Of a stretch of DNA of 41,876 bases, positions 1 to 41,876 are shown in pieces. The notes beneath the pieces are model-generated. The model was not told where the DNA came from. It did no database searches and saw only the letters and a list, made by a program, of their open reading frames with translations. Source of the DNA: a virus; IMG/VR virus record IMGVR_UViG_3300036860_000522, positions 1 through 41,876 of that record. One strand, 5' to 3'. How positions within the stretch are numbered: position 1 is the stretch's first letter; every line of letters starts with the position of its first letter. The translations under genes were made by a program, and so were the position numbers.

Positions 1-327
1 GCTGAAATCCACGTCGGCGACAAGGGCACGCAGTACCGCGTGCGCATCACCGATGCCGGGGCGCCATTCGATCCGACGACGGCGTCGACGAAATCCCTGA
101 TCTTCCGCCTGCCCAGCGGCACGGTGACGAAGACCGCCACGGTCTCCCACGTCGGCGACGACTACTTCCTGATCTACACCGTCACGGACGCGACCTTTCA
201 CGCCGTGCCCGGCCGCTTCTCGCTCCAGGCGTATCTCGTCTTCGCCGACGGCACCACGTATCACTCGTCGGTGCAAACGCTCGACGCGGACGGGGCCGCC
301 CTGGCGATCGCGCCGAACCTCAGTTGA
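1..327 (+). CDS. Hypothetical structural protein, 3' part of a gene crossing the circular junction
   Basis: The frame is open from base 1. It joins exactly to the five codons at 41862-41876 (M-A-D-R-A), giving a 113-residue protein that spans the ends of the window. The product is rich in beta-prone segments (TKSLIFRLPSGTVTKTATV, DYFLIYTVTD, RFSLQAYLVFADG), which looks like a small Ig-like sandwich of the kind found next to tail-fibre genes. No named family is recognised. It is the last gene of the repeat-flanked fibre cassette and ends just before the 36-bp repeat. The reading frame is convincing; the function is unknown. Confidence 0.8.
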   Translation, partial: AEIHVGDKGTQYRVRITDAGAPFDPTTASTKSLIFRLPSGTVTKTATVSHVGDDYFLIYTVTDATFHAVPGRFSLQAYLVFADGTTYHSSVQTLDADGAALAIAPNLS

Positions 328-348
328 CCGCCGGCCGCTCGTCTTCGG

Positions 349-384
349 ATGAGCCAAAAAGATATCCAAAATAGGCGCCCCGCC
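349..384 (+). repeat. 36-bp perfect direct repeat, copy A
   Basis: These bases are identical to 38821-38856, with weaker similarity continuing to about base 410. In the other copy the repeat encodes the last residues of a ribbon-helix-helix protein (EPKRYPK, stop). Here the same codons follow no complete gene, so this copy looks like a remnant of that gene's 3' end. A small frame starting TTG at 324 does read into it. Across the circular junction the two copies flank about 3.4 kb of fibre-like genes. Confidence 0.9.
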
Positions 385-423
385 GCGATGTCTTCACACT
401 GGCCTTCTATGTGGATGGTGTGA

Positions 424-657
424 ATGTGGTGGTGGCGACTCTGCTGGTGGCGGCCACCCTGTGGACTCAAACGGGTGATCGTCAACTTCACCCACGACCC
501 GACGGAAGCCTTCGAGGGCGTGCTCTGGTCGTATCGGGGCCGCTGGCTGACGCTCCGGGACGCGTCGGCGCTCAAAGCGGGTCAGGTGCCGACGAAGCTG
601 CCCGGCGAGATCGTCGTCCATCGATCGCAGATGGCCTACCTCCAGGTCCTGCCGTGA
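424..657 (+). CDS. Small conserved-type phage protein upstream of portal
   Basis: A 77-residue protein with a Trp/Cys/Arg-rich start (MWWWRLCWW) followed by a compact beta-rich body ending QMAYLQVLP. Its stop overlaps the portal start as GTGA, so the two are probably translationally coupled. From memory, similar short proteins precede portal genes in other HK97-type phages; the molecular role is unknown. The start at 424 is the first ATG after the mini-ORF that follows repeat copy A. A GTG at 475 is an alternative. Confidence 0.6.
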   Translation: MWWWRLCWWRPPCGLKRVIVNFTHDPTEAFEGVLWSYRGRWLTLRDASALKAGQVPTKLPGEIVVHRSQMAYLQVLP

Positions 658-2144
658 TCGTCCGGACGTTCGACGGCCTGCAAGCGCTCACGCCCGCGGT
701 GCCGCTCTGGGGATCAGCGGCCGGCGCGCTCCAGCTGTACGACCACCAGCACGCGTACGCCGAGATTTACCGCACGCAACCGAACGTCCGCATCTGTGTC
801 GACTTCCTGGCCCGCAACATCGCGCAGCTCGGGATTCATGTCTTCCGCCGCCTCTCCGACACTGATCGCGAGCGGCTGGCCGATCACGATCTCGCCCGCT
901 GGTTGAGCAAACCGAACCCCTCGACGCGGCGCTACCGCCTCATCGAATCCCTGGTCGGGGATCTTGGCGTGTACTTCAATGCGTACTGGGCAAAGGTCCG
1001 CTACCGGACCGACGACGGCCGCCCGGCGATCGGCCTGGTCCGCATCCCCGCGAATGAGATGCAACCCCAGGGCGGCCTGCTGAAAACGGGCTTCTCGTGG
1101 ACCGACGCCACTGGCCGCGCGAAAGACTTTCCCGTCAGCGAGATCGTGCACTTCGACGGCTACAACCCGACGAATCCATTAATGGGGCTCTCGCCGCTCG
1201 AAACGCTGCGCCGCATCCTCGCCGAAGAGGCCGCCGCCGGCGATCACCGCGAGTCGTTCTGGCGCAATGCGGCGCGCGTCGAAGGCGTCGTGACCCGCCC
1301 GAAAGAAAAACCGCGCTATAAGGACGACCAGGTCCAGTCGTGGCGCGAACAGTGGCAAGCGGCCTATGCCGGCCAGGGCGGCAAGACCGTGCTGCTCCAG
1401 GATGGCGAGACGTTCACGGCGAGCTCGTGGTCGGCGAAAGACTCCGAATACACCGCCGGCGGGAAGCTGCGACGCGAAGTCTGCGCGGCCGCGTATCACA
1501 TCCCGCTGCCGCTCGTTGGCATTCTTGAGCACGCGACCTTCAGCAACATCCGCGAGCAACACAAACATCTCTACCAGGATTGCCTCGGCCCGTGGCTCGA
1601 AATGATCGTGCAGGAGATCGAAGGGCAGCTGCTCATCGAATGCACCGACCAGCGCGACGTGTACGTCGAGTTCAACATCGATGACAAACTGAAAGGCACG
1701 CCCGAGGAACGGGCCACCTCGATTCAGATGTCGACCGGACGCCCGTGGCGGACCGTCAACGAAGCGCGCGCACTCGAGAACCTGTCACGCATCGACGATC
1801 CCGAACTTGATACGGTCGCGCCGCAGCAGGGCGGCCCGGCCGGCACAGCCCCCGATGCGGCGGCGCCGCGCCCGCCGCCCGCGCCGACGGCCCCGACCGA
1901 TGCCGAGGACACCTCCGCCTTTGCACCGGTCTTGCAGGCGGCGCGGGCGCGCCAGCAGGCGCAGCTAGACAAGTTGCCCCCCGCTGAGCGTCCGACCGCC
2001 TTTTTTGCCGCCATCGACCGCTGGAACCTCGAGCTCATCGAAGACCTGACCCCGCTCGTCGGCGTGACCGACGCGGCGCGCCTGGCGCTCACGACCAACG
2101 TCGCGACGTTCGCCGAGCTGCTCGCAATGGAGATCGCCGCATGA
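654..2144 (+). CDS. HK97-family portal protein
   Basis: A 496-residue protein with the layout of HK97-type portals (Phage_portal family). The N-terminal segment has YAEIYRTQPNVRICVDFLARNIAQL. The wing/clip core includes SEIVHFDGYNPTNPLMGLSP and the stem region NIREQHKHLYQDCLGPWL. A Pro/Ala-rich C-terminal linker (about residues 395-425) leads to a helical tail. The portal forms the dodecameric ring at one head vertex through which DNA enters and leaves. The GTG start at 654 was chosen because it overlaps the preceding stop and the protein then begins at the usual portal N-terminus. It lies before protease and capsid, the canonical order. Confidence 0.93.
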   Translation: MIVRTFDGLQALTPAVPLWGSAAGALQLYDHQHAYAEIYRTQPNVRICVDFLARNIAQLGIHVFRRLSDTDRERLADHDLARWLSKPNPSTRRYRLIESLVGDLGVYFNAYWAKVRYRTDDGRPAIGLVRIPANEMQPQGGLLKTGFSWTDATGRAKDFPVSEIVHFDGYNPTNPLMGLSPLETLRRILAEEAAAGDHRESFWRNAARVEGVVTRPKEKPRYKDDQVQSWREQWQAAYAGQGGKTVLLQDGETFTASSWSAKDSEYTAGGKLRREVCAAAYHIPLPLVGILEHATFSNIREQHKHLYQDCLGPWLEMIVQEIEGQLLIECTDQRDVYVEFNIDDKLKGTPEERATSIQMSTGRPWRTVNEARALENLSRIDDPELDTVAPQQGGPAGTAPDAAAPRPPPAPTAPTDAEDTSAFAPVLQAARARQQAQLDKLPPAERPTAFFAAIDRWNLELIEDLTPLVGVTDAARLALTTNVATFAELLAMEIAA

Positions 2145-3166
2145 CGGGCCGCTACGAGCACGTCCTCAGCTTCGCGCTGGCGCATCCCTGGGCCGTGATG
2201 CCCGAGATGCGGAGCGTCATCGCCAGCATCCTCGCGCGGCGCGTCGCCGGCGTCGAGGTGGAACGGGCGGAGATCGAAGCGGCGCTCGTCAATCGCAAGA
2301 ATCTGCCGCAGCCCCGCGCCGGCAGCGTCGCGATCATTCCGGTCTACGGCGTGATTGCGCCGCGCATGAACCTGTTGTCCGAGTTCTCCGGCGGCACGAC
2401 GTTCGAAAAGCTGACGGGCCAACTCCGCGCGGCCATGGGCGACAAGGCGATCAAGACGATCGTGCTCGACGTCGACTCGCCCGGCGGCAGCGTCGCCGGC
2501 AACGCGGAGTTCGCCGCCGAAGTGATGCGGGCGCGCGTCAAGAAACCGATCATCGCGGTCGCGCAATACACGATGGGCTCGGCCGCCTATCATCTCGCCG
2601 CCGCGGCCACCGAAGTCGTGGCGGCGCCATCGGCGCGCGTCGGATCGATCGGCGTGTTCTACCTGCACGAGGATCTCTCCGAAGCCCTGAAAGCCATGGG
2701 CGTCAAGTCCACCTACATCAGCGCCGGCGAAGGCAAAGTGGACGGCAATCCGACCGAGCCGCTGAGCGACACGGCGCGCGCCCGGATGACGGCGCTCGTC
2801 GACGAGGCCTACAGCCAGTTCGTCGGCAATGTCGTGAAAGGCCGCGGCCAGGGCATGACCGCCGAGCGCGTCCGCAAGGACTGGAAAGCGCTCGTCTACG
2901 GATCCGCGGAAGCCTTGTCGCTCGGCCTGATCGACGCCATCGAAACCCTCGACGAAACCCTCGAGCGCGTGCTCTCGACGTCCCCGGATGCCGCGGACCA
3001 GCGCGCCGCGCGCGCCCTCTCCGACCCGACCCCGACGGTTGACCCGTTGCTGCAGGAGCCTGCGAAGGCCACCAGCCCGGATTGGCAGTCGCAGCTCGCG
3101 CTCGAACGCCAACTGTTCGAGTTGCAACTCACCACGTCACGGCAGACACACGGGACACCACCATGA
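2141..3166 (+). CDS. Head maturation protease, S49 (SppA/C-like) family
   Basis: A 341-residue ClpP-fold serine protease. The S49 hallmarks are IKTIVLDVDSPGGSVAGN and, further on, QYTMGSAAYHLAAAA, whose Ser is the expected nucleophile, followed by ARVGSIGVFYLHEDLSEAL. The catalytic Lys should lie in the C-terminal part (VRKDWKALVYGSAEAL region). Such proteases cleave scaffold or the capsid N-terminal delta domain during prohead maturation. The gene starts ATGA on the portal stop and ends in ATGA with the capsid gene. The last 60 or so residues are helical and Gln/Leu-rich, possibly a scaffold-like tail, since no separate scaffold gene is seen. Confidence 0.92.
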   Translation: MTGRYEHVLSFALAHPWAVMPEMRSVIASILARRVAGVEVERAEIEAALVNRKNLPQPRAGSVAIIPVYGVIAPRMNLLSEFSGGTTFEKLTGQLRAAMGDKAIKTIVLDVDSPGGSVAGNAEFAAEVMRARVKKPIIAVAQYTMGSAAYHLAAAATEVVAAPSARVGSIGVFYLHEDLSEALKAMGVKSTYISAGEGKVDGNPTEPLSDTARARMTALVDEAYSQFVGNVVKGRGQGMTAERVRKDWKALVYGSAEALSLGLIDAIETLDETLERVLSTSPDAADQRAARALSDPTPTVDPLLQEPAKATSPDWQSQLALERQLFELQLTTSRQTHGTPP

Positions 3167-4431
3167 ACATCGCTCAACTGGAACGCGATCTCCTGAAGAA
3201 GACCGGCGAGGCCGCCGCGCTGCTCGAAGCGACGGCAAAGACCTGCCAGGCGCACGAAGAGAAAGACAAGGACGGCAAGGTCATCGCGACCGGCCGCCTG
3301 ATGACCGACGACGAGAAGAAAGCCATCCAGGCGCTCATCGACGAGGGGAACGCGATCAAGACGCGCCTCGCCACCGCCCAGGGCGACGCGAACCTGGCCG
3401 CCGAAATCGAGAAACTCACCGGCGGCCTGGCGCGATCCGGCCGCCACACGGGCGCCACCACCGGCGATCGCCGCTCGATGGGCCAGCAGTTCGTCGAGAG
3501 CGAGGCCTTCGCCTGGCTCAAGAAGAGTCGCGGCCTGCGCGGATCCGCCTGGACGAGTCCCTCGGTGGAGCTCCACGCGACCACGCTCGACGAAACGAAC
3601 ACTTCCGGCGGCGATCTGATCGTCACGCAGTATCAACCCGGCATCCTGCCGCTGCTCTTCAAGCGGCTGGTCGTCGCGGACCTGCTCGCGAAGGGCACCA
3701 CCGACAGCACGTCGATCACGTACATGAAGGAGACGACCTTCACTAACGCGGCGGCCGCCGTCGCGGAAGGCCAGCCGAAGCCGGAGTCGACGCTCGTGTT
3801 CGACCAGGTCAGTGATGCGGTGTCGAAGATCGCCCACTGGCTGCCGGTGACCGATGAGATGTTGGAAGACGTCGCGCAGATCCAGTCGTACATCGACGCG
3901 CGGCTGCGCCTCGGGCTCGACATTGCCGAAGAGGATCAACTCCTCAACGGCAGCGGCACGGCGCCGAACATCCAGGGCCTCTTGAACCGCTCCGGCCTGA
4001 CGACGGCGACCGTGCGCGCGGGCAGCGTGACGAATGCGGAAGCGATCTTCGTCGCGATGATGGCCGTGTTCAACGGCAGCTTCGTCATGCCCACCGGCAC
4101 GATCCTGAATCCCGCGAACTGGCAGACGACGCAGCTGTCGAAAGACGGCAACGGCCGCTACTACGGATCCGGCCCGTTCGCCGGGCCGCAGGCGCCGACG
4201 CTCTGGGGGCTCCCCGTCGTCGTGACGCCGAGCATCGTCGCGAACACCGGCTTCACCGGCGCGTACAACTCCGCGGCGCAGACCTTCCGGCGGGGCGGCG
4301 TGCGGGTCGAAGCGTCGAACAGCCACTCCGACTTCTTTGTGAGAAATCTCACAGCGATTCGGTGTGAAGAGCGCCTGGCACTCGCCGTCTATCGGCCCGC
4401 GGCGTTCAGCAAGATCACATCGCTCACCTAA
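3163..4431 (+). CDS. Major capsid protein, HK97 fold
   Basis: A 422-residue HK97-type (phage capsid family) protein. Residues 1-100 or so are charged and helical (MNIAQLERDLLKKTGEAAAL), matching a delta domain removed by the upstream protease. After a linker the mature part carries SGGDLIVTQYQPGILPLLF, DAVSKIAHWLPVTDEMLED, RLRLGLDIAEEDQLLNGSG and the C-terminal A-domain strand VRNLTAIRCEERLALAV. The ATG at 3163 overlaps the protease stop as ATGA; an upstream in-frame extension is ignored because it lies inside the protease gene. About 420 copies would be expected in a T=7 shell; that number is family knowledge, not seen here. Confidence 0.95.
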   Translation: MNIAQLERDLLKKTGEAAALLEATAKTCQAHEEKDKDGKVIATGRLMTDDEKKAIQALIDEGNAIKTRLATAQGDANLAAEIEKLTGGLARSGRHTGATTGDRRSMGQQFVESEAFAWLKKSRGLRGSAWTSPSVELHATTLDETNTSGGDLIVTQYQPGILPLLFKRLVVADLLAKGTTDSTSITYMKETTFTNAAAAVAEGQPKPESTLVFDQVSDAVSKIAHWLPVTDEMLEDVAQIQSYIDARLRLGLDIAEEDQLLNGSGTAPNIQGLLNRSGLTTATVRAGSVTNAEAIFVAMMAVFNGSFVMPTGTILNPANWQTTQLSKDGNGRYYGSGPFAGPQAPTLWGLPVVVTPSIVANTGFTGAYNSAAQTFRRGGVRVEASNSHSDFFVRNLTAIRCEERLALAVYRPAAFSKITSLT

Positions 4432-4499
4432 CCGCGTGCGGCGTCGGGCCCCCGTGCGCGCGGCGTGCGGGTCCGGCCACCGATCAGGAGAACCGAACT

Positions 4500-5147
4500 A
4501 TGAGCGGAGAAGCCCCACGCGTTTACTTCACTGACGGCGGCGACACCGAAGTCGTCGAATCCGGCGGCGTGATCAACATCAAGACCGGCGGCAAGCTCCA
4601 GAACAACGGCGTCGACCTGGATCTCACCGCCGGCATTGCGACGGCGACAAGTGCGTCGACCGCCGAACTGGACACCCTCGTTGGGATCCTCGCCACGACG
4701 GCCGAACTGAACCGCGCGGCGGATGTCTCGACCCGGATCGTCGCGGCCGGCGCCACGCTCGCGGTCACCGTGCTCGCGCACGACGGCAAGATCATCGCGC
4801 TCGACACCGCGGCCGGGTCCGTCTGCACGCTGCCCGCGGCCACCGGATCGGGCGCGATTTTCCGCTTCGTCGTGAAGGTCACGCCGACGTCGAATGCCCA
4901 CAAGGTGCAGGTCGTCGGCGATGACGTGATGTACGGCCTGGCGGTCGGGCTCGACGATGACGGCGTGGCCGCGAACGCCTGGGGCACGGCGGCCGACAGC
5001 GACACCATCAGCATGAACAGCGGAACGACCGGCGGCGAGATTGGCGACAGCGTCGAATGCATCGACATCGCGGCTGACAAGTGGGCCGTGCAGGTGCGGT
5101 TGACGCAGTCGGGCACGGAAGCCACCCCGTTCAGCGCGGCGGTGTAA
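4500..5147 (+). CDS. Head-associated structural protein (decoration or head fibre type)
   Basis: A 215-residue beta-rich protein. It has an N-terminal segment typical of virion surface proteins (VVESGGVINIKTGGKLQNNG) and a repeated element STAELDTLVGILATTAELNRAADV, similar to motifs in head decoration and fibre proteins. It follows the capsid gene after about 70 bp and has a good ribosome site (caggag) before ATG 4500. Position directly after the capsid gene favours a head decoration role. No catalytic motif is visible. Confidence 0.75.
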   Translation: MSGEAPRVYFTDGGDTEVVESGGVINIKTGGKLQNNGVDLDLTAGIATATSASTAELDTLVGILATTAELNRAADVSTRIVAAGATLAVTVLAHDGKIIALDTAAGSVCTLPAATGSGAIFRFVVKVTPTSNAHKVQVVGDDVMYGLAVGLDDDGVAANAWGTAADSDTISMNSGTTGGEIGDSVECIDIAADKWAVQVRLTQSGTEATPFSAAV

Positions 5148-5151
5148 CCGC

Positions 5152-5535
5152 ATGTTCATCGAACGCCTCAGCCTCACGCTGACCGTCAACGCCTCCGGGG
5201 ATGCGACGGTCTACAGCGACAAACCGGTGGACGGGCGCGTGCTGCAGCTGCGGTACGTGCCCGATGCCACCGTGCCGCTCGACATCGGCGCGGATCTCAC
5301 GATCACCGGCGAGGACACCGGCGTCGCGATCGCGACGCTCACCAATATCGGCACGTCGGGCCTCACCGTCGTGCCGCGCCAGGCGACGCACACGACCGCC
5401 GGCGCGGCGGCGCTCTACGCCGCCGCCGGCGTAGCGGTGCTCGAGGCCGTCTACGTCGCCGGCGAACGCCTCAAGGTCGTCGTCGCGCAAGGCGGCACGT
5501 CGAAAACCGGAACTCTGCATGTCTGTATCGGATAG
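5152..5535 (+). CDS. Hypothetical head/neck-region structural protein
   Basis: A 127-residue beta-strand-rich protein (MFIERLSLTLTVNASGDATVY; VLQLRYVPDATVPLDIGADLTI). It begins 4 bp after the previous gene and is followed by a ribosome site for the next. Thr, Val and Ala alternate, as in small virion surface proteins. No family recognised. Placement between capsid and connector genes suggests a minor head or decoration component. Confidence 0.7.
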   Translation: MFIERLSLTLTVNASGDATVYSDKPVDGRVLQLRYVPDATVPLDIGADLTITGEDTGVAIATLTNIGTSGLTVVPRQATHTTAGAAALYAAAGVAVLEAVYVAGERLKVVVAQGGTSKTGTLHVCIG

Positions 5536-5544
5536 GAGCCTCGA

Positions 5545-5958
5545 ATGTCCGTGACCCTCACGAATCATCCGCAGAACAAGCGCGTGCGCGTCACGCTCGC
5601 GCAGATCAATGCGGGCTACGAGCTGTTGCCCGCGCTGGCGGGCTACGCGTACCGCTTGATCAACTGGTCGCTGATCGCCGTCGGCGGCGCGGCGGCGACC
5701 GCAACCTCGGTGGATCTCATCGGCACGCAGGGCGGGGTCGCCGTGCGGCCGGTCGTGACCGCCGTGTCGGCCCTGACGCAGAGCGCCGTCATCGGCCGCG
5801 GCCATGCGAACGCCGTCGTGCTCGCCAACGGCGCGTCGCTCGCGCCGCTCGACGCGAACACCGCGCTGACCATCGGCACGCAGGCCGCCTCGTCCGGCAA
5901 CCTGGCCACGTGCACGCACGTCGACGTCAACCTGGATTACGCCGTCGAGAGTGCGTAG
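5545..5958 (+). CDS. Hypothetical structural protein
   Basis: A 137-residue protein starting MSVTLTNHPQNKRVRVTL, with a ribosome site (taggagcc) just upstream. The body is Ala/Val/Thr-rich and beta-prone, including YAYRLINWSLIAVGGAAATA. No catalytic or metal-binding motif. The gene lies in the head operon between the capsid and connector genes, so a minor virion protein is likely, but nothing in the sequence fixes its role. Confidence 0.7.
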   Translation: MSVTLTNHPQNKRVRVTLAQINAGYELLPALAGYAYRLINWSLIAVGGAAATATSVDLIGTQGGVAVRPVVTAVSALTQSAVIGRGHANAVVLANGASLAPLDANTALTIGTQAASSGNLATCTHVDVNLDYAVESA

Positions 5959-5960
5959 TC

Positions 5961-6224
5961 ATGTTCCGCATGGACCCGGGCGCGTGTCCGATTTGCGGCG
6001 CCCCGCACACGGCGTGCACGGCCGATCGGAATCGCGCCATCACCATGGCGCCGTTCCCGGCCCGTGATGCTCTGCCGCCGCGTCGGCACCTCGCTGTCGA
6101 GCGCCTGGACGAACCGCCGGCGGAGCTCGAGGTCGTCGTCGTGCCGACCGACGCGGATGAGTCGTTCACGACGGGCACTTACGACCGTTCGAAACACGGG
6201 CTGCGGCGAAAGCCGGCGCGGTGA
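5961..6224 (+). CDS. Small zinc-finger-like protein in the head module
   Basis: An 87-residue protein with an N-terminal metal-binding pattern CPICGAPHTAC (two Cys of a CxxC pair, then His and Cys), followed by a Pro/Arg/Glu-rich, probably disordered part. Its TGA overlaps the ATG of the next gene (TGATG). Short Cys-rich proteins are often encoded between capsid and connector genes in actinophages and related siphoviruses, where they are annotated only as hypothetical. Function unknown. Confidence 0.65.
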   Translation: MFRMDPGACPICGAPHTACTADRNRAITMAPFPARDALPPRRHLAVERLDEPPAELEVVVVPTDADESFTTGTYDRSKHGLRRKPAR

Positions 6225-6850
6225 TGGGGTTCATCGGCGGGTCCTCGTGGGCGGCGTACCGCCCGGGGCCGCATGTCGCGCTGAGCGTCGTGCCGCCGGC
6301 GGCGGACGCGGCGCCGATCCTGGAACCGCTCAGCATGGACGACGCGAAGCTGTCGGCCAAACTCGAGCTGACGGCCGAGGACGATCTGATCCCGCGCTGG
6401 ATCACGGCGGCGCGGCAGAAGGTGGAGCACGACACCGGCTACGCCCTGGTGCCGCAGGCCTGGGATCTCGGGCTCGATACCTTCCCACGCGGCCGCGCGC
6501 TCACGGTGCCCCGCCCGCCGCTGCGCGCGGTGACCTGGATCAAGGCCTATGACAGCGCCGGCATGCTCCAAACGGTCTCGAGCGCGCTTTATGTCGTCGA
6601 TACCACCAGCACGCCCGGCCGGATTCTGCTCGCCGACACCGGTGTCTGGCCGACGGATCTGCGGCGCGCGCAACCGATTACCGTGCGCTTCGATGCCGGC
6701 TGGCTGACGGACACCGCGGTGCCCGAAGGCCTGCTCGTCGCCATGCGGCTCGTCGTCGGCTGGCTGGCGCAGAACCGCGAGCCGAGCACCTTCGAACGCC
6801 AGGCCTACGACGAATGGATCGCCCCGTATGTGATCCCGGTGGTGGGCTGA
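6224..6850 (+). CDS. Head-tail connector, phiE125 gp8 / HK97 gp6-like
   Basis: A 208-residue protein. After a loose N-terminal 35 residues it has the connector pattern LTAEDDLIPRWITAARQKVEHDTGYALV, then RPPLRAVTWIKAYDSAG, and a C-terminal part (LLVAMRLVVGWLAQNREPS). This matches the gp6-like/phiE125 gp8 family that forms the ring below the portal. An in-frame GTG at 6221 immediately precedes the chosen ATG. The gene sits between head and tail-joining genes as expected. Confidence 0.85.
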   Translation: MGFIGGSSWAAYRPGPHVALSVVPPAADAAPILEPLSMDDAKLSAKLELTAEDDLIPRWITAARQKVEHDTGYALVPQAWDLGLDTFPRGRALTVPRPPLRAVTWIKAYDSAGMLQTVSSALYVVDTTSTPGRILLADTGVWPTDLRRAQPITVRFDAGWLTDTAVPEGLLVAMRLVVGWLAQNREPSTFERQAYDEWIAPYVIPVVG

Positions 6851-6851
6851 G

Positions 6852-7436
6852 ATGTCGCCCGTCATTGGCGCGCTGCACGAACGCTTGTTGATCCAGGAGA
6901 ACGTGCCGGACGCGATCAGCGTCACGAGCCTGACGCGCGCGAGCACGACGGCGACCGCCACGACGGCGGTCGCGCACGGGTACCTGACCGGCGATTTCGT
7001 CCGCGTCGCCGGCGCGACGCCGACGGGCTACACCGGCACCTGGAAGATCACCGTCACGAGCGCGACGACGTTCACCTTCACCGTGACCAACACACTGACG
7101 ACGCCGGCGACGGGCACCATCACCGCCCTGTACGTGAGCGACGCGCAGGGCGGCCGCAAGATCGGCTGGGCCACGCTCGCCACCGCCCCGCTCGGCATCT
7201 GGGCCGAACTCCTGCCGCAGCGCGCGCTCGAACGGCTGCAGGCGCAGGCACTCAGCTCGTCAATCGATTACCGCTTCCGCATCCGCACCCGGTCGGATGT
7301 CACCGCACAGATGCGCGCGGTCTGGTCGCCGAGCTGGCAGGCGCGGGCGCCGGTGCACACGCTCGAAATTCACGGTGTCCTGCCGGAGGGCGACGGGCGC
7401 ACCTGGCTGCTGCTCGAGACAGGCGAGCTGCGCTGA
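6852..7436 (+). CDS. Head-tail joining (adaptor) protein with an inserted beta domain
   Basis: A 194-residue protein. The ends match the phage head-tail joining family: MSPVIGALHERLLIQENVPDA at the N-terminus and IWAELLPQRALERLQAQ, then YRFRIRTRSDVTAQMRAVW, towards the C-terminus. About residues 20-95 are an insertion of a small beta domain (AVAHGYLTGDFVRVAGATP, TFTFTVTNTLTTPATGTI) resembling the FCCH-type repeats seen in other virion proteins. A similar insertion occurs in the tail-tube-like protein at 8690. The protein should seal the connector to the tail. Confidence 0.82.
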   Translation: MSPVIGALHERLLIQENVPDAISVTSLTRASTTATATTAVAHGYLTGDFVRVAGATPTGYTGTWKITVTSATTFTFTVTNTLTTPATGTITALYVSDAQGGRKIGWATLATAPLGIWAELLPQRALERLQAQALSSSIDYRFRIRTRSDVTAQMRAVWSPSWQARAPVHTLEIHGVLPEGDGRTWLLLETGELR

Positions 7437-7681
7437 TGGGCTACGCGCGCGTCGCCCTGTCGACGGACACGGTCATCACCGCGCTCGGCTTCCCGGTGGA
7501 TACGCGCATCGTCGGTGCCGACATGAAGCACTCGCGCGGGAACGTCATGCTCACCATCCAGCACCGCGATCTGAAGGACGTCCCGCACGTCGCGGGCCAG
7601 CTCCTGCCGACGGTGACGCCGACGTTTCGGACGATCTTTCAATCGGTCGTGGTGTTTCTCGGTTGGGGGCAAGACGCATGA
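7436..7681 (+). CDS. Hypothetical tail-module protein
   Basis: An 81-residue protein (MGYARVALSTDTVITALGF) starting on TGATG and ending ATGA with the next gene, so it is tightly coupled. The sequence is compact and mixed alpha/beta with no recognisable motif; HSRGNVMLTIQHRDL is its most strand-like part. Placement between the adaptor and the DUF3168 gene suggests a minor head-tail or tail terminator component. Confidence 0.65.
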   Translation: MGYARVALSTDTVITALGFPVDTRIVGADMKHSRGNVMLTIQHRDLKDVPHVAGQLLPTVTPTFRTIFQSVVVFLGWGQDA

Positions 7682-8127
7682 CCTACGTGCACGCGCTCAC
7701 ACCGGTCGGGGATGCGGTCTACAGCGTCCTCGTGTCGGATGCCACGCTCGCCGCGCTGGCCACGGGCGGCGTGTACAGCGACATCCCGCCGGATCCCAGC
7801 TATCCGCTCCTCTGGATCGAACTCCTGCAGCCGGCGAACTACGGCGGGCTCGGCACGCGGCCGGGCCAGGACTCGATGCCGGGGATCACGCTGCGGCTGC
7901 ACGTCTTCCAGAGCAACTACGGCACGATGCGCGACGCGCAGATCGTCATGGCGCGCGCCATCGAGCTGCTGTTCACGACCCCGCTCGCGGTCACGGGCTA
8001 CACGGTCTGCGGCGGGCAACCGTTGTCGGAGATCGAGCTGATTCCGCTGCCGCTCGAGGAACTGAACGGCGTCAAGGTGCAGGAGCTCATCGCCACGCTC
8101 GACCTGATTGTCGAGGAAGCGGCGTGA
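7678..8127 (+). CDS. Tail completion / terminator protein, DUF3168-like
   Basis: A 149-residue protein of the gpU/DUF3168-like class: YSVLVSDATLAALATGGVYSDI, then YPLLWIELLQ, and ITLRLHVFQSNYGTMRDAQIVMAR, ending in IATLDLIVEE. These small proteins cap the tail tube and join it to the head connector. ATG 7678 overlaps the previous stop. The pattern of strand, helix 'AxxIMxRAxELL' and strand is typical. Family call by pattern, not by search. Confidence 0.8.
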   Translation: MTYVHALTPVGDAVYSVLVSDATLAALATGGVYSDIPPDPSYPLLWIELLQPANYGGLGTRPGQDSMPGITLRLHVFQSNYGTMRDAQIVMARAIELLFTTPLAVTGYTVCGGQPLSEIELIPLPLEELNGVKVQELIATLDLIVEEAA

Positions 8128-8477
8128 CGGCGATGACGCACCCGCCGCAGCCCTCGACCGCCGCCCTCCCGACCCCGGATCGCCGTGTCGCGTACGGCGC
8201 GCAGTGCACCTGGTGGGACGCGATTACGGCGGTCGACACCGGCGGGCTCTGGCCGCGCTGTCCGTACTGCCATGGGCCGCTGAACGCCGTCGCCTCGATC
8301 GAGTACTGGAACCAGGACGTCGACGTCCAGGACGCCATCCAGCCGGGCTACCGCGCGTTCGTCGAGTGGCTGCGCGGGCACCACTGCTATCCGACGCTGC
8401 TCGTCGCCGAGGCCGCGTACTGGACGGCGCGCCAGGTGGAGGCGCCGACCGTGACCATCAGGACGAGGCGCCGGTGA
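8124..8477 (+). CDS. Small zinc-ribbon-like protein
   Basis: A 117-residue protein starting GTGA on the preceding stop (an ATG at 8133 is the alternative). It holds a Cys pair CPYCHGPL and several Trp (CTWWDAITAV, IEYWNQD), with a helical part FVEWLRGHH. Similar short zinc-binding proteins with W-P-R-C-P-Y-C elements sit in tail modules of environmental siphophages. The function is not established. It overlaps the next gene by GTGA. Confidence 0.65.
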   Translation: MTAMTHPPQPSTAALPTPDRRVAYGAQCTWWDAITAVDTGGLWPRCPYCHGPLNAVASIEYWNQDVDVQDAIQPGYRAFVEWLRGHHCYPTLLVAEAAYWTARQVEAPTVTIRTRRR

Positions 8478-8671
8478 GCGACGACGCCCTCCCGAAGCGG
8501 CCGCCGCTCGTCGGTCCGAACGGATTCCCGGCACGTCGCCCGGAGGACCAGACCTGTCCGCGCTGTGGGGCGCCGCCCGACAAGCGGCGGCTCTCGAGCG
8601 GGTTCGGCAATCCGCACGATGTCTGCGGCGTCTGTGGCTTTGAGTTTGAGGAGCGCACGCGTGATCAGTAA
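8474..8671 (+). CDS. Small zinc-ribbon protein
   Basis: A 65-residue protein from GTG 8474, which overlaps the previous stop. It has two CxxC knuckles, CPRCG and CGVCG, about 25 residues apart, a classic four-Cys zinc ribbon, with the text FGNPHDVCGVCGFEFEE between and after them. The preceding gene is also Cys-rich. Role unknown; chaperone-like or regulatory binding are both possible. Confidence 0.65.
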   Translation: MSDDALPKRPPLVGPNGFPARRPEDQTCPRCGAPPDKRRLSSGFGNPHDVCGVCGFEFEERTRDQ

Positions 8672-8689
8672 CTACCGAAGGACGGCCTG

Positions 8690-9670
8690 ATGGCGGGCAA
8701 ATACGGATCGCCCAGCTTCTCCCTGTTGCTCGTCGACGGCCGGAGCCTCCTGGCGGCCAAGGTCAAAGGTGTGACCCATGCCGTCCAGTCGCTCTTCGAG
8801 AGCGCGACCGGCGTGGGGGACAGCTGGGAGTCGATCGCCCTGACCGGGATGCAGCGCGCCACGCTGACGCAGGACGAGGCCTTCTTCGACGACACCACGG
8901 CGAGCGTCCACGATGCCCTCAAGACGCCCTCGACGGTGCCGAAGGTCGTCGGGTTCGGCTATGGCGGGAACACCATCGGGGCGCCGTTTGTCGGCTTGGA
9001 AGGCACCTACGCGCAGGATTACGCCGTTCTCGCGAAGGTCGGCGGCCTGACGAAAGCGAACGTCACGTATCGGGTCTCCGGCAAACTCGACCGCGGGCGC
9101 ATCATTTCCGAACACGTCAGCAAGGTCGCCACCTGGAACACGAAGACCGATGGGTCGCCGGTCGATCCGCTGACGGACCCGACGAACCTCGTCATTCCGA
9201 TCACGTCGAGCTCGGTGGCGAATCCCACCGTCATCACCACCCCCGTGCCCCACGGCCTGACCACGACAGATCTGATCTCGATTTCCGGGCATCTCGGGTC
9301 GACGCCTGACCTCAACGTGGGCAGCCGGACCGTCACGGTCCTCACCCCCACGACGTTTTCGCTGAGCGATAACGTGACCGTGGGGGGCACCGGCGGATCG
9401 TTCGTCCGCCTCAACTCGCGGCTGGGCGGCGCAGGGTATCAGTTCGTCTCCGCGCTCAGCGGCATCACCGGGTTCGTCGGCAAGATTCGCAGCTCGCCGG
9501 ACGATATGACGTACACGGACCTCGTGACGTTCACCAACGTCACCGCGGCGCCGGCCGCCGAACGCGTGACGGTCGCCGCGGGGGCCGTCATCGATCGCTA
9601 TCTGTGCTATTCGGGCACGTTCACCGGCTCGGGCAGCATCACCGTGTGCATCGGGTTCGCACGCAACTAG
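8690..9670 (+). CDS. Tail-tube-like protein with inserted beta domain
   Basis: A 326-residue protein whose N-terminal 150 residues are a tail-tube-like beta sandwich. It shares with the next gene the pattern 'GD-x-WE-x-I-x-x-TG...FFDDT', here GDSWESIALTGMQ and EAFFDDTTASVHDAL, and 'DYAV-x-AK-x-x-x-LT'. Residues about 180-245 (VANPTVITTPVPHGLTTTDL and TPTTFSLSD) form an FCCH-like inserted domain. The C-terminus is a separate beta-rich segment. It is probably a tail tube protein or its decorated variant, made alongside the shorter paralogue. Confidence 0.75.
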   Translation: MAGKYGSPSFSLLLVDGRSLLAAKVKGVTHAVQSLFESATGVGDSWESIALTGMQRATLTQDEAFFDDTTASVHDALKTPSTVPKVVGFGYGGNTIGAPFVGLEGTYAQDYAVLAKVGGLTKANVTYRVSGKLDRGRIISEHVSKVATWNTKTDGSPVDPLTDPTNLVIPITSSSVANPTVITTPVPHGLTTTDLISISGHLGSTPDLNVGSRTVTVLTPTTFSLSDNVTVGGTGGSFVRLNSRLGGAGYQFVSALSGITGFVGKIRSSPDDMTYTDLVTFTNVTAAPAAERVTVAAGAVIDRYLCYSGTFTGSGSITVCIGFARN

Positions 9671-9680
9671 AAGGGACACC

Positions 9681-10106
9681 ATGGGCGAAGGCAAACACGG
9701 CTCTGCGGAAGTCACCATCACGCTCGATGACGCCGGCGGCACGCCGCGCACGATCACGAATTACATCCTCGACATGGATGCGCTGAAGATCACCGCCGGC
9801 ATGCAGCCATCGACGGCGTACGGCGACGCCTGGGAAGAAATCCTGATGACCGGCGTGAAGAAGGGCGAGCCGATCAAACTCAAGGGATTTTTCGATGACA
9901 CGGCCACGACCGGGCCGCACGTGGTCATGGGCGTGCCGGATTCCTCGCCGCAGGCCTCGACGCGCACCCTCGCCGTCGTCGTCGGCAACAGCAAGACTTT
10001 CACGGCGGAAGGCTACATCACCGATTACGCCGTCATCGCGAAGGGCAGCAAGTTGACCGACTTTGAAGCCACCTATCACCCGACCGGATCGTGCGCCTGG
10101 TCGTAG
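9681..10106 (+). CDS. Major tail tube protein candidate
   Basis: A 141-residue protein with a ribosome site (agaaggg) upstream. It is one beta sandwich: VTITLDDAGGTPRTITNYI, DAWEEILMTGVKKGEPIKL, GFFDDTATTGPHVVMG, and a closing DYAVIAKGSKLTDFEATYHP. It is paralogous to the N-terminal domain of the preceding gene but lacks the inserted and C-terminal domains. Being minimal, and directly before the tail chaperone genes, it is the likelier main tube subunit. Confidence 0.8.
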   Translation: MGEGKHGSAEVTITLDDAGGTPRTITNYILDMDALKITAGMQPSTAYGDAWEEILMTGVKKGEPIKLKGFFDDTATTGPHVVMGVPDSSPQASTRTLAVVVGNSKTFTAEGYITDYAVIAKGSKLTDFEATYHPTGSCAWS

Positions 10107-10111
10107 TGCGA

Positions 10112-10564
10112 ATGAGCTCGCCCTTCGCCAGTCTGACCGTCTCCGATCGGATCCCGCTGCCCTTCGACGCGGGGCAGTGGATCCAGGTCCGCAAGCTGAC
10201 GGGCCGCGAGTGTGAGCGGGCGCAGGAAGCGCACCGCGGCTCCCTCGCCACGAGCAATCCGCGAACATGGGCGGCGACCTTCCGGCGCGCACTCGAGAAA
10301 GGCGCGACCGACCCGGAGGTCCTGCAGGCGATTCGGGATCCGTTGACCGGCTACGACCGTTTCGTGCTGATCCGCTGCGGGCTTGTCGCGTGGAGCTATC
10401 CGCAATCGCTGCAACCGATGCACACGGGTGGCAACGTGGTAGCCATCGAGGATCTCGACGACGAGGCGATCGACTTCATCGCGACGGAAGTCCTCCGCCT
10501 GACCAAACCCGCGTTGTTCCACGCGACGGAGGAGATCGCGGAAGCCGAAAAAAAAAGCGCCTGA
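10112..10564 (+). CDS. Tail assembly chaperone, short (gpG-like) product
   Basis: A 150-residue protein between the tail tube and tape-measure genes, where lambda G and its equivalents sit. It is mostly helical with a charged end (EEIAEAEKKSA). Start: ATG 10112, or GTG 10106 overlapping the tube stop. Near its end it runs through nine A residues (10548-10556) and stops at TGA 10562. A -1 shift there produces the longer fusion listed next. These proteins coat and solubilise the tape measure during tail assembly and are absent from the virion. Confidence 0.85.
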   Translation: MSSPFASLTVSDRIPLPFDAGQWIQVRKLTGRECERAQEAHRGSLATSNPRTWAATFRRALEKGATDPEVLQAIRDPLTGYDRFVLIRCGLVAWSYPQSLQPMHTGGNVVAIEDLDDEAIDFIATEVLRLTKPALFHATEEIAEAEKKSA

Positions 10565-10848
10565 CCGCGTTGCATCGATCGCTCGACGGCGAGCCGGGCG
10601 CGTCGCAACCGTTCGAACACTTCCTCGGCATTCTCTGCGAGGAGTTCCACTGTCTCCCGTCGCAGGCCTGGGCCGAGCTCCAGCGGCTCCCGAGCGGCTG
10701 GCTGCAGCAGGTGATCGAGTATCGGCGCTACGCGGCGGCCTACTTCATGAACCAGGCGGATCCGAAAGGTTGGCACTCCTCACCGATGCGCACCCTCGCG
10801 ATGGAAATTGAACACGCCCTGGCGGCGGACGAGATCGCCCGTGGCTGA
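10112..10848 (+). CDS. Tail assembly chaperone, frameshifted long (gpGT-like) product
   Basis: The same start as the short chaperone, switching to the -1 frame in the A tract and reading to 10848. In zero frame the sequence is GAA-AAA-AAA-AGC. Slipping on A-AAA-AAA (10549-10555) continues as K-K-K-R-L-T-A-L-H and adds about 97 residues, including FEHFLGILCEEFHCL and WAELQRLPSGWLQQVIEYR. The extension has no start or ribosome site of its own. The arrangement matches the conserved lambda G/GT programmed frameshift in which only a fraction of ribosomes shift. Confidence 0.85.
10549..10555 (+). promoter_or_regulatory. -1 ribosomal frameshift slippery heptamer
   Basis: A-AAA-AAA in the phase required for simultaneous P- and A-site slippage, followed by G. 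It lies nine bases before the zero-frame stop and is the only long homopolymer in this module. The A tract spans 10548-10556. Confidence 0.85.
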
Positions 10849-11227
10849 TCGGATGACGATCGACGTCGACACGGCGCCGCTCCTGGCCGCCCTGGCCGCG
10901 ATCCCGGAAGCGGTCCACGCGCACCTGAAAGCCGCCGCGAAGATCACCGCGGAGGCGATCGCGACGGAGGCCCGCGCGCGCGTGCGGCGCCGCACCGGCC
11001 AGACCGGGGAGGCGATCACCGTCGAAGAAACGCACTCGGGCGATGGCTACATCGTCTTTGTCGGCGCCGGCCGGCAGCACATCGGGTCCTATCTCGAATT
11101 CGGCACCAAGTTCATGTCGCCGTCCCCGTTTCTCTTCGCCAGCGCGCGCCTGGAAGAAGGCGCGCACGATCGGCGCGCGCGTGAAGCCGTGCAGACCGCG
11201 ATCGATGAGAAAGGACTCGGCGCCTGA
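10841..11227 (+). CDS. HK97 gp10-like neck / tail completion protein
   Basis: A 128-residue protein with the gp10-like pattern: a helical N-terminal part (PLLAALAAIPEAVHAHLKAA), a basic turn ARARVRRRTGQTGEAI, and the conserved end IGSYLEFGTKFMSPSPFLF. This family joins the tail to the head connector. It is usually encoded before the tail tube gene, so its place after the chaperones is slightly unusual. GTG 10841 (M-A-D-R-M) overlaps the end of the chaperone fusion; ATG 10853 is an alternative. Confidence 0.8.
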   Translation: MADRMTIDVDTAPLLAALAAIPEAVHAHLKAAAKITAEAIATEARARVRRRTGQTGEAITVEETHSGDGYIVFVGAGRQHIGSYLEFGTKFMSPSPFLFASARLEEGAHDRRAREAVQTAIDEKGLGA

Positions 11228-13611
11228 TGGCCGGATCGAACCCGGCTCTCGTCGTACGCGTGGCCGCCTCCATCGAGGAGCTCCGGAAGAACCTCCAGGA
11301 CGGCACGTCCACGATCAACACGACCACCGCCGGCATGCAGAAGCTGGCCGCGTCATTCACCGGCGACAAACTCATTCAAAGCGCTCAGAACGTAACCGCG
11401 GCGATCCAATCGATCGGTGGGGCCAGCAAGCTCACGGATGCTGAAGCCGCGCGCGTCAACGCGACCCTCGAGAAAGCGCTCCAAAAATACGAAGCCCTCG
11501 GCCGCGAAGCGCCGGCCGGCATGCGGCAGCTCGCCGACGAGACCAAACGCGTCGACACGGCCAGCAGCGGCCTGACCGACACGGTGAAGGATCTCGCGCT
11601 CGGCTTTGTCGCCATGTTCACCGTCCGGGCCGCCTTCGACTTCGTGAAGAACACAATCAACGAAGCGAGTGCGCTCAAAGATTTGAGCACCGAAACCCAC
11701 ATCAACGTCGAGGAGCTGCAGCTGCTCGCCGGCGCGATGTCGGAGTTTGGCGTCGATGCGGACACCCTGGGCAAGGGGCTCTACAAGCTGAGTCGCGGGA
11801 TCGCCGGCGGGGACGAATCGGTCGCCACCGGGCTGCACCTGATGGGGATGTCGCTCAAGGACGTCGAAGGCCTCCAAGGCAAAGAACTCTTCCTGAAGAT
11901 CGAATCCGGCCTGGCCACGCTGCAGGGCGGGTTGCGCGATACGGCCGCCGCGGAACTCTTCGGCGGCAAGTTGGGTGCGGCGATGGCCGGCGCCTCGGAA
12001 GGCATCGAAGGCGCGATGGCCACGTGGCAGAAGTTGAACCACGTCGCCAGTACCGAGTCGGTCGACGCGATGGATACGTTCGGGGAATCGATCGCGCGCG
12101 CCAACAAGAACATCTCCTCGATCGCGGCCAACATGATCGGGCCGCTCGCGCAGGGGTTCAACGTGCTCAACGACGCCGTCAATAAGGGCGCGAGCAAGTG
12201 GTCGATCTTCTGGGCCATGACGCTGGATGCCCTTGATGTGAGCGAGTCGTTCTGGGGCAGCACGACCCGTCTGACGAAGGTCCTCAACGATCAGGCCGTG
12301 GCCGAGGAGCATGCGGCGGCGGCGACCCGGAAGGGGACCGAGGCGCACACGCAGCACACCGCGGCGGTGGACACGCGCACGGCCGCAGAAAAATTCATGG
12401 CCGCGCTCGAGGCGGATTCGGCCGTGGCCTTAACGGCCGCCCAATTGACGGATCTCGAGCATCTGAAAGAGATCGGCGCGCTGAACGCGAAGAACGCCGC
12501 GGCGATCGGCGTGAATGCCGACCAATTCAAACGCTACGAAGAAGGCGTCGCCGCCGCCAAGAAGTACGCGGAGGCCTTGGTCGAGTTGAATGCCACCGGC
12601 GTCGGCTGGCGCGGCACGCTGGACACGATCGACGGTGAAGTCGTTGAGGCCATCAAGTACTACCTCGCCGCCGGCGTCGCGCAGGACAAGTTAGCGACCG
12701 CGTACGGTCTGACGGCGGTCCAGGTCGCGGCGATCAACACCAGCTTCACCGACCACGTGAAGTCGCTCGACGCCGTCGCCGCGGCGATGAAGTCGGCCGA
12801 GGCGACCATGATCGAGGGGTGGAACGAGGTCTACAAGGCCGAGGAGGCGGTGCGCGACCGGGAGCTTCGTCTGAGCCTCTCCTGGATGGACCAGAGCGCC
12901 GCCGAGACCGAGTTCCAGGTCATCAAAGCCAAGGAGGCGGCCTCGAACCGGATCGCGCAGAGCAAGCTGACCGGCGAGGCTTACACGGCATTCGAGAAGT
13001 TGGTGCGCGCCGAACTGGACGAGACCGTCGCCCACCTGCGCGGGTTCAAGTCCGAGTGGGACGTGGCGACCGAATCGATGAAGGCGACCAACGTCACGCT
13101 GATCGGGGGCGCGACAGAAGTCGGCACGGCGACCGAGGACGCCGCCAAGAAATGCCGGGACGGCTACTCCATCGCCTTCCATGACGCCGGCGGCGGCTTC
13201 GCCGCCTTCAAGGGCGCGGTGCTCCAAGGCAACGAGGAGATGATCGCGTCCACGTTCGGCCTGGCGTCCGCGTACGCGGCCGTGCTGAATCCGATCGGCA
13301 CGCCGAAAGCCGTCGGAGGTCAGCGCGTCGCGACGTCGGCCGACGTCGCCGCGGTCGGCTCGAGCGGCTTCCGCGCCGCCGGCGGCCCGGTCGCCTCGGG
13401 CGCGGCGTATGTCGTGGGCGAGCGTGGACCGGAGCTCTTCGTCCCCGATCGCGCCGGCAGCATCGTGCCGAATGGCGGCGGGATCATCATCAACGCACCG
13501 ATCACCATCAACGGCAGCGTCCTGTCGGGCAAGCGCGAGCTCGCGGCCGCGGTCGGCGACGCGCTAATGACATCGCTGCGCGCGAGCGGCATGCGGCTCC
13601 CGTCACGCTGA
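11227..13611 (+). CDS. Tail tape measure protein
   Basis: A 794-residue, Ala-rich, largely helical protein directly after the chaperone and neck genes. It has a hydrophobic stretch LALGFVAMFTVRAAFDFV (about residues 125-142), many coiled-coil-like segments, and the C-terminal signature AYVVGERGPELFVPDRAGSI found in many siphovirus tape measures. It sets tail length and helps DNA entry. By the usual relation of about 0.15 nm per residue it would suit a tail of roughly 120 nm, an inference only. Confidence 0.92.
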   Translation: MAGSNPALVVRVAASIEELRKNLQDGTSTINTTTAGMQKLAASFTGDKLIQSAQNVTAAIQSIGGASKLTDAEAARVNATLEKALQKYEALGREAPAGMRQLADETKRVDTASSGLTDTVKDLALGFVAMFTVRAAFDFVKNTINEASALKDLSTETHINVEELQLLAGAMSEFGVDADTLGKGLYKLSRGIAGGDESVATGLHLMGMSLKDVEGLQGKELFLKIESGLATLQGGLRDTAAAELFGGKLGAAMAGASEGIEGAMATWQKLNHVASTESVDAMDTFGESIARANKNISSIAANMIGPLAQGFNVLNDAVNKGASKWSIFWAMTLDALDVSESFWGSTTRLTKVLNDQAVAEEHAAAATRKGTEAHTQHTAAVDTRTAAEKFMAALEADSAVALTAAQLTDLEHLKEIGALNAKNAAAIGVNADQFKRYEEGVAAAKKYAEALVELNATGVGWRGTLDTIDGEVVEAIKYYLAAGVAQDKLATAYGLTAVQVAAINTSFTDHVKSLDAVAAAMKSAEATMIEGWNEVYKAEEAVRDRELRLSLSWMDQSAAETEFQVIKAKEAASNRIAQSKLTGEAYTAFEKLVRAELDETVAHLRGFKSEWDVATESMKATNVTLIGGATEVGTATEDAAKKCRDGYSIAFHDAGGGFAAFKGAVLQGNEEMIASTFGLASAYAAVLNPIGTPKAVGGQRVATSADVAAVGSSGFRAAGGPVASGAAYVVGERGPELFVPDRAGSIVPNGGGIIINAPITINGSVLSGKRELAAAVGDALMTSLRASGMRLPSR

Positions 13612-13632
13612 TGGAGAAGAAGGACTAACCCG

Positions 13633-14028
13633 ATGGCATCCACGACGACTCCGACTTATACCGCGGGCGCCGCCGGCAACATTCACACGTCCGCATCGCT
13701 GGGCGCTGGGGCGACCGCCAATGACAACTACGACGGATCGGCGGTGTTTGAGACGCAGGTCCATGTGCTCAACACGCCAGGCGGCTCGGTGGCGGCCACG
13801 CGTGGCGTGAAGGTCGAAGTGTTCCGACGCTATGGGACGACGCCGACGCTCGGTGAATCCGCGATGCTCACGTACACATTACCGTCGACAACGGCGTCAA
13901 CCGCCGAGTCGCTCGACTTCTTTCTGCCGACCGGGAAGTACAACATCAAGATCACGAACCTCGACGGGACCAACGCGGTCACGGTCGAAATCACCGGGGA
14001 CGTTATCTCGAACGTGGCGACCGCCTAA
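13633..14028 (+). CDS. Hypothetical tail protein
   Basis: A 131-residue beta-rich protein (AVFETQVHVLNTPGGSVAATRGVKV; FFLPTGKYNIKITNLDG). It has a ribosome site (gaagaagga) and ends TAATG with the next gene. The single-sandwich appearance and place after the tape measure suggest a minor tail-tip or distal tail component. No family recognised. Confidence 0.7.
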   Translation: MASTTTPTYTAGAAGNIHTSASLGAGATANDNYDGSAVFETQVHVLNTPGGSVAATRGVKVEVFRRYGTTPTLGESAMLTYTLPSTTASTAESLDFFLPTGKYNIKITNLDGTNAVTVEITGDVISNVATA

Positions 14029-14849
14029 TGGCCTTCTTCGCCCGCGGCACGATGAAGCCGCCACTTGGAGCGCTGGTGAACCCCGAACATCCCTTGGGCC
14101 GAGACTTTCGGTTTGGGGTGTTGCTCAATGAAGGGTTCGGCATCCCGACCACGCAATACGCCAATCTGGGAACATCGGCCGCTACCGTGTTGGTCGTTGG
14201 TACTCCCGGCTGGAACAGCAACGCGCGCGGGATCGCGTATCAGTGTCCTTCCGTCAATGACTATCTGCGCTTCGGTGTCGACGTCATGCCGACGAGCGCG
14301 GTGACCGTCTGCGTCGTGCGTCGAAAGCTCGATACGACCTTGCGTGCATCGGGGTTGTTCGGCCAGCTTGCAGCGACCACCACCGCGAAACGGTGCGGGG
14401 CGTCCGTTCCCAAGGCTGATGGCACCGTGAACTGGTATTTCGGTGGATCCACGGCGCCAAATTTGGTGACCGCGTCTGGGCTGTCGTTTACGACCGATGT
14501 TGAAGATTGGGTGTTCACAGCCGGGCCCCAGGGGTCAAGCATCTGGCAGAACGGGGTCAAGGTCGCCAGCCAGGCGACGGCCATCACCCGGACGGCTGGC
14601 GGCAACAACACGTGTCTGAACCGGGGTATCGAATCAGGTAGTTCGACGGGTGACATCCAAGAGATCAATTTCTTTCAAGTGGTCGGGCAGCAGTGGTCCG
14701 ATGACCTCTGTCGGTGGTGGAGTGCCGAACCCTACGTGCAGCTCTATCCGCACCCGACACGGCGTCGCTATTTCCTCCTCGGCGATCGCGTGCTAATCGC
14801 CGGCCATCCCACGCACTATTACGCGCAACAGCGCGGACAGGCGACGTAG
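14028..14849 (+). CDS. Minor tail protein, LamG / concanavalin A-like
   Basis: A 273-residue protein that looks like a single LamG-type jelly-roll. It has internal strands VTVCVVRRKL and WVFTAGPQGSSIWQNGVKVA, and the ending GDIQEINFFQVVGQQWSDDLCRWW followed by EPYVQLYPHPTRRR. That C-terminal pattern is common in phage minor tail proteins that bind carbohydrates. Such modules often act in host recognition. It is followed by the inserted antisense HNH gene. Confidence 0.75.
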   Translation: MAFFARGTMKPPLGALVNPEHPLGRDFRFGVLLNEGFGIPTTQYANLGTSAATVLVVGTPGWNSNARGIAYQCPSVNDYLRFGVDVMPTSAVTVCVVRRKLDTTLRASGLFGQLAATTTAKRCGASVPKADGTVNWYFGGSTAPNLVTASGLSFTTDVEDWVFTAGPQGSSIWQNGVKVASQATAITRTAGGNNTCLNRGIESGSSTGDIQEINFFQVVGQQWSDDLCRWWSAEPYVQLYPHPTRRRYFLLGDRVLIAGHPTHYYAQQRGQAT

Positions 14850-14852
14850 ATG

Positions 14853-15509
14853 TTAATGGGTTCTTCCGATCTGGCCTCGTTGAATGCGCCCAATGGAGCT
14901 TTTGCTCACATTGAACTTTCGAGCAATCTGCCGCTGTGGCAGCAATCCGGTCAAGGCTCGGATGGCGGCAGCTTCCGCGTCGGTCAGTTTCGCGTTCGAT
15001 CCACGTTCGCCAGTTCGATGCTCAAACATGCACTGACGAGAACAGTATTTCGTCTTGTCATGTTTAGACCAACCCGACTTCTCGAATGGGCGATCACAAC
15101 CCACGCATATCTTCACCGGTGCTGGTTTCCATCGTGGGTTTTTAGAACCAGAGTAGTGCAAGGCTTTGTGTGTCGTGCCTGTCATCAGTTGAAGATTTTC
15201 CAAACGATTGTCACTGCGGTCACCGTTGATGTGATGGACAACTTCGGTGTCATCCAACATTCGACCGAGATGTTCGCTCATCACGAACCGCTGCTCAAGT
15301 ATGTAGCCGTTCTGAAGCGCATTGGGATGGTGCGGCTTCCAGACCAGTCGATACCCGTTCTGCAAATATTCCCCACCGCGCCATCGCGGATGTTCTGGGC
15401 CACGAGTTTTGTGTCCTCTGACATATCCAACATCCTCTCCGCCTCGAAGTCTCTTGAGCGTTCTCCAGCACGGTTTAAATTCGGTGCCACAACCGCAGCG
15501 ACAAAGCAC
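14853..15509 (-). CDS. HNH homing endonuclease (free-standing), antisense insertion
   Basis: A 218-residue protein with an N-terminal Cys cluster (CRCGCGTEFKPCW), an HNH core DDTEVVHHINGDRSDNRLEN, a second zinc-binding part (CVGCDRPF and YCSRQCMFEH), and a C-terminal helix-turn-helix (QRQIARKFNVSKSSIGRI) likely to give target specificity. This matches HNH_3-type homing endonucleases. It is on the opposite strand to the whole tail operon, fills the gap between two tail genes, and is visibly richer in A and T than its neighbours, all marks of a recent mobile insertion. The start is GTG 15509. Confidence 0.88.
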   Translation of the reverse strand: MLCRCGCGTEFKPCWRTLKRLRGGEDVGYVRGHKTRGPEHPRWRGGEYLQNGYRLVWKPHHPNALQNGYILEQRFVMSEHLGRMLDDTEVVHHINGDRSDNRLENLQLMTGTTHKALHYSGSKNPRWKPAPVKICVGCDRPFEKSGWSKHDKTKYCSRQCMFEHRTGERGSNAKLTDAEAAAIRALTGLLPQRQIARKFNVSKSSIGRIQRGQIGRTH

Positions 15510-15539
15510 GGCCCGATCATAATAAAGGCGATGCGATAA

Positions 15540-16106
15540 ATGCCTGGATTCCTACGGCAGTCTACTAACTCTCAAAGTAGATCTTTAGGTCCGTTTATTG
15601 ACTCGACGACGTTCAATAGCGTCATGACGGGCTTAACAATTTTGAACAGCGACATCAAACTGATCGTCAACGGCGGCGCCTCCGCGAACAAGAACAGCGG
15701 CGGCGGGACGCATCGGGCGAACGGCGTGTACGGCGTAACCTTCGATGCGACTGACACGGCCACCGTGGGGGAGCTGGAAGTCTCCGTCGTCGTCGCCGGC
15801 GCGTTGCCCGTCTTCGACAAATGGACCGTCGTCGAGGAAGCCGTCTACGACGCGCTGTACGCGGCCGCCGCCCCGGGCATCCCGACGGCGACTGAGAATG
15901 CCGACGCGCTCCTGAAGCGCGATATGAGCGCCGTCAGCGGCGAAGCGGCGCGTAGTCCGCTGAATGCGCTCAGGTGGCTGCGAAACAAGTGGGTGATTTC
16001 TGCCGGGACGCTGACGGTTTACAAAGAGAACGACACCGATGCGGCGTGGGTGGCAACCACCACGCAAACGGCCGGGAACCCGACCACCGGAATCGATCCC
16101 GCCTGA
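15540..16106 (+). CDS. Hypothetical tail protein
   Basis: A 188-residue protein (MPGFLRQSTNSQSRSLGPFI) with a beta-rich middle (GVYGVTFDATDTATVGELEV) and a segment WTVVEEAVYDALYAAAA typical of tail-tip/fibre adaptor proteins, then a Trp-containing C-terminus. It starts just after the homing gene insertion and overlaps the hub gene as TGATG. Likely a minor tail or distal tail component; no named family recognised. Confidence 0.7.
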   Translation: MPGFLRQSTNSQSRSLGPFIDSTTFNSVMTGLTILNSDIKLIVNGGASANKNSGGGTHRANGVYGVTFDATDTATVGELEVSVVVAGALPVFDKWTVVEEAVYDALYAAAAPGIPTATENADALLKRDMSAVSGEAARSPLNALRWLRNKWVISAGTLTVYKENDTDAAWVATTTQTAGNPTTGIDPA

Positions 16107-18790
16107 TGGGCCTCCCGTTTCTGCTCCTGCTCGGACATGGCGGCCTGGCGGACGGCCAACAGGCCTTCATGTACGCGCAAGCGGACATCGCCCGCAGCGG
16201 CGCCACCCGGGCCGCCTATCACAGCCCGCACGTCTTTGTCACCGTCGGCGGCATCCAGCGTGCGACGGCGCGGCTCGACCCGTCGACCAAGCTGCTGGTG
16301 GACTCGCTCACCATCACCAGCGGGCTGCAGGCGCCGAGCACGTGCCAATTCACGGCCAAAGGGTTCGAGCCGGTGGTCGGGCAGGAGGTGGTCGTCACCC
16401 TCGGCTCGGAGAACAGCCTGCAGCACGAATTCGCCGGCCAGATTCTGAGCCTCCATCTGAGCTACGTCGGGTCGCCGGCGAACCCGCAGTACGAGGTCAG
16501 CGCGATCGATTACACCTGGCTGCTCGATCGGCGGCTGGTGCTCCGGCGCTACACGAACGCGTCCGCGACGGCGATCGCCGCGGATCTGATCGCCACCTTC
16601 ACGAGCGGCTTTACCACCAGGCGCGTCGAAGCGGGGCTCGAGGTGCTCGACGAATTCACCTGCACCAATCAGCGCGTGACGGAGGCGCTGACGAACCTGG
16701 CGCAGCGGATTGGCGGGCATCGGTATGTCGACTATCTGCGCGCGCTGCATCTCTTCGTCGGCGTCGAGAGCGGCCTGACGAACCCGATCACGCTCACGGC
16801 GACGCATCCGACGCTCGAGGCACTGCAGGTGACGCGGGATCTGAGCCAGTACCTCACGCGCGTCTATCTCGAGGGCGGCGGCGTGAACGCGCTGACGGAG
16901 CTCGCCCCGGGCGAGACGATCCTGCCGGTGGACGATACGGCCTGGTACGCGTCCGCCGGCGGCGTGGTCGTCTCCGGCCCGCAGCGCCTCCTCTACACGG
17001 GGACGTATGCCGGTGGGGCCGGCAGCCTCGTGGGCCCCGGCATTGGCCCCTCGGCGGCCCTCGTTGCCACCAGTGTCGTCGGGGCCGCCGGCGTGGAGAG
17101 TGGCGCGCACAACTATGCGGCCAGCTTCACGACGGCCGCTGGCGAGTCGCTGCCATCGCCACTGACGCCGATCACGGTCGGGCCGATGGCGACGCCGAGC
17201 ACGGCCCCCACCCTCGCGCTCGCGGCGGGGGCGGGCTTGAACACGGGCGTCTATGGCTACGGCATCACGTTCGGCACGGCGTTGGGGGAGACGACGATCG
17301 GCGTGCTGGCGCAGATCACCACGAGCACACAACTGGTGCCGCCGTCGGGGTATTGGACCGGCTTCTATTACGACGCGCTGCCGGGCGGATCGATGACGGC
17401 GAACAAGTTCTACGGCTATGTCGTCACCTTCACGACGGCGGCCGGCGAAACGACGGGGTCGACGAGCCGCGTCATCGGCTCCACCAGCACGTTCGACCAG
17501 GGTGTCCGACTCCACGCGGTGCCCGTGTCGAATGTGTCGCTGGTCACGAGTCGCAAAGTCTATCGCACGATTGCCTGTGTCGATTCCGGCGCCGCGAACG
17601 TGGCGGCGCTCCATTACCTCACGACCATCGCGAACAACACGACCACCACGCTGGACGACAGTGCGTCGGATGCATCGATGAGCGGGAACGCGGCGCCGCC
17701 CTCGAGCAATACGGCGACCTACCCAGCCAATCAGGTCGCGCTGAGCGCCATCCCGCTGGGCCCGACGGGCACAACGTCCCGCACGGTGTACCGCACGACA
17801 GTCGGTGGCGCGACGTACAAGCGGCTGACGACGATCGCCGACAACAGCACGACGACCTATGCGGATGCCACCGCCGACGGCAGTCTCGGCGCGACGGTGC
17901 CGAGCACGAACACGGCGGCGATGAACCAGGTCAATCTGAGCGGCATTCCGATCGGGAGCGCGACGGTCACGAGCCGGAAGGTCTATCGCACCGCCGCCGG
18001 CGGCGCGCAGTTCAAACTGCTGACGACGCTGGCCGACAACACGACGACGACGTATGCCGATGCGACGGCTGACGCCAGCCTGGGCGCGGACGCTCCGAGC
18101 AGCGATACCTCGGGCCTGGCGCAGCCTGACGGTCAGATCAACGCCGGCAGTACGGTGCTGCTCGTCGCCGGCCCGGGCGCCTTCGATCCGGCCGGCGGCT
18201 GGGCCATCATCGGCAACGGACAGCAGGTCATTCGCTACACCGGTATCGCCGGCACGTCATTGACCGGCGTGCCCGCGAGCGGCGCCGGCGCCATCGTCGC
18301 CAGCGTCGGCTACAACTCCACCGTCACGGCCGCGCCGACGCTGACCGGGATTCCCGCCAGCGGCGCGGGCGCGATGATCTATCCCCTCAAGAAAGGCGAC
18401 CCGATCAATCTGCTCGTGCAGGTCGACGACCTGGCGGCCCAGATCGAGCTCGCGAGTCTCCTCGGCGGCGACGGCATCCAGGAAGAGTATCTGCAGGATC
18501 GCCGGCTCTCGCGCACGGAAGCCACGGCGCGCGCGACGGCGCGGCTCACCGAGCGCAATCAAATCGAGGTCGCCGTCACCTTCACCACGCACGACGTCAA
18601 CACGATCGCCGGGCGCACCGTGTCGATCGATCTGCCGGTGCCCATCAGCGTCAGCGGCGACTTCGCGTTGCAGTCGGTCACCATTACTGACTTCACCCCG
18701 AACATTCTGCCGCGCTACACCGCGCGCGCCTCGTCCACGCAGTTCTCGCTCGCGGACCTGCTCCGCCTGGGCGGCCAGGGAACCCGCTGA
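16106..18790 (+). CDS. Tail hub / baseplate protein with internal repeats
   Basis: An 894-residue protein. Residues about 45-260 look like the hub (gp27-like) fold: VDSLTITSGLQAPSTCQF, then YEVSAIDYTWLLDRRLVLRR and NLAQRIGGHRYVDYLRALHLF. The C-terminal 130 residues return to hub-like sequence (IQEEYLQDRRLSRTEATARA). Between them lies a long run of FN3-like beta units, including three tandem copies beginning S-R-(K/T)-V-Y-R-T at about 17551, 17776 and 17972, and two copies of LTG(V/I)PASGAGA near 18265 and 18345. Such hubs anchor receptor-binding proteins at the tail tip; the repeats may extend them from the surface. Confidence 0.82.
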   Translation: MGLPFLLLLGHGGLADGQQAFMYAQADIARSGATRAAYHSPHVFVTVGGIQRATARLDPSTKLLVDSLTITSGLQAPSTCQFTAKGFEPVVGQEVVVTLGSENSLQHEFAGQILSLHLSYVGSPANPQYEVSAIDYTWLLDRRLVLRRYTNASATAIAADLIATFTSGFTTRRVEAGLEVLDEFTCTNQRVTEALTNLAQRIGGHRYVDYLRALHLFVGVESGLTNPITLTATHPTLEALQVTRDLSQYLTRVYLEGGGVNALTELAPGETILPVDDTAWYASAGGVVVSGPQRLLYTGTYAGGAGSLVGPGIGPSAALVATSVVGAAGVESGAHNYAASFTTAAGESLPSPLTPITVGPMATPSTAPTLALAAGAGLNTGVYGYGITFGTALGETTIGVLAQITTSTQLVPPSGYWTGFYYDALPGGSMTANKFYGYVVTFTTAAGETTGSTSRVIGSTSTFDQGVRLHAVPVSNVSLVTSRKVYRTIACVDSGAANVAALHYLTTIANNTTTTLDDSASDASMSGNAAPPSSNTATYPANQVALSAIPLGPTGTTSRTVYRTTVGGATYKRLTTIADNSTTTYADATADGSLGATVPSTNTAAMNQVNLSGIPIGSATVTSRKVYRTAAGGAQFKLLTTLADNTTTTYADATADASLGADAPSSDTSGLAQPDGQINAGSTVLLVAGPGAFDPAGGWAIIGNGQQVIRYTGIAGTSLTGVPASGAGAIVASVGYNSTVTAAPTLTGIPASGAGAMIYPLKKGDPINLLVQVDDLAAQIELASLLGGDGIQEEYLQDRRLSRTEATARATARLTERNQIEVAVTFTTHDVNTIAGRTVSIDLPVPISVSGDFALQSVTITDFTPNILPRYTARASSTQFSLADLLRLGGQGTR

Positions 18791-19785
18791 TGGCCATTAC
18801 GCGGACGCCGCTCGTGGATGACGATGGCAGCGGGAACACCGGATCCATCATCAACAACGCGCTCAAGACCGAGCTTTACGATCAGATCGACGCGGCGGAC
18901 GCGGCCGTCGCCGCGGCCGCGGCCGCTGACATTGCGGCGACCGTGGATCCTGGGATCTGTGCCGGCCGGCTCACGCTGACGAGCGGCACGCCGGTGACTA
19001 CGGCCGACGTGACGGGCGCGACGACCATCTATTGGACGCCCTACACCGGGAATCGCCTCGCGCTCTACGCGAGCGGCGCGTGGAGCGTGCTCACCTTCAC
19101 GGAAATTCCCCTCGCCCTGGGCACGATGACCAGCGGCTTGCCGTACGACGTGTTTGCCTTCAACAACAGCGGGGCGGTCGCCCTCGAGAAGCTGGCCTGG
19201 ACGAATGGGACGACCCGGGCGACCGCCCTGGCGCTGCAGGACGGCGTGCTGGTCAAATCGGGCGATGCCACCCGGCGGTATCTCGGCACGTTCTATACGA
19301 CCTCCACGACCGCGACCGAAGACAGCGTGGCGAAGCGGTACTGCTGGAATTATTACCACCGGGAGCGCCGGCCGCTGGTGCGCCGGGAAACCACCGCGAA
19401 CTGGACCTACACGACCGCCACCTGGCGTCAGGCGAACGGCGCCGCGGCGAATCAGGTCGAGGCCATCATTGGCGTCGCCGAAGTCACGGTGGATCTCTTC
19501 GTGTTCGGGACGGCGCACAACAGTTCGGCCGGGGTCGGCTTCTCCGTGGGCATCGGGGTCAACTCGACCTCGACCTATTCCAGCAGCGCGATTGGCGGGT
19601 ACGTCGAGTCGCAAGGGACGAGCGACAACGCCCTGTGCACCGCCGCGCATCTCGCGCTCAAGCCGGCGATCGGGCTGAACACGTTTGCGTGGCTCGAAAT
19701 CAGTACCGCGACTGGGACGACCACCTGGCTCGGCACGCTCTTCAGCGGGCAGGCCAACGGCCTGAACGGCTGGATCGAGGGCTAG
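18790..19785 (+). CDS. Tail fibre / tip receptor-binding-type protein
   Basis: A 331-residue protein: a short N-terminal attachment segment (MAITRTPLVDDDGSGNTGSI), an Ala-rich helix (DAADAAVAAAAAADIAAT), then beta-rich modules ending LEISTATGTTTWLGTLFSGQ. The opening is common in distal tail fibres of siphophages. It overlaps the hub stop as TGATG and is the last gene before the lysis region. Confidence 0.72.
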   Translation: MAITRTPLVDDDGSGNTGSIINNALKTELYDQIDAADAAVAAAAAADIAATVDPGICAGRLTLTSGTPVTTADVTGATTIYWTPYTGNRLALYASGAWSVLTFTEIPLALGTMTSGLPYDVFAFNNSGAVALEKLAWTNGTTRATALALQDGVLVKSGDATRRYLGTFYTTSTTATEDSVAKRYCWNYYHRERRPLVRRETTANWTYTTATWRQANGAAANQVEAIIGVAEVTVDLFVFGTAHNSSAGVGFSVGIGVNSTSTYSSSAIGGYVESQGTSDNALCTAAHLALKPAIGLNTFAWLEISTATGTTTWLGTLFSGQANGLNGWIEG

Positions 19786-19793
19786 GGAAGGAC

Positions 19794-20075
19794 ATGCCAG
19801 GACCAGAACCCGAATTCATCAAGTGGCTCATCACGCTCGGCGTCGGCGGCGTCCTCGCCGGGTTCATGTTCGTGTTCTATCGCAAGGACATCAAGCAGTA
19901 CACCGAACTGTGGAAAATCACGACCGACCAGATGACGACCGTGGTGAAAGAGAACACGGCCTCGAACGTGCGGCTGATTGCGATGCTCGAAACCGGCGAG
20001 CGCAACGCCTTGCGCAAGGCGGACATCGAAGAATTGGTCGATCGGCGCGTCAAAAAATCGGAGGGATCGCCGTGA
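19794..20075 (+). CDS. Holin-like single-TM protein (BhlA-like architecture)
   Basis: A 93-residue protein with a ribosome site (ggaagg) before ATG 19794. One membrane segment (WLITLGVGGVLAGFMFVFY, residues about 10-29) is followed at once by a charged amphipathic helix (YRKDIKQYTELWKITTDQM) ending in a basic tail. This is the layout of BhlA/UviB-type holin-like proteins. The location just after tail fibre genes and before the endolysin agrees. A role other than holin, such as a membrane-anchored accessory factor, cannot be excluded. Confidence 0.65.
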   Translation: MPGPEPEFIKWLITLGVGGVLAGFMFVFYRKDIKQYTELWKITTDQMTTVVKENTASNVRLIAMLETGERNALRKADIEELVDRRVKKSEGSP

Positions 20076-20098
20076 CCGACTGCGGCGAAGGGTGACCC

Positions 20099-20509
20099 AT
20101 GAAACAGTACCTCAAGGATTCCTGGCTGCTGCTGGCAATCATCATCGGCTTTACGCTCCTGAGCAGCGCGAGCAGCTGTGCGACGCACGCGCCGGCGACC
20201 CTATCGCCCGAGGCGCGGACGGCCTGGTACGGCACGCGCGTCATCAAAGCACTCGACGTATTGCGCGACAGCGCGATCGAGGCCCAGGCCCAGACGCCGC
20301 CACTGCTGTCTGAAGCGGTGACCCGATCGATCGTCGAGACGCATCGATCGCTGCTCGAGACGATTCACCAGGCGCCCCGCGGCTGGCCGGCGACGGTCAC
20401 GGCGGCCTTGGGCGAGTTGGAAGACGGCCTGCCGCCGGCCCAACGCGTGATCGTGCACCCCTACGTCGAGCTCACCCGCACCTTCCTCAAGGAGATCCCC
20501 CATGACTGA
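20099..20509 (+). CDS. Membrane-anchored or secreted lysis-region protein
   Basis: A 136-residue protein whose first 30 residues form a signal or anchor (SWLLLAIIIGFTLLSSASSC). The Cys at the end could be lipidated, but the lipobox is imperfect. The rest is helical. Its position in the lysis cassette and a small export-like N-terminus would fit a spanin-like or secreted accessory protein; the sequence does not decide this. It overlaps the next gene. Confidence 0.6.
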   Translation: MKQYLKDSWLLLAIIIGFTLLSSASSCATHAPATLSPEARTAWYGTRVIKALDVLRDSAIEAQAQTPPLLSEAVTRSIVETHRSLLETIHQAPRGWPATVTAALGELEDGLPPAQRVIVHPYVELTRTFLKEIPHD

Positions 20510-20759
20510 CGCTGACATGAGTCCGGGTGGCCTGCTGCTCGCGGCCGCGATTCAAGAACTGCCGGCGATCATCGAGGGCCTGCGCCGCCTGTTCACGACA
20601 GACCATCCGGAGGTGCCAGCCCCCACCGATGCCGAGGTCATCGAAGCCTTCAACGCGGCCTATGCGTCGTCCCTCGCGAAGGACCAGGCCTGGCTGGCCG
20701 CCCACCCGGAACCGCCGCCGGCGCCGGTTGGCGCGGACGATCCGGGCTCGGATCGATGA
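20502..20759 (+). CDS. Hypothetical lysis-region protein
   Basis: An 85-residue protein starting inside the 3' end of the previous gene and ending ATGA with the next. It is helical (GGLLLAAAIQELPAIIEGLRR, mildly hydrophobic) with a Pro-rich C-terminus. No family recognised. The tight overlaps on both sides support it as a real coupled gene. Confidence 0.6.
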   Translation: MTDADMSPGGLLLAAAIQELPAIIEGLRRLFTTDHPEVPAPTDAEVIEAFNAAYASSLAKDQAWLAAHPEPPPAPVGADDPGSDR

Positions 20760-22066
20760 GTCTCCTGAGCGCCCTGCTCTCGCTGCTCACGTTTCGCCGC
20801 CGCTCGGCGCCGCGGCCGCCACCGGTGCCGAGCCCCCCGCCACGCCGCGCGATCGCCGTCGCGCAGGTGCCGGGCGGCGCCGGCGCCGTCGTCTCGCTCG
20901 CCGAGCGTATGGATGTCACGAATGCGGACGGCTACGTCTGCTTCACCGACGTGCCGGCCGATCGCGTGAGCGTCGCGCTGGCGATCGATGCGGAAGGCTA
21001 CGAGCCGTACCGGGTAGCTGTGACGATCCCGCCCGACGGCCGCAATTACAACCTGATGGTCGGCGGGTCGCAGAATGTGTCCGATCAGATCGCGTGTCCC
21101 GCGCTCGTACCGACACGACCGATCCTGCCGGGCCTGGTCGTGCGGCGCGCCGTCTTCGCGCTCGCCACGGGCGAGCGCTGGACGGCGATCGAGTGTTCCG
21201 ACTTTCAACTCTTCCAACGGTTTCTCCGCGGCCAGGACCTTGCGCCCGTGCTCGCGCAGCGCGCCATGCTCGGGTTCAATCTGCTGCGCGTGTTCCTGAC
21301 CTGCGATCAGATGTTCAATCTGCATCCAACCGATTACCCGGCGTACTTCGCGGATCTGGTGACCTTCGTCCGCCTGCTCGCGCGCAACGGTCTGCGGCCG
21401 GAGCTCGTCGTGTTCGCGGACGCCACGCTCGTGATGCCGATTCCCTCGAACCAGGTCGCGTTCTTCGCCAGCGTCGTGACCACCCTGCAGCCGGTCGCCG
21501 ACCAGGTGCTCCTCGAGCTCGTCAACGAAAATGATCAGCGCGTGAATACGATCGATCCGCGCGCGTTTCCGCCGCCGGCCGGGATCCTGGCGGCGCATGG
21601 ATCGAATGGCAGCCAGGCGGTGCCGGTCCGCCCAGCGTGGAGCTACGAAACGTTTCACACCAACGATGCGCCGGAGTGGTGGCGGAAGACCGGCCACAAC
21701 GCGATGGAGCTCGCCGCCGGCGGGCCCGGCTTCAGCGGCAGCGGCAAGCCAATCCTCACGAACGAAAACACCCGTTGTCCCGATCGGTTCAACAGCGTGC
21801 TGCGCGCGTTCGATGCGGCCGCCGGCGCCGCGCTGCTCTGCGCCGGGAGCTGCTTTCATTCGGTCCACGGCAAATCGAGCGAGCTCTTCGACGGCGACGA
21901 GCTCGCCTGTGCGCAGGCGTGGGTCGAAGGCGCGCGGTCGGTGCCGCTGGAATTCACCGAGGGCGCGTATCGCCATCGCACGGACCTCGAGGGTCCGGGC
22001 ATCTTGCGCGCGTACGACCGCGTGCTCCCCGATGGCCGGAGTGCGGTCGTGCGGATTCGGACCTAG
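20756..22066 (+). CDS. Glycoside-hydrolase-like protein (clan GH-A type TIM barrel)
   Basis: A 436-residue protein: a short hydrophobic N-terminus and Pro-rich linker, a carboxypeptidase-regulatory-like beta domain (about residues 35-105, with GYEPYRVAVTIPPDGRNYNL), then a barrel-like domain. Within the barrel, QVLLELVNENDQRV carries an Asn-Glu pair as in the acid/base strand of clan GH-A (e.g. GH5) enzymes, and KPILTNENTR could supply the nucleophile Glu. Its place between holin-like genes and the endolysin suggests a glycan-degrading role at the cell surface or in lysis. The substrate is unknown; the fold is assigned by eye. Confidence 0.6.
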   Translation: MSLLSALLSLLTFRRRSAPRPPPVPSPPPRRAIAVAQVPGGAGAVVSLAERMDVTNADGYVCFTDVPADRVSVALAIDAEGYEPYRVAVTIPPDGRNYNLMVGGSQNVSDQIACPALVPTRPILPGLVVRRAVFALATGERWTAIECSDFQLFQRFLRGQDLAPVLAQRAMLGFNLLRVFLTCDQMFNLHPTDYPAYFADLVTFVRLLARNGLRPELVVFADATLVMPIPSNQVAFFASVVTTLQPVADQVLLELVNENDQRVNTIDPRAFPPPAGILAAHGSNGSQAVPVRPAWSYETFHTNDAPEWWRKTGHNAMELAAGGPGFSGSGKPILTNENTRCPDRFNSVLRAFDAAAGAALLCAGSCFHSVHGKSSELFDGDELACAQAWVEGARSVPLEFTEGAYRHRTDLEGPGILRAYDRVLPDGRSAVVRIRT

Positions 22067-22105
22067 GTACCATGGTACTTCGCTGAGCTCATTCAAAAGG
22101 TGCCC

Positions 22106-22528
22106 ATGCTGACGTGTTATGACATCGCGCAGCGCTTTGTCGGGATGCGGGAAACGCCGGGCCTCGCCTCGACGCCGATGATCTTGGCGATGCTGCGATT
22201 AGACGATGCGTCCGTGGCTGACGATGAGACGCCCTGGTGCGGAGCCTTCGCCAGCTTTGTCGCCTGGCTACTCCGCCGGCCGCGGAGCAAGTCCCTCGCG
22301 GCGCGCTCCTGGCTGCATGTCGGCCGGCCGATCGAGCTCGAGGATGCGGTCGCCGGCGACGACATCGTGGTGTTCGAACGCGGCGCCGGCGGCCACGTCG
22401 GCTTCTATGCCGGGCGCAACAAAGATGGATCGGTCCTCATCCTGGGTGGCAATCAGTCGGATGCGGTCACGATTGCCGCGTTTCCGGTGGCCCGCCTCCT
22501 CGGCGTGCGCCGGCTCATCGATCGGTAA
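22106..22528 (+). CDS. Endolysin, NlpC/P60-like (TIGR02594-type) peptidase
   Basis: A 140-residue single-domain enzyme. The nucleophile Cys is in ETPWCGAFASFVAWLL and the catalytic His in GAGGHVGFYAGR, with the GNQSD turn following, the order of small TIGR02594/CHAP-like cysteine peptidases. It would cleave the peptide part of peptidoglycan to release phage. No signal peptide, so holin-dependent export is expected. ATG 22106 has an aaaagg site 5 bases upstream; GTG 22100 is possible. Confidence 0.82.
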   Translation: MLTCYDIAQRFVGMRETPGLASTPMILAMLRLDDASVADDETPWCGAFASFVAWLLRRPRSKSLAARSWLHVGRPIELEDAVAGDDIVVFERGAGGHVGFYAGRNKDGSVLILGGNQSDAVTIAAFPVARLLGVRRLIDR

Positions 22529-22596
22529 CAGACACACAGGTCGTGCGCGGCAGCAATTGGCTCAACGCGACCACGCAACAAAAACTGAGAGACCAG

Positions 22597-22785
22597 ATGC
22601 CACATGACAAAAACGGGGAGCTGCTCGCGGTCGGGGATCTGGTGATGATCCCGGCGCGGGTCACGGCCATTCACGCGACTGAGGACTACTGCAACTGCGA
22701 GCTCGAGCTGATCGAGCGGATGCCACCCGACAACACGGTCGACACGAAGAGCTGCAATACGCGACAGGTCATCAAGTCGGTGTAG
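22597..22785 (+). CDS. Small hypothetical protein
   Basis: A 62-residue protein (MPHDKNGELLAVGDLVMIPA) with two Cys (YCNCELELIER) and a strand-rich, SH3-like small-barrel look (DLVMIPARVTAI). It follows the endolysin after about 70 bp. No named family recognised; small barrels of this kind are common in phage accessory genes. Confidence 0.55.
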   Translation: MPHDKNGELLAVGDLVMIPARVTAIHATEDYCNCELELIERMPPDNTVDTKSCNTRQVIKSV

Positions 22786-22836
22786 ATTACAGACCGTGAC
22801 GGGCGGGCCGTCGCCGAAAGGGGAGACCATACGCAT

Positions 22837-22896
22837 ATGGCCAAAGGTCGCAAATCCGCGATGGGCAAACGCACCCCGAAAAAGAAGGCGGCGTGA
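22837..22896 (+). CDS. Possible 19-residue basic peptide
   Basis: ATG 22837 is preceded at a proper distance by ggggag and opens a 19-residue peptide (MAKGRKSAMGKRTPKKKAA) with nine Lys/Arg. It is too short to prove by sequence alone. The ribosome site and the composition make it worth keeping as a candidate. Confidence 0.4.
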   Translation: MAKGRKSAMGKRTPKKKAA

Positions 22897-22928
22897 CGCG
22901 CTGATCGCGTCTGTCTCACACGCATCGG

Positions 22929-22954
22929 TCGGGTCGGCCCCGCGGCCGACCCGA
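22929..22954 (+). terminator. Strong GC-rich hairpin after the lysis genes
   Basis: An 11-bp perfect stem (22929-22939 with 22944-22954) closes a 4-base loop in the gap after the last lysis-region genes. There is no T tract, so it is not a classic intrinsic terminator; it may still end or attenuate late transcription. A perfect TATAAT (22977-22982) follows without a clear -35 box. Confidence 0.4.
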
Positions 22955-23020
22955 GCGTCCGCCCGCATCCCGGCCGTATAATTCGTCCGCGCGTTCTCCA
23001 CGGACCGACCATGCGGCTCG

Positions 23021-23260
23021 ATGGCTGATCTCAGTACCGTGCAGTGGCGGGTGATCGTCGCCGGCCGGCGGATCCCCTGCCTTCTCACCCGCGTGCACGG
23101 CGTGATCCAGCTCCGCGTCCCCGACTATCCTCACGTGCAGGCCTCGGGGCCCGATGTGGCCACCGCGATGCAGCGCGCCGAAGCGGCCCTGCGCCATATG
23201 CTGCGGGCCCGCGCGCGCGCTGCCGTCCCCGATCACGCTGCACGCCGGCCGGACGCGTGA
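23021..23260 (+). CDS. HicB-like small protein
   Basis: A 79-residue protein with the pattern of a HicB-type N-terminal domain: strand VIAGRRIPCLLTRV, then VIQLRVPDYPHVQASGPDV and helix ATAMQRAEAALRHML. In HicAB systems this partner is the antitoxin, but no HicA-like toxin is seen next to it, so the function may differ. It overlaps the next gene as GTGA. Family assignment by pattern. Confidence 0.6.
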   Translation: MADLSTVQWRVIVAGRRIPCLLTRVHGVIQLRVPDYPHVQASGPDVATAMQRAEAALRHMLRARARAAVPDHAARRPDA

Positions 23261-23532
23261 CACCGACCTGGCTCGATCTCCTCCTCGCCTTCTGTGGCGG
23301 CTGGCTGCTGCGCGTCGCCGCCGATCCCTGGCTGCGGCCTGTCCCCTCGACCGACGCGCCATCCGAGCCGCCCGTCTATCTGTCCCCGGCCTGCGCTCAC
23401 GAACAGCACGGGTACTGCCTGCGGGTGTGTCCGGACAGTGCTCGGCAAGCTGGTGTCTGCCCTGGCTTCTGTCAGTGCGTCTGTCACCGCGGGCAGGCCG
23501 TGGAGCCTGAAGCCGGACCCGTTCGTCGGTGA
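23257..23532 (+). CDS. Membrane-anchored Cys-rich small protein
   Basis: A 91-residue protein from GTG 23257. One N-terminal membrane segment (WLDLLLAFCGGWLLRVA) is followed by a domain with about nine Cys (CAHEQHGYCLRVCP; CPGFCQCVCH) that could bind zinc or form disulfides. Its association with the following two membrane proteins suggests a lysis or envelope role. No known family recognised. Confidence 0.6.
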   Translation: MTPTWLDLLLAFCGGWLLRVAADPWLRPVPSTDAPSEPPVYLSPACAHEQHGYCLRVCPDSARQAGVCPGFCQCVCHRGQAVEPEAGPVRR

Positions 23533-23535
23533 CGA

Positions 23536-23730
23536 ATGGATTGCAAGCGGACACTGGCGGTGCCATTCTGGTTCCTGATGTTGGTGAGCGTCGTCGTCGC
23601 CTTCCCGTACGAGCTCGCGATCGAGCGCGGCTGGATCCCGGAGTCGGCGCTGTTCCTCTGGACCCTCGCGGCGGTCATCGTCCTCGTGTCGGAACTCGGC
23701 TGGCGCGCGTACGCGAATCGGGACACATGA
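23536..23730 (+). CDS. Two-TM small membrane protein, holin candidate
   Basis: A 64-residue protein with two hydrophobic segments (VPFWFLMLVSVVVAFPY and ALFLWTLAAVIVLVSELGW) and a short charged turn between them. The size and topology fit a class II holin, or a partner of the single-TM proteins nearby. It overlaps the next gene as ATGA. Confidence 0.6.
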   Translation: MDCKRTLAVPFWFLMLVSVVVAFPYELAIERGWIPESALFLWTLAAVIVLVSELGWRAYANRDT

Positions 23731-23870
23731 CCTGGGTCGAGTTCGCCGACAAGCACTTCCTCGGGCTCAGCCTCATCGTCCTGTTCGTCACCTGGGTGGT
23801 GGGCGAGATCCTGATCGCGTGGCTCCGCGTGAAACGTGGAACATTTCAGGCCTCTGATCGCCGCCCCTGA
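23727..23870 (+). CDS. One-TM small membrane protein
   Basis: A 47-residue protein with one membrane segment (LGLSLIVLFVTWVVGEILIAW) and a basic C-terminus. It is coupled to the two-TM gene by ATGA; the pair may act as holin and antiholin. Its 3' end overlaps the convergent regulator gene by about 25 bp. Confidence 0.55.
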   Translation: MTWVEFADKHFLGLSLIVLFVTWVVGEILIAWLRVKRGTFQASDRRP

Positions 23871-24052
23871 CGCGTCCGATTGAGCCGCGTCGCCAGCCGC
23901 GCCAACTCCCGCTGGGCAAGCGGATCGGGCGCGGTCCGCCCCTGCTCCCAGTTCTCGACCGTCCGCCCGGAGCGAGCGAAGCGCTGACCGAACGTTTCCA
24001 CGTCTTCGCCGAGCGCTTGGCGTAGCCCGCGAATCGTGTCGGCGGTCATCAT
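23846..24052 (-). CDS. XRE-family HTH regulator, small
   Basis: A 68-residue protein from ATG 24052 with a good ribosome site (gggaga). It is one helix-turn-helix domain of XRE/YiaG type: TIRGLRQALGEDVETFGQRF then ARSGRTVENWEQGRTAPDPL. It is at the prophage edge next to attP, downstream of the small accessory operon on the same strand. It may regulate that operon through the palindrome at 24842-24862, an inference only. Confidence 0.75.
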   Translation of the reverse strand: MMTADTIRGLRQALGEDVETFGQRFARSGRTVENWEQGRTAPDPLAQRELARLATRLNRTRQGRRSEA

Positions 24053-24263
24053 CGGATCTCCCGATCGCGCACCATTCTGCCAGGCGGTGCGGCGGTCCTT
24101 GCAGATCATCGGGCGGCCATACTGGAGACGCGACCGGCCGGCGCCATTCGCGACACGGAGCGCCTTGCGGCGCGCCACACGCGGGACACGCGGCGGACGC
24201 GATCGCTCGGCGTTCCCGCTGCTTGCTGCCGCTGCTGGGGGTGTGCCGCGGAGCATCAGGCTC

Positions 24264-24344
24264 TCACGTCAGCCACGCGTATCTTGGCCACCACGACGGA
24301 TAGGTCTCACCCCAGATCGTGACGGTGTAGGTGAGCGTCGCCAT
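24264..24344 (-). CDS. Possible 26-residue peptide
   Basis: A short Trp/Tyr-rich frame (MATLTYTVTIWGETYPSWW) whose start overlaps the stop of the upstream gene as TGATGG, the same coupling as between the two genes before it. Composition is strand-like. It may be a real mini-gene at the end of the operon. Confidence 0.4.
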   Translation of the reverse strand: MATLTYTVTIWGETYPSWWPRYAWLT

Positions 24345-24535
24345 CACCGCGCCTCCGTCACGTAGCCGCAATGCCAGCAGCGCACCTCGATGCGTGCGTG
24401 CAGATACGCGGGTAGCGTGCGCAGTACGGCGCGGGCGGCGTCCAGCGTATCGACAATCGCTTCGGGTGTCCCGCCCACGGCGGGCAGAACGAAATAGCTG
24501 ACGATATGCTGATGGTCCGTGGTCGAGAGCGCCAT
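24344..24535 (-). CDS. Hypothetical small protein, accessory operon
   Basis: A 63-residue protein (MALSTTDHQHIVSYFVLPAV) with a helix DTLDAARAVLRTL and a C-terminal single Cys pair (RCWHCGYVTEAR). Its ATG overlaps the stop of the gene upstream on the minus strand. No family recognised. Confidence 0.55.
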   Translation of the reverse strand: MALSTTDHQHIVSYFVLPAVGGTPEAIVDTLDAARAVLRTLPAYLHARIEVRCWHCGYVTEAR

Positions 24536-24789
24536 CACCGCCCCGCGCCGAACCGCGCCGCAAAGACAGCCCGTGCCTCGGACTCGGCGCAGCCGACTTC
24601 GCCCCACGCCGCGGCGGCCGTCACAGCGTCGAGCCACTGCCGGTACGTCGCCTCCGCCATCACCTGCAAGCCGGCCGGCTGATGGAGCGGATGCCGACCC
24701 GTGGAGCACAGCTCCACGCCGGTCAGATCGTGCCGCTCGAAATAAAAGTCGTTGATATTGAGGGGATCGTGCTGAGCACTGCGGGCCAT
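24535..24789 (-). CDS. Hypothetical protein, first gene of the accessory operon
   Basis: An 84-residue protein (MARSAQHDPLNINDFYFERH) with a helical C-terminal half (YRQWLDAVTAAAAWGEVGC). It has a good ribosome site (agagga, 5 bases) and lies about 45 bp downstream of the strong promoter at 24841-24869. Being next to attP and repressed-looking, the operon is a candidate for lysogenic conversion genes, but no function can be assigned. Confidence 0.6.
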   Translation of the reverse strand: MARSAQHDPLNINDFYFERHDLTGVELCSTGRHPLHQPAGLQVMAEATYRQWLDAVTAAAAWGEVGCAESEARAVFAARFGAGR

Positions 24790-24840
24790 GTCGTCCTCTG
24801 ATGGAGAGCGGCGCGGGCGGGAGGCGCGCGACGTGAGAGC

Positions 24841-24869
24841 AGAATACGCTCCTAGCGTATTCCTGTCAA
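24841..24869 (-). promoter_or_regulatory. Sigma70-type promoter with embedded operator palindrome
   Basis: On the minus strand TTGACA (24869-24864) is followed after exactly 17 bases by TATTCT (24846-24841). Between and over the -10 box lies a perfect palindrome: 8-bp arms GAATACGC (24842-24849) and GCGTATTC (24855-24862) around five bases. A protein bound there would block RNA polymerase. It drives the operon 24789-24264. Confidence 0.8.
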
Positions 24870-25256
24870 CAGAATATTCGGGTGAGTTTCGCGTCCGCCA
24901 TCATGGGCGGCGCGTACGCGAATCGGGAGTGACACGGGAGTGAGGCGGGAGTGGAGAGACCCTTGTAGACCTCTACAGGCCCAACTGCTCGACGTCCGGC
25001 TGCAGCCGGAAGGGCCACACCTGGAACGATTTCGGGGATTTCGACGCGATCGCCGGGCGGCCGTGAATCTCACTCTCTCTGAGATTTCACAATTGCATTG
25101 TGATGATGCAGATTCGTCAGAGCGATGGCCGACGGGGATTCTGAGTGTTTCCGAACAAATCTGAACGCCTCTGAGGCGTCGGGTGGCACCGATGGGTGGC
25201 ACCCAGTTGGAATTCAGCAAATAACTGAGGAAAAGTGCGCATGTTCGACATTGACG
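24870..25256. promoter_or_regulatory. Gene-free attP left-arm region with repeats and palindromes
   Basis: No gene is supported over these 387 bases. They hold three direct copies of CGGGAGTG at 24924, 24935 and 24946 (11-bp spacing, about one helical turn). There is also a near-palindrome TGTAGA-cc-TCTACA (24964-24977), an inverted repeat AATCTCA/TGAGATT (25066-25086), and a perfect palindrome CACAAT-tgc-ATTGTG (25088-25102). Two copies of GGGTGGCACC follow (25181, 25194). The layout fits integrase arm sites plus binding sites for an excisionase or host factor. Confidence 0.6.
25141..25203 (+). repeat. Integrase arm-type repeat block, left copy
   Basis: Closely matches 25372-25434: shared CTGAGT-TT-CCGAAC, TCTGAAC-CCTCTGAGG and two tandem GGGTGGCACC units (25181-25190, 25194-25203). 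The two blocks lie on either side of the tRNA-derived core in the same orientation. Confidence 0.75.
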
Positions 25257-25305
25257 TTGGGCTCATAACCCAAAGGTCGCGGGTTCAAATCCCGCCCCCG
25301 CAACC
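25257..25305 (+). other. attP: attP core: 3' half of an initiator tRNA (fMet, CAT) gene
   Basis: A 5-bp anticodon stem TTGGG/CCCAA closes the loop CTCATAA with anticodon CAT (25264-25266). A T-arm GCGGG-TTCAAAT-CCCGC (25279-25295) and the acceptor 3' strand CCCCGCA plus A-C-C follow. Initiator features are the GGG:CCC pairs next to the anticodon loop and the A at position 72. The 5' half of a tRNA is absent, so this is not a functional gene but a copy that would rebuild the host gene on integration. Confidence 0.85.
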
Positions 25306-25371
25306 CCCTTTCCTTCGCAGTTTTCCTCAGCTTTTCCGTTCGTTCGCCTGATCGCGCTCCATCCGACGATG

Positions 25372-25455
25372 CTGAGTTTTTCCGAACGATTCTGAACCCC
25401 TCTGAGGGCTCGGGTGGCACCGCCGGGTGGCACCGAGCGGGCGGCGGGTGGCACT
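25372..25455 (+). repeat. Integrase arm-type repeat block, right copy
   Basis: Matches the left block at 25141-25203 and carries GGGTGGCACC at 25412-25421 and 25425-25434, plus a variant ending in T at 25446-25455 that overlaps the stop of the next minus-strand gene. Confidence 0.75.
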
Positions 25456-25637
25456 CAGCCGATCAGCGGACGCACGCGCTCTTTCAACTCAAACGTGCGG
25501 AGCAGCCAGGCGGCCAGCGTCACGTAGCGACTCCAGCCAATCGGCGCATTGTCGTTGTCGACCTCAGATAAGCGAAAGGCAAGTCGCCATTCTGGGTTGG
25601 CATCAATCTCGGCGCGGTTGTACGTGGGATCGATCAT
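25455..25637 (-). CDS. Small hypothetical protein downstream of integrase
   Basis: A 60-residue protein (MIDPTYNRAEIDANPEWRLA) with a Trp-containing helix VTLAAWLLRTFELKERV. It has a ribosome site (gggagc) and sits directly between integrase and attP. Its location would suit an integrase accessory factor, but it lacks a clear excisionase helix-turn-helix. No family recognised. Confidence 0.55.
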   Translation of the reverse strand: MIDPTYNRAEIDANPEWRLAFRLSEVDNDNAPIGWSRYVTLAAWLLRTFELKERVRPLIG

Positions 25638-25656
25638 GAGGTCGGGCTCCCTTCGT

Positions 25657-26739
25657 TCAGCTGATCTGCAAACGCCCTTCGAGCTTCTTCCCGATGCGCT
25701 TCTGGCGCATGCGCAGAATCGGACCATAGAACCGCCGCGTCGTGTCGATCGACGCGTGGCCGAGCAGCGCCTGCAGGTCGCCGAGATCGGCGCCGGCTTC
25801 GATGGCGTCGATGGCGACCGAGTGCCGCGCGTTGTACAACGGGATCGCCTTCGGCCAGCCGTGCGCACGCGCGACCGCGAGCAGCTGCGACGTGTCGTAG
25901 GGGCCGAGCGCGCCGGCGGCGAGCAGTTGCTGCACGGCGACACGCATCTCGGCGTTCAGGTGAATCGCGTGGGTGGGGCCGCCCTTCGCGCCGCGCACGA
26001 TCCAGAACTGTTTCCGGAGATCGAAGTCCTCCGCGATCGCCCGCTGCAGCTGCGCCGGCCGCTGCCCGGTCGTGACGAGCAGCAGGTAGCGCGCGTAGTC
26101 CTGCCGCGCGGGACTGTGCAGCGGCGTCCAGCGCGCCCGCTGCTTGAGTGCCAGGGCGACGCGCGTCACGCGGTCGATGGGGACGCCGACGGGCGTCGCC
26201 GCCGGCGGCTTCGGCCGCGGCACCTCGTCGCACGGCGTCTTCGCCGTCGGCCCGTCGAGCAGTTTGTAGAGATGCCGGAGGACGCGCCAGCGCTGCTGCA
26301 GCGTCTTCTCCGACGCCGGCGCCTCGAGCGCGTGCCGTGTGCGGGTGCCGCGGCCGCCCGTGAACGTGCCGGCGGTGCGCCAGGCGGCGAGGGCCAGGCG
26401 GACGTCGGCCGCCGTGATGCGGCCGCGCATCTTCGGGCCGAGGCGATCGATCCAGGCGCGCAGATGCGACCGGTCCGCCGCGCTGCCCGGGCGCCCCGCG
26501 ATCTGTTTGCAGTACTTCACCGCATCATGAGCGAGCGTCCCGCGCGCCGCCTGGCCCGGCGCCGCGGCGCGGAGATCGAGGCGCAGTTGATCGCGCTGCG
26601 TGCGCAGCACCTCGAGGTCGGTGTCGAGGGGAAAGCGGAGCTCCTGCTGCGCCCCATGGACCTTGACCTTGACCGCGCAGCCGGTCGCGTCCTGGTAGAT
26701 GCACGAGTCGAGGCGCCGGCGTCGGCCTTTGCGTCCCAT
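25657..26739 (-). CDS. int: Tyrosine-family integrase
   Basis: A 360-residue phage integrase. The first 100 residues suit an arm-binding N-terminal domain, followed by a SAM-like core-binding region (SEKTLQQRWRVLRHLYKLL). The catalytic domain has the first Arg in LLLVTTGQRPAQLQRAI, a Lys in IVRGAKGG, the second Arg in YNARHSVA, the His in LLGHASIDTT and the nucleophile Tyr in TRRFYGPI. The His of the usual H-x-x-R box is Tyr here, a known tolerated variation. It would recombine the attP core at 25257-25305 with a host initiator tRNA gene. Its 3' end faces attP. Confidence 0.9.
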   Translation of the reverse strand: MGRKGRRRRLDSCIYQDATGCAVKVKVHGAQQELRFPLDTDLEVLRTQRDQLRLDLRAAAPGQAARGTLAHDAVKYCKQIAGRPGSAADRSHLRAWIDRLGPKMRGRITAADVRLALAAWRTAGTFTGGRGTRTRHALEAPASEKTLQQRWRVLRHLYKLLDGPTAKTPCDEVPRPKPPAATPVGVPIDRVTRVALALKQRARWTPLHSPARQDYARYLLLVTTGQRPAQLQRAIAEDFDLRKQFWIVRGAKGGPTHAIHLNAEMRVAVQQLLAAGALGPYDTSQLLAVARAHGWPKAIPLYNARHSVAIDAIEAGADLGDLQALLGHASIDTTRRFYGPILRMRQKRIGKKLEGRLQIS

Positions 26740-26745
26740 CGCCGG

Positions 26746-26979
26746 TCAGCGATCGAGCCGCCGGAGCGCGCGATCGAGATTTTTCAGATAGGGACCGGCC
26801 GCCGTCGCGCCCATCTGCTGCGACAGCTCGCTCTCCATCTTCGCGAGATCGGCGGCGCCGCGCGCGTTCCAGACGAGGCGCATGACATCCAGGACGAATG
26901 CGCGCGCATTGTCCGGATCCATGGTGTCGCCGAGTTTGTCGTAGAGGGGTCGGGCAATCGACTCGAAGTCGATGGGCAT
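26746..26979 (-). CDS. Small helical hypothetical protein
   Basis: A 77-residue all-helical protein (MPIDFESIARPLYDKLGDTM; FVLDVMRLVWNARGAADLAK; YLKNLDRALRRLD) that stops 6 bp before the integrase start, so the two are probably co-transcribed. No recognised family; a role with integrase is only suggested by position. Confidence 0.6.
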   Translation of the reverse strand: MPIDFESIARPLYDKLGDTMDPDNARAFVLDVMRLVWNARGAADLAKMESELSQQMGATAAGPYLKNLDRALRRLDR

Positions 26980-26984
26980 CGACG

Positions 26985-27536
26985 TCAGTGCTTCTTCCGG
27001 TCATCACGCATCTGAATCTGGCCGCCGAGGAGCGATTTGAACGCGACTGAAAACTCGCTCATGGCGGGATTCCCGCGGGTGATGGTTTTGAACGGCGATG
27101 TTTGGCCGGGCAGGATCGGGTTGTAATCGATCAGCGCATCGTCGGTCGTAATGAACCCGCCGTGGTCGTCGTACCAGGTGGCGACCGCCGTCACATTTTT
27201 CAGCGGCTGATTGGTGAGGTTCTTGACTTGGCCTTCGACATACCAATAATGCCCGCTTTCGCTTTCGTACCCGCGCGTCGTCAGGAGTGAGAGGGCGTCG
27301 GGTACTGGCGCTGGCGCTGATGTCGTGCCCGGCGGTGATATTTGAGCGACGCGCTCTGGTCCGGCAAGCGTACCGATCATGGTGAGGACAAACAGGCCGC
27401 CGCACACGCCGAGCACAATGCGTCCGAGTCGGGGCTTCGCCCGCAGCGGGCGTTGGCAGTATCGGCACACGATCGCGGCGCCTTGAATTTCCTCAGCGCA
27501 GGAGGGGCAGCGTTTCATCGAAGCAGCTTGGTTCAT
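26985..27536 (-). CDS. Zinc-ribbon, single-TM protein with FxLYD-like outer domain
   Basis: A 183-residue protein. An N-terminal zinc ribbon (CPSCAEEI and CRYCQRPL, residues about 9-29) is followed by a membrane segment (RIVLGVCGGLFVLTMIGTLA) and a beta-sandwich (WYVEGQVKNLTNQPLKNVTA, then VATWYDDHGGFI) of FxLYD type. The sandwich would lie outside. The gene lies between integrase and repressor, where lysogenic-conversion or exclusion genes are common. ATG 27518 is an alternative start. Confidence 0.7.
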   Translation of the reverse strand: MNQAASMKRCPSCAEEIQGAAIVCRYCQRPLRAKPRLGRIVLGVCGGLFVLTMIGTLAGPERVAQISPPGTTSAPAPVPDALSLLTTRGYESESGHYWYVEGQVKNLTNQPLKNVTAVATWYDDHGGFITTDDALIDYNPILPGQTSPFKTITRGNPAMSEFSVAFKSLLGGQIQMRDDRKKH

Positions 27537-27678
27537 TTGGCGTGTGGGATCTTCAACGCGCGTGCCCGCTCACAGCGTCACATCCGAGCACGGATCGGCA
27601 CGAGAAGTCCTCCGGATCGACGGACTGTTATCCGCGCTCACCACAGACTTTCACTCCACCAACGGACAGCCGGCCTGG

Positions 27679-28146
27679 TCACGCGGATGCCGCCCCTTTA
27701 CGAGCACGAGGACGCTTCGACGAATCACTGGCTTTATCTCGGCGTCGGGACGTGGGCTTTTTGTGCGGCGGCTTGACCGCGTCGCTTTTGTGTTGGGTTT
27801 GCTCGACCAACTTCCGCAAATCAGCGCCCTGCTCCTCGACGCGCTTTCTGAGATCGGCGACTTCTTGTAATGTGCGTGCCTGCTCCGCCTGCAGCCGCGC
27901 CACGTCAGCTGGATGCTTGCGCAGAATGCGCGCCTGTTCCTCTGTGCAAAGTGTTTCAACGATATCGACGCCCAACGCTTTCGCGACCTGCTCGAGAGTG
28001 TCCACGCCCGGTACCGATTTGCCGCTGAGGATCGCATTGAGTGCTGGCCGCGAAATCGTCGCGTCCTTGCTCAGGTCTGTTTGATCCACGTTCCTTTCGA
28101 GCATTAGGCGGTTTATCGCAGATACCCACCGCGCGAGGTCACTCAC
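27679..28146 (-). CDS. CI-like XRE repressor with coiled-coil tail
   Basis: A 155-residue protein from GTG 28146. An XRE helix-turn-helix (NRLMLERNVDQTDLSKDATI, then SRPALNAILSGKSVPGVDTL) is followed by a coiled coil (LQAEQARTLQEVADLRKRVE) and a basic C-terminal tail. There is no LexA-type protease domain, so induction must differ from lambda. It is divergent from the Cro-like gene across an operator-rich gap, the usual immunity layout. A -10-like TATGCT ends just before the GTG, consistent with a leaderless or near-leaderless message. TTG 28170 is an alternative start. Confidence 0.82.
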   Translation of the reverse strand: MSDLARWVSAINRLMLERNVDQTDLSKDATISRPALNAILSGKSVPGVDTLEQVAKALGVDIVETLCTEEQARILRKHPADVARLQAEQARTLQEVADLRKRVEEQGADLRKLVEQTQHKSDAVKPPHKKPTSRRRDKASDSSKRPRARKGAASA

Positions 28147-28265
28147 CCGGTAAGCATACGACGCCAACAACGTAAGTTGTGGACGGTGGCTGTTGGCGCG
28201 TCGTCAACATATCAAATGTAGTGTGTGCTTGACAATAGATGTGTTGACTGCTTATGCTTTCGTTC
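28147..28265. promoter_or_regulatory. Immunity operator-promoter region
   Basis: The gap between the divergent repressors. Rightward: TTGACA (28229-28234) and TATGCT (28253-28258), 18 bases apart. Leftward: TATGCT read from the minus strand near 28157-28152, with no good -35. Candidate operators: TGTTG..CAACA (28191-28209, 7 of 9 pairs), ACAAC..GTTGT (28167-28180) and TGTTGAC in both orientations (28203-28209, 28242-28248). CGCCAACA and TGTTGGCG (28162, 28191) also pair. Confidence 0.7.
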
Positions 28266-28472
28266 GTGAGCCAACTACGCAAAGCGCGCGAACAGGCCGG
28301 CTATAGCCAGAGTGAACTGGCGCGTCTGATCAAAGTCCCGCAGGCGACGATCTCAGCGCTCGAAACGGGCAAGACGCAGAACCCGTCGCACACCCTGGTC
28401 ATCCGCATCTGCCGCGTTCTTCGGCGCAAGCCGGAGGATGTGTTCCCGGTGCGGTTAGAACGGACGGCATGA
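28254..28472 (+). CDS. Cro-like XRE repressor
   Basis: A 72-residue single XRE domain: QLRKAREQAGYSQSELARLI then PQATISALETGKTQNPSHTL, with a basic end. ATG 28254 lies within the -10 region of the rightward promoter, so the true start may be the in-frame GTG at 28266 (M-S-Q-L-R-K), which falls at the predicted transcription start and would be leaderless. It is the first gene rightward from the immunity region and should turn off the repressor. Confidence 0.82.
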   Translation: MLSFVSQLRKAREQAGYSQSELARLIKVPQATISALETGKTQNPSHTLVIRICRVLRRKPEDVFPVRLERTA

Positions 28473-28587
28473 CTCTCTCGCCGAGTGCGAGCGAGAGTAT
28501 TGAAGGCGGCGCCAGCGGCGCTACGCCCATTGGTGGGGTGTCCGAAATAGTTCTGCATGGATGGGCGACTTTAGGAGGCGCGTGGAT

Positions 28588-28845
28588 ATGAAGCGTCAGT
28601 TCCGGCCGAAGCCGGCGCCGTTCACGGCCGACACGCCGCTGCCGGCGGCGTGCGACGCGCACGACGTCGCGCGCGTCTTCGATGTCGCGCTCCCGACCGT
28701 GTACGGCTGGATGAAGTCGGGTCGGTTGCGCTGTTTTCAGCTCGCCAAGCCGATGGGTTCCAAGCGGTGGTCCGGGAAACTGCTGCAGGCGTACCTGCGG
28801 GGTGAGGGGAATCGGCTCGAGGTGATCCGGCGGCGGAGCGCGTGA
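28588..28845 (+). CDS. HTH DNA-binding protein (excisionase/MerR-like)
   Basis: An 85-residue protein with a strong ribosome site (aggagg, 28573-28578). A single winged-helix-type reader: DAHDVARVFDVALPTVYGWM then SGRLRCFQLAKPMGSKR, as in HTH_17 excisionase-like proteins. Location early in the lytic operon suits excisionase or a transcription factor. The 11-bp-spaced repeats near attP could be its target, an inference only. Confidence 0.72.
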   Translation: MKRQFRPKPAPFTADTPLPAACDAHDVARVFDVALPTVYGWMKSGRLRCFQLAKPMGSKRWSGKLLQAYLRGEGNRLEVIRRRSA

Positions 28846-28975
28846 AGGAGACGGGCAAGGCGGGAGGACGCTGACGGGGAACCCCGAGCAAACCCGCCAG
28901 CGCCCCACACCCGTGACGTGAACATTCTGAGGTCCAGATGTTCGAACCCAACCATATCACGATTGCGCGTCCGGT

Positions 28976-29383
28976 ATGCCGGTGCGCGTGATGGCCGGCC
29001 TCGAAGTGCACGAACACTCGTTCGTGTCAGGACCGCGCGCGCATGGCGGCTGCCCTTCGAAGGGCGGCAAGTGGCTGCCGACGAAATTCTCGCACTCGCA
29101 TGAAGGCGGCTCGGCTCCCCATCAGCATCCGCAGACCGGTCCGGCGAGCTACACCATCGACAAAGACCAGTGGTATCGCGCCACTGGATTCAAGGGCGGC
29201 GGTCGGAAGACCTTCACGCGTCGGCCGACCGGCGAGCAGTTGCCGATCGTGGACCTGGAAGACTGGCAGAAATCCTTCGAGGTGATCGTCGGGGCGCCGA
29301 CGCCGGAGTTCGGGACGGGGCCCGGGCTCGCGCCGGCGGCGCGCATGATCCTCGGCCACAAGATGACCTGCGCACGCTCGTGA
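28976..29383 (+). CDS. Hypothetical early protein
   Basis: A 135-residue His- and Gly-rich protein (LEVHEHSFVSGPRAHGGCP; FSHSHEGGSAPHQHPQTG) with a more ordered C-terminal half (IVDLEDWQKSFEVIVGA). The many His could bind metal. It ends GTGA with the next gene. No family recognised. Confidence 0.6.
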   Translation: MPVRVMAGLEVHEHSFVSGPRAHGGCPSKGGKWLPTKFSHSHEGGSAPHQHPQTGPASYTIDKDQWYRATGFKGGGRKTFTRRPTGEQLPIVDLEDWQKSFEVIVGAPTPEFGTGPGLAPAARMILGHKMTCARS

Positions 29384-29598
29384 TCAACGGGACGGATGCC
29401 CGGCAGATTCTGATGATTGATCGCGGAACAGATGGAGCCGGTCGGCCCTGCCGGACGTTCACGTGTGGTGACCGCGAGCGTGAGCACGCGTTGGCGCGCG
29501 CCCAACTCGAGCTCGCGCTGCGCCAGGGCACCGATCCCGCGTCGTTGTCGATTCGCGTCGGCCCGCGCGGCAAGGGCCAGGTCCGGGAACCGCGATGA
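29380..29598 (+). CDS. Hypothetical small early protein
   Basis: A 72-residue protein from GTG 29380 (overlap GTGA) with a helix EREHALARAQLELALRQ and a basic end. It overlaps the next gene as ATGA. No recognised family. Confidence 0.55.
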   Translation: MINGTDARQILMIDRGTDGAGRPCRTFTCGDREREHALARAQLELALRQGTDPASLSIRVGPRGKGQVREPR

Positions 29599-29780
29599 TG
29601 CGGATGACGCGCCGCGAGTTTGAGCATTGGTTGGCGAACCAGCGCTATCCGATCTACGTGGATCCGTACGAGATCGTGCCGTGTCGGTGTCGCGATCCGA
29701 ATTGCCACGGCTGGCGGCTGGTGCGCCCGCAACGAGTAACGGATTCCCATCTTCCAAATGCGAGAGGAGACCGCCCTTGA
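29595..29780 (+). CDS. Small Cys/His protein
   Basis: A 61-residue protein (MMRMTRREFEHWLANQRYPI) with a metal-binding pattern CRCRDPNCHGW. It overlaps genes on both sides (ATGA, TTGA), supporting translation. Function unknown. Confidence 0.6.
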   Translation: MMRMTRREFEHWLANQRYPIYVDPYEIVPCRCRDPNCHGWRLVRPQRVTDSHLPNARGDRP

Positions 29781-30112
29781 AGCACGTGCCAGATTGCAAG
29801 CAGCTCGGTCTGAGCGATAGTCAACGCGCCGCCCTGACTGGCTTCACGGGCCGCGCGGTCCGCGCGCTGGCGCATCTGCGCGAGGCCTGGTGCGGCGCGG
29901 ACCCGCACAACCGGCGCGCCGTGGAAGCGAGCATCCGCGCGCTGCTCGACGGCCATTCCCTGCAAGAGATCCGCGAGATCTGCGTCTGCGTGCTGAGTGC
30001 CGGCCTGGACGACGGACAACGCGCGACGCTCCTCGCCGAAGGTGTGGGCCTCGCCCCTCTGAGGGACCGATCCGGCGTGGCGGTCGATTCACGTCAGCCC
30101 GCGCGGGAATAG
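29777..30112 (+). CDS. Hypothetical helical early protein
   Basis: A 111-residue protein whose TTG start overlaps the previous stop and follows the ribosome site agaggaga (29763-29768). It is helical (SQRAALTGFTGRAVRALAHL; VEASIRALLDGHSLQEIREI). No family recognised. The gap to the replication initiator (30113-30274) holds no convincing gene. Confidence 0.58.
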   Translation: MKHVPDCKQLGLSDSQRAALTGFTGRAVRALAHLREAWCGADPHNRRAVEASIRALLDGHSLQEIREICVCVLSAGLDDGQRATLLAEGVGLAPLRDRSGVAVDSRQPARE

Positions 30113-30274
30113 AACGGCGAAACCACGGCGATCGATTCGGCGGGGGCACGCCGGATCGATCACCGGCGTAAGTGAGGAGGTGAAGCAGAGCGATGCATCA
30201 ACGGCGATCGACACCTGACGGCCGGCCCCACGCGATCCCAGCGCGTGGACGCCGGACGAGAAAAGGAACGACTC

Positions 30275-31255
30275 GTGACTGGGATCTCCAGCACCGACGC
30301 GCCGGCCCTGGCGCAGCGCGTCGAGTGGACGCGCGGCTTTCGCTGCGCGACCGACAAAGCCGTCCTCAGCGCCCTCGTGCGCTGGTACGCGTGGCGGCCC
30401 GACGGCACATCTATCCGGCCCTCGACGACCGAGCTCGCCACGAAGAGTCAGATCCCGCTGCGGTCCGTCGAACGAGCCCTCCACCGATTGGTTCGGGGGG
30501 GATGGCTCCAGGTCACCAGCCGGCAGCATCGCGGTCGGACCACGTATCGGCTCGCGCTCGATCGGCTGACCACTGAGGACCCGGATCGGATCCATCTCGC
30601 CCCGGATCGGCGGGAGGTCTTGTCCGCCACAGTGGCGGACAAAAGCCCTCTTGTCCGCCACAGTGGCGGACAAGAGACAAGTGGCGGACAAGGATTTGGG
30701 CCTGAATTTGACAAAGTGGCGGACAAAAAGTTGGCGCCCTCTTGCTATGTACCGAGATCTTCCGGAGAAGAACGTACGGGGTACACACACACACCGGCGG
30801 CGCCGTTTCAGCATCGGCAGCACGCCTACTGCGGCGCGCGATTCTGCGTGCCGGCCTTTCTCGACGACGAGTTCACGCGACAACTGGGAGGGGCGAACGT
30901 CGACATGCTCCAGGCCTGGTATCGGTCGCTCAATGCGCAGGTCCTCGCGGCCGGCACGCCGATCGGGGACGCCTTGAAATGGCTGCGCGCCCGGTTCGCG
31001 GCCTGGGTGGGCACGCGCCCCGGCGCGCGGCGTCCGCCGCACCGCCTGCGTTTCGGGCCGCTGTCACGGGAGGTCGCGCGGCGCGCCCCTCGACATGCTC
31101 ATCTGGCCCCTCCGCCGAATCGCTTGACCGCGGCGTTTGCGCGCGTCGTCCACGAGGGGTGTCGGCACACGCCCGAGTGCGGCGACCATCGGACGTGCGC
31201 GTGGAAACTGGTGCAGCAGGCAGACCGCGACGACGACCAGGAGGCCAGGCCTTGA
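30275..31255 (+). CDS. Replication initiator-like protein with winged-helix N-terminus
   Basis: A 326-residue protein from GTG 30275, which has aaaagga upstream (an earlier GTG at 30245 is in frame). About residues 25-95 form a winged-helix: FRCATDKAVLSALVRWYAW, STTELATKSQIPLRSVERAL, LVRGGWLQVTSRQHRGRTTY. This architecture is shared with lambda O-like and other phage initiators. The middle of the gene contains the iteron cluster at 30620-30726, so the protein probably binds its own gene. The C-terminal half is less conserved and would recruit host helicase or loader. No phage helicase or polymerase was found. Confidence 0.75.
   Translation: MTGISSTDAPALAQRVEWTRGFRCATDKAVLSALVRWYAWRPDGTSIRPSTTELATKSQIPLRSVERALHRLVRGGWLQVTSRQHRGRTTYRLALDRLTTEDPDRIHLAPDRREVLSATVADKSPLVRHSGGQETSGGQGFGPEFDKVADKKLAPSCYVPRSSGEERTGYTHTPAAPFQHRQHAYCGARFCVPAFLDDEFTRQLGGANVDMLQAWYRSLNAQVLAAGTPIGDALKWLRARFAAWVGTRPGARRPPHRLRFGPLSREVARRAPRHAHLAPPPNRLTAAFARVVHEGCRHTPECGDHRTCAWKLVQQADRDDDQEARP
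30620..30726 (+). other. ori: Candidate replication origin (iterons inside the initiator gene)
   Basis: Six copies of the 11-mer GTGGCGGACAA or its complement. Two form 23-bp perfect palindromes (30620-30642 and 30651-30673, 31 bp apart) and two are single (30681-30691, 30716-30726). A somewhat A/T-richer patch lies between the last two. An intragenic position is as in lambda ori within O. Confidence 0.82.
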
Positions 31256-31704
31256 CGGAATTCCACCGCCTGAGCGAACCGTTCCGCACCGTGGCGGTGG
31301 GCCGCCGGGCCTGGGGCGAGCTCCGGCGCCTGGCGGCCGCCGCGCGCACGCGCGTGACGACGCGGCTGAAATACCACAACACGATCGCGGTAGTCGACGG
31401 CCACCGGTTCGACAGCCGGCGGGAAGCGCGCCGGTACACCCAGCTCCGGCTGCTCGCGTGCGCCGGCGCGATCGCCGATCTCGAGCTGCAGCCGGAGTTC
31501 GTCCTCTACGCGCCGGTGCTGGATGACGAGGGCCGGATCCTCGATGTGCAGCGCATCGGATCGTATTTCGGCGATTTCCGGTATCGCGATCGCCGGACCG
31601 GCGCCGTCGTCGTCGAAGACGCGAAAGGCGTGCGCACGCCGCTCTATCGCTTCAAACGCAAGCTGGTCGAAGCGCAGTACCGCATCCGCATCCTGGAGGT
31701 GTGA
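31252..31704 (+). CDS. DUF1064-type PD-(D/E)xK nuclease
   Basis: A 150-residue protein from TTG 31252 (TTGA overlap; ggagg upstream). Family marks: FDSRREARRYTQLRLLACAG, IADLELQPEFVLY, YFGDFRYRDR, AVVVEDAKGVRTPLYRFKRK. The Asp in GDFRY and the D-x-K in VEDAKG give a PD-(D/E)xK active site. DUF1064 proteins are T7 endonuclease I-like, probably resolving branched DNA during replication or packaging. Location directly after the initiator agrees. Confidence 0.85.
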   Translation: MTEFHRLSEPFRTVAVGRRAWGELRRLAAAARTRVTTRLKYHNTIAVVDGHRFDSRREARRYTQLRLLACAGAIADLELQPEFVLYAPVLDDEGRILDVQRIGSYFGDFRYRDRRTGAVVVEDAKGVRTPLYRFKRKLVEAQYRIRILEV

Positions 31705-31899
31705 GTGAGTGATCCGATTCGGACCCTCGGCGGCGATCTATATCGGCGATGGCGCCGGTGGAGAAGGCATCGCCATGTGCTCTGGGCCATGAAAGAGTAT
31801 CGGACTGGCAATCATGTACCGCTCTTGGAGGAGGTGTGCGAGCGCCCACACGTCACCAAGGCGCTGTGGGATCGTCTCGCAGAGAAACGCGATGACTGA
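31705..31899 (+). CDS. Small protein, member of a tandem pair
   Basis: A 64-residue protein from GTG 31705 with ggagg upstream. Its first residues, S-D-P-I-R-T-L-G-G-D-L, are nearly the same as those of the next gene (D-D-P-I-R-T-L-G-A-D-L), then it turns basic and Trp-rich (YRRWRRWRRHRHVLWAM). The C-terminal parts differ, so the pair shares only a leader element. Function unknown. Confidence 0.6.
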   Translation: MSDPIRTLGGDLYRRWRRWRRHRHVLWAMKEYRTGNHVPLLEEVCERPHVTKALWDRLAEKRDD

Positions 31900-32092
31900 C
31901 GATCCGATTCGAACCCTCGGCGCCGATCTGCGCGATGTCGAAGCATATCGGGCGCTGCTCGCCGCGCTCGAGGCGCTGGCGATGGAGATGCGCGACGACA
32001 TCGACCATCTGCCGCCGCAGCGGATTGACGAGCGGCGCTATTGGGCCGGCCGTCTCGACGACGAGATCGCGAAGCACCGAGGGCCGCGATGA
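31892..32092 (+). CDS. Small helical protein, second of the tandem pair
   Basis: A 66-residue protein that begins inside the end of the previous gene and shares its N-terminal D-P-I-R-T-L-G motif. The rest is helical and acidic (LLAALEALAMEMRDDIDHLP). It ends ATGA with the next gene. Confidence 0.6.
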   Translation: MTDDPIRTLGADLRDVEAYRALLAALEALAMEMRDDIDHLPPQRIDERRYWAGRLDDEIAKHRGPR

Positions 32093-32271
32093 AGAACGAG
32101 CGCCGACCACTCAATCGACTCGAAGAGAAAGCATGGGATCTCGTCGGCGGCGAGACCTGTACGCGCGACGATTGGGAGGACCTGTTCTACTCCATTGAAG
32201 AATACAAACGGCGCTTCATCAAACGGCACATTGAGGCGCATATCAAGGCCAGCGATGAAACCACAGACTGA
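32089..32271 (+). CDS. Small hypothetical protein
   Basis: A 60-residue charged helical protein (MKNERRPLNRLEEKAWDLVG; LFYSIEEYKRRFIKRHIEA), translationally coupled by ATGA. No family recognised; similar acidic-basic helical proteins are common among early phage genes. Confidence 0.58.
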   Translation: MKNERRPLNRLEEKAWDLVGGETCTRDDWEDLFYSIEEYKRRFIKRHIEAHIKASDETTD

Positions 32272-32389
32272 TCGCGACCGACTCCTCGACGCGCTGCAAC
32301 TCGCCGCCCGGGGCGTCCCGACCGTCGGCGCAATCGCCGCAGTGTCTGCCAGCGGTGTGGTGTCCGTCGGGTCACAGAACGTTTCGTGA
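32255..32389 (+). CDS. Short hypothetical protein
   Basis: A 44-residue frame (MKPQTDRDRLLDALQLAARG) starting inside the previous gene and ending GTGA with a further frame (32386-32616) that is mostly antisense to the minus-strand gene. Probably translated, but too short to be sure. Confidence 0.42.
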   Translation: MKPQTDRDRLLDALQLAARGVPTVGAIAAVSASGVVSVGSQNVS

Positions 32390-32445
32390 CCTGTCTGCCG
32401 TGCCGGCTGGCAATGCAGGCATATCACCAAAGGACGAGACACACA

Positions 32446-32721
32446 TCAGTGCGACCGGCTAACCCGCCGCCGCAGGAGATTCGTGAAATCGATGAGGAAG
32501 CGATCGAAATCCTCGGGCGTCCAACCAGGCTTGATCATCTGCATCAGGCGAACGAGTTCGTAGCCGAGCGCGCCCATGAGGACCCGGGGATCTTCGTGCG
32601 GACAGACTTCGGCTAAGTGCAGTTGGATGCGTTGATGCACGGCATCCACCCGGCGGCCGACGACGTCCTGCTCGAGCGGCGAGGCGGCCTCGAGACGCCG
32701 GACCTCCTGCAGGCTGAACAT
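32446..32721 (-). CDS. Minus-strand hypothetical protein inside the early region
   Basis: A 91-residue helical protein (MFSLQEVRRLEAASPLEQDV; LMGALGYELVRLMQMIKPGW; PEDFDRFLIDFTNLLRRR) of convincing composition. It is the only minus-strand gene in this run and is divergent from the repeat-bearing gene at 32761, with 39 bp between their starts. The opposite-strand frame is less protein-like. Function unknown; it may be a partner or regulator of its neighbour. Confidence 0.62.
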   Translation of the reverse strand: MFSLQEVRRLEAASPLEQDVVGRRVDAVHQRIQLHLAEVCPHEDPRVLMGALGYELVRLMQMIKPGWTPEDFDRFLIDFTNLLRRRVSRSH

Positions 32722-32760
32722 AGAGGCATTATCGGACGATGGTCCTGAAAGGCACGCATT

Positions 32761-33312
32761 ATGCGAGCGACCGACCGACCGACCGACCGACCGACCGACC
32801 GACCGACCGACCGATTTTCGCTGCCGGCCGATCTCCGTCGCCGCCTGGCGGCGATCGCCGCGGCGGAGGGCCTGACCGTGCGTGAGCTCGTGATCGACGC
32901 CGTCCGCGAGCTCGTCGCCGCCTATGCCGCTGACGAGGACCCGTTCGTGGCGCCACGCCGCACCGAGCCGCTCGATCCCACGATTCGGAGATGCGTCGGT
33001 TTTGCGCGGGCATGGGGATTCGACTGGCTGTTGATGGGAAACATCTACGCCTATCGCTCGACGAATCCCAAAGTGCTGCACACGGTTGACGATCCCGTCG
33101 GTCCGCTGAATCAGGACGCGCTGAAGTGGATGACGCAGAAGGCAGAACTCGTCATCGCAGCGTGGGGAAGGGCCCAATTGAATTGCTACGGCCAGACACT
33201 CGCCGGCTGGATTCTCTCCCTGGAACACACGCGCTGTTTGGCGCTGAATCACGATGGGTCGCCGAGGCATCCGCTGTATGTATCAGCCGCGATGACGCCG
33301 TGCCGAATCTGA
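32761..33312 (+). CDS. Ribbon-helix-helix / DUF1643 fusion with a tetranucleotide tract
   Basis: A 183-residue protein. After M-R-A it runs through a (T-D-R-P) repeat encoded by 11 CCGA units. About residues 19-55 then resemble a ribbon-helix-helix segment (FSLPADLRRRLAAIAAAEGL, TVRELVIDAVRELVAAY). From about residue 77 it matches DUF1643: DPTIRRCVGFARAWGFDWLL, NIYAYRSTNPKVLH, AELVIAAWGRAQLN, and CLALNHDGSPRHPLYV. The usual N-terminal strand of DUF1643 (the LNPS motif) is missing and seems replaced by the RHH part. The tract makes the gene a phase-variation candidate. It ends TGATG with the HNH gene. Confidence 0.78.
   Translation: MRATDRPTDRPTDRPTDRFSLPADLRRRLAAIAAAEGLTVRELVIDAVRELVAAYAADEDPFVAPRRTEPLDPTIRRCVGFARAWGFDWLLMGNIYAYRSTNPKVLHTVDDPVGPLNQDALKWMTQKAELVIAAWGRAQLNCYGQTLAGWILSLEHTRCLALNHDGSPRHPLYVSAAMTPCRI
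32771..32814 (+). repeat. Tetranucleotide tract, 11 x CCGA
   Basis: Eleven exact CCGA units (44 bp) begin ten bases after the A of the start codon, preceded by a near-unit GCGA. The unit is 4 bp, so gain or loss of one copy shifts the frame. Confidence 0.97.
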
Positions 33313-33650
33313 TGGCGATGGCGCCCCTGCATCCGTGTCCGCATCCGCACTGCCGGCGGCTCGTGCGATCCGCTCACTGTGCGGAACATACGCGCCAGGC
33401 CGATCAACGCCCGAACGTCGACATCCGGCGCTGGTATCACACGGAGCGCTGGTTCGCGCTGCGGCGCGAGGTCCTGCGCGCGGACCCGTACTGTGGGCCG
33501 TGTCTCGCGGAAGGCCTCGGCGCTGTGCCGGCGCGCCATGTCGATCACCGCGTGCCGCATCGCGGCGATCCGGCGCTGTTCTGGGATCGCGCCAATCTCC
33601 AAGGCCTGTGCCCATCGCATCACTCGGCGAAGACGGGAAAGGGACAGTAG
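33312..33650 (+). CDS. HNH endonuclease, packaging-type
   Basis: A 112-residue protein. An N-terminal zinc part (CPHPHCRRLV, then HCAEHTRQ) leads to WYHTERWFALRREVLRADPY, CGPCLAEGLGAVPARHVDHR and LQGLCPSHHSAKTGKG. The last two give the HNH core (DH...N...H). Such short HNH proteins sit near terminase genes of HK97-like phages and assist DNA cleavage during packaging. Here it is about 3 kb before the terminase. Confidence 0.85.
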   Translation: MAMAPLHPCPHPHCRRLVRSAHCAEHTRQADQRPNVDIRRWYHTERWFALRREVLRADPYCGPCLAEGLGAVPARHVDHRVPHRGDPALFWDRANLQGLCPSHHSAKTGKGQ

Positions 33651-33658
33651 GGACTCAC

Positions 33659-33991
33659 ATGAAACGCGGGCCACAGGCGCCGGCGCCACCGTTTGAGAAA
33701 CTGCTCGTCCAAGTGAAGCTGACCAACACGCTGCTGGCCGCTCAACTCCTGCAGCACCTGACCCAGAGTCAAATCATCGGGCTGCTGAAAGGCGCCGGCG
33801 CGTCGCTGCAGGACATCGCCGACATTCTCGGGACCAGCTACGGGACGGTCGTGGTCCAGAGTCAACGCCTACGCAAGAAAGCCGCACTGAAAGGACACGT
33901 GGATGGCGAAGAAGAGCAACACGGTGAAGAGGCCGAAACTGCCAATCAGGGTGTACGTGAAGCGGGAGATGGACCAGAACCATCCGAGTGA
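33659..33991 (+). CDS. Sigma-like HTH protein
   Basis: A 110-residue protein with a helical N-terminal half and a helix-turn-helix of sigma region 4 type (GASLQDIADILGTSYGTVVV then QSQRLRKKAAL). A charged, probably disordered tail follows (EEEQHGEEAE), which overlaps the next gene in another frame. It may activate late genes or bind packaging DNA; neither is shown. Confidence 0.65.
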   Translation: MKRGPQAPAPPFEKLLVQVKLTNTLLAAQLLQHLTQSQIIGLLKGAGASLQDIADILGTSYGTVVVQSQRLRKKAALKGHVDGEEEQHGEEAETANQGVREAGDGPEPSE

Positions 33992-34103
33992 GTCTTACTT
34001 GTTGCTCGATGAAACGCTGGACTCAATGGAGGACGGCGAGGTCGTGGGGATCTACGAGCTCGTCGAGACCAAGACGATGCAGGTAACGCGCCTGTTGAAG
34101 TGA
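33903..34103 (+). CDS. Small hypothetical protein
   Basis: A 66-residue protein (MAKKSNTVKRPKLPIRVYVK) with aaagga upstream and a compact strand-rich body (YLLLDETLDSMEDGEVVGIY). It overlaps the tail of the previous gene in a different frame by about 90 bp and ends TGATG with the next. Confidence 0.6.
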   Translation: MAKKSNTVKRPKLPIRVYVKREMDQNHPSESYLLLDETLDSMEDGEVVGIYELVETKTMQVTRLLK

Positions 34104-34387
34104 TGAGGATTTTTAAGTACGAGCTGATCATCAACGACGTGGTCACGGTGCCGATGCCGCAAGGCGCGACGGTGCTGACGGTTCAGAGCCAAGGTGGCGT
34201 GCTGTGCCTATGGGCAGAGGTGGATCCGAATGCGCCGCCGGTCGATCGGTACTTTCGCATTGTCGGCACGGGTCATCGCTTCGATCGGGAAGGATTGCGC
34301 TACGTCGGGACAGGTCAGAGCGGGCTGTTCGTCTGGCATGTCTACGAGTTCGATCCGACGCAGCGCGGTCTGATGGGCAGGATCTGA
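34103..34387 (+). CDS. Conserved phage protein (DUF7352-like)
   Basis: A 94-residue protein with a known pattern: YELIINDVVTVPMPQGATVL, CLWAEVDPNAPPVDRYFRIV, GTGHRF and GQSGLFVWHVYEF. This short beta-rich protein is found in many phages, with no known function. ATG 34103 is used; GTG 34100 overlaps the previous stop. Confidence 0.72.
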   Translation: MRIFKYELIINDVVTVPMPQGATVLTVQSQGGVLCLWAEVDPNAPPVDRYFRIVGTGHRFDREGLRYVGTGQSGLFVWHVYEFDPTQRGLMGRI

Positions 34388-34399
34388 GGGGACACGGCC

Positions 34400-34486
34400 A
34401 TGAGTGACTGTACAGCGGCCGGTGTTATCGGCGCGTGCGTCATGTTCGCCGTGTTGCTGATGCTCGGTTGGGTACGGAAGCCGTGA
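34400..34486 (+). CDS. Possible 28-residue membrane peptide
   Basis: ATG 34400 follows gaggggaca and opens a 28-residue peptide with one hydrophobic stretch (GVIGACVMFAVLLMLGW) and a basic end. It lies between two genes in the early run; small membrane peptides of this kind are easily missed. Confidence 0.45.
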   Translation: MSDCTAAGVIGACVMFAVLLMLGWVRKP

Positions 34487-34594
34487 CAGCTTTCGGGAGG
34501 GGTTCATCAATCGCTGGCAATCGGGCGCCGGCGAACCGCGCCCCGCCTTCGCGTACACGGCCGCGTTTATCGCAAGGGGGGTCAAATTTAATTT

Positions 34595-35173
34595 ATGAAG
34601 TCTCGCGATGCCTGTGAAATCTGCGGAAACCCGTGTCCGTACGCGCACCAGTATGTGTGTTCGCCCGACTGTAGTCGCGAGCGCAAACGACGGATCGACA
34701 GAGAGCGTTACTACCGGCGAGCTCACAACGCGCCGAGGACGCGCGTCTGTCGTGAGTGCGGGACACTGTTCACGACGAGCCCGCCAGATCGAAGAAGAAA
34801 GTTCTGCAAGGAGAAGTGTACTCGTCGCCATCGCGCGAAAAGGCCGCAGGTTAAGGATCGCAAGAATAGGTCAGCCGGGCAGGCCCGTAGGAGTCGCATC
34901 CGGCAAAAGCAAATGCGAGGAATCGACAGAATCGCGATCCTCGAGCGCGATCGATGGACGTGTCAGATCTGTGGATGTCCGACACCGAAAAGTCTGAGAG
35001 GTTCAACGAACCCAAGAGCGCCGGAATGCGCTCACATTGTCTCGATTGCGGCAGGTGGGGATGGATCTCCGAGCAACCTCCAATGTGAATGTCGCCAATG
35101 CAACAACGAGAAGGGTGTCGCGGACGCCAGCCGCCGCTATAGCGATGCCGGGCAGGAAAGCAGCGGCGCATGA
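34595..35173 (+). CDS. HNH endonuclease with multiple zinc knuckles, mobile-type
   Basis: A 192-residue protein. Zinc parts CEICGNPCPYAHQYVCSPDC and CRECGTLFTT with KFCKEKC (about residues 8-80), a basic linker (GQARRSRIRQKQMRGIDR), and an HNH core: RWTCQICG, ECAHIVSIAAGGDGSPSNLQ, CRQCNNEKG. The start follows an A/T-rich run (atttaattt), and the gene is less GC-rich than its neighbours, consistent with a mobile homing-type endonuclease. It is convergent with the Ku gene. Confidence 0.8.
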   Translation: MKSRDACEICGNPCPYAHQYVCSPDCSRERKRRIDRERYYRRAHNAPRTRVCRECGTLFTTSPPDRRRKFCKEKCTRRHRAKRPQVKDRKNRSAGQARRSRIRQKQMRGIDRIAILERDRWTCQICGCPTPKSLRGSTNPRAPECAHIVSIAAGGDGSPSNLQCECRQCNNEKGVADASRRYSDAGQESSGA

Positions 35174-35184
35174 CCCGCCGGATC

Positions 35185-36003
35185 TCAGGCGCGGCGCCGC
35201 GCCTTCTTCGTCACCGCCTGCAGACTCGCCTCGAGCGCTTCCCGCATGGTCACGACCGGCGCGACGTCCACCACCGGCGGCACCACAATCTCCTCGCCGG
35301 CGATCTTGGCGGCGATGAGGCGCCGCAAATCCTGCTGGTACTGGTCGGTGAAGTCGACGAGGTTCAACGGGCGCGTGCCGGCCGCGATCAGCTGTTTCGC
35401 CAGGCGCACCTGGTCGAGCGGCACCGCGGTGACCGACGGCAATTCATCGCCGGCGACCGCCTCCACCGCCCGCATTTCAGCGGCGTGATGCAAGGTGTGG
35501 AGCAGGAAGAAGAGCGCCCGCGTGGTGAACGCCGGCGGCCGCCGCACGGCGACCAGATATTCCCGCCCGTAAATCGCCAGCTTCCCGATGCCGATCGTGT
35601 CGAGCAGCGCCGCGCCGATCACGGCGAACGGCTCCACCGCGTGCGGCCCATCCGGGAGGACGAAGTAGCTGCGATCGATCACGGCCGGCTCGAGCGCCGC
35701 GGCCGGCGCGAACTGCGTCAGATCGATCACGCGGGTCGAGGGCGGCCGCACCGCCTCGAGCTCGGCCTCGAACAAGACGACGTAGCGGCCGGTCTCGAAT
35801 TCGAAGCCTTTCACGATCTCGCCGGCGAGGACGGCATGGTCGCAGGTCGGACACCACTTCCGCTGCTGGATGCGGGTGGAACAGGGCGCGTGGAGCTGGT
35901 TGAGCGCGAGCGTGTCGGCGGATTCGGTCGCGGGAAACACCTTGATCGGGATCTGGACCCGACTGATTTGCAGGACGCCTTTCCAGACGGGGCGCGCCGC
36001 CAT
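35185..36003 (-). CDS. ku: Ku-family DNA end-binding protein
   Basis: A 272-residue protein with the bacterial/phage Ku core: ARPVWKGVLQISRVQIPIKV at the N-terminus, LHAPCSTRIQQRKWCPTCDH, AGEIVKGFEFETGRYVVLFE, ALLDTIGIGKLAIYGREYLV and LAKQLIAAGTRPLNLVDFTD. A basic, Ala-rich tail follows. Ku homodimers encircle DNA ends for end joining. Mycobacteriophages Omega and Corndog use their Ku with host LigD to circularise genomes with short overhangs. Here it is on the minus strand, coupled by TGATG to an HTH gene, between an HNH gene and the terminase. GTG 36006 is an alternative start. Confidence 0.88.
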   Translation of the reverse strand: MAARPVWKGVLQISRVQIPIKVFPATESADTLALNQLHAPCSTRIQQRKWCPTCDHAVLAGEIVKGFEFETGRYVVLFEAELEAVRPPSTRVIDLTQFAPAAALEPAVIDRSYFVLPDGPHAVEPFAVIGAALLDTIGIGKLAIYGREYLVAVRRPPAFTTRALFFLLHTLHHAAEMRAVEAVAGDELPSVTAVPLDQVRLAKQLIAAGTRPLNLVDFTDQYQQDLRRLIAAKIAGEEIVVPPVVDVAPVVTMREALEASLQAVTKKARRRA

Positions 36004-36287
36004 CACTCACTCAGGGCTTCCTGCGCGTCCGGAAAGGGCTGCACCGTGGCGTACGGCCGCGGAATCTTCTGCCAGCCGATCGCGGTGAGAAAGGCGATGA
36101 AATCGTCGCGCAAGACCTTGTAGATACGTCGGCGCCCTTGCGACGCCGTGCAGATGGTCTGCAACTGCACCGTCGTGCCGTCCGGCGCCGTCACGCCGGT
36201 GTTGATCGCGCGGCGGATCCACTCGGTGGAGCAGTTCATCCATTCCGCACAATCGCGCGTGGTGAGGACGTCGACGGGTTGTCTCAC
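36003..36287 (-). CDS. HTH DNA-binding protein (excisionase-like) upstream of Ku
   Basis: A 94-residue protein from GTG 36287: DVLTTRDCAEWMNCSTEWIR then RAINTGVTAPDGTTV, and a wing RRRIYKVLRDDFIAFLTAIG. This is a HTH_17-type reader. It overlaps Ku by TGATG. It may repress the Ku pair or act as an excisionase. Upstream on the same strand lie 9-bp repeats (36323-36358). Confidence 0.65.
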   Translation of the reverse strand: MRQPVDVLTTRDCAEWMNCSTEWIRRAINTGVTAPDGTTVQLQTICTASQGRRRIYKVLRDDFIAFLTAIGWQKIPRPYATVQPFPDAQEALSE

Positions 36288-36322
36288 GAGGCGACTATTG
36301 CACGACCTCGCCCGGAATCGTT

Positions 36323-36358
36323 GAGCCAGCCGAGCCAACGGAGCCAACGGAGCCAACG
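36323..36358 (+). repeat. 9-bp tandem repeats upstream of the small terminase
   Basis: Four units, one diverged (GAGCCAGCC) and three exact (GAGCCAACG), in the divergent gap between the HTH/Ku pair and the terminase. Possible operator for the HTH gene or a terminase binding (cos/pac) site. Confidence 0.8.
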
Positions 36359-36476
36359 GACCAGATCCCACGCATGCCCACGTCGGCTACAACCGAGACA
36401 TCGCGTAACAACACGGCGCGCGGACGTGCCACGGCGGCGGCGTCGGGACCGGATGGGTTCCACGGGAAGGCGATGC

Positions 36477-36989
36477 GTGCGAGGGCGAAAACCGAAGCCG
36501 ACCGCGACGCGGCGGCTCGAAGGCAATCCCGGCAAGCGTCCCCTGAATGCGGCCGAACCGCAGCACGATCTTCCCACTGAGGCGTTCGACGAGCCGCCGG
36601 CGGCGCTCACGACCGATCGGGCGGCGGCCGCCGAGTGGCGGCGCCTGGCGCCGATGCTGCGGCGATCGCGCACGGTGGGCGAAGCCGATCGCAGCGCGCT
36701 CATCGCGCTCTGTCTCGAGTGGGCCCGCTACCTCAAGGCCTCCACCGCCATCAATAAAAAAGGGCTCGTCCTCTACACGAAGACGCACTATCCGATCCCG
36801 AATCCATACCTCCCCATCGCGACGCGCGCCCTGGCCAACTGCACGAAGCTCTGGCCGGAGCTCGGGCTGACGCCGTCGAGTCGGTCACGCGTGGTCGCGA
36901 CACCGGCGCCGGCGGAGACCGATCCCTTCGCGGAGTTCGACGCGCCGATCGGCGGGGGACCGGCGCCGACCGCCTCGAGACCGCACTGA
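36477..36989 (+). CDS. terS: Terminase small subunit, P27 family
   Basis: A 170-residue protein with the P27/TIGR01558 start: GRKPKPTATRRLEGNPGKRP, then FDEPPAALTTDRAAAAEWRR and the middle DRSALIALCLEWARYLKAST, ending in a helical YLPIATRALANCTKLWPELG. It recognises the packaging site and positions the large subunit. Start: GTG 36477 with gggaagg upstream. It is followed one base later by the large-subunit start. Confidence 0.9.
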   Translation: MRGRKPKPTATRRLEGNPGKRPLNAAEPQHDLPTEAFDEPPAALTTDRAAAAEWRRLAPMLRRSRTVGEADRSALIALCLEWARYLKASTAINKKGLVLYTKTHYPIPNPYLPIATRALANCTKLWPELGLTPSSRSRVVATPAPAETDPFAEFDAPIGGGPAPTASRPH

Positions 36990-36990
36990 G

Positions 36991-38667
36991 ATGCACGTGG
37001 TCGACGCGTACGCAGAAGCGGTAAGGCGCGGCGACGTGCCGGCCGGCAAGTATCACGTGCTTGCGGCGAAACGGCATCGCCGCGATCGCGCGCGCGAGGC
37101 CACGCCGGCGTTTCCCTACCGCTTCGATGCCGACCGCGCCGACCGGTTCTTCCGCTTCGCCGAGCAGTTGCGGCACTACAAGGGGCAATGGGCGGGGCAG
37201 CTGATCGTCCTCCAGCCGCATCAGCAGTTCCGGCTCGGATCGCTCTTCGCGTGGGTCCACGTGGAGACGGCGCTCCGGCGGTTTCGATCCGCCTACAACG
37301 AGATCCCGCGGAAGAACGGCAAAAGCCTCGAGGCGGCGATCGTGGCGATCTACGCCACGTTTTTCGACGGCGAACCCGGCAGCGAGGGGTACTGCGTCGC
37401 GACCAAACGCGACCAGGCGAAGATCGTCTTCAATGATTGCAAGAACCTGATCCGCTCGAGCGGCTTGCGGCGGCGCATCACGGCCTGGTCCGCCAACCTG
37501 CATCGCGACGACACGGCCTCGAAGCTCGAGCCGCTCGGCGCCGACCGCGATTCGACCGACGGCCTCAACCCGCAGATCGTCATCATCGACGAAGCCCACG
37601 CCCTGAAACACCGCGGCATGATCGACGTGATGGAAACGGCGACCGGCGCGCGCCGGCAGCCGATCATCACCTGGATCACGACCGCCGGCGACGACCCGCA
37701 GTCGCCCTGCGGCGACCAGCACGATTACGCGTGCAAGGTCCTCGACCAGGTGCTCGCGGATGAGACCTTCTTTGCCTTCATCGCGCACGCGGATCCCGAG
37801 GACCTCGCCGGCGATCGCTGGCTGAGCGAGGCGACGGCCCGCAAGGCGAATCCCAACTGGGGCGTCTCGGTGCTCCCCTCCGATCTGGCCGCGCTCGCGA
37901 CCAAGGCGCGCCACATGCCGGCCGCCGCGGCCGCGTATCAGCAAAAACGCTTGAACGTCTGGGTCAATACGACGGCGCCCTGGCTGTCGATGGAGGGCTG
38001 GCGGCGCGGACAGACGACAACGTGGACCGAGGCGGACCTGCGCGGCCAGCCGTGCTGTCTCGGCATCGACATGAGCTCGAAGATCGACCTGACGGCCGTG
38101 GTCGCGATGTTCCCGCCGACCGAGACGCGCCCCTCGTGGCGGCTCATCGCGCGGTGTCTCACGCCCGACGACACGCTCGACGAGCGCGCGCTGCGCGACC
38201 GCGCGCCGTATCGCCAGTGGGTGAAGCAAGGCGCGCTGCAGACCAATCCCGGCAACCGGATCGACCAGGCGCAGGTGCTCGTGATTGTCCACGCGCTCGC
38301 GGACCGATTCGACGTGCAGCAGATCGGCATCGATCCGTGGAACGCCGGCAACCTGGCGACGGAGCTCGGCGACGACGGCTTTCAGGTGATCGAGGTGCCG
38401 CAGACGCTGCAGCAGATGTCGGCGCCGGCGAAGGACTTTGAAGCCGACGTGCTCGATGGCCTGGTCGACGCCGGCGGGAATCCGCTCGTGGCCTGGTGCG
38501 CGAGCAATGTCGTGGTGCAGTCCGACAACAAAGACAACATCTACCCGACCAAAAAACGCAGCCGCGGCCGGATCGATCCGATCACCGCGGCCTTGATCGC
38601 CCGGAAACTCGCGGATCTGGAGCACGGCGAGCTGCGCGCCGAGGACCCAGTGGTGGTGACGACATGA
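36991..38667 (+). CDS. terL: Terminase large subunit
   Basis: A 558-residue HK97-type (Terminase_1) enzyme. The ATPase has YNEIPRKNGKSLEAAIVAIY (Walker A, RKNGKS) and NPQIVIIDEAHALKHRG (Walker B). The nuclease has CCLGIDMSSKIDLTAVVAMF with the first catalytic Asp, and IDPWNAGN and SRGRIDPITAALIA later. It pumps DNA into the prohead and cuts it. It ends ATGA with the next gene. Confidence 0.96.
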   Translation: MHVVDAYAEAVRRGDVPAGKYHVLAAKRHRRDRAREATPAFPYRFDADRADRFFRFAEQLRHYKGQWAGQLIVLQPHQQFRLGSLFAWVHVETALRRFRSAYNEIPRKNGKSLEAAIVAIYATFFDGEPGSEGYCVATKRDQAKIVFNDCKNLIRSSGLRRRITAWSANLHRDDTASKLEPLGADRDSTDGLNPQIVIIDEAHALKHRGMIDVMETATGARRQPIITWITTAGDDPQSPCGDQHDYACKVLDQVLADETFFAFIAHADPEDLAGDRWLSEATARKANPNWGVSVLPSDLAALATKARHMPAAAAAYQQKRLNVWVNTTAPWLSMEGWRRGQTTTWTEADLRGQPCCLGIDMSSKIDLTAVVAMFPPTETRPSWRLIARCLTPDDTLDERALRDRAPYRQWVKQGALQTNPGNRIDQAQVLVIVHALADRFDVQQIGIDPWNAGNLATELGDDGFQVIEVPQTLQQMSAPAKDFEADVLDGLVDAGGNPLVAWCASNVVVQSDNKDNIYPTKKRSRGRIDPITAALIARKLADLEHGELRAEDPVVVTT

Positions 38668-38846
38668 AGCGCACAGCCCCCGGCCGGCCGCCGCTCGACG
38701 ACGACGATCCCTCGACGACGATTTGCGTCAAGGTGCCGAGCAAGTTGTTCGACGAGCTCGACGACCGCGCGCGGCGTGCGCGGGTCACCATCCAGGAGAT
38801 CATCCGGCGCACCCTTCCGCATGAGCCAAAAAGATATCCAAAATAG
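38664..38846 (+). CDS. Ribbon-helix-helix protein downstream of terminase
   Basis: A 60-residue protein (MKRTAPGRPPLDDDDPSTTI) with the RHH pattern: strand CVKVPSKLFDELDDRARRAR, helix VTIQEIIRRTL. It is coupled to terL by ATGA. Its last eight codons are the 5' part of the 36-bp repeat at 38821-38856. Small RHH proteins at this place may regulate late genes or bind packaged DNA ends. Confidence 0.75.
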   Translation: MKRTAPGRPPLDDDDPSTTICVKVPSKLFDELDDRARRARVTIQEIIRRTLPHEPKRYPK

Positions 38847-38856
38847 GCGCCCCGCC
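38821..38856 (+). repeat. 36-bp perfect direct repeat, copy B
   Basis: Identical to 349-384. This copy covers the last codons and the stop of the RHH gene plus ten bases of spacer. It marks the left edge of the fibre cassette. Confidence 0.9.
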
Positions 38857-38880
38857 TCGAGCCTTCCACACTGACCTCTG

Positions 38881-38943
38881 ATGCTGACGAGTGCCGCGGG
38901 ATCGATCGACTGGTCCATCGCGTACGAAACGGCGGCGGACTAG
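38881..38943 (+). CDS. Possible 20-residue leader peptide
   Basis: A short frame (MLTSAAGSIDWSIAYETAAD) ending TAG directly before the ATG of the beta-helix gene. No clear ribosome site. It could couple translation to the gene or be chance. Confidence 0.25.
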   Translation: MLTSAAGSIDWSIAYETAAD

Positions 38944-40308
38944 ATGGCGTTCACGAACTTCTATCTCGATGCCGGCGGCAACGACATGAACGCGGGCTCG
39001 GTGCAAAACCACGCCGCCGCCGCCGGCCCGTCCACCAATGGCGATTGGGGCAACGCCGCCGCGAATCGGTTTACGGCGGCCTCGGGCACGCCCTTCAGTG
39101 CGGTGAATGTCAACGACTGGGCCAGCGTGTACGTGGATGGCACGACCAGCGGCGCGGTCTATGTCGCCCAGGTGACGGCCGTCAATGCGGGTGGCGCATC
39201 CATCGACCTCAGCACCACGGCGAAGTACGGCACGGCGCCAAGTAATAGTGCGACGGGGCGTAGTTGTCGCGTCGGCGGCTCGTGGCTCTCGGAATTCCCG
39301 CTGACGACGCTCACCGGGACGGTTCCGGCCAGCACGAAAATCAATTTCAACAACAACCTGACGATCACGGCCTCGCGGACCATCGCGCTCGCAGGCTTGA
39401 CGACCGCGCCGCTCTGGTTCAGTGGCTACAACACGAATCCGGGCGATCTCGACAACGACACGACGAACAGCCTCGCCAAGCCGATCTGGACGTTCAACGC
39501 CAACTTTGGGCTGGTGACCAGTGGCGCGCATCAAATCTGGTCGGGCCTGAGCGTGAAGGGGAATGCGTCTGGTGTTGTGTGGCAATCGTCGTCACAGAGT
39601 TTGATGATGTCTCGCTGCCGCGTCGAAAATACGAGCAGCAACGCGGCAGCCTACGCGTTCCAGCCCACGTTCACGAACACCATCGCGTATTCCTATTTCA
39701 AGGCTCCCAGCACGGGCACCACGAACGGTGTGGTCGTGGCGAATGGCACCGGGTCCACGTATCTCGGGTGTGTCTTCGACGGGGGCGGACTCGCGGGCTT
39801 AAATCTGGCCAACAATCAGAATCTCGTCGTGCGCTGTGTCTTTCTGACGAATACGGGCGCGGGCATTCTCTGCAACAGCGCCCAAGCGCGGATTATGGGG
39901 TGTACGTTTTATGGCGCGACCGTCGACGGCGTGAAGTGGACGGGCGCCCCAGCGGCGGGGGCCAGCGTGGTGGGGTGTCTCTTCAGCGGCGTGAACGGCG
40001 GGGCGGCGACCACCAACGGCATCAACAACGCGTCGGGCACGAACACGAATCTCGTCTTCCGCGCGTGCAACGACTACTACAACGTGACGAATCGCGAAGT
40101 GGGCTTCGGCGACAGTCCCGAATTCTTCCCGCAGACCGACAGCAGTCCCGTGGCGACGAGTGCGACGAATCTGACGCCCGTCGCCACGGCGAACGCGCGC
40201 GCCCGCGGCTTTCCCGGCCTCTTCGAGAACGCACTGTTCAGCGGCTACAGCGACATCGGCGCGGTCCAATCGCACCCACCACCCTTCGGCCATCCGGGGC
40301 TCGGATAA
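38944..40308 (+). CDS. Right-handed beta-helix (pectate-lyase-like) tailspike/fibre protein
   Basis: A 454-residue protein. The N-terminal 110 residues hold MAFTNFYLDAGGNDMNAGSV, a common start for beta-helix virion proteins. The middle is a run of short helical coils with repeating patterns: LVTSGAHQIWSGLSVKGNAS, STYLGCVFDGGGLAGLNLAN, VRCVFLTNTGAGILCNSAQA, IMGCTFYGATVDGVKW. These resemble pectate-lyase-type solenoids used by phages to bind or cut polysaccharide. First complete gene of the repeat-flanked cassette. Confidence 0.78.
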   Translation: MAFTNFYLDAGGNDMNAGSVQNHAAAAGPSTNGDWGNAAANRFTAASGTPFSAVNVNDWASVYVDGTTSGAVYVAQVTAVNAGGASIDLSTTAKYGTAPSNSATGRSCRVGGSWLSEFPLTTLTGTVPASTKINFNNNLTITASRTIALAGLTTAPLWFSGYNTNPGDLDNDTTNSLAKPIWTFNANFGLVTSGAHQIWSGLSVKGNASGVVWQSSSQSLMMSRCRVENTSSNAAAYAFQPTFTNTIAYSYFKAPSTGTTNGVVVANGTGSTYLGCVFDGGGLAGLNLANNQNLVVRCVFLTNTGAGILCNSAQARIMGCTFYGATVDGVKWTGAPAAGASVVGCLFSGVNGGAATTNGINNASGTNTNLVFRACNDYYNVTNREVGFGDSPEFFPQTDSSPVATSATNLTPVATANARARGFPGLFENALFSGYSDIGAVQSHPPPFGHPGLG

Positions 40309-41658
40309 ATGAAGCTCACGAAAAAGGCCGGGAGCACGAGCGAGATCTGGGAGGTCTTCATCCAGACCACCGCCGCCTTCGACGGCTCCGGCCTCACGGG
40401 CCTGACGAATGCGTCCGGCAGCCTGACGGCGTACTACCATCGCAACACGGACACCACGGCGACGGCGATCGCGCTCGTCTCGATGACGGTGGGCACGTTC
40501 ACATCGAGCGGCTTCAAGGAAATCGACAGCGCCAACATGCCCGGCTGGTATCAGTTCTGCCCGCCGAATGCGGCCCTCGCCAGCGGGGCGAAGTCCTGCA
40601 GCTTTCTCCTGAAGGGCGCGACCAACATGGCCGCGCTGCCGATCGAAGTGCAGCTCACCGCGGTCGATCCGGATTCGGCCACGGCGTTCATCACGGGCGT
40701 CAACGCCGTCGCGCCGCCGACGAATTGGAATCTCCTTTCGATCGACGCCAGCGGCCGCGTGGATCTCGCCAAGTGGATTGGGTCCGCGCCCGATGCGCTC
40801 TCGTCGGGCAAAATCCCCACGGACGTCAAGCTCTGGCTCACCGGCACGCCAAATGCCTTGCAGAGTGGACGGGTCGACAGCTATCTCGGCGCCGTCGCCG
40901 CCGGCGTGATCGCCGCGGCGAGCTTTGCCGCGAACGCGCTCGATGCCGTGTGGAGCACGACGGCGCGCACGCTGTCGAGCGGCGCGATTGCGGCTGCCAC
41001 GTTTGCCGCGAATGCGTTGGATGCGGTGTGGGCGACCACGACGCGGCGGCTGAGCGACGGCACGAACATCGTGCTCGCCAAGGGCGTCGGCGTCACGGGC
41101 TTCACCGATCTGTCCGCCGCGCAAGTAAACACAGAATGTGATACCGCGCTGAGCGATGTCGGCGTTACTGGCACGGTCACCGGCCGGATCGACGCAGCGA
41201 TCAGTTCGCGCCTGGCGACCGGCACGGTGGCGAGCGACGTCACCGCGATTAAAGCCAAAACCGACGGGCTGCCCAGCGATCCGGCGGACGCCTCGGATAT
41301 CGCGTCGGCGTTCGGCACGGTCAACAGCACGCTCAGCATCCTCGCGGGCTACGTCGATACCGAGGTGGCGGCGATCAAAGCGAAGACCGACAACCTCCCG
41401 GCGGCGCCGGCGGCGGTCGGCGACATCCCCTCGGCCGCGAGCATCGCCGATGCTTACCTGGATCGCGCCAATGGGATCGAAACCGGCTTGACGCCGCGCC
41501 AGGCGGATCGGTTGATGGTCGCCGCGCTCGTCGGGAAGGCCTCCGGCATGGGGGACAACGCGCCGGTGTTTCGCGATTTCGGTGATACGAAAGACCGCAT
41601 CACGGCGACGACGGACAGCGACGGCAACCGGCTCACGGTCACCGCGGATGCCAGCTGA
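40309..41658 (+). CDS. Fibre-like structural protein with internal repeats
   Basis: A 449-residue protein with a beta-rich N-terminus (STSEIWEVFIQTTAAFDGSG) and repeats in the middle: the segment AASFAANALDAVWSTTARTL is followed 27 residues later by AATFAANALDAVWATTTRRL. Paired linkers DVTAIKAKTDGLPSDPAD and EVAAIKAKTDNLPAAPAA follow. The helical, heptad-like C-terminal half suits a trimeric fibre shaft. Translationally coupled to the beta-helix gene. Confidence 0.75.
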   Translation: MKLTKKAGSTSEIWEVFIQTTAAFDGSGLTGLTNASGSLTAYYHRNTDTTATAIALVSMTVGTFTSSGFKEIDSANMPGWYQFCPPNAALASGAKSCSFLLKGATNMAALPIEVQLTAVDPDSATAFITGVNAVAPPTNWNLLSIDASGRVDLAKWIGSAPDALSSGKIPTDVKLWLTGTPNALQSGRVDSYLGAVAAGVIAAASFAANALDAVWSTTARTLSSGAIAAATFAANALDAVWATTTRRLSDGTNIVLAKGVGVTGFTDLSAAQVNTECDTALSDVGVTGTVTGRIDAAISSRLATGTVASDVTAIKAKTDGLPSDPADASDIASAFGTVNSTLSILAGYVDTEVAAIKAKTDNLPAAPAAVGDIPSAASIADAYLDRANGIETGLTPRQADRLMVAALVGKASGMGDNAPVFRDFGDTKDRITATTDSDGNRLTVTADAS

Positions 41659-41858
41659 TGTTTCCCTCGAGTTGGTACGCGCCGACTTACTTCGGCCGCG
41701 CCTACTGGCCGCGCGTGCTCGTCGTCGTGATCGCGGCCGATGTGGTGCACGCCGAGGTCCAGGTGCGGCGGCTGGTGACGGGGCACGCGGACGTGCGGAG
41801 CACGGTGACAACGGCGGCGGATATTCGACGACGGATCACCGTCACGGTGGAGCGCTGA
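41658..41858 (+). CDS. Small fibre-associated protein
   Basis: A 66-residue protein (MFPSSWYAPTYFGRAYWPRV) with an aromatic-rich start and a strand-rich body (VLVVVIAADVVHAEVQV). The aromatic start is common in small proteins encoded next to phage tail fibres. It overlaps the previous stop as TGATG. Confidence 0.65.
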   Translation: MFPSSWYAPTYFGRAYWPRVLVVVIAADVVHAEVQVRRLVTGHADVRSTVTTAADIRRRITVTVER

Positions 41859-41861
41859 CCC

Positions 41862-41876
41862 ATGGCTGACCGCGCT
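41862..41876 (+). CDS. 5' end of the gene continued at 1-327
   Basis: Five codons (M-A-D-R-A) open three bases after the preceding stop. The frame continues at base 1 as A-E-I-H-V-G-D-K, so the start of the 113-residue protein lies here. This is the evidence for circularity. Confidence 0.8.

Follow-up and report, generated by a model that had tools for sequence, protein, structure and literature searches.

A replication origin that lies within a gene poses a puzzle: the same DNA has to be both an array of binding sites and the coding sequence of a protein linker, and all copies of the site must keep step with the protein. A very probable case is found in the window, the 41,876-nt stretch of viral DNA analyzed here (positions 1 to 41,876 of IMG/VR record IMGVR_UViG_3300036860_000522), in which an 11-mer, GTGGCGGACAA, is iterated inside a single gene. 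We asked what this array is, and whether selection has acted on the DNA or on the encoded protein.

GTGGCGGACAA occurs as six exact copies at 30620–30726 (30620–30630, minus strand; 30632–30642; 30651–30661, minus strand; 30663–30673; 30681–30691; 30716–30726) and nowhere else in the window. In dinucleotide-preserving shuffles of the whole window, 0.03 copies were expected and none of 100 shuffles gave six; a chance origin of the six copies is excluded. The original prediction had described six copies arranged as two 23-bp palindromes and two single sites, and both its coordinates and its counts were confirmed. The array is made up of the following elements:

30620–30642, no strand: palindromic iteron P1, TTGTCCGCCACaGTGGCGGACAA; exact copies, kept in eight relatives
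30651–30673, no strand: palindromic iteron P2, 31 bp after P1; spacing 31–32 bp in all nine phages
30681–30691, plus strand: single-site iteron S3; exact copy, kept in relatives
30692–30715, plus strand: AT-richer spacer GGATTTGGGCCTGAATTTGACAAA, conserved, a candidate unwinding element (A+T content, pattern GGCCTGANTNYGANRAAGTGGC)
30716–30726, plus strand: single-site iteron S4; exact copy, kept in relatives

The 23-mers P1 and P2 are perfect palindromes save for the central base, and S3 and S4 are half-sites. The A+T content is 57% (30-bp windows, 30690–30729) versus 34% for the window, and this local AT peak adjoins the array on its downstream side.

All six sites are located inside one gene, approximately 350 bp past its start. 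The gene and the predicted parts of its product are:

30275–31255, plus strand: gene for an O-like replication initiator of 326 aa; starts with GTG, preceded by AAGGA (open reading frame, PHROG matches)
30308–30568, plus strand: winged-helix DNA-binding domain, aa 12–98 (AlphaFold2 model)
30605–30865, plus strand: disordered linker with the iterons, aa 111–197 (pLDDT 30–44 in the AlphaFold2 model; likewise in the relative L035)
30866–31252, plus strand: C-terminal domain, divergent, containing the motif CxHx3CxnC (aa 296–308; identity to relatives, alignment)

In the AlphaFold2 model, the winged helix (H12–18, H25–38, H51–58, H62–74, E78–83, E89–93) has a pLDDT of mostly 80–94, the linker contains everything that the iterons encode, and the predicted C-domain is helical. 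The model of L035 has the same three-part layout.

The assignment of the gene as an initiator comes from PHROG profiles. The window protein weakly matches the replication-initiation families phrog_8102, 391, 270 and 678 (E 3e-5 to 7e-5). Of the nine members of the family described below, seven match phrog_391, annotated as 'replication initiation O-like' (best E 6e-10), and five match phrog_678, an O-like initiator family that lambda O likewise matches (best E 3e-6), in both cases over the winged-helix domain. None of the nine was listed for Pfam PF04492 (Phage_rep_O) at E up to 1, lambda O itself scoring 6e-36, and a profile-profile comparison with lambda O N-domains was weak, aligning 40 columns with a probability of 11%. 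The initiator is therefore O-like by its layout and PHROG matches and is not placed in the lambda O family. Sequence searches of the PDB yielded nothing useful for the initiator, and the matches to solved structures are generic winged helices, including 4pt7, deposited as 'Structure of initiator' (Z 8.2). Identity as CRP, MarR or a similar protein was rejected, the fold matches being taken as generic winged helix only.

These fold matches are mostly to transcription factors, and the remaining Pfam matches are sub-threshold GntR, HTH and TrmB only, as might suit a repressor or activator of its own operon or of an intragenic promoter, with the iterons as its operators. We consider this improbable: the sites are mid-gene, far past the start, a scan of 30200–31300 gave no promoter-like site, the PHROG matches point to replication initiators, and sites in a linker before the C-domain correspond to the layout of O.

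The genes that frame the initiator are as follows:

25657–26739: integrase
27679–28170: CI-like repressor
28254–28472: Cro-like repressor
31252–31704: DUF1064/Holliday-junction-resolvase gene, after the initiator
36.1–38.7 kb: terminase genes

The order of integrase, CI-like repressor, Cro-like repressor, initiator and resolvase is lambda-like. Searches that included positive controls detected no lambda P (PF06992), IstB/DnaC (PF01695) or DnaB (PF03796) protein in the nine contigs, some of which may be incomplete. Helicase loading would thus fall to the host or to a loader of unrecognized type; the earlier remark that no phage helicase loader was found holds for these families, as an absence of detection in the nine genomes. 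In four related phages, an FtsK/HerA-like ATPase is encoded downstream of the initiator (L043:6788-8584, L046:9223-11037, L048:8959-10680, L047:10895-13174) and is possibly a helicase or translocase. The proteins of L043, L046 and L048 are homologous, the L046 protein ending in an MCM_C-type winged helix, and the window has no member of this homologous set.

Relatives were obtained from the viral contigs through the repeats themselves. A search for paired TGGCGGACAA gave 26 contigs, of which about 20, with the repeats in unrelated genes and many of these coding GGQ, were dropped; three phages (L015, L016 and L018) had the same gene. An alignment built from these three yielded five more, for a total of eight relatives or, with the window, nine phages. 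No relatives were found by a single-protein search with the window initiator, or for the initiator among 84,980 bacterial and archaeal genomes. An exact search for the palindrome in viral contigs and genomes was also empty, because the tails and arms vary between phages (the L035-type palindrome, for example, is TCGACCGCCAaaGTGGCGGTCGA).

An initiator of this kind is encoded by all eight relatives, and the array occupies the same place in the gene. The order of palindrome, palindrome, single site, single site is common to the nine phages, with right-arm spacings of 31–32, 18–19 and 34–35 bp, the sole exception being L034, which has an inserted extra site. In 2.9 million viral contigs, the pattern GGCCTGANTNYGANRAAGTGGC of the S3–S4 segment was found only in this initiator family, with hits in the eight related contigs and in no others.

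The conservation of the two ends of the protein is markedly different. The window N-domain is 60–68% identical to those of its nearest relatives, L034–L036, versus approximately 26–28% for the C-domain, in partial alignments with marginal E-values. The branch of the window in the C-domain tree is 4.3 versus 0.28, and the C-domain searched alone found no relative. The simplest reading of these comparisons is that a block consisting of the binding domain and the array was joined to another C-domain; the C-domain may alternatively have diverged very fast. C296, H298 and C308 are invariant in all nine initiators, and the C-terminal CxHx3[CH]xnC motif (aa 296–308 of the window protein, 31160–31198) is shared by the whole family of nine, two of which have H in place of C. 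From its residue pattern, this motif looks like a small zinc site.

The relatives have a last palindrome, absent from the window, and several carry a hairpin between S4 and that palindrome (L034:8411-8457, L035:8414-8468, L037:8426-8484, L039:8387-8448, L040:6335-6384). These hairpins are often purine/pyrimidine-rich, vary in sequence by phage and have z-scores of −3.2 to −5.6 as single-stranded DNA; the lambda origin also has a hairpin (z −3.0). Pairing of S4 with the left arm of the relatives' last palindrome is suggestive. The hairpin is weak in L036, L038, L041 and the window (z −0.3) and was therefore left out of the parts of the window array.

Several lines of evidence bear on whether the repeats are maintained as DNA or as protein. 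As the original prediction had stated, the palindromes encode protein repeats that depend on the frame: P1 is translated as LSATVADK (phase 0) and P2 as LVRHSGGQ (phase 1). In 20,000 synonymous-codon shuffles with the protein fixed, the top count for any 11-mer was four (reached in eight shuffles) versus the six observed, so the repetition in the DNA is not imposed by that in the protein. Across the nine phages, the iteron core GTGGCG is constant and the last five bases, or tail, vary: GACAA in the window and L037–L039, GTCGA in L035 and L040, CGCGA in L036, CACAA/CGCAA in L034, and GATGA/GACGA in L041. Within-phage tail identity is 0.848, versus 0.635 for sites shuffled across phages (highest value in 20,000 trials 0.748; p 5e-5), and it is equally good, 0.85, for pairs of sites in different codon phases. 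S3, in turn, is in codon phase 1 in the window and L034–L036 and in phase 2 in L037–L041, where the encoded protein is of the EWRT type instead of SGGQ and the DNA is kept. The uniformity of tails across phases and the retention of S3 through a frame change argue for selection on DNA, upholding that part of the original prediction; judged from the aligned genes, protein-level selection cannot yield such a frame change with the DNA kept.

The comparison of the nine phages further shows that the sites and their predicted binding protein have changed together, which bears on two other explanations of the repeats. The palindromes could act in the mRNA as hairpins that terminate or pace translation; a 23-bp palindrome is expected to fold strongly, and there is a terminator-like match at 30677–30647 on the minus strand. 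That strand is the non-coding one, however, S3 and S4 are single and have no local hairpin, no Rfam match was found, and the tails of separate sites change jointly, as a protein ligand would demand, making an RNA role very unlikely. Iterated palindromes are known also from packaging, partition and recombination sites, and the repeats might be another phage DNA site of this sort. Such a role appears just as remote: in nine phages the sites lie within the gene of a replication initiator, they change jointly with the winged helix, and in the window the array is far from the terminase (36.1–38.7 kb) and the integrase (25.7–26.7 kb).

Candidate specificity residues were sought among the 75 variable columns of the N-domain. 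Residue 85 (H/N/S) alone fully determines iteron base 10 (A/G), and residue 66 (E/D) alone is an exact match to base 7 (G/C); in the AlphaFold2 model, these residues are placed in the wing and in the third, recognition helix, respectively. In the N-domain tree, base-7 C is paired with D66 at two distinct positions and base 10 changes with residue 85 about three times, such that the site and residue changes fall together on independent branches. By the column test alone, 7 of 126 partitions do equally well for base 10 and 4 of 36 for base 7; given also that the test was post hoc and involved nine sequences, the apparent tracking of the changing iteron bases by residues 66 and 85 is suggestive, a lead and not a proof. 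We tentatively propose a readable code, in which residue 66 (E/D) would specify base 7 (G/C) and residue 85 (H versus N/S) base 10 (A/G), carried by a winged-helix/iteron cassette that might be joined to an unrelated, host-facing C-domain, as in the window. If the code is true, the nine phages form a natural series of initiator–iteron pairs. With its co-changing tails, a site that survived a shift of frame and residues that may set specificity, the family makes initiator–origin co-evolution directly testable by swaps.

Taken together, the array very probably serves a temperate tailed phage as its replication origin, placed inside the phage's own initiator gene as in the lambda O type. The O-like PHROG matches of seven of the nine members, the presence of the array in the eight relatives and the DNA-level selection support the original prediction of a lambda-like intragenic origin. 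Its lambda-type features are iterons within the initiator gene, inverted repeats suited to a dimer (P1 and P2, with S3 and S4 as half-sites) and an AT-richer stretch after the iterons, less extreme than the tract of lambda. In the mechanism that we infer, dimers of the encoded protein would bind the two palindromes via their winged-helix domains, and the half-sites S3 and S4 would probably be taken by single subunits or by cooperatively held dimers. The bound subunits would form an O-some-like complex and melt the AT-richer stretch just downstream, and the C-terminal domain would then bring in the host replicative helicase, directly or via a host loader. A turn of GC skew near 30.6 kb, which had been suggested as a check, did not materialize: the skew minimum is at 24.7 kb and there is no turn at the array. 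GC skew in so small a phage mostly tracks gene orientation.

Since lambda, it has been known in general that an origin can lie within the initiator gene. In lambda and the P27 and 933W variants, the origin lies midway through that gene, and any additional iterons merely lengthen the protein by the residues they encode; a single lambda iteron is an imperfect inverted repeat of 18–19 bp and is bound by two O proteins (PMC7466680, PMC6022878). The contrast with lambda originally drawn from the palindromic pairs therefore fails, since the iterons of lambda, too, are inverted repeats to which O dimers bind (PMC7466680, PMC6022878); the unusual part of the array is the two half-sites. The origins of lambda, P27 and 933W and that of the window are alike in their mid-gene position, several inverted-repeat iterons and an AT-richer stretch downstream, and lambda shares with the window the arrangement of a linker plus C-domain with the sites in the linker. 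Lambda has four iterons of 18–19 bp with starts 20–24 bp apart, whereas the window has 23-bp palindromes of GTGGCGGACAA 31 bp apart and two half-sites. The window protein also differs in having no Phage_rep_O match and no neighboring P gene, and the phage differs in its iteron specificity, its unrelated C-terminal domain and the lack of a detected loader or helicase.

In SPP1, oriL is located in gene 38, which encodes the replisome organizer gp38; this initiator gene contains both the repeats and an AT-rich unwinding element (PMC6316719). It resembles the window in having a repeat-bearing origin inside an initiator gene; unlike the window, SPP1 has direct repeats and a second origin, and both a loader (gp39) and a helicase (gp40) are phage-encoded. 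The TGGCGGACAA decamer is also iterated in replication genes of other families, a DnaD-like loader and another initiator (L007:7164-7218, L024:2940-2994, L027:289-319). The DnaD-like phage initiator genes of L007 and L024 resemble the window in having the decamer in tandem inside a phage replication gene, but they belong to another protein family and their repeats are head-to-tail with 11–12 bp spacing and no palindromes. New here are the other protein subfamily, the other iteron, the half-sites and the finding of no phage loader.

Some other features of the window deserve mention. GGGTGGCACC is present in four copies at 25181–25445, adjoining the integrase gene, and these are candidate arm-type or attachment-site repeats. 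A predicted tRNA-Val (CAC; ARAGORN) at 2007–2097 on the minus strand is antisense within a large open frame and is possibly a false call. No repeat cluster comparable to the GTGGCGGACAA array was found elsewhere in the window, except for a simple 4-bp repeat at 32769. This repeat consists of 13 copies of the unit CGAC at 32764–32814, where a DUF1643 gene begins; the unit is not divisible by three and could serve in frame switching.

Follow-up and report, generated by a model that had tools for sequence, protein, structure and literature searches.

A CCGA repeat tract at the start of a mosaic RHH-like/DUF1643 gene in a temperate phage: a candidate contingency locus

Here, we report a tract of 11 exact CCGA units (32771-32814, plus strand) at the start of a mosaic gene in a temperate phage. 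We tentatively regard it as a candidate SSR contingency locus with functional phase variation, a reading to which we give slightly less than even confidence. The gene is a 183-aa ORF (32761..33312, plus strand, stop TGA 33310-33312) encoding a PTDR tail, an RHH-like (ribbon-helix-helix) segment and profile positions 28-134 of DUF1643. Slippage in replication would add or remove CCGA units and thus shift the reading frame of this gene. The comparison with other phages on which we draw is one of analogy, as the genes compared are unrelated to the mosaic gene. The evidence base at the locus itself is one contig, with no relative carrying the tract found.

The whole stretch of DNA analysed (hereafter the window) comprises positions 1-41,876 of the IMG/VR virus record IMGVR_UViG_3300036860_000522 and has a GC content of 66%. 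Its integrase, repressor-like, replication-initiation, portal and tape-measure genes, together with a terminase-like gene for which 207 relatives were found in viral contigs, identify this high-GC DNA as a temperate tailed phage. A megablast search of window positions 20000-41876 against known phages showed no similarity. In addition to the CCGA tract, a second, weaker tandem repeat (GAGCCAACG, 4.2 copies) was present at 36323-36360, upstream of the terminase gene.

The 11 units lie inside a perfect period-4 run of 47 nt (32768-32814), and the tract was called by TRF at 32764-32814 (12.8 copies, 97% matches). It begins 10 bases past the A of ATG 32761, and the tract described in an earlier note on this DNA is thereby confirmed. 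None of 200 first-order Markov simulations gave a period-4 run of more than 17 nt, so a chance origin of the tract is excluded. It is the only tetranucleotide run of at least 3.25 units in the window, and also the longest tetranucleotide tract in the window and 886 kb of terminase-related phage loci (the runner-up had 6.5 units). PTDR repeats are encoded by the tract in all forward frames, and every frame is free of stops. Three features of a contingency locus are present here: a tandem repeat placed where a coding frame begins, a unit length that is not a multiple of 3 and a tract length beyond chance.

The consequences of a change in unit number depend on which start codon falls in the long frame. 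With n=8, 11 or 14 units, the fusion would be read from ATG 32761 (32761..32763, plus strand), which has a fair ribosome site (AAAGG 8 nt upstream, 32748-32752). With n=7, 10 or 13 units, an upstream ATG (32739..32741, plus strand) comes into the RHH/DUF1643 frame; it is preceded only by GAGG 12 nt upstream, and the fusion would probably be read from it weakly. With n=9, 12 or 15 units, neither ATG enters the long frame in silico, and the RHH-bearing protein would be off. Two of the three registers therefore still supply a start for the full frame. The earlier note had expected that a change of one or two units would abolish the product; this holds only for a gain of one unit or a loss of two, because only the n=9, 12, 15 register lacks a start, whereas ATG 32739 is in frame at n=10 and 13. 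Its view of the tract as an SSR contingency locus is retained here in so far as a frame-shifting repeat is present at the start of a coding gene and such tracts vary in other phages, but with a different on/off logic.

On the minus strand, a divergent ORF of 91 aa (32446..32721) starts 39 bp from ATG 32761, as previously described. It had no family match, and its codon-position GC (0.75/0.37/0.79) is coding-like. An HNH endonuclease gene (33312..33650, plus strand) follows directly downstream of the 183-aa ORF. No match to a sigma-70 promoter or terminator was obtained at 32300-33400. The direct repeat GCATTAT at 32726 and 32756 was weighed as an RHH operator and is too short to judge. The description of the gene as an early gene, perhaps for host takeover or exclusion, was found to be unsupported.

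Good indirect support for the contingency reading comes from tracts of this type in other viral contigs. In phages unrelated to the window (L013, L018, L029, L047 at 5088-3853, and L317-L349), a PAPS-reductase-like gene (PF01507; phrog_424) carries GACC or GACA tracts of 4-13 units at one mid-gene site. The repeat unit is the same as that of the window (GACC is a rotation of CCGA) or differs by one base (GACA), although the tract is located mid-gene and not at the start as in the window. We compared 46 copies with both halves present, counting a copy as in frame if both halves share one frame. Only 6 of the 24 copies with a tract of at least 4 units were in frame (18/24 out), as against 19 of the 22 copies without a detected tract (3/22 out). 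The difference between the two groups (Fisher p = 3e-5) is indicative only, because the copies share descent (L334 and L335 are identical around the tract); the fraction of 6/24 is not different from 1/3 (p = 0.52). Tract lengths vary and frames are mixed in and out; among phage genes, this family is a strong candidate for phase variation.

Unit numbers also differ in other families. CCGA tracts ranged from 7.5 to 10.25 units in the related contigs L015, L026, L041, L042 and L051, and had 8.25, 9.25 and 10.25 units in L032, L039 and L052, respectively. Moreover, three pairs of viral contigs, which are not established as phage coding genes, have 100% identical flanks and differ by one unit: L019/L036 (25 vs 26), L185/L191 (AGCC, 8.5 vs 9.5) and L219/L230 (7.5 vs 8.5). 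The mixed frames of the PAPS-reductase-like copies and these differences in unit number indicate, at the level of sequence comparison, that tracts of this type lack stability in viral contigs and that phage genes do have their reading frames shifted by them. Comparison among related phages gave no relative with the tract of the window; CCGA tracts of other phage families do differ in length.

Several further observations were made on these tracts. An apparent C5-methyltransferase N-terminus is located upstream of the PAPS-reductase-like gene in L047. In L015 (4930-4968, reverse strand), L026 (4529-4558), L041 and L051, CCGA tracts that differ in length and context all follow a near-identical leader (AAGGAGGGGTTGACATGGTATACAGAACCAAGATAGCCTT, about 40 nt); L015 and L026 are 99.9% identical upstream and diverge right after the tract, with about 620 nt extra in L015. 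A CCGA tract behind this shared leader may be a recombination junction or a cassette end. In L202 (11141-11181) and L209 (2404-2440, reverse strand), the end of a repressor-like gene is formed by a CCAG tract (SQPA repeats) of 10.25 and 9.25 units, respectively. At the start of a DNA-methyltransferase-like gene, L014 (831-855) has 6.25 and L048 (175-207, reverse strand) 8.25 CCGA units; the tract is in frame in L048 (N6_N4_Mtase), and in L014 a stop follows 3 codons past the tract in the frame that enters it.

The C-terminal part of the gene product is a DUF1643 domain (PF07799, phrog_3230; 32971..33309, plus strand, 59% GC) that, as had been noticed earlier, lacks its usual N-terminal strand. 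Residues 69-172 match DUF1643 profile positions 28-134 of 134 with 93 bits (Pfam gathering cut-off 22.5), and the N-terminal strand is missing, since the match begins at position 28. The NPST motif borne by this strand is invariant across 37 relatives and absent from the window protein, in which an RHH-like segment stands in its place. On the other hand, 107 of the 134 profile positions and the DPTIRRC, WG and HPLY motifs are kept. The nearest relative, L007, encodes a full-length DUF1643 protein of 164 aa without RHH segment and without tract; its homology to the window starts at position 32974, and the DUF1643 parts are 72% identical. Judged from this sequence pair, the DUF1643 part is under purifying selection (dN/dS = 0.15 over 103 codons), the value spanning both lineages and predating the fusion partly, perhaps mostly. 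At 35185-36006 on its minus strand, the window encodes a Ku-like protein of the DNA end-binding type (PF02735, 105.6 bits), and L007 also has a Ku-like copy, 51% identical to that of the window.

The AlphaFold2 model of the L007 protein (pLDDT 93) was used for structural comparison. Each of the best 22 matches by Z score was to a UDG or a UdgX (Z 5.4-5.9; 120-127 residues aligned at rmsd 3.5-4.1), and matches with Z < 8 are weak. The modelled resemblance of DUF1643 to family 4 uracil-DNA glycosylases and UdgX is a lead and not an assignment. If this likeness is true, the strand lost from the window protein would correspond to a catalytic motif.

The segment between tract and DUF1643 (FSLPADLRRRLAAIAAAEGLTVRELVIDAVRELVAAYAA..., 32815..32970, plus strand, 74% GC) has in its sequence a putative strand-helix-helix pattern like that of CopG/Arc/ParD-type RHH proteins and had weak, consistent matches to five RHH families. 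The RHH assignment of the earlier note needs qualifying, because all of these matches were below the curated cut-offs. The best was Antitox_RHH (E 0.0047, 17.5 bits vs cut-off 27.2); RHH_1 (15.1 vs cut-off 20.5), RHH_10, RHH_5 and ParD were weaker than Antitox_RHH. AlphaFold2 on the fusion gave a pLDDT of about 43-66 over the RHH-like part, with an alignment that is unable to inform that part. No homologue or donor of this segment was matched in phages, plasmids or viral contigs. The likeliest function of the product would be DNA binding or a regulatory role via the RHH-like part, with a DUF1643 part devoid of its invariant motif.

We searched for the same arrangement elsewhere. The RHH-DUF1643 join was absent from 80 viral DUF1643 loci, 132 phage records and the terminase relatives, and none of the latter had an RHH segment or DUF1643. 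None of the DUF1643 loci examined in viral contigs was found to carry the tract, phage records gave no match spanning 80% of the protein, and in bacterial genomes the tract was not found and the single match had 36% identity. Since the join is absent from the other loci examined and GC falls from 74% to 59% across it (break at about 32970), the gene is a mosaic, and its sequence features suggest a probably recent one. Its product may be non-functional, because the NPST strand is lost and the RHH matches are below cut-offs.

These properties speak for the main rival explanation, namely that the tract is an unselected microsatellite, unstable but without adaptive role, in the disordered tail of a recent and perhaps non-functional chimeric accessory gene. 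We give this explanation a considerable probability, though clearly below an even chance. A join that is unique among the loci examined and has lost the invariant NPST motif fits it, and the drop in GC together with L007 homology from 32974 is as expected of recent recombination. Moreover, 48 stretches of viral contigs contained (CCGA)6 and 95 contained (CCAG)6, which served as control motif. Specific enrichment of CCGA in these contigs was therefore rejected, the control being twice as frequent, and the type of tract is no sign of selection. However, the DUF1643 frame is intact, its other invariant residues are kept and its dN/dS is low, even though most of the divergence may predate the fusion; the 11 units without interruption also suggest that the run is either young or maintained.

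Another explanation is that translation begins past the tract at the in-frame GTG 32878 (32878..32880, plus strand), which would place the tract in a leader or an upstream overlapping frame with no direct effect on DUF1643. This GTG has GGAGG 8 nt upstream, and off-frame stops flank it on both sides (TGA 32873-32875 and TGA 32883-32885), so that either off-frame reading ends no more than 5 nt from it. An in-frame start preceded by a Shine-Dalgarno sequence and lying within 8 nt of a stop in each of the other two frames occurred at no more than 7 of the 12,751 positions that were sampled from coding ORFs, a comparison that was framed after the feature had been seen. Nevertheless, the region right after the tract (32815-32877) has coding-type codon-position GC in the long frame (0.81/0.62/0.86; 0.87/0.45/0.87 at 32878-32970), and no in-frame ATG, GTG or TTG is available between the tract and GTG 32878. 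The gene thus looks translated through the tract. Furthermore, 32815-32877 can be read as strand plus first helix of an RHH fold, and a start at GTG 32878 would halve this domain. We consider such a start to be unlikely.

The same GTG could play a part in the contingency locus itself, as a candidate reinitiation site. Even in the OFF register, an RHH-less product may be made from it, because the off-frame readings end beside a start with its own GGAGG; given that the comparison was made post hoc, the arrangement is a lead for reinitiation and not proof. The three registers would give strong, weak and no fusion protein, respectively, with a possible RHH-less product. A full three-state switch, in which slippage changes the domain make-up of the protein by way of a good start, a weak upstream start and a restart at GTG 32878, is in our opinion improbable.

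Least of all do we expect an assembly artefact, by which two sequences were joined at or near the repeat or the units were miscounted: some CCGA tracts elsewhere do sit at contig ends (L023, L044) and the mosaic gene was not seen elsewhere, but a standard short read can contain the 47-nt tract, the GC and homology break at about 32970 is some 155 nt past the tract and not inside it, and the long frame spans both.

If phages do keep contingency loci of the kind favoured here, a burst would be a mixed population with regard to accessory-gene expression, which would affect host range, superinfection and counter-defence. Tract variation in phages is measurable from existing reads by counting variants in unit number.

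Repeat-driven phase variation is textbook knowledge for bacterial surface genes and, to our knowledge, has hardly been described for phages' own genes. In lic-type loci, graded states arise where start codons lie in more than one frame, as they do in the window locus. A literature search on SSR phase variation in phages, with incomplete coverage, yielded no account of an SSR switch encoded by a phage. The remark in the earlier note that such loci are rarely reported in phages agrees with the literature searched, although in viral contigs tracts of this type are not rare. In bacteria, tetranucleotide SSR contingency loci are known, for example in the LPS genes of Haemophilus influenzae (PMC2651432). 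The window locus resembles these loci in having its tract in the 5' part of the coding frame, where the number of units sets the frame; it differs in that the tract is phage-borne, has a CCGA unit, lies on an RHH-like/DUF1643 gene and is known here from sequence alone. Systems of this kind are thus familiar from bacteria, and what is new is the phage RHH-like/DUF1643 mosaic, in which two registers have a start and the third may allow a restart.

Follow-up and report, generated by a model that had tools for sequence, protein, structure and literature searches.

We describe a true phage Ku in a new setting, linked to the terminase: in the window, the whole IMG/VR virus record IMGVR_UViG_3300036860_000522 (41,876 bp), which comes from a soil phage whose host probably belongs to the Acidobacteriota, a Ku gene lies beside the terminase genes on the opposite strand, and its product probably helps to close or guard the ends of the phage DNA. 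Genome closure by non-homologous end joining (NHEJ) in phages has so far rested on a few mycobacteriophages. The phages described here add a second Ku lineage, probably from another bacterial phylum, in which Ku keeps a fixed place next to the packaging genes.

The window is a nearly complete genome of a temperate siphovirus, and its contig appears, from the gene order, to be circularly permuted, the terminase pair sitting near the right contig end and the genes past TerL continuing into the portal gene at the contig start. It encodes a portal, a head-maturation protease, an HK97-type capsid and a tail lysozyme-like protein, together with a tyrosine integrase, a replication-initiation protein and a Holliday-junction resolvase. 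Two HNH genes lie within 3.4 kb of TerS, and the assignment of TerL to phrog_9 corresponds to HK97-type packaging with an HNH partner; in HK97, an HNH protein of the packaging type stimulates cos cleavage (PMC11331095). The stop of the likely packaging HNH gene is 11 bp from that of Ku, and homologues of the second HNH gene are placed between TerS and Ku in related phages. A CGAC microsatellite of about 13 copies (32764-32814), near the start of an open reading frame at 32761-33312 (phrog_3230), is a possible phase-variable tract. The features discussed below are collected in Table 1.

Table 1. Features of the window around the Ku gene, with the basis of each assignment.
Feature	Position	Strand	Basis
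Tyrosine integrase	25657-26739	-	window
Second HNH endonuclease	33126-33650	+	phrog_144
HNH endonuclease, likely packaging HNH	34595-35173	+	PF01844 4.6e-6, phrog_1271 7e-21
Ku, 272 aa	35185-36003	-	PF02735, phrog_4873, PDB sequence match, AF2 model, 22-contig phage clade
HTH protein, 94 aa, HTHa family	36003-36287	-	GTG start 36287; direct sequence
Divergent intergenic region, 165 bp	36288-36452	.	between HTH-Ku operon and TerS; gene boundaries
9-bp direct repeat GAGCCAACG x4.2	36323-36360	.	HTH/TerS intergenic region; TRF score 62
Terminase small subunit TerS	36453-36989	+	PF05119 2.3e-22, phrog_83 4e-41
Terminase large subunit TerL, HK97 type	36991-38667	+	PF03354 + PF20441, phrog_9

In both family and fold, the window gene encodes a bona fide Ku. 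Its product matches PF02735 at E 4.7e-30 (105 bits, against a cut-off of 25), phrog_4873 ('Ku-like DNA end binding') at 1.1e-35 and solved bacterial Ku structures at 1e-22 in a sequence search of the PDB, and the full Ku core claimed in a preliminary description of this DNA is thereby upheld. Structure prediction led to the same result. A poor AlphaFold2 model from 11 sequences (pLDDT 73) was replaced by one from 36 Kus of phages and bacteria (mean pLDDT 86), which superimposes on the Mtb Ku-DNA complex 9i91 with a Z of 18.5 and an rmsd of 3.4 Å over 226 residues (VIA-align) and on B. subtilis Ku-DNA with a Z of 17.5; its match to apo Mtb Ku covers the core and the C-terminus. The gene is predicted to encode a homodimeric Ku of the bacterial type. 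The open reading frame as called (35185-36006, minus strand) starts with a GTG at 36006, but since MAAR(P/A)TWKG opens the proteins of the relatives, the ATG at 36003 is taken as the true start and the GTG is set aside.

The protein consists of a beta-barrel core (residues ~4-234), a linker, a C-terminal helix (253-271) and a basic tail, KKARRRA, and both the minimal C-terminal region and the basic extended tail of bacterial Ku are present. Consensus residues L253, A256, L257, S260, L261 and V264 are common to the phage Ku family and to host Ku, the window protein having M at 253 where the family has L. The C-terminus of bacterial Ku has been tied to DNA binding, LigD contact and ligation, and since the core also binds LigD (PMC9638933), the C-terminal motif of the phage Ku is only suggestive. 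Position 254 (NLMEAL motif, alignment A5) is Met in 18/18 subgroup 6 Kus and mostly R, K or L in the phages, and is a candidate difference in LigD contact. Residues H38, C41, C51 and C54 (window 35836-35895) form an H-x2-C-x9-C-x2-C pattern that looks like a metal site; it occurs in phage and Vicinamibacterial Ku and is absent from Bryobacterales Ku. The phage Ku is under purifying selection, with a dN/dS of 0.17-0.20 in the two closest pairs.

Relatives were gathered from IMG/VR by scans with the window Ku, with phage Ku alignments and, in one case, with TerL, and about 22 distinct contigs were found to carry a Ku ~50-62% identical to that of the window. In an IQ-TREE phylogeny, 20 phage Kus of this clade group beside the chromosomal Ku of 32 subgroup 6 Acidobacteriota/Vicinamibacterales genomes; the branch uniting the phage and subgroup 6 Kus is well supported (97/96), that of the phages is weak (83/37), and the mycobacteriophage Kus fall elsewhere in the tree. 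Among 84,980 species genomes, the nearest cellular Kus likewise belong to subgroup 6 Acidobacteriota (46-54% identity), with at most 36% identity elsewhere among the 80 loci kept. Because these are the closest cellular Kus, we infer a Vicinamibacterial host, the Ku tree alone pointing to a host that is probably one of the Vicinamibacteria. A search of 162 Vicinamibacterales genomes revealed no such prophage, with distant TerL matches in five and a close one in none.

The preliminary description called Ku well documented in only a few phages; phage Ku is indeed still very rare, but it is commoner than was implied. The phage collection holds 51 Ku records (50 from mycobacteriophages and one from a faecal contig), and two clear Ku matches were found in the BFVD library of viral structures. 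In a 2025 survey, the viral Ku proteins numbered 11, of which ten came from mycobacteriophages and the other from a Streptomyces phage (PMC11936186). A scan with a Bryobacterales-type Ku revealed no further terminase-linked lineage. Outside the clade, the 35940-40755 region of contig IMGVR 3300036819_000170 carries a Bryobacterales-like Ku (39757-40755) a few genes away from GroES- and GroEL-like genes. Ku occurs together with an ATP-dependent ligase domain in distant contigs (L021, on contig IMGVR 2925334634_000006 with Ku at 10001-10807, and L022), which may represent bacterial ku-ligase operons carried by misassigned or integrated elements. The idea of a ligase on the phage was discarded: the clade records searched have none, and the two distant contigs with a PF01068 match, G016 and G017, are outside the clade; in G016 the ligase adjoins Ku as in an ordinary ku-ligase pair.

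The preliminary description had placed Ku beside the terminase and opposite to it, which holds in the window (TerS and TerL on the plus strand, Ku and HTH on the minus strand, 165 bp apart) and recurs in its relatives, Ku being transcribed away from the terminase operon in all clade members. In 19 non-redundant phages (the window, L006, L007, L009, L010, L011, L013, L015-L018, L025, L144-L147, L149, L150 and L250), Ku starts 0.45-5.6 kb from the start of TerS; Ku is also divergent in G007 and G062, where it lies ~10 kb and ~8 kb from TerS, and in G009, where Ku and terminase are split across the contig ends. As a rule, the interval holds the packaging HNH gene together with an HTH gene of the excisionase-like kind, and most HK97-type members have the HNH gene between TerS and Ku. 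TerL is mostly of phrog_9, with GpA/phrog_15 in G005, phrog_2 in G020 and a Terminase_3-like protein below the Pfam cut-off in G008, so that the divergent position is kept with all four unrelated types of terminase. In a 42-kb genome, the chance that a gene placed at random comes to lie no more than 6 kb from TerS on its divergent side is ~0.07; for four independent terminase contexts it becomes ~3e-5, by an arithmetic that ignores terminase exchange beside a fixed Ku. With GpA-type and phrog_2-type terminases adjoining Ku, the ends need not be short 3' overhangs, and the presence of Ku beside four unrelated terminases makes its link to the virion ends testable by a comparison of end structures. 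Ku is nevertheless accessory among phages with related TerL, being present in just 3/29 of those with at least 4 kb of upstream sequence, from which it follows that HK97-type ends do not in general need Ku.

Other genes also occupy this interval. In G007, the stretch between Ku and TerS (20400-25134) holds, on the terminase strand, what appear by eye to be sugar-nucleotide biosynthesis-like genes (aminotransferase, nucleotidyltransferase, oxidoreductase and epimerase-like), and DNA-methyltransferase-like genes lie between the Ku/HTH module and TerS in G009 (37-1278) and G012 (2312-2956). In both G009 and G062, the contig break falls between HNH and TerS, and an attempt to read virion ends from such breaks was dropped because G062 has a direct terminal repeat of ~127 bp, a sign of circular assembly.

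The stop codon of the HTH gene and the Ku ATG overlap by one base (TGATG), the A of the ATG being the last base of the stop, and the two genes are therefore probably translationally coupled, in line with the overlap and joint control proposed earlier. The window HTH protein has no HTH profile above cut-off (DUF7229 at 0.0076, under cut-off), and its relatives match HTH_17 weakly. Two HTH families accompany Ku. HTHa, that of the window, adjoins Ku in L009, L012 (on G007), L013, L017 and L151, and is mostly found as two copies on the terminase strand, whereas the window has one copy, on the Ku strand. HTHb matches HTH_17 above cut-off (4e-9 to 2e-11) as well as phrog_66 and phrog_1840 ('excisionase and transcriptional regulator'), and its gene lies directly upstream of Ku on the Ku strand. 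In L250, no recognisable HTH gene was found between Ku and HNH.

The divergent region between the HTH-Ku operon and TerS is a candidate control region, possibly near cos. Its GAGCCAACG array (3 matches against 0.07 expected) is a putative operator for the HTH protein. Direct repeats of 9 bp precede 6/6 HTHa sites, with boxes that read GAGCCAACG in the window, GAGCCAACC in L009 and L013, GAGCAATCC in L012 and GAGCAACCG in L151, and 10-bp direct repeats with a core of about NAGTNGCGYS precede 7/12 HTHb genes (repeat period 9 versus HTH family, Fisher p 4e-4). Where HTHa genes are paired, the 9-bp array is found only before the gene nearer the terminase. Such phased repeats would be as expected for regulators of the Xis/Cox/Apl type, since promoters are repressed by recombination directionality factors (RDFs) like Apl, whose binding sites are direct repeats spaced by one helical turn (PMC7498355). 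The possibility that the repeats are TerS- or cos-binding sites was rejected because their period and sequence track the HTH family; the Terminase_3-type G008 (L013) shares its GAGCCAACC boxes with the HK97-type L009.

The preliminary description had noted that no ligase is seen on the phage and that one from the host would be needed. This proved sound: the window record contains neither a ligase of PF01068 or PF01653 nor a LigD polymerase domain, the clade records searched likewise hold no ATP- or NAD-dependent ligase (PF01068/PF01653) and no LigD polymerase domain, and LigD is present in the inferred host group. LigD polymerase domains were found in 31/32 of the subgroup 6 genomes that bear the related Ku, against 0/9 phages. 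Ku itself is already present in 109/162 genomes of the likely host order, and the phage copy may thus be redundant.

On balance, we consider it slightly more likely than not that Ku synapses the injected virion ends and that host LigD seals them, as with Omega and Corndog, here from a terminase-linked module. After injection, Ku would load on both ends of the linear phage DNA and bridge them, recruit host LigD, in part by means of its C-terminal helix, for closing the circle, and shield the ends from AddAB-type nucleases until they are sealed. The HTH protein, if of the Xis/Cox/Apl kind, would bind the phased repeats and autoregulate the HTH-Ku operon, and might regulate the terminase operon on the other side as well. 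Should cos be placed as in HK97, between HNH and TerS, Ku would be near the right virion end. In lambda, the right virion end enters first, and with the same order of entry Ku could be made early. The central mechanistic step, the joining of virion ends through host LigD, is our inference. The presence of LigD in the likely host group, the lack of a phage ligase, the C-terminal helix and purifying selection favour end joining over mere capping, and with the helix motif retained and no Mu Gam profile match, we lean towards end joining with LigD.

We think it rather unlikely that Ku serves end protection only, capping the ends against AddAB/RecBCD-type nucleases while cohesive-end annealing and host ligase A circularise the genome. 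AddAB-like PDDEXK nucleases are encoded by 12/12 subgroup 6 genomes tested, Ku also adjoins terminases that are not of the HK97 type, and there is a precedent in Mu Gam, which is proposed to protect linear phage DNA (PMC1378119). Against this, PF02735 is the sole Pfam match of the protein at E<=0.1, with no match to Gam, the helix motif of host Ku is kept and the apo Mtb Ku match spans the C-terminus as well as the core. The two functions overlap, however, since Mu Gam is itself reported to promote NHEJ with a host ligase (Bhattacharyya 2018, as cited in PMC8136500).

Still less probable is that Ku is a 'moron', cargo tolerated at a spot between the late operon and opposite genes and serving the lysogen or general break repair rather than the virion ends. 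The 26/29 phages with related TerL that are without Ku, the occurrence of Ku in other replicons such as plasmids (674 records) and the sister position of the phage lineage to host Ku would all fit cargo, but one Ku lineage with ~50% amino acid identity keeps its divergent place and its HTH partner beside four terminase types, and it does so under purifying selection. We give very little credence to a role in excision or re-integration rather than infection, with the HTH protein mainly an excisionase or lysogeny regulator: the matches of HTHb relatives to excisionase families, boxes phased as for RDFs and the tyrosine integrase of the window speak for it, yet that integrase is ~9 kb from the HTH-Ku operon, the boxes precede the HTH gene and do not lie at a known att site, and site-specific recombination needs no Ku.

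A broader and more doubtful reading is that Ku and the excisionase-like HTH protein together make up an 'end module' in phages of Acidobacteriota, portable and linked to the terminase, which would join or guard ends whatever the terminase. If true, NHEJ would be a general phage means of starting infection and not a mycobacteriophage speciality. The closeness of phage Ku to host Ku also offers material for learning what LigD recruitment needs, and the phased-repeat control region of the HTH-Ku operon is now available for study.

Among the closest known systems are the mycobacteriophages Omega (cluster J, gp206) and Corndog (cluster O, gp87), likewise with a bacterial-type phage Ku and no phage ligase, in which Ku and host LigD are reported to circularise the genome (Pitcher 2006, as cited in PMC4351075, PMC3706429 and PMC7719229). 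Phages of the Omega cluster and Corndog have 4-nt 3' ends (PMC3706429, PMC4351075), NHEJ circularisation has been predicted for the cluster of Courthouse, and the Ku of cluster J has an Lsr2-like tail at its end (PMC3706429). We compared Courthouse and WXIN, of the Omega cluster, and Ashwin, another, smaller mycobacteriophage that bears Ku. Courthouse TerL and window TerL both belong to phrog_9, with a weak direct BLASTP match (E=4e-4), Courthouse gp1 is an HNH protein that matches phrog_1271 as does that of the window, with HNH near the terminase in both, and in Courthouse, as in the window, transcription of Ku leads away from the genome end that meets the terminase once the circle is closed. 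The differences are considerable: window Ku is 25-32% identical to mycobacteriophage Ku and has a separate place in the tree, and it lies beside the terminase, whereas in Courthouse the gene is set far inside a long leftward arm, with ~10 kb between it and the right end. The mycobacteriophage records compared have no terminase within 5-6 kb around Ku and no excisionase-like HTH gene directly coupled to it. HK97, with a 10-nt 3' overhang (PMC11331095), makes clear that the length of the overhang cannot be read from an HK97-like TerL alone. The window HTH protein is small, as are Apl of phage 186, P2 Cox and lambda Xis, and like them has next to it a divergent control region where direct repeats follow one another at about one helical turn (PMC7498355); it differs from them in matching no HTH profile above cut-off, and its binding to the boxes is only predicted. 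Mu Gam is likewise a phage protein that binds DNA ends, and it has been proposed to shield the linear DNA of the phage (PMC1378119); window Ku differs from it in lacking a Gam profile match and in having the C-terminus of bacterial Ku. The chromosomal Ku of Vicinamibacteria, which comes with LigD, has the same C-terminal helix motif and basic tail as the phage Ku, whereas the phage Kus group apart and are linked to the terminase instead of LigD.
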